The notes below the pieces were generated by a model that was not told where the DNA came from, ran no database searches, and saw only the letters and a program-made list of their open reading frames with translations. A program made the translations under genes and the position numbers. From positions 1-36,067 of IMG/VR virus record IMGVR_UViG_3300009370_000081: a stretch of 36,067 nt of DNA, one strand, 5' to 3'. This DNA comes from a virus. Position 1 is the first letter of the stretch, and each line of letters starts with the position of its first letter. This document shows, one piece after another, positions 1 to 36,067 of the stretch.

Positions 1-809
1 CGTTCAATGGCCAAAATGTCAACAATGAAATTCCCGAAATCGATATTAAGGTCGATAGTGTTGCTGTCACGGCAGTCAGTAAGAAACTGAAAGCCAAATG
101 GACGCCAGAACTCGGTCAAGACCTTAATGCTTATCACAATCTAGATGCGGAAGTTGAGCTTACCTCGATTCTTTCCGAGCAAGTTGCTTTGGAGATTGAT
201 CGTGAGATTCTTAACGACCTTCTCGAAGGTGCTACAGCTGGAACCTATTACTGGTCCCGCTCCCCCGGTCTCTTTGTCAATAAAACCACTGGTGCTGAAG
301 TTGGTGCTTCTTCTGCAGCTCCCGATTTCACTGGTACAGTTAGTGAGTGGTATGAGACTCTTGTCGAGACTATTAACGATGTTTCTGCTCAGATTCATCG
401 TAAAACGCTCCGTGGTGGTGCTAACTTCCTAGTTACGTCACCTGAAGTTGCCAACATTCTTGAGTTCACGGCTGGTTTCCGTGCCACTGTGACGGCAGAC
501 GATGAGCGTGGTACTGTTGGCGCAGTCAAAGTTGGTGCGCTTAGCAAGAAATGGGATGTTTACGTTGATCCTTACTTCCCCAGGAACGTTGTTCTTGTTG
601 GCCGTAAGGGTAGTAGCTTCCTTGAGAGTGGGTATGTATATGCTCCTTATGTGCCGCTTCAAGTCACTCCTACCATCTTTGGTACGGAAGACTTTGTGCC
701 GCGTAAGGGCGTCATGACTCGCTACGCTAAGAAGATGGTCCGACCTGATATGTATGGGCTGGTGGTTGTGCAGGGTCTCCTTGGAGGTCAAGCAGGAGCT
801 ACTTCCTAA
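1..809 (+). CDS. Major capsid protein, T4 gp23-like (5' end outside window)
   Basis: The reading frame is open from the first bases (codons begin at base 3), so the start lies upstream; 269 codons including the stop are visible. The visible part contains KKLKAKWTPELGQDL, the stretch YHNLDAEVELTSILSEQ and ALEIDREIL, which I recognise as hallmarks of the T4 gp23 major capsid family. It continues through RGGANFLVTSPEVANI, WDVYVDPYFP and the family-typical C-terminus with YVPLQVTPTIF and KGVMTRYAKKMVRPDMYG. The protein forms the capsid hexamers after folding and prohead-protease maturation. A strong terminator follows 21 bases after the stop, consistent with a highly expressed gene closing a head-assembly transcript. 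In T4-like genomes the portal, prohead protease and scaffold genes lie directly upstream; here they would be outside the window. An internal ATG at 189 is not the true start. Confidence 0.95.
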   Translation, partial: FNGQNVNNEIPEIDIKVDSVAVTAVSKKLKAKWTPELGQDLNAYHNLDAEVELTSILSEQVALEIDREILNDLLEGATAGTYYWSRSPGLFVNKTTGAEVGASSAAPDFTGTVSEWYETLVETINDVSAQIHRKTLRGGANFLVTSPEVANILEFTAGFRATVTADDERGTVGAVKVGALSKKWDVYVDPYFPRNVVLVGRKGSSFLESGYVYAPYVPLQVTPTIFGTEDFVPRKGVMTRYAKKMVRPDMYGLVVVQGLLGGQAGATS

Positions 810-830
810 TTCGTCATACTAGCGTAATTA

Positions 831-862
831 AAACCCCCTGCCTGGTGGCAGGGGGTTTTTTT
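831..862 (+). terminator. Rho-independent terminator after the capsid gene
   Basis: A perfect 12-bp stem, AAACCCCCTGCC (831-842) with GGCAGGGGGTTT (847-858), closes a TGGT loop and runs into a T tract (856-862). It ends the capsid transcript. Confidence 0.93.
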
Positions 863-924
863 GTTTATATAATAATATCTTAGGATAAAAATATCTTTAT
901 AAGGCTGAATGTTGGTTAGCGAGC

Positions 925-932
925 CTATTTAT
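925..932 (+). promoter_or_regulatory. Candidate late promoter element (CTATTTAT)
   Basis: CTATTTAT sits 45 bases upstream of the start at 978, between a terminator and an isolated gene. It matches the core of the AACTATTTAT motif seen before several other late-type genes, but its first two bases differ (GC in place of AA). Promoter function is inferred from position and recurrence only. Confidence 0.4.
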
Positions 933-977
933 TATGTAGACATATGTCTATAGATCATTATATAGGGGGAAATTATT

Positions 978-1499
978 ATGGGATCTAAAAGAGTAGGCTT
1001 GGCGAGAACCCAAGCTTTATTAGAAAATTTAAAGAGAGAGTTAGCAATGGGAGAGGCAACTCTCTCAAACGTGTCAGTGAAGAGAAGGGTAGTGGACTTG
1101 GATGAAACGACCTACGCACCCACCGCATCCGAAAGTGGAACAATATTCACTTTTGACGGTACAGCGTGTACGGTTACGTTACCACAGGCTGCGGTAGGTC
1201 TGGAGTATACATTTGTTTTTGCTGCTACGGCAGTGAGTTCAATTATTACGACTCAAAGTGCTGATGGTTTAGCTGGATCTTTGCTTACCACCACCGCTGC
1301 GTTCAACTCGACCAATTTGTCGAACACCACGACGGTAGTCGATTCTTGGGCTACAACGATAGACACTATGACGTTCAATGGAACGACACAGGGGGGACTC
1401 GTTGGGACCCAAATTAAGGTTACGGCTGTATCTGCCACAATGTGGCAGGTGAGTGGAACTAATATTGGTTCTGGAACTCTTGTAACTGTAGCTTCTTAA
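978..1499 (+). CDS. Putative capsid-surface/decoration or minor virion protein
   Basis: This 173-residue protein has a basic helical N-terminus (SKRVGLARTQALLENLKRE), followed from about residue 35 by a Thr/Ser/Val-rich region that should form beta strands (for example GTIFTFDGTACTVTLPQAA). There is no signal peptide and no catalytic motif. Start: ATG preceded by an AGGGGGAAA Shine-Dalgarno-like stretch. It lies directly after the major capsid gene and is enclosed by its own upstream motif and terminators on both sides, so it is transcribed as a unit of its own, as expected for a protein needed in high copy. A head decoration protein is the best guess from position and beta-rich composition. 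I recall similar N-termini in marine T4-like phage proteins of unknown function. A small fibre or baseplate protein is an alternative. Confidence 0.55.
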   Translation: MGSKRVGLARTQALLENLKRELAMGEATLSNVSVKRRVVDLDETTYAPTASESGTIFTFDGTACTVTLPQAAVGLEYTFVFAATAVSSIITTQSADGLAGSLLTTTAAFNSTNLSNTTTVVDSWATTIDTMTFNGTTQGGLVGTQIKVTAVSATMWQVSGTNIGSGTLVTVAS

Positions 1500-1537
1500 C
1501 CTTCGCGTCACAACAATTAAAATAACTTTATATTTTG

Positions 1538-1565
1538 CCCCCTTCTTCGGAAGGGGGTTTTTTTT
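1538..1565 (+). terminator. Rho-independent terminator with UUCG tetraloop
   Basis: The stem CCCCCTTC (1538-1545) and GAAGGGGG (1550-1557) closes a TTCG loop through a C-G pair, the classic extra-stable tetraloop, and is followed by eight T residues (1558-1565). Confidence 0.94.
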
Positions 1566-1619
1566 GAAAATGCTATTTTACCATACTCTGGTTAATCTCG
1601 GAGGTTTTGCATTCATATA

Positions 1620-1629
1620 AACTATTTAT
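1620..1629 (+). promoter_or_regulatory. Candidate late promoter element (AACTATTTAT)
   Basis: Exact AACTATTTAT, 22 bases upstream of the start at 1652 and just after a terminator. It is one of four exact copies in the window, all immediately upstream of genes. The function is inferred. Confidence 0.5.
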
Positions 1630-1651
1630 ATTTTGATAGGAGATCTTATAC

Positions 1652-2950
1652 ATGGCAGTTCCCAGTTTATCACCCCAAAGCACCACGAGTGCTATTATTC
1701 TTCCTATTACAGGGACGGTTACTACAGCACAAGATAGTGGATCCTATGCTTTTGGCATATATGCGGCCACTTCTTCCCCTCTTTATGACTCTAATTTTAT
1801 CTCAGGCGCTTTAGATCAAGTATCCTACACATATAAAAAATTAGGAGGCGATATACTGGACATCGAACTAGTAGAAGAGAACGTTTACACAGCCTACGAA
1901 GAAGCCGTATTAGAATATTCTTATATTGTTAATATCCACCAAGGAAAGAATATTTTAAATAGTGTTCTGGGCAATACAACAGGAACTTTTGATCATGATG
2001 GCCTTTTAAAAAGTGGTGAATTATCATCCAGTTTAAGTGGTACTCATGTATCTTTAAAGTATCCCAAATTTAGTTTTGAGTATACCAAAAGAATTTCTTC
2101 GAAAGTATCTCAAGAGGTTGATCTTGGAGGAACAGAAAATATTTATTCTGCCTCTTTAGTAACCACAGGTGGAGTGCAAGATTATGATTTACAAGAAATT
2201 ATTGTATCTTCCTCGGCCAATGATCCATCGGCTTCTTTTTATGATCAAGTAGGAACCAATAGGGTGACCATTCGTAAGGTTTATTATAAAACTCCCCATG
2301 CTATGTGGCGTTTTTATGGATATTATGGCGGCATGAATACGGTAGGGAACTTATCTACTTATGGAATGTATGCAGATGATTCTAATTTTGAAGTAATTCC
2401 GGTGTGGCAAAATAAAATGCAGGCTATGGCTTATGAAGATGCCATATACACACGCAATTCTCAATATTCTTTTGATATTAAAAATAATAAATTGCGGCTA
2501 TTTCCAGAGCCCGTGAACTCTTCACCGTCTAAGTATTGGGTAGAATTTACCGTCAATCGTGATGCTTGGTATCAAGAGACTGGTTCTTACTCAAATGAAG
2601 TAGAAGGCATCAATAACCTTAACACGTTGCCATTTGAGAATTTACCTTATGAAAACATTAATAGTATTGGTAAACAATGGGTAAGGCGATTTGCTCTGGC
2701 CGTAACAAAAGAAATGCTTGGGCAAGTTCGTGGTAAATTCGGAACCATTCCTATTCCTGGTGAATCGGTACAATTAAATTCTAGTGAATTATTAAGCCAA
2801 GCCAAAGAAGAACAACGCTCATTACGAGACGAGCTAAAAACAATATTGGACGAATTAACTTATCCAAAACTATTAGAACAAGAACAAAATATGATGAATT
2901 CCACCGCTGATACTTTAGGAAAAGTGCCAGTTGGAATCTTTGTAGGATAG
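1652..2950 (+). CDS. Neck / head-completion protein, probably T4 gp13-like
   Basis: This is a 432-residue virion protein. The region around residues 60-95 (KKLGGDILDIELVEENVY followed by TAYEEAVLEYSYIV) resembles the N-terminal helical region of gp13-type neck proteins and related head-tail connector proteins, in which a short 'rLG.p.v.vEl...qiy.a...al..y' pattern is conserved. The rest is rich in aromatic residues and beta-prone. The C-terminus (about 375-410, LLSQAKEEQRSLRDELKTIL) is a charged helix. Start: ATG after ATAGGAGAT. The next two genes look like gp14 and gp15, which is the T4 order and supports the assignment. It should act at the portal vertex, joining filled head to tail. The length is larger than I expect for T4 gp13, so this is a family-level call. 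Confidence 0.6.
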   Translation: MAVPSLSPQSTTSAIILPITGTVTTAQDSGSYAFGIYAATSSPLYDSNFISGALDQVSYTYKKLGGDILDIELVEENVYTAYEEAVLEYSYIVNIHQGKNILNSVLGNTTGTFDHDGLLKSGELSSSLSGTHVSLKYPKFSFEYTKRISSKVSQEVDLGGTENIYSASLVTTGGVQDYDLQEIIVSSSANDPSASFYDQVGTNRVTIRKVYYKTPHAMWRFYGYYGGMNTVGNLSTYGMYADDSNFEVIPVWQNKMQAMAYEDAIYTRNSQYSFDIKNNKLRLFPEPVNSSPSKYWVEFTVNRDAWYQETGSYSNEVEGINNLNTLPFENLPYENINSIGKQWVRRFALAVTKEMLGQVRGKFGTIPIPGESVQLNSSELLSQAKEEQRSLRDELKTILDELTYPKLLEQEQNMMNSTADTLGKVPVGIFVG

Positions 2951-2961
2951 GGGGGTAAAAT

Positions 2962-3456
2962 GTGAAAGATTCCGATAAATGGAAACAGCCAGTTAGCCCT
3001 CCTCCACCATTATTTTTTGGAAAGAAGGAGCGGAATCTTGTTAAACAGGTCAATGATGAGCTGATTGAGCGCGTTATTGGCCAAGAAATTATTTATTATC
3101 CTATCAGCATTGACAAAACCAACTTCCATGATTTATATGGCGAGGCTATAAATAAATCTTTTTTGCCCCCTGTTCGTGTTTATGCCCTGGTTGAGTGGAC
3201 AGAATATGACACTGTATATACTGAAAATATTGGCGTGGAGACCATGAGCACGATTACAATACATTTCCACAAAAGAAGATTAACAGAAGATCAAGACTTG
3301 TTTGTCCGTGTTGGTGATTTTGTGGCTTATGGGGATATTTATTATGAGATAGTTAAACTTAGCGAACCGAAAAGACTTTTTGGGCAGTTTGACCACAGAA
3401 TGGAAGTTTCAGCGAATTGCATCGTTGCAAGGGATGGGTATTTTAATGGCACCTAA
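2962..3456 (+). CDS. Neck protein, probably T4 gp14-like
   Basis: This 164-residue protein starts with GTG behind a GGGGGGT ribosome-binding site; an ATG two bases earlier (2960) runs straight into a stop. The N-terminal part (KKERNLVKQVNDELIERVIG and QEIIYYPISID) and the later pattern ITIHFHKRRLTED...VGDFVAYGDIYYEIVKLSEPK fit gp14-type neck proteins, which have a 'GD.iyfp....yEI.fve' core. The role would be head completion and attachment of the tail. It lies between the gp13-like and gp15-like genes and overlaps the next gene by 11 bases, so the three are probably translationally coupled. Confidence 0.62.
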   Translation: MKDSDKWKQPVSPPPPLFFGKKERNLVKQVNDELIERVIGQEIIYYPISIDKTNFHDLYGEAINKSFLPPVRVYALVEWTEYDTVYTENIGVETMSTITIHFHKRRLTEDQDLFVRVGDFVAYGDIYYEIVKLSEPKRLFGQFDHRMEVSANCIVARDGYFNGT

Positions 3457-4324
3457 AAAATATGATTACACTGAGGTAAAAGATCCTTCTGTAATAAAAG
3501 AATTAATTTTAATGCCCTCCACTTTAGAAAATATTGATTTTTCTTTATATAATTATGTTAATGATAAATTAGATGTTTCTTGCACGACAAATGAAGGGTG
3601 GAAAAAGGTTCCCGTGCTGTGGCAATCACCAGAAAGAGCTGTACAAGTTAAGGCGAACAAGGAATATTTAAATTTAATTGGCCGCGTGAAATACCCAGCG
3701 ATTGCTGTGCAAAGAATGGGAATGGCCAAAGATTTGGGTCGCAAAGGCGGCGTATTTGGCAATGCCATGGAAATTAATAAATGGGACAATAAGGGTGGAG
3801 ACGTAACTATTGGACGGAGAATTAACCAAGAAAAGACTCGCAACTTTCAAAATGCGGGAGCACTTCGGTATACTTTCCAAAATAACTTTCCCAGGAAAAA
3901 TGATAAAGTTGTTTATCAAACAGTGACAATTCCCCTTCCAATCTATGTGGATGTAGATTATAAAATAACCCTTTTAACAGAGTTTCAGCAACAATTAAAT
4001 GAAATGATGTCGCCATTTATTAATATTGGAAAAGGTATAAATTATTTTGGCCTTCATAGAAATGGTTGGACTTACGAAGGGTTTTTGCAATCAGGATTTG
4101 ATTTAAATACTAATGTTGCTAATATGGGCGACGATTATCGAATGTATTCTACAACTATTAATATAAAGGTCTTAGGGTATTTAATTGGAGCAGAAAAAAA
4201 TGAGCAGAAGCCTAAAATTGTTTATAGGGAAAATGCGGTAGATATTAAAATTGGAAGGGAAAGAGTTGTGGTCGGAACTAAGCCCTGGAATATTTCTCCA
4301 GACAAACTGAAGTACCGAGATTAA
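3446..4324 (+). CDS. Tail completion / sheath stabiliser protein, T4 gp15-like
   Basis: A longer in-frame start exists at 3380, but the ATG at 3446 is preferred. It gives MAPKKYDYTEV, has GGGATGGG about 7 bases upstream, and leaves only an 11-base overlap with the preceding gene. The 292-residue product contains PLPIYVDVDYKITLLTEF, QQQLNEMMSPFINIG and YSTTINIKVLGYLIG, which resemble the conserved core of gp15 proteins of T4 and cyanophages (a 'pi.i.w.i.ilt.yqqqmne...pfi' segment and a later 'f.v.v.gYLi'). In T4, gp15 caps the tail after sheath assembly and connects it to the neck. An AT-rich gap with a weak CTATTTACT motif precedes the sheath gene, so the transcript may restart there. Confidence 0.68.
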   Translation: MAPKKYDYTEVKDPSVIKELILMPSTLENIDFSLYNYVNDKLDVSCTTNEGWKKVPVLWQSPERAVQVKANKEYLNLIGRVKYPAIAVQRMGMAKDLGRKGGVFGNAMEINKWDNKGGDVTIGRRINQEKTRNFQNAGALRYTFQNNFPRKNDKVVYQTVTIPLPIYVDVDYKITLLTEFQQQLNEMMSPFINIGKGINYFGLHRNGWTYEGFLQSGFDLNTNVANMGDDYRMYSTTINIKVLGYLIGAEKNEQKPKIVYRENAVDIKIGRERVVVGTKPWNISPDKLKYRD

Positions 4325-4351
4325 TAATAAGGATTTTGACCCTACATATTA

Positions 4352-4360
4352 CTATTTACT
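4352..4360 (+). promoter_or_regulatory. Weak candidate late promoter element (CTATTTACT)
   Basis: CTATTTACT, preceded by A, lies 65 bases upstream of the tail sheath start in an otherwise featureless AT-rich gap. It deviates from AACTATTTAT at the 3' end, so support is modest. Confidence 0.25.
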
Positions 4361-4425
4361 TAAGAAATACACACACTATATTTTGGTGAAAAACGCAGAT
4401 AGCACTTTTAAAGGAGACCATATAA

Positions 4426-7400
4426 ATGTCAATTAAGCAGTACAAATTTGTTTCGCCTGGTGTTCAGGTTAAAGAAATTGATAATAGTGGGTTGCCCGAA
4501 GCTCCTATCGGTATAGGCCCTCTTGTTATTGGTAGAACACAACGTGGACCAGGTATGCGACCTGTTCGCGTAACTTCAATGTCCGAATTTATTAATATCT
4601 TCGGTAATCCACAGCCTGGTGGCGTTGCTGCCACTACAGATGTCTGGAGAGATAATCCAGATTTAGCCCCAACTTATGCTTCTTATGCGGCTATGGCTTG
4701 GCTGGCAAACAATTCTCCTCTAAACGTTATTAGGCTTTTAGGCCACCAAAATGCAGACGCCGAATCGCCAGCTGGTTTAGCTGGTTGGATGACAAAAAAC
4801 AGTTCGGGCACAGAAACCATTAATGGAACCGCCGATACAACTGGTGGTGCTTACGGACTCTTTATTTGTAATTCAAGTTCTGCGACCCATACCGGCGCAG
4901 GCTACGGTAATGCAGTTACAGGAACCCTGGCTGCTGTTTTCTATATAGATCAAGGCTTCGTTGCTCTTTCTGGCGCTATACGAGGTTATGACAGTGCCGA
5001 CACCAACAACCTAATAACGACTGCTTCTAATGCAACTATTATTCAATCAAACGGGTCCTATCATACATTTACTGCCGCGATAGGAAATAGCCAAGGTGTT
5101 ATCACCGACACTATTACATTTGACTTTAATAGAAGCTCTCCAAACTATATTAGAAAAGTGTTTAATACAAACCCAACTACTACTAATACTAATATTACTA
5201 CGGGAGCGAATACGGCTTCATACTGGCTAGGAGAAACTTATGATAGATTCTTGCTCCACGGTGGTGGACAACAAGGAGATTCATCCTCAGTCTCCAGCAG
5301 ATCACAATTTGCTGGTCTTGGAACCGGAGATGCAACCCAGGGCAGCAGCTTGGGTGTTATGCTTGGTTTAGGTGATGCAACCAATCAGCAATCTAACCAT
5401 CGTTATGCACAACAGCCCGCCCAAACAGGCTGGTTTATTGGCCAGGATTTAGGGACAAGCACACAATTCCAAGCTAATGCAATGCCCAAACTGTTTAAAC
5501 TACACGCTCTTGAGAGCGGCCAATGGGATATGCATAATCTTAAAATCTCTATCACAGACCTTAAAAAATCTACTAATGATGTAGATAAATACGGAACATT
5601 TACTGTTCTTGTAAGAAAAGTAAGTGACACTGACGGTAAGATGCAAATTATTGAAAGATTCAGTAACTGTAATCTTAACCCAACGTCACCTAAATATGTC
5701 GCCCGAGTTATTGGTGATAAATATGTTCAATTTTCTTCTACTGAAAAAAGAAACAAAGAGTATGGCCAATACGATAATCGTTCTCGATTTATTCGTGTTG
5801 AGGTTAACCAAGATCTTGAAGGAGGCGGTCTTGATTCTGCCCTCCTTCCTTGGGGTGTTTTTGGACCTCCTAAGCCCAAAGGATTTGCTATCGTAGGATA
5901 TCCTGCGCAGAATGTGGGAATGTCATTCGCAGACGCCTGGAATAAATACTCTCCTATGGACTTCGGAGTGAATGTAAACTCTGTAGCCAACATGTTTGGC
6001 ACTGCGTTTGTAACCGGAGCATCAGGCGTAACTGTCACGGATGGAACCGCTGGAGCTGCTGCTGGTGGATGGTTTGCTAGAACCGGAGTGAGCGGTTCCG
6101 TTTGGGATGGCGCTTTTACTGGCTCGTTCCACTTTCCACGAACTGCTTTGCGGTTATCTTCTTCGGAAGGGAATCTGCCTAGCCCGGATGATGCTTTTTA
6201 TGGATTCAATACTAACCGATCTACTACTTCTGAACTTTTTGAAGAAAGTAATCTTGATCTCGTAAGGCCCCTTCCTGAAGGGTTGTCTGCGGTAACCTTC
6301 AACACCAACTTCGACAGCTATACAGGCTTTGAAAGTCAATGGATTTTCAGCTTAGATAACGTGGTGAGTTCTTCGGACGGCGTAAATTCATTTTATGTAT
6401 CAGGTTCCCGCGCCCAAGGAGTGGGTAATGCTGGCACTTCGATTACGGCCAATGGCTATAGTGATAAAACTGGCTATGAAGCTCTGTTGAAATATGGGAT
6501 TGACAGCTTTACTGCTCCCATGTTCGGTGGGTTTGATGGTCTTGATATTACCGAAAAAGACCCATTTGCAAACCGCGTTATGGATGATAAAACTGAATAT
6601 AACAACTATGCTTTTAACTCGGTGAAGGAAGCTATTGATATTGTTAGAGATCCCGAAGAATTGGATTTTAACATTGCTTCAATCCCCGGCGTTTATGTTC
6701 ACAACTTAACTCAATATCTGATTGACACGGTTGAGGATAGAGCAGATGCTTTAGCGGTTATTGACTTAAAGGGTGATTTTAAGCCTGCGTCTGAAAACAC
6801 CGATACTTACCAATCGCGAGTGGATGCAGCAACTGTTACCACGGTTGTTGATAACCTCCGCGACAGAGGAATTAATAGTAGTTACGCATGTGCTTATTTC
6901 CCCTGGGTCCAAGCGTATGATACCATTAATGACAATTTCCTGTATGTTCCACCTTCGGTGGTCGCTCTCGGCGTCATGTCGAACTCAGAGCGCGCTTCGG
7001 AACTGTGGTTCGCGCCCGCTGGCTTTAACCGTGGTGGGCTAACACAGGGAGCAGCCGGTATTCCGGTTGTGGGCATCACACAGAAACTTACGTCTAAACA
7101 ACGAGATAAACTCTATGATGCCAATATTAACCCAATTGCTGCTTTCCCCGCTGAAGGAATTGTGGTATTTGGTCAAAAAACTCTCCAGGTAACCCCATCA
7201 GCATTGGATAGGATTAATGTGCGGAGGTTAATGATTTTCCTCAAGAAGAAAATTTCCCAAATTGCCGCCAATATTTTATTCGATCCAAATGTGCGTGTCA
7301 CTTGGAATAGGTTTACTGGCCAGGCTGAGCCTTTCTTAAGAAGTGTTCAGGCCGGTTTAGGATTAACTGACTATAAATTGGTTCTGGATGATTCTACTAC

Positions 7401-7524
7401 AACGCCCGAGTTGATTGATAGAAATATTATGTACGCTAAGATTTTCCTTAAGCCTGCACGCGCAATCGAATACATTGCGATTGATTTCAACATCTCTAAT
7501 ACGGGTGCAGCGTTTGAAGATTAA
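4426..7524 (+). CDS. Tail sheath protein, T4 gp18-like
   Basis: A 1032-residue contractile tail sheath subunit. The N-terminus (FVSPGVQVKEIDNSG, then GIGPLVIGRTQRGPG and FINIFGNPQPGG) is typical of sheath proteins. The conserved C-terminal domain is also clear: ALDRINVRRLMIFLKKKI, then VRTWNRFTGQAEPFL-like residues around 965-980, and ARAIEYIAIDFNISNTGA at the end. T4 gp18 is about 660 residues, so this protein carries several hundred extra residues, mainly between about positions 110 and 700 (Ser/Gly/Asn/Thr-rich, beta-prone). These are likely surface-exposed domains inserted in the middle of the sheath fold. Start: ATG after AAAGGAGACC. The tail tube gene follows, separated by a hairpin-rich gap. 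Confidence 0.95.
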   Translation: MSIKQYKFVSPGVQVKEIDNSGLPEAPIGIGPLVIGRTQRGPGMRPVRVTSMSEFINIFGNPQPGGVAATTDVWRDNPDLAPTYASYAAMAWLANNSPLNVIRLLGHQNADAESPAGLAGWMTKNSSGTETINGTADTTGGAYGLFICNSSSATHTGAGYGNAVTGTLAAVFYIDQGFVALSGAIRGYDSADTNNLITTASNATIIQSNGSYHTFTAAIGNSQGVITDTITFDFNRSSPNYIRKVFNTNPTTTNTNITTGANTASYWLGETYDRFLLHGGGQQGDSSSVSSRSQFAGLGTGDATQGSSLGVMLGLGDATNQQSNHRYAQQPAQTGWFIGQDLGTSTQFQANAMPKLFKLHALESGQWDMHNLKISITDLKKSTNDVDKYGTFTVLVRKVSDTDGKMQIIERFSNCNLNPTSPKYVARVIGDKYVQFSSTEKRNKEYGQYDNRSRFIRVEVNQDLEGGGLDSALLPWGVFGPPKPKGFAIVGYPAQNVGMSFADAWNKYSPMDFGVNVNSVANMFGTAFVTGASGVTVTDGTAGAAAGGWFARTGVSGSVWDGAFTGSFHFPRTALRLSSSEGNLPSPDDAFYGFNTNRSTTSELFEESNLDLVRPLPEGLSAVTFNTNFDSYTGFESQWIFSLDNVVSSSDGVNSFYVSGSRAQGVGNAGTSITANGYSDKTGYEALLKYGIDSFTAPMFGGFDGLDITEKDPFANRVMDDKTEYNNYAFNSVKEAIDIVRDPEELDFNIASIPGVYVHNLTQYLIDTVEDRADALAVIDLKGDFKPASENTDTYQSRVDAATVTTVVDNLRDRGINSSYACAYFPWVQAYDTINDNFLYVPPSVVALGVMSNSERASELWFAPAGFNRGGLTQGAAGIPVVGITQKLTSKQRDKLYDANINPIAAFPAEGIVVFGQKTLQVTPSALDRINVRRLMIFLKKKISQIAANILFDPNVRVTWNRFTGQAEPFLRSVQAGLGLTDYKLVLDDSTTTPELIDRNIMYAKIFLKPARAIEYIAIDFNISNTGAAFED

Positions 7525-7535
7525 AAAAAATAAAC

Positions 7536-7572
7536 TGAGGGGAATTTATTTCCCCTCACTAGTTAAAACTAG
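7536..7572 (+). other. Tandem hairpins between sheath and tube genes
   Basis: TGAGGGGAA (7536-7544) pairs perfectly with TTCCCCTCA (7550-7558). CTAGTT (7559-7564) then pairs with AACTAG (7567-7572). No T tract follows, so this is not a standard terminator. It may be an RNA processing or mRNA-stabilising element that tunes tube versus sheath output. The function is inferred. Confidence 0.5.
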
Positions 7573-7592
7573 CACTGAGGAGAAACAAAACA

Positions 7593-8207
7593 ATGGCATT
7601 TTGGTCTGATACAAATAAGGGCGTTCCCGAGCCAAAAAGAAATTATAGATGGCTATTATACTTAGGTGGGGTTCCACAATGGGTATGCAAAAAGGTAACT
7701 AAGCCCAGCTACACTCTTACAGAGTCCCAACATACTTATATTAACCACAATTTCTGGTATCCAGGCAAAGTTGAGTGGAATACGGTTTCCGTTACGCTTA
7801 CAGACCCTGCCCAGCCAGACTCAGTTCAGACTATTTACAATATTTTACGTAACTCTGGTTACGCTCCTCCCGAAAATCCTATGGATACTCAGACCATTTC
7901 TAAAGCGGCTGCAGTCGCGGCCTTGGGATCAGTTCGTATTGTTCAATTGGGCGACCAATTTAGTGAGACTGCTGATAATCCCGGTGGCCCAAAAGAAGGC
8001 CAAGAGCTTCTTGAAGAATGGATTTTATATAATGCATGGGTAAAAGACGCTAAATTTGGTGATTTAGATTATACTAGTGATGATTTAATTGAAATTACTT
8101 TAGAACTTCGTTATGATTATGCCAAGCTGAATGCTGATAACAAGGGTGGATGGATTCAAAAGAATCGTCCAAACTCAGCTCCGCGTGGCAGTACTGGAGT
8201 TATTTAA
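7593..8207 (+). CDS. Tail tube protein, T4 gp19-like
   Basis: This 204-residue protein follows the sheath gene, as the tube gene does in T4-like phages. It shows the gp19/tube pattern: PKRNYRWLLYLGG near the N-terminus, CKKVTKPSYTLTESQH, then YPGKVEWNTVSVTLTDPA, and near the end LEEWILYNAWVKDAKFGDLDY-type residues followed by EITLELRYDYAKLN. The 'W..i.vtl.dp' and 'a.....gdldy....l.ei...l.YD.a' elements are what I use to recognise this family. It forms the inner tube through which DNA passes. Start: ATG after GAGGAGAAAC. Confidence 0.9.
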   Translation: MAFWSDTNKGVPEPKRNYRWLLYLGGVPQWVCKKVTKPSYTLTESQHTYINHNFWYPGKVEWNTVSVTLTDPAQPDSVQTIYNILRNSGYAPPENPMDTQTISKAAAVAALGSVRIVQLGDQFSETADNPGGPKEGQELLEEWILYNAWVKDAKFGDLDYTSDDLIEITLELRYDYAKLNADNKGGWIQKNRPNSAPRGSTGVI

Positions 8208-8266
8208 TTTTTCTTAACAGTCTAATTATAGCGTGATAAAATGCTTAAAATATAAGCGAGGTTTAC

Positions 8267-9160
8267 ATGAGAAATAATCAAGAGCGCACTGGAGCGCCGC
8301 CAAACCCGGAAGTTCCAGCTAACGCCATTGATGTACCTAATCCCTCTACTCCTGGCGGTGGAGACGGCAGCGGTGGTGGTGGAACAGGTTTAAATTTTGT
8401 TGTTCCAACTGAGTTTGTAGATTTGCCATCGAAGGGCGAGTTTTATTCTGAGAACCACCCACTCCATGGACAAGATGTAGTAGAAGTACGTCATATGACA
8501 GCGAAAGAAGAGGATATTCTTACATCCAGAACTCTTCTTAAAAAAGGTTTGGCCATTGACCGATTAATTCAAAATATATTAGTCAATAAGAAGCTTAAAG
8601 TAGAAGATATTTTAGTTGGTGATAAAAATGCAATTCTGGTTCATTCCCGAATTGCCGCATATGGAGCACAGTATAATACTAATGTTACTTGTCCTAATTG
8701 TTATACTCAGCAAAAATATAATTTTAATCTATTAGAAAGCAAAGTGGTTCATCCTGATGATATTGAAGAGCCTCAGTTTCAACGAACAGATGGTCCGACA
8801 TTCACTACTATCCTACCAAAAACTAAAGTTCAGGCCGAAATGCGACTTCTTACAGGCGCTGACGAAGCGTGGTTGGTAAAGCTCTCAGAAAGAAAAAAGA
8901 AAACCAAACTGGGCAGCGATAGTACCTTGAGTGACCAAATGAAGCTTTTCCTTGTGTCGCTAAATGGTGTTCGCGATAAAGGCCAAATTCATAAATTTGT
9001 GGATTTAATGCCTGCTGCAGATTCACGCTATTTGCGTAAGGTTTATGGAGAAATTTCTCCCAATCTTGACCTCACTCAAGAATTTAGCTGTTCTGCCTGT
9101 GACACAGAAATAGATATGGAGGTTCCGTTCACTGCGGAGTTTTTTTGGCCTAAACAATAA
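8267..9160 (+). CDS. Baseplate hub protein, T4 gp26-like
   Basis: A 297-residue protein. After a low-complexity Pro/Gly linker (residues about 10-42), the segment LPSKGEFY...HPLHGQDVVEVRHMTAKEEDIL and the following KKGLAIDRLIQNIL match the T4 gp26 baseplate family as found in cyanophages. Two CxxC pairs (C142/C145 in TCPNC and C275/C278 in CSAC) are placed to form a zinc site. In T4, gp26 takes part in assembly of the central baseplate hub. The stop is followed after four bases by the 57-residue gene at 9165, as in related phages where a small gp51-like gene follows. Start: ATG after GCGAGG. Confidence 0.82.
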   Translation: MRNNQERTGAPPNPEVPANAIDVPNPSTPGGGDGSGGGGTGLNFVVPTEFVDLPSKGEFYSENHPLHGQDVVEVRHMTAKEEDILTSRTLLKKGLAIDRLIQNILVNKKLKVEDILVGDKNAILVHSRIAAYGAQYNTNVTCPNCYTQQKYNFNLLESKVVHPDDIEEPQFQRTDGPTFTTILPKTKVQAEMRLLTGADEAWLVKLSERKKKTKLGSDSTLSDQMKLFLVSLNGVRDKGQIHKFVDLMPAADSRYLRKVYGEISPNLDLTQEFSCSACDTEIDMEVPFTAEFFWPKQ

Positions 9161-9164
9161 ATAT

Positions 9165-9338
9165 ATGGAAACTGTTTATGAGCAGTTTTTTGTGCTTAAA
9201 CATTTTGGGGGTTGGAGCTTCACAGAAGCTTATAGTTTGCCCATTGGTTTAAGAATGTGGTTTTTGGAAAGGCTTCAAAAACAGTTTGAGAAAGAAAAAG
9301 AAGAGTATGATAAAATAAAATCAAAAACAAAGAGGTAA
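9165..9338 (+). CDS. Small gp51-like baseplate hub assembly protein
   Basis: This 57-residue ORF begins METVYEQFFVLKHFGGWS, continues FTEAYSLPIGLRMWFLERL, and ends in a Lys/Glu helix. The pattern 'GGWSf.EaY.LPi.lR.Wf..rl' is one I associate with small proteins encoded directly after gp26 in T4-like marine phages, commonly assigned to the gp51 hub-assembly role. It begins four bases after the gp26-like stop, so it is probably translated by coupling (no strong Shine-Dalgarno of its own), and it ends one base before a terminator stem. The position and sequence pattern make it a real gene despite its size. The gp51 function itself is inferred. Confidence 0.75.
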   Translation: METVYEQFFVLKHFGGWSFTEAYSLPIGLRMWFLERLQKQFEKEKEEYDKIKSKTKR

Positions 9339-9366
9339 AAGGCCGGAACTTTCCGGCCTTTTTTTT
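9339..9366 (+). terminator. Rho-independent terminator
   Basis: AAGGCCGGA (9339-9347) pairs with TCCGGCCTT (9352-9360) around an ACTT loop, followed by a run of eight T residues. It closes the tail sheath-tube-gp26-gp51 transcript. Confidence 0.93.
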
Positions 9367-9375
9367 AATAAAAAT

Positions 9376-9385
9376 AACTATTTAT
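9376..9385 (+). promoter_or_regulatory. Candidate late promoter element (AACTATTTAT)
   Basis: Exact AACTATTTAT placed ten bases after a terminator and 36 bases before the start at 9422. That is the expected place for a promoter of the tape-measure operon. Confidence 0.52.
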
Positions 9386-9421
9386 CGTGTATAGTTATAC
9401 TATGTAAAAGGAGAACCAAGC

Positions 9422-9763
9422 GTGGAAAATCTAGTTAATGAAGACCAAATCGACCCTGTCATCATTGATTTGGGACTGAATCGTCGTAAAGATGTTAGTG
9501 AACAAACTTTTCAACAATTGGGGGGCGATATTAAATGGATGCTTGGTCGTATGTTTAAAGGTGCTCCTATAAATGCTCTTTTCCGTGGCTCACGAAGCGA
9601 AATCGATGCTTTTGGAAAAGCATTATATCGAGAAAAAGACTACATGAATAGTTACTTAAAATACGGTTTAAATGATGCCAGAGTTTATAGGGATAGATAT
9701 AGACTCGAAAAGGCTATTAAAGGTTTTGAAAGAGAAACTGGTTTAGTTTGGCCTTTCAATTAA
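9422..9763 (+). CDS. Conserved-looking small phage protein upstream of the tape measure
   Basis: A 113-residue soluble protein starting with GTG behind AAGGAGAACC. It contains DPVIIDLGLNRRKDVSEQTF, IKWMLGRMFKGAP and a C-terminal KGFERETGLVWPFN. It has no catalytic motif, signal peptide or membrane segment. It is the first gene after a terminator and candidate promoter, 12 bases before the tape measure gene, which is a common place for tail assembly chaperones. I see no slippery frameshift site or fused second ORF, so the classic frameshifted chaperone arrangement does not apply. Its function is unknown; tail assembly is the most likely context. Confidence 0.7.
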   Translation: MENLVNEDQIDPVIIDLGLNRRKDVSEQTFQQLGGDIKWMLGRMFKGAPINALFRGSRSEIDAFGKALYREKDYMNSYLKYGLNDARVYRDRYRLEKAIKGFERETGLVWPFN

Positions 9764-9775
9764 GGAATAGTTTAA

Positions 9776-12700
9776 ATGTCTACTGAATCCCTGTTACAAG
9801 AAATTTTAGACGCCTTAAAGGCCCAACAGGGTTCTGGCGGTGGAAGCGCTCCCATGCCTGCACCGAGTGAAGATCTTCAGGCTCTTATAACGCAATTACG
9901 AGCGGGAACTGACGAACAAAATAAATTTGCTGACGCTTTAGAGAGGGCGACCACATCGCTTACTGCTGGCACTAAAGCAGCTACCGAACAATTAAATATA
10001 TTGCGCCGCACAAAAGATATACAAGATGCGGTAACAAAAAGTTTAGCTACATCTGCTATTGAAAACCAAAATGCCCTTCAGACAGCGACTGCTAAAGAAG
10101 CTGCTTTGCAATCAGAGCTGGCCAACCAGCAGGCAATTTTAGAAGCAAAGGTGGAATTGGGGCAATTAGGCCCTAATGAATTAATTTTAGAGCAGGGAAA
10201 ATTAGCTACTCTTGAAGCAGAGCTAAGCGCACAGACTGCTATTGTTGATGCGACAACAGAACAGGGAAAAAAGCTAGAAGCAGCAGCTAAGGCCAATTCA
10301 GAAATATTAGGTGATACAGAAGCCATACTGAATAAAATGATGCTTAGTAGCACTGGCTACGAAGACAGCTTCTTTGGTAGAGCCGAAGCTTTAGGCGAAG
10401 GCGACGTTCTAAAAGGAATGTCTATGGCCTTTAGTCAAATAGGTAAAACTGTCCTCCAAGCTGTTAGTCCAGCCAACCTATTGGCAAATGCTTTTAGTAA
10501 TGTGGTAGAAACTACGATTAGAATGGTGGGAATGCAAGACCGAGCTTTGGCTGGATTTAATAAAGTTACAGCCGCAGGCGGTCAATACGACGATGTTATT
10601 TTACAAGTTCGCTCAGATACTTTTTCTTTTGGAACAACGATTGAAGAAGCAACAGAGGCTGTTAAAACTCTTGTGATGGAATTTAGTGGATTTAGTGCTT
10701 TAGGTGCGGAAGCTCAAGCTAGAGTGGCTGGGCTAACTGCACAATTTGAAAATTTAGGGGTTTCTGCCAGGCAAACAGCACAGTTCTTTGAAGAAATGAC
10801 TCAGGGTATGCGAATGTCCACTACAGAAGCTGAAGGCTATTTGCGCCAGGCTGCAACCGATGCCATGAATTTGGGAATTCCAATTGGTCAGTTTATGGAT
10901 CAATTAAATGCTGCTATGCCACAATTGGCCGCTTATGGTAAAAGAGCTACAGAAGTTTTCACAAAAGTTGCAGCTGCGGCAAAGGCGGCAGGAATTGAAA
11001 CAGGTCGTTTATTACAAGTTATGGGTAATACTTTTGACACTTTCCAAGGAGCAGGTCAGGCAGTCGCAGGCTTAAACGCTATTTTAGGTGGACCATTTCT
11101 CAATAGTCTACAATTAGTGAATGCAACAGAAGATGAAAGAATTAGATTGCTATTACAATCATTTGAGCAAAGTGGAAAGAACTTTACCCAGATGAGCAAA
11201 TTTGAACAAAAAGCTATCGCCGCCAAAATGGGAATTACTGATATGGCGCTCGCCAATAAACTCTTTGGTATGAGTGTGTCAGAATATGATTCTTATATTG
11301 ATAAGACCGGCCAAGCAGCCGAATCCCAAGAAGAAATGGCAGAAAGAGCTGAAAAGGCACGTTCTGCACAAGAAAAATTGACAGCTGTTCTTCAACAGCT
11401 AGCCATTGTAGTAACGCCCCTAGTTAAACTGTTACACCTACTTCTTAAGCCATTTGTTTATATTATTGATAAAATTGGCCCTGAGTTTAGTATAATTTTG
11501 GCGGTGTGGATAGCTTTCACGTGGAAATTTGTGGCGGCAAAATGGGCAGAAACCGCAGCAACTTCCGCTAATATTATAACTAAAGTAAAAGATATTGCTA
11601 TTACACTTGCTCAAGTGGTTGGCTATACGGCATTGCTTGTTATTATGATTGCGCTAACAGCCGCATATATTGCATATGAGGCTGCTATATTTGTGGTTAA
11701 GGGAACTATGGCCGTTCTAAACGTTATTGCCTATCTGCTGAGCGGAGGAATGATTGCTCTTGGAGGAGCCACAGCATTCGCGGCTTTAAAGTTTGTGTTG
11801 ATTGCTGGGGCTATTGCTCTCCTTATCTACCTGTTCACAGCTCCTCATTCTCCCCCATTTTATTTATTATTGCCAATTATTGCTCTTGGTATGTGGTTAA
11901 TGGGTAAAGCGGCAATATTCTTTGGTAGCGCTCTTGGTGGAGCAGCAGCCGGTATTATGGCTGGTGGTATAGCACTATTGGTGCTGGGAGCTGCAATCTT
12001 TCTTATTGGGGCGGCTATTGCTTTGGTTGTGGCCGCTGTTGCTCTACTTGTTATGGCGTTTACGGCTTTCTTTGAAACACTAGCAGCTAATTTTGGAGAC
12101 TTAATATTGTTGGCTCCTGCTTTAGTGTTGATAGGATTCGCCGCACCGCTGGCCATGTTAGGGCTGCTGCTATTGGCTGTAGGAATAATAGCTCTCGGTA
12201 TCGCACTACTGTTTGTTAAAACAGAAGATCTCCAAGCTCTAGCAGCGATGTTTGAGGGGATGGGAAAAGCAGCAGAAGGCGGCGCGGGCGGAATGGCCTC
12301 AATAACAGGGTTCTTATCAACCTTACAAAGTGTTGCAGATGATATAGACTTTTTCTCACTATTAGCTTTAAGTTCAATGTTCGAATCTATTAGTAAAATG
12401 GGAGACGTGGGACCAAGCGTCGAGCCTTTAAATGAGTTGGTTAAAAATGTCAGCCAGTTGGGTGATGCAGTTGAACCTATTAATCAATTTGCTGAAGCCC
12501 TGGATAAGCTGGCCACTGTGTTAATAAATTTTGGTGCAGGAGTGGGCATTTTAGGTCTTTTTGGAGCTGGGCCTGTAGATATGATTAAAGATCTAGTCCA
12601 AACTCTAGGAGAGGATGCAGGCAAGGTTCAAATTGAAAAATTAACTGCTATGCAAAAGTTTATTGAAAGTGTTCAGACTATGACTGCTGCCCAATTGTCT

Positions 12701-13162
12701 GGGGTCGCTTCGTCAATGGAGCAGCTTATGGGCGCACTTGAAGAAATTAGTTTCTTTAAAGCCTTAACACTTGGGTTTATGTTTTCTAACTTATCGGATA
12801 TTTCAACGAGCCCAACGGCGGTTGAAGCTTTAAATTCCCTTACCACTTATATTAAAACGGTTGGTCAGGTTGATGGAGCACATGTTGATAATGCTGAACA
12901 ATTGGTAGATCAAGCGATTAGATTCGCCACTGAGGCTAACAATTTAGAAGCTCAATCGGCCACAAATGGGTTTTTAGAGAAATTATTAAATATTTTTGGT
13001 TCTGATTCTAAAAAAGAAACAGGTGGAAAGCGCCAACAAACAATTGTTCTTACAATCGACTCGGCTGGCCGAGAAAAAATCGCCCAAGGTATAATTGATC
13101 CTCTTATTCCTATGATTAATAAAAAATTAGATATAAGAAATCGCGGCGGTGGTACTTATTAA
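9776..13162 (+). CDS. Tail tape measure protein
   Basis: A 1128-residue protein with tape-measure architecture. The N-terminus has a short Gln/Gly/Ser linker, followed by an Ala/Glu/Gln-rich coiled coil (about residues 40-190). A central region (about 200-540) is rich in helices with repeated FGTTIEEATEAV-like and MGNTFDTFQGAGQAV-like elements. Long hydrophobic stretches lie at about 545-830 (for example LAVGIIALGIALLF), and the C-terminal part is predicted soluble. Hydrophobic segments in a long helical protein encoded after the tail tube are typical of tape measures, which set tail length and may help DNA cross the inner membrane. Start: ATG after AAGGA. Baseplate genes follow directly. Confidence 0.87.
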   Translation: MSTESLLQEILDALKAQQGSGGGSAPMPAPSEDLQALITQLRAGTDEQNKFADALERATTSLTAGTKAATEQLNILRRTKDIQDAVTKSLATSAIENQNALQTATAKEAALQSELANQQAILEAKVELGQLGPNELILEQGKLATLEAELSAQTAIVDATTEQGKKLEAAAKANSEILGDTEAILNKMMLSSTGYEDSFFGRAEALGEGDVLKGMSMAFSQIGKTVLQAVSPANLLANAFSNVVETTIRMVGMQDRALAGFNKVTAAGGQYDDVILQVRSDTFSFGTTIEEATEAVKTLVMEFSGFSALGAEAQARVAGLTAQFENLGVSARQTAQFFEEMTQGMRMSTTEAEGYLRQAATDAMNLGIPIGQFMDQLNAAMPQLAAYGKRATEVFTKVAAAAKAAGIETGRLLQVMGNTFDTFQGAGQAVAGLNAILGGPFLNSLQLVNATEDERIRLLLQSFEQSGKNFTQMSKFEQKAIAAKMGITDMALANKLFGMSVSEYDSYIDKTGQAAESQEEMAERAEKARSAQEKLTAVLQQLAIVVTPLVKLLHLLLKPFVYIIDKIGPEFSIILAVWIAFTWKFVAAKWAETAATSANIITKVKDIAITLAQVVGYTALLVIMIALTAAYIAYEAAIFVVKGTMAVLNVIAYLLSGGMIALGGATAFAALKFVLIAGAIALLIYLFTAPHSPPFYLLLPIIALGMWLMGKAAIFFGSALGGAAAGIMAGGIALLVLGAAIFLIGAAIALVVAAVALLVMAFTAFFETLAANFGDLILLAPALVLIGFAAPLAMLGLLLLAVGIIALGIALLFVKTEDLQALAAMFEGMGKAAEGGAGGMASITGFLSTLQSVADDIDFFSLLALSSMFESISKMGDVGPSVEPLNELVKNVSQLGDAVEPINQFAEALDKLATVLINFGAGVGILGLFGAGPVDMIKDLVQTLGEDAGKVQIEKLTAMQKFIESVQTMTAAQLSGVASSMEQLMGALEEISFFKALTLGFMFSNLSDISTSPTAVEALNSLTTYIKTVGQVDGAHVDNAEQLVDQAIRFATEANNLEAQSATNGFLEKLLNIFGSDSKKETGGKRQQTIVLTIDSAGREKIAQGIIDPLIPMINKKLDIRNRGGGTY

Positions 13163-13180
13163 AGAAGGAAAATATAAATA

Positions 13181-14110
13181 ATGGCTGCTGAATTTAAGAA
13201 ACATGAAGGTGTAGGACCCTCCACAGGTGGGTTTAAAAAACAGAAAGACCTCATCGGCGACGAGCTTACTTCGTGGTCTTATTCTACTCCTCGTGGCATG
13301 ACTCTGGGTTTGCCTGGACAAGCTATTTATATTAAGCCAGCTCGTCTTGGATTAAACAACGCTATGACTGATTCTGTTGTTTTTGATCCATTTGTAACAT
13401 CCTTTACAGACGAATACTCTACTAATTGGACTGCCACAGATGTTTATGGTCGTATGGACCCCATCTATGTTTACCAAAATACTCAGCGTGTAATAAATAT
13501 TAGTTTTAATGCAATTGCTAATGACCCTAGTGATGCTTTGGCTCATATGAGTCAGTGTGAACAGCTTATTAGATGGTTATACCCGGTTTATGAGGGCGAT
13601 GGAAATGCACGGTATATAGCTTCGCCTCCTCTTATGGCCATAAGGTGGAATAATTTTATTCGTGGGATGAAGTCCGAGAGTGATCTTCTTATGGGAATAA
13701 TAAGTTCTTTCACATTTAACCCTATTATGGAAGAAGGAATGTTCCAGGTGGCTCAGAATTTTAAAGGTCTTGAAAGAGGAAATTTTCTCCCTAAAGCCTT
13801 AGAAATCTCTTTGGAGTTTAAACCTCTCCATAGAGGCTTGATGGGAAACAAAAAAGGATCAGGAAGAAATCAGTGGAATGCAAATGATAAATTCCCGTAT
13901 GGTTCTCCTCGCGGAGCAGAAATACAAACAAACGCTGGCTATGGGTCCACTCGCGGGTCAACCAATGACAAGCTTGGCGGAACTAAATTAACTAAGCAAT
14001 CTTTAACTCAAGTTTATGAAGCGCCCGCCAGAACTGCAGACCATCCCGATGCAACATCAGACACCGTGGCAACAGCAGCTGCACTCAACATGCTGGGGGG
14101 ACCTAAATAA
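13181..14110 (+). CDS. Baseplate/tail tube cap-like structural protein
   Basis: A 309-residue protein without signal peptide or catalytic residues. The core around residues 80-160 (DVYGRMDPIYVYQNTQRV, INISFNAIANDPSDAL, LIRWLYPVYEG and SPPLMAIRWNNFI) has the 'v.GR.dpi..yq.t.R.i..sf.v.A.....a......l..l.yP.y' pattern. I associate that pattern with tube-like proteins at the baseplate end of contractile tails (gp48/gp54-like tube cap or initiator). The C-terminal third is Gly/Asn/Ser-rich and probably extended. It sits between the tape measure and a LysM/gp53-like gene and shares the sequence TAATG with the latter, so the two are coupled. The exact T4 equivalent is uncertain. Confidence 0.55.
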   Translation: MAAEFKKHEGVGPSTGGFKKQKDLIGDELTSWSYSTPRGMTLGLPGQAIYIKPARLGLNNAMTDSVVFDPFVTSFTDEYSTNWTATDVYGRMDPIYVYQNTQRVINISFNAIANDPSDALAHMSQCEQLIRWLYPVYEGDGNARYIASPPLMAIRWNNFIRGMKSESDLLMGIISSFTFNPIMEEGMFQVAQNFKGLERGNFLPKALEISLEFKPLHRGLMGNKKGSGRNQWNANDKFPYGSPRGAEIQTNAGYGSTRGSTNDKLGGTKLTKQSLTQVYEAPARTADHPDATSDTVATAAALNMLGGPK

Positions 14111-14457
14111 TGAGCATTTATAAAAGAAACATTAATCGCCAAATTTTTGATAATACCAACTATAGATATAATAAAATCTTTGCCGAAAAAAGTCGTGCTT
14201 ATATAGCCCAGCTCACCACGCCGTCTATGGCTTACCCACTTAAAGAAGACATCCAAACTTTATCTATACGCAACCATATATGGAGCTATGGTGATACTTT
14301 TCCTAATTTAGCGTTCGAGCATTATGGGTATGCAGAACTCTGGTGGGTTATTGCATTTTTTAATAAAAAACCAGCAGAATTTTTGTATAATAGGGGAGAT
14401 ACAGTATATGTTCCTCATCCCCTAGAAAGAGTATTAGCTTTATATGGATATTTTTAA
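14110..14457 (+). CDS. Baseplate wedge, T4 gp53-like / LysM-like tail protein
   Basis: A 115-residue protein whose ATG overlaps the previous stop by one base (TAATG). The segment GDTFPNLAFEHYGYAELWWV, then IAFFNKKPAEFLYNRGDTVY and a VPHPLERVLALYG ending, looks like a LysM-type fold. Its 'D.l..IA...yg...yWWvIa..N' core also occurs in T4 gp53 baseplate wedge and P2 gpX proteins. The N-terminal 45 residues are charged and Tyr/Asn-rich. The role would be in baseplate assembly linking wedge and hub. The context (tube-cap-like gene upstream, large hub-like gene downstream) supports this. Confidence 0.68.
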   Translation: MSIYKRNINRQIFDNTNYRYNKIFAEKSRAYIAQLTTPSMAYPLKEDIQTLSIRNHIWSYGDTFPNLAFEHYGYAELWWVIAFFNKKPAEFLYNRGDTVYVPHPLERVLALYGYF

Positions 14458-14514
14458 ATTTTTATATATATTAGATAGTTTGAGTCATATTAATTTTATT
14501 ATGGAGACAGTATA

Positions 14515-17500
14515 ATGGCTGGGGAATGGAACCACTCCACACTACAAAAGGCAGCTCGACAGGCAGCAATTCGCCACCATGCTGATAAATTCTATACCGA
14601 CGCCGTCGCCTTTGGGAAGGCTGTAGGAAGAAGACCAGTATCTAAAGCTGATTCTGACGCCAAAGTACAGATTAGAATTGCAGAAAATAAGAATTCTCAA
14701 TGCGCTCTTGCATTTATGATAAAGCGCCGGAAAAAACTAGGAGCAATGGCTAATCTAAAAACGACATCCAGAAAACCCGGCGTGGCCGGTGCGTATCCTA
14801 CGCAGTTCAAAAGCGTTGGAGCAGCGGGCGATTTGAAAAAGGCAGGGTTAGAAAGCCGATGGAAAGCCCGAGGAAAAGGGTATCAAAATTTTAAATATCT
14901 TAATGGATCTAATCCAGCGGCTCTTCTTAATACTTTAGTTAGGGTTCCAGAGGCGATGAGTTTTTTCAATTTGGCCAGTTCAGATCTTTCTAAATTAAAC
15001 CCCTATGCCAAATTTTATTTATTAGATAAAAATAATACAGCTACCGAACTACCTTTTTCTACTAGAGCATTTGGAGGAAAAGAGGATAGCAGCTTAATAA
15101 ATATGTTAAACAGCACGGGTGTAAACTCTCTTGATGTAGGGTTGCAAGAAGTGAGCTTTGATTTATTGGCCACTAATCCTGCCGAATTAAATAATACGAT
15201 CGAGTGTAAAATTAAAATTTATTTAAACAATCTTTCGGGCCTTCTAAGCAAGAGGAAGAGTCCTACCGGAAGAACGTTTTATTGGAAGGACCTTATTGAA
15301 AGAAAGGGAAAGAAAGGCGAAGAAAACAACGTGAAAGATAATAAAGTAAGATTGGTGATGGGATGGACGCTGCCAAGCCAATCTGATCATACAACATACA
15401 AAATGGCTAAAGACACTAAAATTGTCCAATCGTTAGCTATGTCACGCTATTCTTTACTTATGTATTTGCGCGATCATACTCTGGACATTAAAACTGATGG
15501 AAGTGCTACTTTATCAATCACCTACAATGCTTATGCCGAAGGAGCATTAAACCATCCTAGTACGAACATTTTAGGTATTAATGCCGCTGAACATAAACAG
15601 GTACAAATACTTAAAAAAAGAGTTACCCGCCTTCGTAAAGAACGCGAAAAGCAAGAACGGGAAGATAAACGGAACGGTGTTGCACCAACAACTCGTAAGC
15701 CTGATCCCGAGCGCTCTACCACTGGGGAAGCGACGGGAGTTTTCGGGCTGGGAACAGACCCAAATGCAGAAGAAAGAGCCAGAGCCAAGCTGAAAAAGGC
15801 TAAAGATAACGTAAGGAACAGTGCATATGTCCAGTTAATGAATCAGCTATACCATAGAGGAAGCATTAAACTTATACACGTGCCAGTGGAATTTCTTGGT
15901 CGCATTGGAGTGGTGGGAGCGGGATTTGTGGGAACAGAAGATTCCGAAGGAGACAACGAAGACAAAATATACCAACATACAGCACAAAGCACTCTACAAT
16001 TAATGTGTTCGGATCATATAAAAAGAAAGTTGGGGGATATTATTGACCGCACACAGAGATATGGGGGCGTTGGAGGCACTTACGTCGCGGGCGGAACGTC
16101 AGCAGGCTCGGGCGATAATTCAGAGAGAAGCTATAATCAGGCCATTTCAAGGATGAGGAAAATAGCCCAGCAAAAGAAAGGAGAGAGAACAAAGGCAGCG
16201 GCGAAATTTCTGGGCAAAGGAGACTTTATGAAAGCCACTATTTTGAGACCATCGGACGAAAAGGGCAAAAAATATGCTAAAAAAATGCGACAAGATTTTG
16301 GTCTTGGTGGGGATATTGCATCTATTCCTTTCACTTATATGGGGGATATTTTAGAAGCTGCCCTTGGAATGCTATATCGAAAAGATTCTGCATGGTCACA
16401 ATTTTTTGTTTCTTCACTAACAGCTCGTACTCGGAAAGAAGCTTTAAATAAGATGGCAGTAGATAAAGGGATCTGGCCAACTATTATGACAGGGCCAGTT
16501 ATTTTAGAAGGAGGCTGTGTAGGTGATAAACCCCGGATTATTAATATCGGTGACGTTCCGGTAACTATTCAATCTTTAACCACATTTTTAATAAATAATC
16601 TTGTTAGACCTCAACGAGCCACATGGCGGTTGAGAGATTTTTTATGGGCACTGATGAGTGAGCTATTGCCCACAGCACTAGGTTATCAGTGCATGGATCA
16701 GCCACCTGGGGGATCTATAATGCCGCGCATGGAAGTTTTTCATTTGCCGTCACATGGAGGGAACCCATTAAGAAGTACTAGTTTTCATGTGAATGCGGAC
16801 AAATTTCAAAAAATGAAAAATAAAATTGATTATCAAGGGGATGGGAAAACTGTTACTCAATATGATGCTTTAATATTGTTTGCTACCTATTTTAACCCTG
16901 TGGGTTTAAAAGGAAGTGAGAAACAAGATGTTAGCAAGGGCATTTACCATTTACGACCAGGAGTAGATGGTGGGCCGATTAAAAGTTATTCATTTTCTCG
17001 AAACGACCAACCATTTTTAGCCGAAGCTAAAGTATTTGGATCTTCAGATATTGGTCAAACTGATGATATTTCAGGCGGCGCGGTTTATAATATTACTATG
17101 AAAATGGTGGGGAATGGATTCTTTTCACCAGGCCAAATGGTTTATATAAATTTAGAATCTATCGGTGTTGGGAAGGGTGTCAGCTCAGACAGCTTGTCAT
17201 ACAAAATGAATATTGGTGGATACTATCTTATTACTAAAGTCAGCGGTCTGTTCTCCCCCACAGAAGGGTTTATTACCACTGTTGAAGCCATGTGGCAACA
17301 GACTGGAGTCACCACAGGGCCAAATGTGGCGGCACAGCAAAAAACCCACGCCGCAATAAAAGCAAAGCTCCAAGAGTGGGGATTTGTAGATCCTAAAATT
17401 GATCCAAGTATGGGAACTATAACCGCCACTGATCCAAAGACTGGAAATAAAATAGTCGCTCCCTTGGGGGAATTACCAACATATGATGAACATAGTCGAT

Positions 17501-17685
17501 GGAATGCTCGCGACGGCAGCGGGACGACAAGGCTTTTTTCGAACCCGGCTTTAGCAGAACCATATGCTGATATAGCCCGCAAAGCCGCAGAACAGAAGAA
17601 AAAGAAAGCCGCTGAAGCTGCTGCCAAACGAGCCGCTGCTACGGCGGCTGGATATCGAGCAGGAGAGGGCACGACCTTTAACTAA
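14515..17685 (+). CDS. Large baseplate hub-like structural protein
   Basis: A 1056-residue virion protein. The N-terminus is basic and helical. Residues about 155-350 are beta-rich (VGLQEVSFDLLATNPAEL). Residues about 365-440 form a highly charged helical linker (KRVTRLRKEREKQEREDKR). Residues about 630-940 contain segments such as SQFFVSSLTARTRKEALNKM and NIGDVPVTIQSLTTFL. The hub-like region GNGFFSPGQMVYINLES...GGYYLITKVSGLF...FITTVEAMWQ resembles the C-terminal domain of gp27/gpD-type hub proteins. The last 40 residues are Ala/Lys-rich. Start: ATG after TATGGAGAC. Baseplate hub is inferred from the C-terminal pattern and neighbours; I cannot see a lysozyme domain. The unusual length suggests fused hub and other domains. 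Confidence 0.6.
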   Translation: MAGEWNHSTLQKAARQAAIRHHADKFYTDAVAFGKAVGRRPVSKADSDAKVQIRIAENKNSQCALAFMIKRRKKLGAMANLKTTSRKPGVAGAYPTQFKSVGAAGDLKKAGLESRWKARGKGYQNFKYLNGSNPAALLNTLVRVPEAMSFFNLASSDLSKLNPYAKFYLLDKNNTATELPFSTRAFGGKEDSSLINMLNSTGVNSLDVGLQEVSFDLLATNPAELNNTIECKIKIYLNNLSGLLSKRKSPTGRTFYWKDLIERKGKKGEENNVKDNKVRLVMGWTLPSQSDHTTYKMAKDTKIVQSLAMSRYSLLMYLRDHTLDIKTDGSATLSITYNAYAEGALNHPSTNILGINAAEHKQVQILKKRVTRLRKEREKQEREDKRNGVAPTTRKPDPERSTTGEATGVFGLGTDPNAEERARAKLKKAKDNVRNSAYVQLMNQLYHRGSIKLIHVPVEFLGRIGVVGAGFVGTEDSEGDNEDKIYQHTAQSTLQLMCSDHIKRKLGDIIDRTQRYGGVGGTYVAGGTSAGSGDNSERSYNQAISRMRKIAQQKKGERTKAAAKFLGKGDFMKATILRPSDEKGKKYAKKMRQDFGLGGDIASIPFTYMGDILEAALGMLYRKDSAWSQFFVSSLTARTRKEALNKMAVDKGIWPTIMTGPVILEGGCVGDKPRIINIGDVPVTIQSLTTFLINNLVRPQRATWRLRDFLWALMSELLPTALGYQCMDQPPGGSIMPRMEVFHLPSHGGNPLRSTSFHVNADKFQKMKNKIDYQGDGKTVTQYDALILFATYFNPVGLKGSEKQDVSKGIYHLRPGVDGGPIKSYSFSRNDQPFLAEAKVFGSSDIGQTDDISGGAVYNITMKMVGNGFFSPGQMVYINLESIGVGKGVSSDSLSYKMNIGGYYLITKVSGLFSPTEGFITTVEAMWQQTGVTTGPNVAAQQKTHAAIKAKLQEWGFVDPKIDPSMGTITATDPKTGNKIVAPLGELPTYDEHSRWNARDGSGTTRLFSNPALAEPYADIARKAAEQKKKKAAEAAAKRAAATAAGYRAGEGTTFN

Positions 17686-17733
17686 TGGTCGTTAACTACC
17701 CATTTAATATAAAACATATAATAAGAATATTGG

Positions 17734-17742
17734 CTATTTAAT
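17734..17742 (+). promoter_or_regulatory. Weak candidate late promoter element (CTATTTAAT)
   Basis: GGCTATTTAAT, 19 bases upstream of the start at 17762. It shares CTATTTA with the AACTATTTAT motif and the same 3' extension (ATATA) as the copy at 22254. Confidence 0.28.
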
Positions 17743-17761
17743 ATAACAAGGAACATTATCT

Positions 17762-19096
17762 ATGAATTATGGTGAGGGAGAAAAAAGTAAAAAAACACAA
17801 CCTTCTGTTAATTTAAATTACCCGGAAACCGTGGATTATAATGCGAATCGTAACCCCCATCTTCGCCCTCCCGTCGCTCATAATAATTTAGCACCCCTTG
17901 CGGCTTTGTTTTATGAGAGAAAATTTTGGAAAGAAGGGCTTTATGAGTCTTTTATTTTAGGAGAACAAAACCTTATTGATTTATGGGGCTCTCCCTCTGC
18001 TTATGGTAAAGTTAATTTCAAGGGCTATCCAATTATATTAAATGAATATTTTTTAAAAGGGTTTGAGTCTAACCAAATTGAAGAAGTTTTGGGCCTTAAC
18101 TTTGTGGTGGATGCATTTGATGATTTTTCGACCTATTTGGCCCGTCAAGCCCAAAAACCCCTCCACCACACAGTCAAGGGTGCTAATTCTTTGTTCTCGC
18201 CACTTCGTCCTGACCAATCATGGACTTCAGCTCGTGTAGAATATGGTGATCACATGGGGAGAATGTTTGACTTTTTTGCAAACGAATTTGCTCAAGCTCA
18301 CCTGGATGAAATAAAAGATTTTAATACTTTTGTAAACTTGCTGTTGGAGTTTTTGGTGGGGGTTTCATCATCTACGCCTATAACCTTTAGCGGCTGGTAC
18401 AGTTCTCAGCAGGCACCATTTTCGTGTACTGGCTTATCTGTCCATTTACAAGGACCACCAGCAGATGATGATGCTGCAAAATATGAGGTAGGGCTACAAG
18501 ATCCAAATTATGAATTTTATAGAAAGTCAGCTGGGAAATTTGGGTTTTTTATTGATAAAAACTGGCCAACGCGCTTGATTGCTAATTTAAATCATCCTTA
18601 TATGCTACGTAAACAAAGACTAAATGGGTTTTTTGGAAACGAGAAATCTAATTTACAAAACATTTTTGGGGTTGGGTATTCTTTGGCTCATAGACAGGAC
18701 ATTGGCCTGCTCCAATCTATGTTTGCAGGATATTATAATTCTTTTATTACTCGCTATCCAACTCTTACTATAAGGAAAAGTTTTAAATGTATGCGTACAG
18801 ATCAAGCGCGTTTTAAGACGGTAAATGTAGATTTACCCCCCTTAGATGCTATGGATGAGAATGGGCTTTTAAAAAATAATTCTTCTTATACAAAAAACTA
18901 TGGCGATCTGTTCTGGATTAAAGTCTATACATACTTAAAAATTTATGAGCGCGGAAATACTATGAGCTTAAAAAACCTTGACAAATTTGTAGTACGTTAT
19001 TATGATTATTGGAGATTGCGCGGAATTGGCCCAACTGTAGATAAAATCTACCAGGATCTAACAAACATTCCCCAGTTTAACTATAACGTTATGTAA
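17762..19096 (+). CDS. Probable virion structural protein of unknown function
   Basis: A 444-residue protein I cannot assign to a family. It is soluble and rich in aromatic residues and Asn, with no signal peptide. Recognisable stretches are HLRPPVAHNNLAPLAALFYE (about 33-52), the hydrophobic FNTFVNLLLEFLVGVS (about 185-200), and a Tyr-rich C-terminus (FVVRYYDYWRLRGIGPTVDK). It is the last gene of the virion module, after the hub-like gene, with an AAGGAAC ribosome-binding site and a late-type motif upstream. A baseplate or tail-fibre-attachment role is plausible by position. The next gene (DNA polymerase) starts 17 bases after its stop, so the late and replication modules may be read through. 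Confidence 0.6.
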   Translation: MNYGEGEKSKKTQPSVNLNYPETVDYNANRNPHLRPPVAHNNLAPLAALFYERKFWKEGLYESFILGEQNLIDLWGSPSAYGKVNFKGYPIILNEYFLKGFESNQIEEVLGLNFVVDAFDDFSTYLARQAQKPLHHTVKGANSLFSPLRPDQSWTSARVEYGDHMGRMFDFFANEFAQAHLDEIKDFNTFVNLLLEFLVGVSSSTPITFSGWYSSQQAPFSCTGLSVHLQGPPADDDAAKYEVGLQDPNYEFYRKSAGKFGFFIDKNWPTRLIANLNHPYMLRKQRLNGFFGNEKSNLQNIFGVGYSLAHRQDIGLLQSMFAGYYNSFITRYPTLTIRKSFKCMRTDQARFKTVNVDLPPLDAMDENGLLKNNSSYTKNYGDLFWIKVYTYLKIYERGNTMSLKNLDKFVVRYYDYWRLRGIGPTVDKIYQDLTNIPQFNYNVM

Positions 19097-19112
19097 ATAG
19101 TAAGGAGATAAG

Positions 19113-20297
19113 TTGCTTTTTCAAGCCTTGGACGCAAAAGATCATTGCGTTGGAATTTATGCAGACAATAAGATTGTGTATGATGAAATACCATCATCCC
19201 TTTCTAAAACATGGTCTTTTGCTTCATTTTTGAAAAACAAAGAGATTGAATATGCCAGCTTATATGTCCAAAACAAATCTTTGGACAAAGTTTGCCCTGA
19301 GCATTTAAAAGAAAGCTGGCTTGCAGTTTCTAACAAACTAAAGGCGTTTTTTAGGTCCTTTCTCCAGGCGAAAATCTCTTTAGAAGAATTATGTTTTTTT
19401 GATCTTGTTCCTCAAAATTTTCTTTTGGATTATTTTTATGTCAAGTCAGAGATTACTCAATACGTATTTAATAATTTCCCTAAGCCTAGCAATTATGACT
19501 TTTTGGCAGAACTTAGCAAAGTAGTGATGGATATTCAATCACAAAAATTAAATATACAAAAAACTAACCTGGGAATATCGGCCAAAAAACCACAATGCCG
19601 AGCAGCTTTTAAGACAGCGTTTAAGGCTAAGCCTTATATTCAGTATAATATATTTGGAACCAAAACCGGTCGGCTTACCACTAAACCAAATAGTTTTCCT
19701 ATTTTAACTCTTCCTAGAGAATGTAGGTATATTATACATCCTCAGAATGATTTCTTCGTTGAGCTTGACTTTAATGCGGCGGAATTAAGGACTTTTATAG
19801 CCTTACAGGGACTTTCTCAACCAATTGATGATATCCATGCCTGGTTGATGCAAAATGCCTTAAACGGCGTTTCTGATAGGACTATGGCGAAAAAGCAAAT
19901 TTTTGCTTGGTTATACAACCCAAGTGCCTTTCATAAGAAATTGGATCAAATCTTTGATAAAGAAAATTTGATAAAGAAGTTTTGGGATGGAAAAACCGTT
20001 TCAACCCCATTTAAACGACAGATTCCATCGGATAAAAAACATGCTCTTAATTATCTTATTCAATCTTCCACAAGTGATTTATTTTTAAGACAGATGATTA
20101 AGGTATATGATTATATGAAGGGCCTAAAATCTCATGTGGCATTCTGTGTACATGACTCTCTGGTCCTTGATATGGCCATACAAGACAAAGAAAAGCTCGA
20201 AGGCATTAAAAATATTTTTTCCAGCACTGATATGGGGGTTTTCAGAGTGAATAGTAGCTCAGGAACAACCTATGGGAAAATGAAAATAATGAAATGA
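19113..20297 (+). CDS. polA: Compact family A DNA polymerase (Pol I-type polymerase domain)
   Basis: A 394-residue protein starting with TTG behind AAGGAGAT. Family A polymerase motifs are present in order: FGTKTGRLTTKPNSFP (about 181-196), motif A VELDFNAAELR (216-226, with the metal-binding Asp), a motif B-like RTMAKKQIFAWLYNP (256-270, with R, K and aromatic/Tyr positions kept), and motif C VHDSLVLDM (346-354, with the HD pair). The N-terminal 150 residues show neither a 3'-5' exonuclease nor a 5' nuclease signature. T7 polymerase is about 700 residues and E. coli Pol I about 930, so this is an unusually small polymerase. A separate flap exonuclease is encoded at 26488, and a DnaE-type polymerase begins at 35577. 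The role may be gap filling or primer removal rather than main fork synthesis (inference). Confidence 0.88.
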   Translation: MLFQALDAKDHCVGIYADNKIVYDEIPSSLSKTWSFASFLKNKEIEYASLYVQNKSLDKVCPEHLKESWLAVSNKLKAFFRSFLQAKISLEELCFFDLVPQNFLLDYFYVKSEITQYVFNNFPKPSNYDFLAELSKVVMDIQSQKLNIQKTNLGISAKKPQCRAAFKTAFKAKPYIQYNIFGTKTGRLTTKPNSFPILTLPRECRYIIHPQNDFFVELDFNAAELRTFIALQGLSQPIDDIHAWLMQNALNGVSDRTMAKKQIFAWLYNPSAFHKKLDQIFDKENLIKKFWDGKTVSTPFKRQIPSDKKHALNYLIQSSTSDLFLRQMIKVYDYMKGLKSHVAFCVHDSLVLDMAIQDKEKLEGIKNIFSSTDMGVFRVNSSSGTTYGKMKIMK

Positions 20298-20334
20298 AAT
20301 AAAAATTATTTTTTGATTCCTAGTTATTATATAG

Positions 20335-22251
20335 ATGGAAAAATGGTGGCTGGTCTTAATACTTTCTTTGGCCATGATGTCGTGTTCAGATACATTCATG
20401 GATGATCCACCTTTACCTGGAGATATAAGTTATGCTATTAACGCAGACCAAACACCTGTTATTTCGGCAGAACAATATAAACTAGATTGTTATAGAACAG
20501 AATATTATTTTTGTCCTGGCGTCAACGGTCCACTATATAGAATTGCCGTCCTTAAAGATATCTGCAAAGATCCACCAGAAGTTATTTCCATGAGTGAGTG
20601 TGAAGAATTTCTTGAATGTGACCCAAGCCAATTTAAGATGGGCGAAGAAGAGTGTATTACAGATATGGGATTGCCCGGCAAAAAAACTATTTTTTGTGAC
20701 AAAGGCCATATTAAAGAAGGCCAATGTGAAACAGAATGTGTAGAAGAAGTCTGCGACGGCATCGACAACGACTGTGATGGCCTAATAGATGAGGGTCAAC
20801 TAAACTCTTGTGGCGAATGCGGTGTAGAAGACACAGAAATATGCGATGGTATTGATAACGACTGTAATGGAGATACTGATGAAGACCTATTCCGCCCGTG
20901 TAGCACAGTTTGTGAAGGAGGCTATGAAACATGTGTAGGGGGTAATTGGGGATCGTGTACAGCAAAACAGCCCCAACCAGAAATTTGTGATGGTTTAGAT
21001 AACGACTGTGATGGTGATGTAGATGAGGGTTTAGACTGTCTATGCACAATTCAAGATATAGGAACGCTTTTCCCATGTGAGGAAGATCCGCTTGTATGTG
21101 GTCGTGGCTATAAAACTTGTGAGTGTAAAACTGATGATTGTACTATTATTGGGTTTACACCGTGTTTAGCTATGTGCCATTGGGAAATCCCCATAGATCC
21201 TAACTGTGATCCGTTCTTGGGCATGACATTACCATATGAATTATGTAATAATCATGATGATAACTGTAATCAATTAATAGATGAAGATTTATATGACATA
21301 TGTTATACTGGCCCACCAGAAACAATGAACATAGGCATATGTAAATCTGGCCAAATGACCTGTTTACAAGGTGAGTGGGGACACTATGATAGTAATGGTA
21401 ACTTCTTAGGTGGCTATTGTAAAGATGAGGTATTACCACTCGCTGAAGATCTTTGTAACGGCGAAGACGAGGATTGCGACGGAAAGGTAGATCAGGATAA
21501 AGAAATGCAAGATACAGACATTTTATTTATTGTTGATTGGTCGGGGTCAATGCACGCAGAAATTGAGGCAGTTTTAATGGCCTTGAATCAGTTTGCTAAA
21601 AACTATAAAGATGAAGATGTAATCAAATGGGGACTAGTGGTTGGGCCGCGAGTTCCTGGTGCTTATGGAAATAATAATTATTTGGAACTTGTTAGTGATC
21701 TAAAATCTTTTGAGGATTTTATGAAGAATTTCTCTTCCTTAAACAAAAACACTATGAACGGACAACACGAAATGTTGTATGATGCACTATATTTGGCATT
21801 AAAAGATTTGTCATCTAGCGAGCCATGGGATCTAAACGAACTTACGTGGGCTAAAATGGTTGGGAATGCGATTCAAGAGTCTATTCCTGAATTAGAAAAA
21901 TTTAAAATTAGCTGGCGTCCAAACGCTAAAAGGGTTATAATCGTGTTTTCAGACGAACCAGGTCAAAGTTTCATGATTCCCAAAAGTTTGTTAGGTGGCA
22001 GTTGGAACACAAATTATGATGGAGTAACTCAATCTATCCTTTTAAATATGATATCTTCTTGTTCTCAAACCTCTATCTATACATTTAGCAATATAAGCTC
22101 TAAAAACTCTAGTATGCCTTTTGGAGCTACTGGGTGGGAGCCCTTGGCTACTGCTTCTGGGGGGAAATGGTACGAGCTTAAACACAGTCCAGCTGAAATG
22201 TATACTGGTTTAATGGAAATCATAGATAAAGAGGTTTGTGGGGAAAATTAA
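20335..22251 (+). CDS. Putative lipoprotein with MopE-like metal-binding repeats and vWA domain
   Basis: A 638-residue secreted protein. Residues 1-17 (WWLVLILSLAMMSC) look like a lipoprotein signal with the modified Cys at 17. Residues about 50-390 are Cys- and Asp-rich, with five copies of a CDGxDNDCDGxxDE-type motif (about 140-153, 170-183, 218-231, 304-317, 374-387). These resemble the putative metal-binding repeats of MopE-like proteins and probably bind calcium. Residues about 394-630 form a von Willebrand A domain with a complete-looking MIDAS start (DWSGS, 401-405). No strong ribosome-binding site precedes the ATG and no upstream in-frame start exists. Such proteins are common in Myxococcota- and Bdellovibrio-like bacteria and unexpected in a lytic phage module. 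Possible roles are host-surface modification, superinfection exclusion, or an adhesin; none is shown. Confidence 0.82.
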   Translation: MEKWWLVLILSLAMMSCSDTFMDDPPLPGDISYAINADQTPVISAEQYKLDCYRTEYYFCPGVNGPLYRIAVLKDICKDPPEVISMSECEEFLECDPSQFKMGEEECITDMGLPGKKTIFCDKGHIKEGQCETECVEEVCDGIDNDCDGLIDEGQLNSCGECGVEDTEICDGIDNDCNGDTDEDLFRPCSTVCEGGYETCVGGNWGSCTAKQPQPEICDGLDNDCDGDVDEGLDCLCTIQDIGTLFPCEEDPLVCGRGYKTCECKTDDCTIIGFTPCLAMCHWEIPIDPNCDPFLGMTLPYELCNNHDDNCNQLIDEDLYDICYTGPPETMNIGICKSGQMTCLQGEWGHYDSNGNFLGGYCKDEVLPLAEDLCNGEDEDCDGKVDQDKEMQDTDILFIVDWSGSMHAEIEAVLMALNQFAKNYKDEDVIKWGLVVGPRVPGAYGNNNYLELVSDLKSFEDFMKNFSSLNKNTMNGQHEMLYDALYLALKDLSSSEPWDLNELTWAKMVGNAIQESIPELEKFKISWRPNAKRVIIVFSDEPGQSFMIPKSLLGGSWNTNYDGVTQSILLNMISSCSQTSIYTFSNISSKNSSMPFGATGWEPLATASGGKWYELKHSPAEMYTGLMEIIDKEVCGEN

Positions 22252-22253
22252 TA

Positions 22254-22262
22254 CTATTTAAT
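22254..22262 (+). promoter_or_regulatory. Candidate late promoter element (CTATTTAAT)
   Basis: ACTATTTAATATATA begins two bases after the previous stop and 37 bases before the start at 22300. It is close to the AACTATTTAT motif and precedes a gene with a capsid-targeting-like N-terminus. Confidence 0.38.
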
Positions 22263-22299
22263 ATATAAACTTTTAGTATCATATTACGGAGAAACTAAA

Positions 22300-22608
22300 A
22301 TGAAGATCACAAAGCAACGACTAAAACAAATTATTCAAGAAGAAGTTAAAGATATTCAAGAATTGCAAAAAATTTCCTCTGCGGAGATGAGCAAACAATT
22401 AGGAGCAGAGCGATCTGCTGGAGCAACGGGAGTTTCTGATGAAGAGAAAAAATTGTTAATGGACCTTCATCGCTCTTTAAAGGCCGCAGCTTTAAAAACC
22501 AATCTTCTTAGTGGCGCAATTGCTCCTTTCGTACAAAAACTTCAAGCAGCTTTAGAAAAAATAGCCCCACTTCAAGCTGAAGAAGAGCCTGGCGCTCGCG
22601 ACTATTAA
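22300..22608 (+). CDS. Small protein with capsid-targeting-like N-terminus (A)
   Basis: A 102-residue, highly charged helical protein. It starts MKITKQRLKQIIQEEVKDI, an amphipathic basic peptide shared in form with the proteins at 26151, 33758 and 34945. The remainder contains LHRSLKAAALKTNLLSGAI and a helical C-terminus (KLQAALEKIAPLQAEEE). There are no catalytic motifs, membrane segments or Cys residues. The peptide contains I-Q-E, which fits the [I/L]-x-E rule for T4 prohead protease cleavage. An ACGGAGAAAC ribosome-binding site and a late-type motif precede it. I infer a late protein that may be packaged in the capsid; a small DNA-binding or scaffold protein is an alternative. Confidence 0.72.
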   Translation: MKITKQRLKQIIQEEVKDIQELQKISSAEMSKQLGAERSAGATGVSDEEKKLLMDLHRSLKAAALKTNLLSGAIAPFVQKLQAALEKIAPLQAEEEPGARDY

Positions 22609-22629
22609 ATATATTTTTTAAGGTGACTG

Positions 22630-23490
22630 ATGGAAACAATTATCGGACTTGGATCCGCAGGGTGTAACATTGCAGAGAAGTTTTCCCTCCATCCTCAGTA
22701 TAATATTTTACGTATAGATACCGAGAAAAGAAAAGGAGAGGATTTTAAACTTATTCCCAAGCAGGATTCACATGAAGACTATGAAAATAACTGCCCTTCT
22801 TTTAAAAAGTTTTTTTCTAACGTAACTGAAGACTGTTTAGTGGTGGTTGGTGGCTCTGGCGCAATCTCTGGGGTGATCCTGCGCCTTTTAGAAGCACTAA
22901 GCAAAAGAAAAGTTGGTATAAGCGTTCTTTATATTCAGCCTGATATCGAAGCACTGCCCAGGATAGCCAGGCTACAGGAGCGTATAGTGTTTCAAATATT
23001 GCAACAATACGCAAGATCAGCAGCCCTCAACAGACTATATCTGGTAAGTAACCCGGCCATAGAAGACATTTTAGGAGAATTGCCAATTCGAGGGTATTTT
23101 GATAAAATTAATGACTTTTTAGTTTCAACTATTCATATGTTAAACATTTTTATTAACTCAGAGCCATTAATGTCTACGTTTGAAAAACCTCTGGAATCGG
23201 CTCGCATCTCTACACTTGGTATATTTAATTTAGAAAATAATGAAGAAAAATTACTTTTCCCCTTGATTTTCCCCAGGGAGCGCTTATATTATTACGCGAT
23301 AGGAAATGAGAGACTAGAAACTGAACGTGGTCTTTATAAAAAAATTCTCTCCTTAGTCAAGGAGAGAACAGATGGTGATAAAGTAAAATGTAGTTACGGT
23401 ATCTATCCAACTGAATATGAAGACGATTATGTTTATTCTATAACTCATTCATCATTTATACAAGGAGAAAACAATGGTGACAGTTTATAA
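22630..23490 (+). CDS. FtsZ/tubulin-superfamily-like protein, divergent
   Basis: A 286-residue protein with the layout of the tubulin/FtsZ N-terminal domain. It has a Gly-rich first loop IIGLGSAGCNIAEKF (4-18) after strand 1, then NILRIDTEK (25-33). The tubulin signature position carries VVVGGSGAISGV (71-82, in place of GGGTGTG) and runs into helix RLLEALSKRK and strand VGISVLYIQPD, as in FtsZ 'vaevak..g.ltvavvt.PF'. Then come RLQERIVFQILQ and LNRLYLVSNPAIEDIL, matching the FtsZ '..lit.iPNdkll' strand and the start of its H7 region (DKINDFLVSTIHMLNIF). The catalytic T7 loop NxDxxD is not evident, so GTP hydrolysis may be lost. It is shorter than bacterial FtsZ. Start: ATG after AAGGTGAC. Phage tubulins such as PhuZ position phage DNA; a role here is inference. 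Confidence 0.7.
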   Translation: METIIGLGSAGCNIAEKFSLHPQYNILRIDTEKRKGEDFKLIPKQDSHEDYENNCPSFKKFFSNVTEDCLVVVGGSGAISGVILRLLEALSKRKVGISVLYIQPDIEALPRIARLQERIVFQILQQYARSAALNRLYLVSNPAIEDILGELPIRGYFDKINDFLVSTIHMLNIFINSEPLMSTFEKPLESARISTLGIFNLENNEEKLLFPLIFPRERLYYYAIGNERLETERGLYKKILSLVKERTDGDKVKCSYGIYPTEYEDDYVYSITHSSFIQGENNGDSL

Positions 23491-23710
23491 TGGTACGTTT
23501 AAAAAGAAAGATAATACTCAGCGGAGTATGAGGTTTGTGAAGGTGAATGAACTTCCTTATGACTTACAGGAAGGTGTTTCGCGTAAGCAAACTACGGAAA
23601 ATGGCCGCGAGTTGGTCTGGGATATTGACAAGAAGAGTTTCCGTTATTATAATTGGAATACGACAATTGGCAATGTTTCACAAACCAAAGGCAATGTGAC
23701 GTTTAGTTAA
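23474..23710 (+). CDS. WYL_2/Sm-like small beta-barrel protein
   Basis: A 78-residue protein overlapping the tubulin-like gene by 17 bases and starting behind CAAGGAGAAAAC. The pattern GTFKKKDNTQRSMRFVKV...ELVWDIDKKSFRYYNWNT fits the WYL_2 (formerly DUF2693) family of phage proteins: a small Sm/SH3-like barrel with 'v.f.kkdGt.R.m' at the start and 'vwD.....fR.f..d.i' at the end. The biochemical role of that family is not known to me; nucleic-acid binding is suggested by the fold. The overlap implies coupled expression with the tubulin-like protein, just upstream of the single-strand binding protein. Confidence 0.68.
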   Translation: MVTVYNGTFKKKDNTQRSMRFVKVNELPYDLQEGVSRKQTTENGRELVWDIDKKSFRYYNWNTTIGNVSQTKGNVTFS

Positions 23711-23715
23711 TTAAA

Positions 23716-23859
23716 ATGTGGTTGATCTACGACAGAGAAACATATACTGAATTTAAAGATTCTATTTTGTTTCTCTGTCGTTTGGTCATACCACTATATC
23801 AGAAGCTTGGGAGATTTACCAAGTTTACTCTATTCAAAAAAAAAGGAGAAAATAAATGA
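23716..23859 (+). CDS. Possible 47-residue leader ORF overlapping the ssb start
   Basis: An ATG-initiated ORF (MWLIYDRETYTEFKD, a short hydrophobic stretch ILFLCRLVIPLY, then a basic tail) fills the gap before the single-strand binding gene. It ends in an ATGA overlap with that gene's start. There is no ribosome-binding site upstream of it, and a perfect 14-bp inverted repeat lies within it, so it may be a chance ORF over a regulatory leader. If translated, it could couple to ssb expression. Confidence 0.25.
   Translation: MWLIYDRETYTEFKDSILFLCRLVIPLYQKLGRFTKFTLFKKKGENK
23729..23781 (+). promoter_or_regulatory. 14-bp hairpin in the leader of the single-strand binding gene
   Basis: Bases 23729-23742 pair perfectly with 23768-23781 (arm core CGACAGAGAAAC) around a 25-base loop. 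No T tract follows, so it is not a terminator. It lies 74 bases upstream of the gp32-like start. T4 gene 32 is autoregulated at translation by gp32 binding to a structured leader, so this is a candidate for similar control, although the structure here is a simple hairpin. Confidence 0.6.
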
Positions 23860-24608
23860 GTCTTGATATGAAAAAAATGAGGCAAAAGCTTCAAGCAGTG
23901 CAAAATAAAGGTGGTGGAAAGTCTATTTTTTGGCGACCCACAGACGGGGAACACGTGATCCGCATTATCCCCACAACCGATGGTGATCCGTTTAAGGATT
24001 ATTGGTTTCACTATAACCTGGGTGACAATCCCGGTTTCTTGAGTCCGAAGAAAAACTTTGGAGAGGACTGTCCTTTGGATAGTTACGTGCGCGAGCTTTA
24101 TAAGCAAGGAGATGAAGAAAGCATTAAGATGGCTAAATCTCTTAACGCTCGTCAGCGCTTCTTTTCACCCGTTTTAGTCCGAGGCGAAGAAAAGTCTGGG
24201 GTGAGAATCTGGGGATATGGGAAGATGGCCTACCAGGAACTTCTTAATCTTGTATTAAATCCTGAATATGGGGATATTACAGATGCAGAGGGAGGGACTG
24301 ATCTTTTAATTAAGTATGGAAAGCCACCTGGAGCCCAATTTCCTCAAACTACTATTACTCCGCGCCGAAAAACATCTCCGATTTCGGAGGATGGTGAGCA
24401 GGCCAAAGAGTTCTTGGAATCTGTTCCAGAGTTTGAAAGCGTTTTCGATCGGAAAACACCCTCTCAGGTACAAGAAATGCTTGATGAATTTATATCAAGC
24501 CAGCTTTCAGAGGATGAAGTTGAAGAACTATCCGAAGAACAAACCAAATATACTTCTTCTAGTTCTGACGTAATCGACAAAAAATTTGATGAGATGTTGA
24601 CAGCTTAG
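23856..24608 (+). CDS. Single-stranded DNA-binding protein, T4 gp32-like
   Basis: A 250-residue protein behind a strong AAAAGGAGAAAATAA start signal. A basic N-terminal segment (KKMRQKLQAVQ) matches the position of the gp32 self-association arm. The core contains IFWRPTDGEHVIRIIPTTDG, FFSPVLVRGEE and VRIWGYGKMAYQELL, as in gp32 proteins ('W.p..g..vIRflP' and 'y..nilV'...). The C-terminus is acidic (SEDEVEELSEEQ and DKKFDEMLTA), as expected for the tail that recruits replication proteins. At the T4 zinc-binding position CPVC, this protein has CPLD (C72), and no second Cys is present, so the zinc site appears lost. A terminator follows. It protects single-stranded DNA in replication and recombination. 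Confidence 0.85.
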   Translation: MSLDMKKMRQKLQAVQNKGGGKSIFWRPTDGEHVIRIIPTTDGDPFKDYWFHYNLGDNPGFLSPKKNFGEDCPLDSYVRELYKQGDEESIKMAKSLNARQRFFSPVLVRGEEKSGVRIWGYGKMAYQELLNLVLNPEYGDITDAEGGTDLLIKYGKPPGAQFPQTTITPRRKTSPISEDGEQAKEFLESVPEFESVFDRKTPSQVQEMLDEFISSQLSEDEVEELSEEQTKYTSSSSDVIDKKFDEMLTA

Positions 24609-24624
24609 TTATTACTGGGCTGGG

Positions 24625-24653
24625 AAGGAGGGCTTTAAGCCCTCCTTTTTTTT
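24625..24653 (+). terminator. Rho-independent terminator after ssb
   Basis: AAGGAGGGC (24625-24633) pairs with GCCCTCCTT (24639-24647) across a TTTAA loop, with T residues to 24653. The recombinase ribosome-binding site follows immediately, so termination may be partial. Confidence 0.92.
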
Positions 24654-24668
24654 AAAAGGAGAATATAA

Positions 24669-25760
24669 ATGGCTAAACGAAAATCTTCCGTGGGAAGAAT
24701 TAATACTAATGAGATAAGGAATTTGTTAAATAAAGGGGCCGGGTTTGAAGTGGCCTATAATTTGCAGGACGAAAATCCCACAGACGTAAAAGAGTGGATC
24801 CCTACAGGCTCGCGATGGTTAGATTCTATTATTTGTCGTGGTAGTCGAGCAGGAATTCCTGCTGGGAAAATAACTGAGATTGCTGGACTAGAAGGGGCTG
24901 GAAAGTCTTGGATGGCGGCTCAAATCTCGGCTAATGCCCAAAAAATGGGTTACACAGTGATTTATTTCGATGCAGAATCTGCTATTGATTCTTCGTTACT
25001 ATTACGGCTAGGGATCGATCTAGACAGTTTTATTTATGTACAGGCGACCACAGTTGAGTTTGTATTAGAAAGAATTGAAACATTGATTGCAAATACTGAT
25101 AACAAATATTTATTTGTTTGGGATAGTGTTGCTCAAACAGCCTGTGAAAAAGAAACGGTAGGGTCTTTTGATCCTAATTCACAAATAGGAATTAAGGCCA
25201 GGATCCTTTCTTTGGGGTTAAGGAAACTAAACATTCCTTTGGCCAATCATGGTTCAACACTATTAGTACTGAATCAACTTAAAACCAATATAGCGTCAAC
25301 TCCTTCACAGCGGATGGAAGTTTTGACTGAACCCTATGTTACACCAGGTGGAAAAGCGATGAATTATTCTGCTTCTTTGCGTGTATGGTTAACAGGGAGA
25401 AAAGCTAAAGCATCTTTTATTATGGACGGCGCAGATCAGGTGGGTTATGAAGTTCAAGCTAGACTAAAAAAGTCACGATTTGGGACAACAAATCGTCGAT
25501 GTCATTTCAAGATTATTTTTGCTGGCGATGTAGGTATTTTGGATGAAGAAAGTTGGCTCGATGCGATCCTAAGTTCCGAGAATGTAACACAATCTGGCGC
25601 ATGGTACGCTTTAAAATATTCTGATGGAACAATGCAAAAATTTCAGTCGAAAAGCTGGGTCGAGAAACTACATACTGATGAAAAGTTTAAAGCTCGTGTT
25701 TTAGAGATAATGGATGAAGAAATTATTAAAAAGTACGAAGAAAAAACGAGGATAGGTTAA
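24669..25760 (+). CDS. recA: RecA/UvsX-type recombinase
   Basis: A 363-residue recombinase starting behind AAAAGGAGAATA. It has the RecA core: EWIPTGSRWLDSIICRG before the ATPase, Walker A GLEGAGKSW (73-81), FDAESAID with the catalytic-type Glu, and the Walker B strand YLFVWDSVA (about 146-154). The L1/L2 region carries LLVLNQLKTNIA and EPYVTPGGKAMNYSASLRVWL, as in RecA/UvsX ('n......p.GGkal.f..s....'). It catalyses strand exchange in recombination-dependent replication and repair. It directly follows ssb, its usual functional partner. The stop overlaps the start of the next gene (TAATG). T4 UvsX and bacterial RecA differ mainly in peripheral parts I cannot separate by eye. Confidence 0.9.
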   Translation: MAKRKSSVGRINTNEIRNLLNKGAGFEVAYNLQDENPTDVKEWIPTGSRWLDSIICRGSRAGIPAGKITEIAGLEGAGKSWMAAQISANAQKMGYTVIYFDAESAIDSSLLLRLGIDLDSFIYVQATTVEFVLERIETLIANTDNKYLFVWDSVAQTACEKETVGSFDPNSQIGIKARILSLGLRKLNIPLANHGSTLLVLNQLKTNIASTPSQRMEVLTEPYVTPGGKAMNYSASLRVWLTGRKAKASFIMDGADQVGYEVQARLKKSRFGTTNRRCHFKIIFAGDVGILDEESWLDAILSSENVTQSGAWYALKYSDGTMQKFQSKSWVEKLHTDEKFKARVLEIMDEEIIKKYEEKTRIG

Positions 25761-26101
25761 TGTATACATGTATAATTTATTTAATGCTCGGTGGCTCGCT
25801 AGCCATTGTTCCGGGCTGTGCTATAGAACCAGCCGTTGTAGTGCCGGATACTGCAAGATACTATGAATATGAGTCATATTATGATCGCAGAGACGTTATT
25901 TACAGGCCAGTTCATCTAAGATCCCGTAGGGCGTATTCGTGGAATGTGCGTATTCCTCACCGTCGTGGAACCTGGGTCGAAAACCGTCGTCACCGCCGAG
26001 GAATACGACGACTTTTGCGCCAGCATAGGTACAAGCATCATTTTCGTAAAAATAATAATGGTGTAAAACGACATAAAAAAATGCACAAAAAGAAAAAATA
26101 A
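25760..26101 (+). CDS. Small putative lipoprotein, basic C-terminus
   Basis: A 113-residue protein with a hydrophobic N-terminus and a likely lipobox ending in Cys20 (SLAIVPGC), so a secreted lipoprotein is plausible. The mature part begins with a Tyr/Asp-rich segment and ends very basic (Arg/His/Lys-rich, with RRHRRGIRRLLRQHRYKHHF and a Lys-rich tail). The start shares TAATG with the recombinase stop, so it is coupled to it. Small phage lipoproteins often act in superinfection exclusion or at lysis. The charge suggests binding to nucleic acid, lipid A or peptidoglycan, but none is shown. I do not recognise the family. Confidence 0.6.
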   Translation: MYTCIIYLMLGGSLAIVPGCAIEPAVVVPDTARYYEYESYYDRRDVIYRPVHLRSRRAYSWNVRIPHRRGTWVENRRHRRGIRRLLRQHRYKHHFRKNNNGVKRHKKMHKKKK

Positions 26102-26150
26102 ACTCCTAATGGTTTCTGTTAAAAACTAATTATTAACGCGGAGAAATGTT

Positions 26151-26477
26151 ATGAGTATCAAAAGTTTACGCAAATTAATAAAAGAAGCAATTGAACAGAA
26201 ATACTTTAAAGCGATAGTAAGGTTAGATTATAGTGCCGACAAAAATATTACTGAGATTATAGATCTTTTACGAGCAGTGTGTAGCGTCACTGTTATAAAT
26301 TCTAGTCCATCTGAATCTATCAGTGTGATGAAACAGAGGTCTAGATTAGAAGTGAAATTTTATTTGACCAGCCCTTCAATTAAGGAGCATTTGCAAAAAA
26401 TGGTTTCGGATGCTTTGAATATTGATGGAATTTATTCGTTTAGAATTATTGGTCTTAACGCTATTAAAACAAAATAG
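26151..26477 (+). CDS. Small protein with capsid-targeting-like N-terminus (B)
   Basis: A 108-residue protein beginning MSIKSLRKLIKEAIEQKYF. The basic amphipathic peptide contains L-I-K-E-A, an exact match to the [I/L]-x-E|[A/G] rule for T4 prohead protease sites. The remaining 85 residues (YFKAIVRLDYSADKNI, TEIIDLLRAVCSVTV, then a strand-helix-strand ending SFRIIGLNA) suggest a small ferredoxin- or ACT-like alpha/beta domain. It has a GCGGAGAAAT ribosome-binding site. It differs from the other members of the set (22300, 33758, 34945) in lying inside the replication cluster and lacking a clear AACTATTTAT motif. The function is unknown. Confidence 0.65.
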   Translation: MSIKSLRKLIKEAIEQKYFKAIVRLDYSADKNITEIIDLLRAVCSVTVINSSPSESISVMKQRSRLEVKFYLTSPSIKEHLQKMVSDALNIDGIYSFRIIGLNAIKTK

Positions 26478-26487
26478 AGAGGCTAAA

Positions 26488-27456
26488 TTGCATAGCAATA
26501 AGAGAGTCATGGTAGTTGACATGTTCAACATGTTTTACCGTGCGTGGGTTGTTGACCCTTCATTGTCGTTAAATGGACCACCGATTGGGGGTTTAAAGGG
26601 ATCGTTGAAGATCCTTCAAAAGCTTAGTAGGGACATAAAACCAGATAAAATTTTAATTTGCTGGGATGGCCCAGGCGGATCATTCAAGCGCCGATCAATT
26701 AATAAGAATTACAAGGAAGGCCGCAAGCCTGCGCGATGTAATTGGGGAGATTCTTCTTCCCTATCTCCCGAAGAAAAAGAACACAATCGGAAGTGGCAGC
26801 AATTGAGGTTGATGGATTATTTTAATGAACTTCCTGTCTGCCAGTTATTTCTGCACGACATTGAAGCGGATGACATTATTTCATTTGCATGTCAGCTTCC
26901 TCATCTTAAGGGCTGGCAGAAGATTATTGTTTCCAGTGACAAAGATTTTTATCAACTTCTCGATAACGAAACTTTATTGTTCAGGCCCATTCAAAAACAA
27001 TTATTAAATAAAAACGATATTATAAATGAATTTAGTATTCATCCGAATAATTTTACATTAGCCCGCGCAATGGTTGGTGACAAAAGCGATGGGCTTAAAG
27101 GAGTTCCTGGGGTTGGTTTAAAAACTATTGCGAAAAGATTTCCTTTCTTGGCAGAGGAAAAGATCCACAGTTTAAATAGGATAATAACCCACTGCCAAAA
27201 TACGAACTCTAAGCTTAAGGTATATGAAAACATTCAGGACCATGAAGAACTTATCATAGAAAACTATACGCTAATGCAGCTTTACACTCCCAGCATTAGC
27301 CCCATAGGATCTCAAAAACTTAAAAACGAAATTATCAACTGTGATATGAGTTTTAATAAAATTGGGTTACTACGATTAATGGCCGAAGATGGGTTCGGGG
27401 AGTTCAATTGGACAGATCTCATGAGACATTTTAGAAAAATGGCACTTGATTCTTGA
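26488..27456 (+). CDS. 5'-3' exonuclease / flap endonuclease (Pol I N-domain or T4 RNase H-like)
   Basis: The preferred start is TTG at 26488, five bases after TAGAGAGG and just after the previous stop; an in-frame ATG at 26422 would overlap the upstream gene by 56 bases with no reason. The 322-residue product has the flap nuclease signature: VMVVDMFNMFYRAW with the first metal Asp, YKEGRKP, the EADDIIS acidic cluster, VSSDKDFYQLL, and the helix-hairpin-helix GDKSDGLKGVPGVGLKTI. It removes RNA primers and 5' flaps. It resembles the 5'-nuclease domain of Pol I, while the polymerase domain is encoded separately at 19113. The DnaB-type helicase gene follows. Confidence 0.9.
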   Translation: MHSNKRVMVVDMFNMFYRAWVVDPSLSLNGPPIGGLKGSLKILQKLSRDIKPDKILICWDGPGGSFKRRSINKNYKEGRKPARCNWGDSSSLSPEEKEHNRKWQQLRLMDYFNELPVCQLFLHDIEADDIISFACQLPHLKGWQKIIVSSDKDFYQLLDNETLLFRPIQKQLLNKNDIINEFSIHPNNFTLARAMVGDKSDGLKGVPGVGLKTIAKRFPFLAEEKIHSLNRIITHCQNTNSKLKVYENIQDHEELIIENYTLMQLYTPSISPIGSQKLKNEIINCDMSFNKIGLLRLMAEDGFGEFNWTDLMRHFRKMALDS

Positions 27457-27494
27457 GCATAAAATCTTATATTATAAGAAAAAGAAGGTAAACA

Positions 27495-28886
27495 ATGACA
27501 GAGAACATTAGTTTCTCAAAATATGGTCGCTCCTTTCAAGAAACGCTGGTAAAGCTTATTTTGGAGGACCGTCCATTTTCAGACCAAATAGAAGAAGTTT
27601 TAGATGTTAACTTTTTTGAGTTAAATTATCTTAGAGTTTTTGTTGCTAAAATTTTTGAGTATCGCCAAAAGTATGGTGTTCATCCCACTGAAAAAATATT
27701 CTCTTCAATACTTCGCACTGAATTAAACAACGAACAGCCTGTGATGCAAAAACAGGTAAGAGATTACTTTGCTAGGCTTAAAAGTAGTAGTATTAATGAT
27801 GAGAAATATATTAAAGAAACTTCTTTAGACTTTTGTAAAAAGCAAAAACTCAAAGAAGCAATTTTAGAATGTGTTCCTCTTATTAAAAATTCTTCTTATG
27901 ACGAAATCAAAGGTGTGATTGATAATGCTTTAAAATTAGGCGTTGATACTGATTTTGGCCATGATTATATGAAAGATTTTGAGCTACGCTATGAACTAAA
28001 AGCTCGCGCTCCCATTTCTACTGGCTGGAAATTGATGGATGATATTACTCGTGGTGGGCTTGGCAAAGGAGAATTGGGTGTTGTAATCGCTCCGACAGGA
28101 GCAGGTAAATCTATGGTTCTCACTCATTTGGGAGCACAAGCAATTATCAATGGCATGAACATAATACACTATACTTTGGAATTATCCGAAGCGACGACCG
28201 GGCAACGCTATGACAGTTGCATTTCACGCACTCGCCTTGGAGATCTTTTTTCTATGAAAGATTTTGTTCATGAGAGTATTCAAGAGAAAGCAAAGGGTAG
28301 TTTAATAATTAAAGAATACCCAACTAAATCTGCTAGTATAAATAATTTGAGAACTCACCTAGAAAAGATAAAAAAAAGAAATCATAAAATTGAAATGATT
28401 ATAGTAGATTACGGTGATTTGCTTAAACCCATAGAAAATTATAAAGAGAAAAGGAACGAGTTGGAATCTATTTATGAAGGATTGCGCTCTTTAGCACAAG
28501 AATTTGAATGTCCGGTTTGGACTGCGTCTCAGACAAATAGGTCTGGTCTTAATGCAGAAATAATCACGATGGAATCTATTTCCGAGGCTTTTAGTAAATG
28601 TTTTGTTGCAGATATGATATTCTCAGTTTCACGTACAATCGAAGACAAAAATACATCAAAAGGTCGAGTTTACATAGCCAAAAATCGCAATGGCCCGGAC
28701 GGACTGGTTTATCCTATATTTATGGATCCATCTTATGTAGAAATAAAGTTGTTAGAACCAACGAGAGAAGAGGATCCATCAGGCACAAACTATAGGAAGA
28801 ATGGACCGGTGGAAGCAGCAAAAAGAATAAAGCGCGTAAAAATAACATCAACAAAAAAGGAGATCGAGGGAGATGGAGGTAGCTAG
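27495..28886 (+). CDS. dnaB: Replicative DNA helicase, DnaB/T4 gp41 type
   Basis: A 463-residue helicase. The N-terminal 150 residues are helical (the DnaB/gp41 N-domain). The RecA-like motor has Walker A APTGAGKSM (199-207), HYTLELSEATTGQRYD (about 225-240), Walker B MIIVDYGDLL (301-310) and the sensor strand VWTASQTNRSG (341-351). It ends with AKNRNGPDGLVYPIFMD, as in DnaB-family enzymes. It should unwind DNA at the fork as a hexamer. Its 3' end overlaps the reductase gene by 14 bases. No primase is visible in the window; it may lie elsewhere. Start: ATG after AAAGAAGG. Confidence 0.92.
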   Translation: MTENISFSKYGRSFQETLVKLILEDRPFSDQIEEVLDVNFFELNYLRVFVAKIFEYRQKYGVHPTEKIFSSILRTELNNEQPVMQKQVRDYFARLKSSSINDEKYIKETSLDFCKKQKLKEAILECVPLIKNSSYDEIKGVIDNALKLGVDTDFGHDYMKDFELRYELKARAPISTGWKLMDDITRGGLGKGELGVVIAPTGAGKSMVLTHLGAQAIINGMNIIHYTLELSEATTGQRYDSCISRTRLGDLFSMKDFVHESIQEKAKGSLIIKEYPTKSASINNLRTHLEKIKKRNHKIEMIIVDYGDLLKPIENYKEKRNELESIYEGLRSLAQEFECPVWTASQTNRSGLNAEIITMESISEAFSKCFVADMIFSVSRTIEDKNTSKGRVYIAKNRNGPDGLVYPIFMDPSYVEIKLLEPTREEDPSGTNYRKNGPVEAAKRIKRVKITSTKKEIEGDGGS

Positions 28887-30729
28887 CCAAATATTATCAG
28901 ATATTACAGTTCACATGAAATATGCACGATTTTTACCAAAAAAAGAGCGCAGAGAAACTTGGAAAGAGTTGGTGACGCGCAATAAAAAAATGCACATTAA
29001 AAAATATCCTAACTTAAAGGAAGAAATTGATGAGGCATATAAGTATGTGTATGAAAAAAAAGTTTTGCCTTCGATGCGCTCTCTTCAATTTGGCGGTAAG
29101 CCCATTGAGGTTGCTCCAAATAGGATTTACAATTGTGCTTATTTGCCTGTGGATGATTGGCACTCTTTTTCAGAAATTATGTTCTTACTGCTGGGAGGAA
29201 CTGGGGTGGGATATTCGGTCCAACGCCACCACACGGAGGAATTGCCAGAAATTCAAAAGCCCAGCTCCAAAAGATCACGACGATATTTAATTGCTGATTC
29301 TATTGAAGGATGGGCTGATGCGGTTAAAACATTGATGAAAAGCTACTTTTTTGGTGGTTCTAAGCCACGTTTCGACTTTTCTGATATTAGGCCCAAGGGA
29401 GCGCGATTAATCACCACAGGGGGCAAAGCTCCCGGCCCACAGCCATTGAAGGAATGCTTAGTAAAAGTAGAGGGGATTTTAGAACAAAAAGAAAACGGTG
29501 ATCGGCTAGAAACAATCGAAGTCCATGACATTATTTGTCATATTGCCGATGCCGTATTAGCAGGCGGCATTCGTAGGGCTGCTCTTATATCTCTTTTTTC
29601 TGCGGATGATGAAGAAATGATAGCCGCCAAGAGTGGAAATTGGTGGGAACAACACCCTCAAAGGGGTCGAGCCAACAATTCTATTGTTTTAATGCGTCAT
29701 CGTATTACGAGAGATTTTTTTAATGAACTATGGGAAAGAGTGAAAGCTTCTGGGTGTGGCGAACCAGGGTTTTATTTTACTAATGATAAAGACTGGGGAA
29801 CCAACCCCTGCTGTGAAATCGCTTTAAAGCCCCATCAATTTTGTAATTTAACTGAAATTAATGTGAGCGACCTTTCGACACAGGACGAATATGAAGATAG
29901 AATCCGAGCTGCGACTTTTATTGGCACATTACAAACCGGCTATACTGATTTTCATTATCTGCGCGATGTTTGGCAGTCTTCTACTGAAAAGGACGCTTTG
30001 GTTGGTATTTCCATGACAGGAATTGCTTCTGGAAATGTCCTGAGCTTAAATATGGAAAAGGGAGCCCAAGTTGCTAAAAAAGAAAATTCTCGTGTAGCTA
30101 AGCTTATTGGAGTTAAACTAGCAGCCAGAGTTACCACTGTAAAGCCAGCTGGGACTACCTCATTGGCAGTGGGAACATCTAGTGGTATTCATGCTTGGCA
30201 TAGTCCATATTACATTCGACGAATTCGTGTAGCTAAAAATGAGCCTATTTACACATATTTGTGTGTCAACCATCCTGAGTTGGTGGAGGATGAATATTTT
30301 CGTCCACACGATACAGCAGTTATTGCTGTCCCACAAAAGGCCCCAGAATATGCTATAACTCGTGCAGAAAGCGCCTTACAGCTTCTTAAAAGAATTAAAA
30401 GGGTAAGTACTGAATGGGTTAGAAAGGGCCATAGAAAGGGCCAAAATACCCACAATGTATCCGCCACAGTATCTATTAAGGATGCAGAATGGATTGATGT
30501 TGGAGAATGGATGTGGGAAAACAGAGATTATTATAATGGACTATCCGTTCTTCCATATGATGGAGGAAATTATGTACAGGCTCCATTTGAAGAGTGTTCC
30601 AAAGAGAGATATGAAAAAATGGTTGAAAATTTGAAAAAAGTTGACTTAACAAAAGTAGTGGAAATAGATGATAATACTGATCTCAAGGGCGAACTAGCGT
30701 GTGCAGGTGGCCATTGTGAATTAGTATAG
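28873..30729 (+). CDS. nrdJ: Class II (adenosylcobalamin-dependent) ribonucleotide reductase, monomeric type
   Basis: A 618-residue reductase. Its key residues fit the monomeric B12-dependent enzyme of Lactobacillus leichmannii. NCAYLP carries Cys88 (redox partner), NPCCEIAL carries the Asn311-Cys313-Glu315 catalytic trio, and FCNLTEINV carries Cys324 (second redox Cys). CAGGHCELV at the C-terminus supplies the Cys610/Cys615 shuttle pair. FLLLGGTGVGYSVQ and TVKPAGTTSLAVG are further family motifs. It makes deoxynucleotides without oxygen or a second subunit but needs adenosylcobalamin from the host. It is somewhat shorter than the Lactobacillus enzyme (739 residues). An extra Cys (314) replaces the usual Gly beside the thiyl Cys. 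The start overlaps the helicase gene and has AAAAGGAGATC upstream. Confidence 0.93.
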   Translation: MEVASQILSDITVHMKYARFLPKKERRETWKELVTRNKKMHIKKYPNLKEEIDEAYKYVYEKKVLPSMRSLQFGGKPIEVAPNRIYNCAYLPVDDWHSFSEIMFLLLGGTGVGYSVQRHHTEELPEIQKPSSKRSRRYLIADSIEGWADAVKTLMKSYFFGGSKPRFDFSDIRPKGARLITTGGKAPGPQPLKECLVKVEGILEQKENGDRLETIEVHDIICHIADAVLAGGIRRAALISLFSADDEEMIAAKSGNWWEQHPQRGRANNSIVLMRHRITRDFFNELWERVKASGCGEPGFYFTNDKDWGTNPCCEIALKPHQFCNLTEINVSDLSTQDEYEDRIRAATFIGTLQTGYTDFHYLRDVWQSSTEKDALVGISMTGIASGNVLSLNMEKGAQVAKKENSRVAKLIGVKLAARVTTVKPAGTTSLAVGTSSGIHAWHSPYYIRRIRVAKNEPIYTYLCVNHPELVEDEYFRPHDTAVIAVPQKAPEYAITRAESALQLLKRIKRVSTEWVRKGHRKGQNTHNVSATVSIKDAEWIDVGEWMWENRDYYNGLSVLPYDGGNYVQAPFEECSKERYEKMVENLKKVDLTKVVEIDDNTDLKGELACAGGHCELV

Positions 30730-30738
30730 GGAAAAATA

Positions 30739-31329
30739 TTGTTTGTAACATTTTATTTAATGTCTGTTTTAAGTATTAGTGCTCCACCCGTCCATGATGA
30801 ACCAGTTGGGTGCTATAGTGAATTATATTTTAAATATAAAGACATAGTTAACCAAGCTATCCACAAGTGCCCTGGGGTTAGTCCTGTAAAAATAAATAGA
30901 AATTTTATATGGGAGCTGGCTGAAATAGAAAACAAATACAAGCCCCCCAAGTCTTTGCGGGGAATGTTGTTGGCGGCAGCTTGTCAAGAATCTAAATATA
31001 ACCCCAAGGCCAAAGGGGACAGGCGCTTTAGCAAAAAAAGACGCCCGAAAGCAATAGGGCTTTTGCAGTTTTGGCCATGGGCAAATAAATACATCAATCG
31101 CTTAAATCCTTATCAGTCAGCTCATTTTTGGATGAAAAGGATAAAAAAACAACTAAAAACATCTATCCCTAGACAATGTAAATTTAAGAGTCGAAAGCGC
31201 AGATGGCTGGCAGCGTGGGTAACGGCTATTCGATTTCCTAAAAAATCAGGACGGTGTTATGAAAAGCCCAAACACTATCGATTATTAAAAAGATGGCGTC
31301 GGAACATAAAAAAAGATCGGAAACCTTGA
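30739..31329 (+). CDS. Secreted lytic transglycosylase (SLT-like)
   Basis: A 196-residue protein starting with TTG after TAGGGAAA; this start gives a signal-like N-terminus (FVTFYLMSVLSISA), while an ATG at 30760 would remove most of it. The SLT core is visible: MLLAAACQESKYNPKAKGD with the probable catalytic Glu84, then KAIGLLQFWPWANKYINRL corresponding to the 'GarGLmQlmp.ta' motif. The C-terminal 60 residues are very basic, suiting contact with the cell wall or membrane. It would cleave peptidoglycan glycan strands, probably as the lysis enzyme. No holin is recognised nearby. A signal peptide would allow holin-independent export. The basic tail is unusual. Confidence 0.8.
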   Translation: MFVTFYLMSVLSISAPPVHDEPVGCYSELYFKYKDIVNQAIHKCPGVSPVKINRNFIWELAEIENKYKPPKSLRGMLLAAACQESKYNPKAKGDRRFSKKRRPKAIGLLQFWPWANKYINRLNPYQSAHFWMKRIKKQLKTSIPRQCKFKSRKRRWLAAWVTAIRFPKKSGRCYEKPKHYRLLKRWRRNIKKDRKP

Positions 31330-31353
31330 AAAAACGAAAAATGTTTCTATTAT
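31326..31353 (+). promoter_or_regulatory. Candidate host sigma70-type promoter
   Basis: TTGAAA (31326-31331) and TATTAT (31348-31353) are 16 bases apart, overlapping the end of the previous gene and 24 bases before the start at 31378. The same TTGAAA-16-TATWWT layout occurs before the DnaE gene, suggesting early or middle transcription by host RNA polymerase. Confidence 0.45.
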
Positions 31354-31377
31354 CTTTATAACCAAAGGAGAGGTTCT

Positions 31378-31632
31378 ATGAGTGAAAATATTACTAAAAA
31401 TAAAGATGAATATATCGTTGATTTTATCAAAGCATTTAAATCCGTCGAAGACGAGATGGAGCCCTATAAAGAGCATCGTCGTGATCTTAAAAAGAATTAT
31501 GTCGATAACGGATGGCTTACCAAGGACGAGCTTCGTTTTGCCGTCAGGGCCTATAGGATGTTAAAGGCGGATGATGACTACAACCACTTTTCAGAAATTT
31601 ATAAAAAGATTTCTAAATCTATTGGAGAGTAA
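31378..31632 (+). CDS. Small helical protein, possibly GapR-like
   Basis: An 84-residue, charged, probably all-helical protein (VDFIKAFKSVEDEMEPYKEH, then RRDLKKNYVDNGWLTKDELR and RAYRMLKADDDYNHF). The arrangement of a first long helix followed by 'GWLTKdELr..vra.r' is reminiscent of the GapR/DUF2312 DNA-binding family, but the match is too weak to assign. It has an AAAGGAGAGG ribosome-binding site and a host-type promoter, and it is directly followed (two bases) by the co-chaperonin gene, so both are probably expressed early together. Confidence 0.55.
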   Translation: MSENITKNKDEYIVDFIKAFKSVEDEMEPYKEHRRDLKKNYVDNGWLTKDELRFAVRAYRMLKADDDYNHFSEIYKKISKSIGE

Positions 31633-31634
31633 TC

Positions 31635-31913
31635 GTGAGCGTTATTCCCTATAACCGATTTTTATTGGTAGAACCAATAGAAGAAAAAGAAGAGGCTCAA
31701 GAAAGTTTAGTTCTTGTGCCGGAAGAATTTAAAATTGAACCAGCTCATAAAATGGTCAAAATTGTTTCATTTGCCAATAATTGTACAGTAAATTGGCATA
31801 AAAATATGAAAATTATTGTACCTTCTAACTTATTAGAAAAACTAACTTTTAATGGCAAAGACTATCATTTGTTGTTGGAGAATCATGTGATGTTAGGGCT
31901 GGATGATAAGTAA
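31635..31913 (+). CDS. groES: GroES/Cpn10-like co-chaperonin (T4 gp31 analogue)
   Basis: A 92-residue protein starting with GTG two bases after the previous stop, with TTGGAGAG upstream. It has the Cpn10 layout: VIPYNRFLLVEPIEEKEEA (GroES 'plgdRvlvk..e.e'), a mobile-loop-like segment SLVLVPEEFK at about residues 24-33 (the hydrophobic VLV triplet should contact the chaperonin), and the closing KMKIIVP...NGKDYHLLLENHVM (GroES 'V.f....g.kv..dgeeylil.e.dilai'). It would pair with host GroEL to fold phage proteins, chiefly the gp23-like capsid protein, as gp31 does in T4. It is slightly shorter than GroES (about 97). No GroEL is present in the window. Confidence 0.82.
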   Translation: MSVIPYNRFLLVEPIEEKEEAQESLVLVPEEFKIEPAHKMVKIVSFANNCTVNWHKNMKIIVPSNLLEKLTFNGKDYHLLLENHVMLGLDDK

Positions 31914-32071
31914 GATACTATATATATTAGTGTTTAGACATCACAAATCTTAAGGAGGGAGAACACAGCTAGTCACAAAATTTCATACTTTTGTTTGCTA
32001 CTGTTTGTAACCCACAGAGGTGCAAAATATCTATTAAACTATCACCAACAGCGTGACCTATCGGATGACAA
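31914..32071 (+). other. 158-base non-coding gap with an orphan ribosome-binding site
   Basis: No supported gene, terminator or tRNA is visible. A near-perfect Shine-Dalgarno, TAAGGAGGGA (31951-31960), is not followed by ATG, GTG or TTG within the usual distance. A frame open from 31938 continues past 32098 without a credible start. It could be a decayed small gene or a regulatory or small-RNA region. Confidence 0.4.
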
Positions 32072-32920
32072 ATGTTTAAAAAACACACATATGATTGGGA
32101 CGAAGTTGTAATAGGAGGAGGTTTCAATGCTATCATCTACACAAGCCTACACGGCTCTAAAATACTCTGTGCTGACCGGCCTTATATATTTCCTTTCGAC
32201 CCCTTACGTCTTACTCGGCCTTTGGGGCTGATTTCTGCTCTTCCCCCCACCCTTACTATGGTTGAGATATATGATTATTTATCTTATAGTTTGGCGTGGA
32301 AGGGAAGTCACCCTTTAGCCAATAATATTGGCAATATTCTTTTGAGGCCCGAGGAAAATAGTTTACGAGTGATAACGATTAATAACTCGGTTATAAACAT
32401 TAATTTTAAAAAATTACGCATTTTTGATCCAACTATGGTGTCGGGCATTCCATTCGAGTGGGAAGAAGAAGTCCTCCACTACAGGGTCTTAGACTGGTTT
32501 AAAGTCAGGTCTGGGATGAAGCATAATTATGAACGAATATATGATAGGGGCAACAACTTTGTAAGAACTTTATTTTTTTATCTTTCCCCTCGCATTGACG
32601 GGAATAAGTCTTTCAAAGATGTAGTAACAGAATCCTTTTTTAAAAAGGAAGAATTGCTGGATCCTAATTATTCGGATGCCGTAGCTAGACTAAAAACTAT
32701 TAGTATGATGAAGGCTCATGGCATTAAAGGCACAAGTAACGGCCCTAAACAAAACCTACCTATTAATATAGAATTGTTAGAAAGGGTTGTGGTTCCTATC
32801 AAAATGATATCTTCGCAAGAAGAAGGCAACATCATTATCGATAGCAGAACAGAACAACAGGTGGTGAATGACTACAACACACTTAGCAGGGATAATTCCA
32901 ATAGCGGGCCAACCGCTTAA
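32072..32920 (+). CDS. Unknown protein with Rossmann-like N-terminus
   Basis: A 282-residue protein. The N-terminus DEVVIGGGFNAIIYTSL (about 10-26) followed by SKILCADRP looks like a dinucleotide-binding beta-alpha-beta start (GGGxNA). The rest (SYSLAWKGSHPLANNIGNI, then EWEEEVLHYRVLDWFKV-like residues and FFYLSPRIDGN) matches no family I know. The ribosome-binding site is weak. Its last 53 bases overlap the next gene, which looks like a nucleotidyltransferase, so the two are probably coupled in one pathway, perhaps sugar or nucleotide modification. FAD or NAD binding is inferred from the first 30 residues only. Confidence 0.6.
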   Translation: MFKKHTYDWDEVVIGGGFNAIIYTSLHGSKILCADRPYIFPFDPLRLTRPLGLISALPPTLTMVEIYDYLSYSLAWKGSHPLANNIGNILLRPEENSLRVITINNSVININFKKLRIFDPTMVSGIPFEWEEEVLHYRVLDWFKVRSGMKHNYERIYDRGNNFVRTLFFYLSPRIDGNKSFKDVVTESFFKKEELLDPNYSDAVARLKTISMMKAHGIKGTSNGPKQNLPINIELLERVVVPIKMISSQEEGNIIIDSRTEQQVVNDYNTLSRDNSNSGPTA

Positions 32921-33734
32921 TTTTAATATGCCATGGCACGATTCTCTAATGCCTATAGCACAGAATTATTTGGCAGTAGAACGCTGTGTAACAGAGTGTG
33001 CTTACGCTGGCTGCGAAAGCATATGGGTGGTGTGTAATTTCGACATGCAACCTCTGATCCGCCACAGGTTGGGAGACTACGTGCAAGATCCCGTTTGGGT
33101 TGTGAGAAGGCACGAGTTCAGCAAAACAGATCATCAAAAATTAATTCCTATTTATTACGTGCCCATACACCCAAGAGATAAAAAAAAGAGAGATTGTTTA
33201 AGTTGGAGTGTGCTCTACGGATCGTGGATGGCTAAAAAAATTCTAGGAGGGCTGAGTCAGTGGTTAAAGCCAGAAAAATATTATGTTTCGTTTCCGTATG
33301 GAGTTTACCACCCTTCTATCCTACGCAAGCATAGACAAAAGATATCTTCAGATCAGGATTTCTTTTTATCTTACGAAGGCAAAACTGTAATAAACGGCGA
33401 ATACTTAGGATTTACACTTAATGAGACAGCGGTTCGGAGACTAAATAAAGAAATTAAAATTAAGTCAACGGGCCTATATCGAGATGAAGAGAGAACAGAA
33501 AGACTATCTTTGGAGGAAAGATTTTCCTATAGGTTTTTTTCAGTAGGAGAAGTTTTTAATTCTTTAGATTTAAAAGACTGTTATATACATGATATAAACT
33601 TTTATTGGAATATAGATTGTTGGGAAAAATATTGTGACTATATTAAAGATGGTCAGCATAAATTTAGACGACCCAGTGAATATATATTAAAATATAAAGA
33701 ATGGAACGGAATAGGAATAGACGAAAGTTTGTAA
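32868..33734 (+). CDS. Nucleotidyltransferase-like (GT-A/RmlA-GlmU fold) protein, degenerate active site
   Basis: A 288-residue protein starting at ATG behind AGGTGG, inside the end of the upstream gene. The N-terminus AGIIPIAGQPLNFNMPWHDS, then LMPIAQNYLAVERCV and YAGCESIWVVCNFDMQPLI, follows sugar-nucleotidyltransferases ('giIlAaG.gtRl.pLt...pK.llpv.....i.~ieel..~Gi~~i.vv'). The GxGTRL loop is replaced by GQPLNFN, and the Lys of 'pK.ll' is missing (DSLMPI). Residues about 145-200 (YYVSFPYGVYHPSIL and INGEYLGFTLNE) fit the middle of the fold. It may be an inactive binding protein or a variant enzyme. It ends right before the AACTATTTAT motif at 33733. Confidence 0.68.
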   Translation: MTTTHLAGIIPIAGQPLNFNMPWHDSLMPIAQNYLAVERCVTECAYAGCESIWVVCNFDMQPLIRHRLGDYVQDPVWVVRRHEFSKTDHQKLIPIYYVPIHPRDKKKRDCLSWSVLYGSWMAKKILGGLSQWLKPEKYYVSFPYGVYHPSILRKHRQKISSDQDFFLSYEGKTVINGEYLGFTLNETAVRRLNKEIKIKSTGLYRDEERTERLSLEERFSYRFFSVGEVFNSLDLKDCYIHDINFYWNIDCWEKYCDYIKDGQHKFRRPSEYILKYKEWNGIGIDESL

Positions 33735-33742
33735 CTATTTAT
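33733..33742 (+). promoter_or_regulatory. Candidate late promoter element (AACTATTTAT)
   Basis: Exact AACTATTTAT overlapping the stop of the previous gene, 15 bases before the start at 33758. The promoter role is inferred from recurrence. Confidence 0.5.
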
Positions 33743-33757
33743 AGCAGAGGACAAATT

Positions 33758-34048
33758 ATGAAGATTACAACGGCAAAACTTTTTGAGGTTATTAACCAGG
33801 AGATCGAAAAAGTATTGGCTGAAATTTCAGACGATCAGGTAGATCGCCTATTAGACATTATGAAAGCCAAAAAAGCAAAGAGGGCGTTGGTTAATAATAT
33901 TGAAAAGAACCCTGAAGCTTCTGCTGATCTTATTTTTCAGTTTTTGGGGCCAGATGGCATTCAACAAATTATGGATGCAATGATCACAGCGGACCCCGCT
34001 TTTGCCACAATGCAACACGACCACCCTATTGATGAAAAGGATTTTTAA
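33758..34048 (+). CDS. Small protein with capsid-targeting-like N-terminus (C)
   Basis: An in-frame ATG exists at 33701, but the ATG at 33758 is preferred. GCAGAGG lies 7 bases upstream, a late-type motif lies just before it, and it yields MKITTAKLFEVINQEIEKVL, matching the N-terminal peptides at 22300 and 34945. The 96-residue product contains L-A-E at residues 20-22, a possible prohead protease site, then a helical basic segment (LDIMKAKKAKRALVNNIEKN) and an acidic C-terminus. No catalytic motifs are visible. It overlaps the cysteine synthase start by one base (TAATG). I infer a late protein possibly targeted to the prohead. Confidence 0.7.
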   Translation: MKITTAKLFEVINQEIEKVLAEISDDQVDRLLDIMKAKKAKRALVNNIEKNPEASADLIFQFLGPDGIQQIMDAMITADPAFATMQHDHPIDEKDF

Positions 34049-34899
34049 TGAACTTAATTGGTAACACTCCCCTCGTTAGGTTGGGAGAAAAGCTTTACGC
34101 CAAATTAGAAACCTATAATCCTTCTGGTTCTATTAAAGACAGGATGGCTTATTTTATTTTAAAACGAGCACAAGAGCGCGGTGAACTAGAGGGAAAAAAT
34201 ACGATTGTTGTGGCCTCATCGGGGAACACTGGCATTTCTTTTGCCATGCTGGCCGCTATGGAAAAATATTCTTGTATTATTGTTATGCCACGCAATATGA
34301 GCAAAGAGCGAAAAGAAATGATTCGTGCTTATGGCGCACGCATAGTTGAAGTGGGAGATAACGATTTTGAAGAAGCTATTCGTCGGCGTGATGAAATGGT
34401 GGCTAATTTTGATTCTTATTGGACTCCCAAACAATTTAGTAATTTAGATAATATAAAATGCCACCAGACAACTACAGCAAAAGAAATAGGATATGAAGTC
34501 TTAAAAACTGCCAAACAACGACTGTCGGCTTTGGTGGCTGGAGCGGGCACTGGTGGGACAATTATGGGTTGCCAAAAACACTTAAAGTCGTTATGGTCAG
34601 ATATGCAAACGGTATTAGTAATGCCGTCCGAAAATGCCCAAGAGCACGGCATTCAGGGAATTAATGATGGGGCTGACTTTTTAGTAGATCGAGACAAAAT
34701 AGATGATGAAATCTCTATTACCACCGATGAGGCTAAAAAGCGGGCTCGAAGATTGGCAACCGAGGATGGTTTGCTTGTTGGAATAAGCTCTGGAGCCAAT
34801 GTTTTGGCTGCGGAGAAATGGATTAAAGCAAATAATCCGAGCGGAGTGGTGGTAACTTTTCTTTGTGACCGAGGAGAAAGGTATTTCAGTTGTTGTTAA
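34048..34899 (+). CDS. cysK: Cysteine synthase (CysK/CysM type, PLP-dependent)
   Basis: A 283-residue enzyme translationally coupled to the previous gene (TAATG). It starts at LIGNTPLVRL, so the usual 10-15 leading residues are absent. PSGSIKDRMA carries the PLP Lys30, VASSGNTGISF is the substrate-binding loop, GAGTGGTIMG is the phosphate loop, and GLLVGISSGANVLAAEKW with a CDRGERYFS ending matches the C-terminal part. It condenses O-acetylserine (or a related donor) with sulfide to make cysteine. CysK and CysM cannot be separated by eye. All motifs appear intact, so it should be active. In a phage it is an auxiliary metabolic gene; possible benefits are sulfur or redox supply for cysteine-rich phage proteins (inference). 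Confidence 0.92.
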   Translation: MNLIGNTPLVRLGEKLYAKLETYNPSGSIKDRMAYFILKRAQERGELEGKNTIVVASSGNTGISFAMLAAMEKYSCIIVMPRNMSKERKEMIRAYGARIVEVGDNDFEEAIRRRDEMVANFDSYWTPKQFSNLDNIKCHQTTTAKEIGYEVLKTAKQRLSALVAGAGTGGTIMGCQKHLKSLWSDMQTVLVMPSENAQEHGIQGINDGADFLVDRDKIDDEISITTDEAKKRARRLATEDGLLVGISSGANVLAAEKWIKANNPSGVVVTFLCDRGERYFSCC

Positions 34900-34907
34900 C
34901 TATTTAT
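34898..34907 (+). promoter_or_regulatory. Candidate late promoter element (AACTATTTAT)
   Basis: Exact AACTATTTAT overlapping the cysteine synthase stop, 37 bases before the preferred start at 34945. An upstream ATG at 34912 would fall only four bases after the motif, within the expected promoter. Confidence 0.52.
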
Positions 34908-34944
34908 GTAGATGGATAAAGTGTCAGACGAAGAGGATAAAAAA

Positions 34945-35508
34945 ATGAAATTGACAGGGAACACGCTCAAAAGAATTGTTACTGGAGTTCTTTCTGAAAT
35001 TGATTATAGAACTATGCGCCGATCTATTCGAGACGAAGAAGAGGGAGATAGGTTGCGGATGATTAAACGTCATGGGTGGGATCCTCTGGACAATCCTTGG
35101 GCACAAGCACCCAAAACACCAGAACCTCCCCCGTGGGAACCCAATTTGGGACTACTAGACGCTATCAAAGTGGGGGATATTATTAGTAGAGCCCGAGCGT
35201 CAGGATTTCGCATTAGAAATATGAAAGTGGTTGGAGTTACGGGCGAATCACCAAACAGAGTGTGGGAGCTAGTTCCAGTGAATATGGACCAGGCTGGTAA
35301 TATAACGTTTTATCACGGGCCGAATTGGACGGAATTAGCAAGCCCCGAGCCTGGCATCGTGGAAAAAGTCTCAGAGGAAGAAATGTCCACACGTACTTCT
35401 TTATGGCAGCTAGAAAAAACACCCGGCATGAACTATAATTTCCATAAGCCTACACCTAAAAAGCATGGCCGAGGAAGCCGATATCGACCTTGGGGTCGTT
35501 CTACTTAA
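34945..35508 (+). CDS. Protein with capsid-targeting-like N-terminus (D)
   Basis: The start at ATG 34945 is chosen over 34912. AAGAGG lies 8 bases upstream of it, whereas 34912 has no ribosome-binding site and is almost inside the candidate promoter. The 187-residue product begins MKLTGNTLKRIVTGVLSEI, with L-S-E as a possible prohead protease site. The next 40 residues are charged (DEEEGDRLRMIKRHGW), followed by a Pro-rich stretch (APKTPEPPPWEPN) and a small domain with VGDIISRARASGFRIRNMK and RVWELVPVNM, perhaps an SH3- or beta-barrel-like fold. The C-terminus is basic. It is the last gene before the DnaE promoter. The function is unknown; packaged virion protein is inferred. Confidence 0.68.
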   Translation: MKLTGNTLKRIVTGVLSEIDYRTMRRSIRDEEEGDRLRMIKRHGWDPLDNPWAQAPKTPEPPPWEPNLGLLDAIKVGDIISRARASGFRIRNMKVVGVTGESPNRVWELVPVNMDQAGNITFYHGPNWTELASPEPGIVEKVSEEEMSTRTSLWQLEKTPGMNYNFHKPTPKKHGRGSRYRPWGRST

Positions 35509-35526
35509 AACATTTATTATTATCTC

Positions 35527-35554
35527 TTGAAAATATAATTTTAGTTATTATATT
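35527..35554 (+). promoter_or_regulatory. Candidate host sigma70-type promoter for dnaE
   Basis: TTGAAA (35527-35532) and TATATT (35549-35554) are separated by 16 bases, 22 bases upstream of the DnaE start. The layout matches the candidate at 31326, suggesting early host-driven expression. Confidence 0.5.
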
Positions 35555-35576
35555 TAATGATGTAAGAGAGGTAAAC

Positions 35577-36067
35577 ATGGAAAGAGTTGTATCATCTATA
35601 CCCTTTGTTGGGCTCCACGCACATAGCGTAGCAGGATCTCCATTCGATGGGTTTGGCTATCCACAAGAACATATGGATTTTGCATATCAGAATGGCGCTG
35701 ATGCTTTAGCCTTGACAGATCATGGCAACATGAACGGGTTTTCATACCAGGTTCTTCATGCAAAGAAAATGAAAGAAGAGGGAAAGGATTTCAAACCAAT
35801 TTTTGGAGTTGAAGCATACTTTGCACCCTCCATAAAAGAGTGGAAAAAAGAATATGAGAAAGCCAAGGCCGATAAAAAAACCTCACGGTCTCTGGGCTCT
35901 ACAACAGATAAGGCTGAAAATGAGGATGAAAACGCTTCAAAACGTAAAGTAGACAATATTATTCGCCGCCGAAGACATTTAATTTTAATAGCTCTAAATC
36001 AAACTGGACTCAATAATATCTTCAAGATGGTCTCAACCTCGTTCCAGGGTGATGATTTCTATCGCTT
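35577..36067 (+). CDS. dnaE: DNA polymerase III alpha subunit (DnaE), N-terminal PHP region; 3' end outside window
   Basis: The ATG at 35577 follows AAGAGAGG by five bases. The 163 visible residues include VGLHAHSVAGSPFDG, ALALTDHGNMNGF and KPIFGVEAYFA, which are the start of the PHP domain of family C polymerases (DnaE 'fvhLr.Hs.ySlldg..........aialTDh.nl.G......a...giKPI.G.E.y'). The metal-binding His pair (HAH) and DH are kept. A charged insertion (about residues 85-125) follows the EAYF motif before LILIALNQTGLNNIFK, as in many DnaE proteins. The polymerase palm itself is beyond the window. A bacterial-type replicative polymerase in a T4-like phage is unusual, because T4 uses a family B enzyme. 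Confidence 0.9.
   Translation, partial: MERVVSSIPFVGLHAHSVAGSPFDGFGYPQEHMDFAYQNGADALALTDHGNMNGFSYQVLHAKKMKEEGKDFKPIFGVEAYFAPSIKEWKKEYEKAKADKKTSRSLGSTTDKAENEDENASKRKVDNIIRRRRHLILIALNQTGLNNIFKMVSTSFQGDDFYR

Follow-up and report, generated by a model that had tools for sequence, protein, structure and literature searches.

Two N-terminal tags on otherwise unrelated proteins of far-T4 phages and their probable role in capsid targeting

The IMG/VR record IMGVR_UViG_3300009370_000081 is a linear viral fragment of 36,067 bases; the complete record is referred to here as the window. The gene order began with a partial T4-type major capsid protein gene, followed by neck and tail genes, a replication module and a region with small genes (Table 1). 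The replication module, consisting of SSB, RecA, the 5'-3' exonuclease and DnaB, was assigned by similarity and by synteny with Flavobacterium phage immuto. The capsid protein had hundreds of close relatives among viral contigs. By sequence comparison the phage belongs to the wider T4 superfamily and, because the nearest annotated isolates (immuto, Microcystis phage Mel-JY01 and Rhodothermus phage RM378) were all distant, it is a 'far T4' phage; the T4-type capsid gene and these distant isolates bear out its earlier assignment to that group. From the gene order of relatives, the protease and scaffold genes would be expected 5' of the capsid gene, beyond the fragment edge.

A preliminary description of the window had proposed that four small proteins, starting at 22300, 26151, 33758 and 34945, open with a common peptide, have an [I/L]-x-E sequence within their first 22 residues and are unrelated thereafter. 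All four N-termini were located at these coordinates, but the common peptide was confirmed only for the proteins at 22300, 33758 and 34945, each of which has the [I/L]-x-E site described. A position matrix was trained on 121 tags from other contigs, with 6,536 internal methionines as controls. These three starts outscored every true internal methionine (scores in Table 1), and the only three controls that scored higher than the window tags were themselves tag genes. The score of 26151 was at background, with 1,096 of the 6,536 controls equal or better. Moreover, a homologue of the latter (G020:60637-61026) aligned over the full length with 34% identity but started MQNLKDLILEVFRD, so the N-terminus of 26151 is part of the fold rather than a tag, and the gene was rejected as a tag gene. 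Retention of the peptide in homologues, which had been suggested as a check, was thus seen for 22300 and 33758 and failed for 26151.

Table 1. Coordinates of the features discussed in the window
Feature	Positions	Strand	Basis
T4-type major capsid protein, C-terminal part	3..809	+	phrog_138, E 2.9e-54; relatives
AACTATTTAT before neck protein gene 1652	1620..1629	+	exact copy
AACTATTTAT before gene 9422, between tail genes	9376..9385	+	exact copy
Type-1 tagged protein, 102 aa, starts MKITKQRLKQIIQEEVKDIQEL	22300..22608	+	score +43.8; nine-member family; slot in relatives
Tag of 22300; candidate cleavage I-I-Q-E^E (residue 14), D-I-Q-E^L (residue 21)	22300..22362	+	sequence
Conserved protein encoded between the RecA-like gene and the 5'-3' exonuclease gene; rejected as a tag gene	26151..26477	+	score -52.8; homologue
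AACTATTTAT before 33758	33733..33742	+	exact copy
Type-1 tagged protein, 96 aa	33758..34048	+	score +2.1; G011 homologue; motif at 33733-33742
Tag of 33758; candidate site V-L-A-E^I (residue 22; first site lost)	33758..33823	+	V-L-[AS]-E-I kept in homologue
AACTATTTAT before 34945	34898..34907	+	exact copy
Probable type-1 tagged protein, 187 aa, diverged tag MKLTGNTLKRIVTGVLSE	34945..35508	+	score -11.5; motif 34898-34907
Tag of 34945; candidate site V-L-S-E^I (residue 18)	34945..34998	+	sequence

Single-sequence searches of viral contigs gave one relative or none for each of the four proteins, and the homologues described here came from loci fetched by other routes. In the tag of 22300, I-Q-E occurred at residues 12-14 and 19-21, positions that agree with those enriched in the wider set of tags described below. 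All nine aligned members of its family opened with a tag-like helix in which L8 and I12 were invariant; the family was predicted to be all helical, with a mean pLDDT of 57 that was too weak for a fold search. The gene lies after a VWA/MopE gene, and in three of the closest relatives (L404, L405 and L407) the same slot held a tagged gene, with bodies that were weakly related or without detectable relation. In other close relatives the slot had no tagged gene.

The tag of 33758, with L-A-E at residues 20-22, was retained in the one homologue found (G011, L234:6649-6939), which was 42% identical over 79 residues, tag included. The start is internal to a longer reading frame (33701) and has a good ribosome site and a promoter-like motif just upstream; the in-frame ATG at 33701 is the less likely start, as it has no ribosome site. 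The start at 34945 is likewise internal, in a frame that could begin at 34912, with a good ribosome site and a promoter-like motif just upstream. Its tag, with L-S-E at residues 16-18, was the weakest of the three and fell in a grey zone where two unrelated false positives elsewhere scored about -11. The promoter-like motif and the L-S-E site nevertheless make it a probable tag gene. No homologue of 34945 was found in the viral-contig search or the fetched loci.

The promoter-like motif, AACTATTTAT, had four exact copies in the window compared with 0.22 expected, all on the coding strand and located before 1652, 9422, 33758 and 34945. It had been reported before three of the four proposed tag genes; exact copies precede 33758 and 34945, while 26151 and 22300 have versions with one and two mismatches, respectively. 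In other records with the motif, its strand was that of the head or tag genes, apart from a single exception in G018. The 98 distinct sites in the loci collected, at which genes were named by similarity and position, preceded scaffold, portal, neck, sheath and tape-measure-like genes as well as several tag genes, usually at a distance of 27-32 bases from the start. The motif was accordingly rejected as specific to tags and appears to be a general late-promoter-like element across the clade, so that two of the three window tag genes share the exact element with virion genes.

Judged by its recurrence at predicted gene starts, the peptide, designated tag 1, is a widespread N-terminal tag. The 395 distinct tagged proteins had the consensus MKITKxQLKQIIKEEL, often followed by VLxE, and fell into about 274 unrelated body clusters. 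A pattern scan of viral contigs found at least 119 stretches, many with 2-5 copies, and the highest load was 22 tagged genes in the 242-kb record G018; G004 had no recognizable tag. A relaxed DNA pattern matched 94 times in 26 viral records, while the reversed control gave no match. In loci chosen by their capsid gene only, 6 of the 761 ribosome-bound first starts had a strict form of the motif, compared with none of the 5,720 other methionines. A near-identical pattern matched once in 84,980 bacterial and archaeal species, each represented by one genome. The matching contig, labelled as an Opitutia MAG, has at least two type-1 and several type-2 tags (see below) in open frames and is therefore probably phage DNA. 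A tblastn search of reference phages with the tag 1 peptide gave no match; the query was perhaps too short or filtered, so this does not imply absence from isolates.

The information content of tag 1 dropped after residue 16, and [I/L]-x-E ended at residue 14 in 93% of the 395 tags. Sites of the form [I/L/V]-x-E recurred at residues 14 and 18-22. Of the 13 tags lacking E14, 11 kept a later [ILV]xE at residues 18-23, among them the diverged tags of 33758 and 34945; one of the 13 was a transketolase (L251:17735-18511), which was rejected as tagged cargo and represents a false positive of the matrix.

A second tag, MKLL[LFM]ENWRK[YF]LxE, opened other genes in the tag 1 gene clusters, and among the matches listed in a pattern scan it was carried by at least 218 proteins from 115 loci. 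Its conservation stopped at the glutamate of residue 14; since the pattern fixes the residues up to that position, the informative part is the abrupt end after it. A tblastn search with tag 2 gave only weak matches to Rheinheimera phages (E about 3), which were treated as chance. Neither peptide was found described in the open-access literature searched.

The gp21-type protease for which a search upstream of the capsid gene had been suggested was present in relatives, whose head module consisted of the portal, two or three small genes, the S77 protease, at least one small gene, the scaffold and the capsid protein; the window itself starts inside the capsid gene. The N-terminal region of the capsid protein ended with LLENQAxxLL[KR]E at about residue 60, followed mostly by A or S (LLRE in 59, LLKE in 15 and VLRE in 2 of 76 proteins), close to the cut position of T4 gp23, which has a propeptide of 65 residues (PMC9026906). 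An [ILV]xE sequence, mostly LLRE, was also found in the first 16 residues of 36 of 37 proteases, and the tag sites IIKE, LIKE, VLNE, VLSE and LLKE match the capsid and protease sites in form. Among records selected by tag, the S77 protease was found in 14 of 18 large and 16 of 25 mostly short ones, and in those above 120 kb it was present in 8 of 8 with tag 1 and 7 of 8 with tag 2; the tag-bearing contigs that lacked it were mostly short fragments but also included one with tag 2 that measured 123 kb. Where the protease was present, 39 of 91 tags lay no more than 20 kb upstream of it compared with 12.7 expected. Most tag clusters were 9-20 kb or more from the protease, and some, as in G018 and G020, were far away.

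Several observations support the capsid-targeting type of peptide put forward in the preliminary description, 1) its position at the N-terminus, 2) the unrelated cargo, 3) selection on the peptide, 4) the L/I-x-E endings, 5) the similar capsid and protease sites, 6) the late motif, 7) the linkage to the S77 protease and 8) the exchange of tags. It is thus quite probable that the peptide is a capsid-targeting propeptide in a much expanded T4-like system. Late in infection, many small proteins would be made, each headed by an amphipathic helix of about 14 residues, the tag, through which it would dock on the scaffold core while the head is growing. Removal of the tag after [I/L/V]-x-E, at residue 14, at about residues 18-22 or at both, would then be the work of the gp21-type (S77) protease, the enzyme that would also cut the capsid protein after L-L-[K/R]-E, and the mature cargo would stay in the head together with the DNA. 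Both would exit at infection, and the cargo would then act in the host. Counting against capsid targeting, the residue following the first site is usually E, whereas it is mostly A or S in T4 and in the capsid protein here; the lack of sequence resemblance between tag 1 and the T4 tags, the acidic cargo, the clusters distant from the protease, the tagless G004 and the contigs without a protease gene weigh on the same side. No virion proteomics of these phages was found, and a literature search on immuto gave no paper resembling a virion proteome.

The nature of the cargo bears on an alternative in which the tagged proteins are components of the assembly core that dock on the scaffold and are then degraded, like T4 gp67 and gp68, rather than delivered. 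Some tagged genes do adjoin protease, portal and scaffold genes; a tagged protein of 314 residues is encoded directly 3' of the protease in L072, and two tagged genes directly precede it in G010. Many tagged proteins are also small and acidic (the median net charge of the mature cargo was -4), with extra L-x-E sites. However, tag 1 was followed by a DnaJ domain from residue 18 (L180), pentapeptide repeats and GNAT (L089), an L,D-transpeptidase (YkuD) (L148) and leucine-rich repeats (L151), and the cargo of 70 representatives with tag 2 matched GNAT, protein kinase, zeta-type kinase, HD, NUDIX, M23 peptidase, amidase, methylase and nucleotidyltransferase; most cargo had no known domain. Folded enzymes of this kind (GNAT, YkuD, DnaJ, pentapeptide, kinase, zeta-type), the turnover of cargo at one slot between close relatives and the presence of up to 22 tagged genes per genome make a role in the assembly core unlikely.

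Contractile injection systems have N-terminal loading signals, and the tag could in principle load another compartment or machine, such as the tail tube, the phage nucleus or the membrane, with the L-x-E endings arising as a by-product of the amphipathic helix. Such a helix alone would yield some L-x-E. Composition shuffles of the tags had [ILV]-x-E at residues 16-26 in 28% (maximum 36%). The actual tags, however, had a further site there in 65%, compared with 9-15% of later stretches, although residues 17-26 had played no part in finding them, and a second [ILV]-x-E followed by A, G or S was found in 25% of the tags compared with 1-4% of controls. Tags without E14 keep the later site, and two unrelated tags both end in L/I-x-E, a motif shared with the capsid protein and the protease. 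Loading of a different compartment is therefore considered quite improbable. On alignment of their cargo, tags 1 and 2 are exchangeable on homologous proteins: L160:5359-5793 (tag 1) and L145:2575-2979 (tag 2) were 57% identical over 133 residues, and L089:4679-5431 (tag 1, GNAT) and L127:2117-2833 (tag 2) 38% over 168.

That the shared N-termini are recent duplicates of one gene start, arising by DNA-level recombination or translation-start optimization with no protein function, has very little probability despite the frequent tandem arrangement of tag genes and the ribosome sites of most, and is already contradicted by synonymous codons that are randomized (codon identity for identical tag residues within a genome resembled independent draws, 0.55 vs 0.53 in G018), upstream DNA that is unrelated (24-27% identical within genomes), conservation of the peptide over many contigs and the switching of cargo between two unrelated tags. 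The random codons and unrelated upstream DNA argue for selection on the peptide, the genes not being fresh copies of one start.

With capsid targeting as the best reading, the system would work like the capsid-targeting sequences (CTS) of T4 (PMC9026906, PMC5694885), where the internal proteins IPI, IPII, IPIII and Alt, processed by gp21, share a short N-terminal peptide that ends in [I/L]-x-E. Both systems occur in one phage superfamily with an S77 protease, a scaffold and a gp23-type capsid protein (here in relatives), and the accessory cargo is variable in both. Homology of the peptides themselves is not supported, since type 1 fails the sequence test: T4 IPI-III had matrix scores of -55 to -60, which is background, and MKITKxQLKQIIKEEL...VLxE differs from T4 MKTYQEFIAE in sequence and length. 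Tag 2 resembles the T4 propeptides only in its [FY][LI]xE end. In the 49 kb of T4 tested, the rule [FY][LIV]xE^[ASG] near the start picked only IPII and IPIII, and in immuto it picked gp069 beside the protease and one other reading frame start. The head module of immuto is similar in that gp069, which begins MENNFDIHKWQAKFLKES, resembles tag 2, but it was the single such protein found beside the head genes, with no large repertoire of tags. Also unlike T4, which has basic internal proteins and a handful of tagged genes, the uncultivated marine phages described here have as many as 22 tagged genes in a genome, a pair of exchangeable tags and mostly acidic cargo that often has enzyme domains. 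In the giant phages SPN3US (gp53/gp54) and phiKZ, a gp21-like protease cuts propeptides of internal, probably ejected proteins after x-x-E, and two diverged SPN3US proteins have a common N-terminus (PMC5694885); their propeptides are usually longer than 100 residues (PMC5694885), whereas those here, in which conservation stops after residues 16-22, would comprise 14-22 residues on hundreds of unrelated bodies.

The chances are about even that a large marine clade of uncultivated phages within the T4 superfamily has a modular system of effector delivery, readable from sequence, in which at least two interchangeable capsid-loading tags bring fast-evolving cargo (protein kinases, acetyltransferases, zeta-type nucleotide kinases, HD hydrolases, a chaperone domain, pentapeptide repeats and cell-wall enzymes) into the head for injection. 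If so, head-borne phage proteins could be read from sequence by their tag, which would provide a search key to hundreds of uncharacterized, possibly injected proteins of abundant marine phages and new short peptides by which phage heads could be loaded with proteins. The function of internal head proteins would become testable at large scale, and the phages may bring an exchangeable set of proteins into the host.

A second N-terminal tag, MKLL[LFM]ENWRK[YF]LxE, was carried by at least 218 proteins of the viral loci, and its genes were intermingled with those of tag 1. Small recurring C-terminal modules, possibly DNA-binding or packing domains, were shared by different tagged proteins (contig loci L103, L158 and L182, the larger records G011 and G015, and others). 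In the 242-kb phage record G018, 22 tag genes were found alongside two T4-type major capsid genes in tandem.

The window's PLP-dependent enzyme gene, of the cysteine synthase type (PF00291, E 2.4e-62), was flanked by two tag genes (33758 and 34945). The 638-residue protein (MEKWWLVLILSLAMMSCSD) had MopE metal-binding repeats, a weak VWA-like match and 61 viral relatives, and its sequence looks secreted. Another protein, with the N-terminus METIIGLGSAGCNIAEKF, contained a glycine-rich loop resembling the tubulin/FtsZ loop; domain and family profile searches found no family match for it. A protein of contig locus L010 (GVGGGGGKMA) may be related.

Across the window's phage clade AACTATTTAT is conserved as a late-promoter-like element; its reverse complement includes ATAAATA, which belongs to the late promoter motif of T4.

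Coordinates of the features in the window and in compared viral loci (L) and larger records (G)
Feature	Position
AACTATTTAT element	window 1620, 9376, 33733, 34898; many other loci
638-residue protein	window 20335-22251
Glycine-rich loop protein	window 22630-23490
GVGGGGGKMA protein	L010:11563-12597
PLP-dependent enzyme	window 34048-34899
Tandem capsid genes	G018:139182-142911
Tag 2 examples	L275; L284 onward (pattern-scan loci); G010:33745-35900; G011:159618-160700
C-terminal modules, for example SSEKQRRYMCAMKDKE...EAEEMC; KKKACKPSKGK..KRVDGKC.SYGQ
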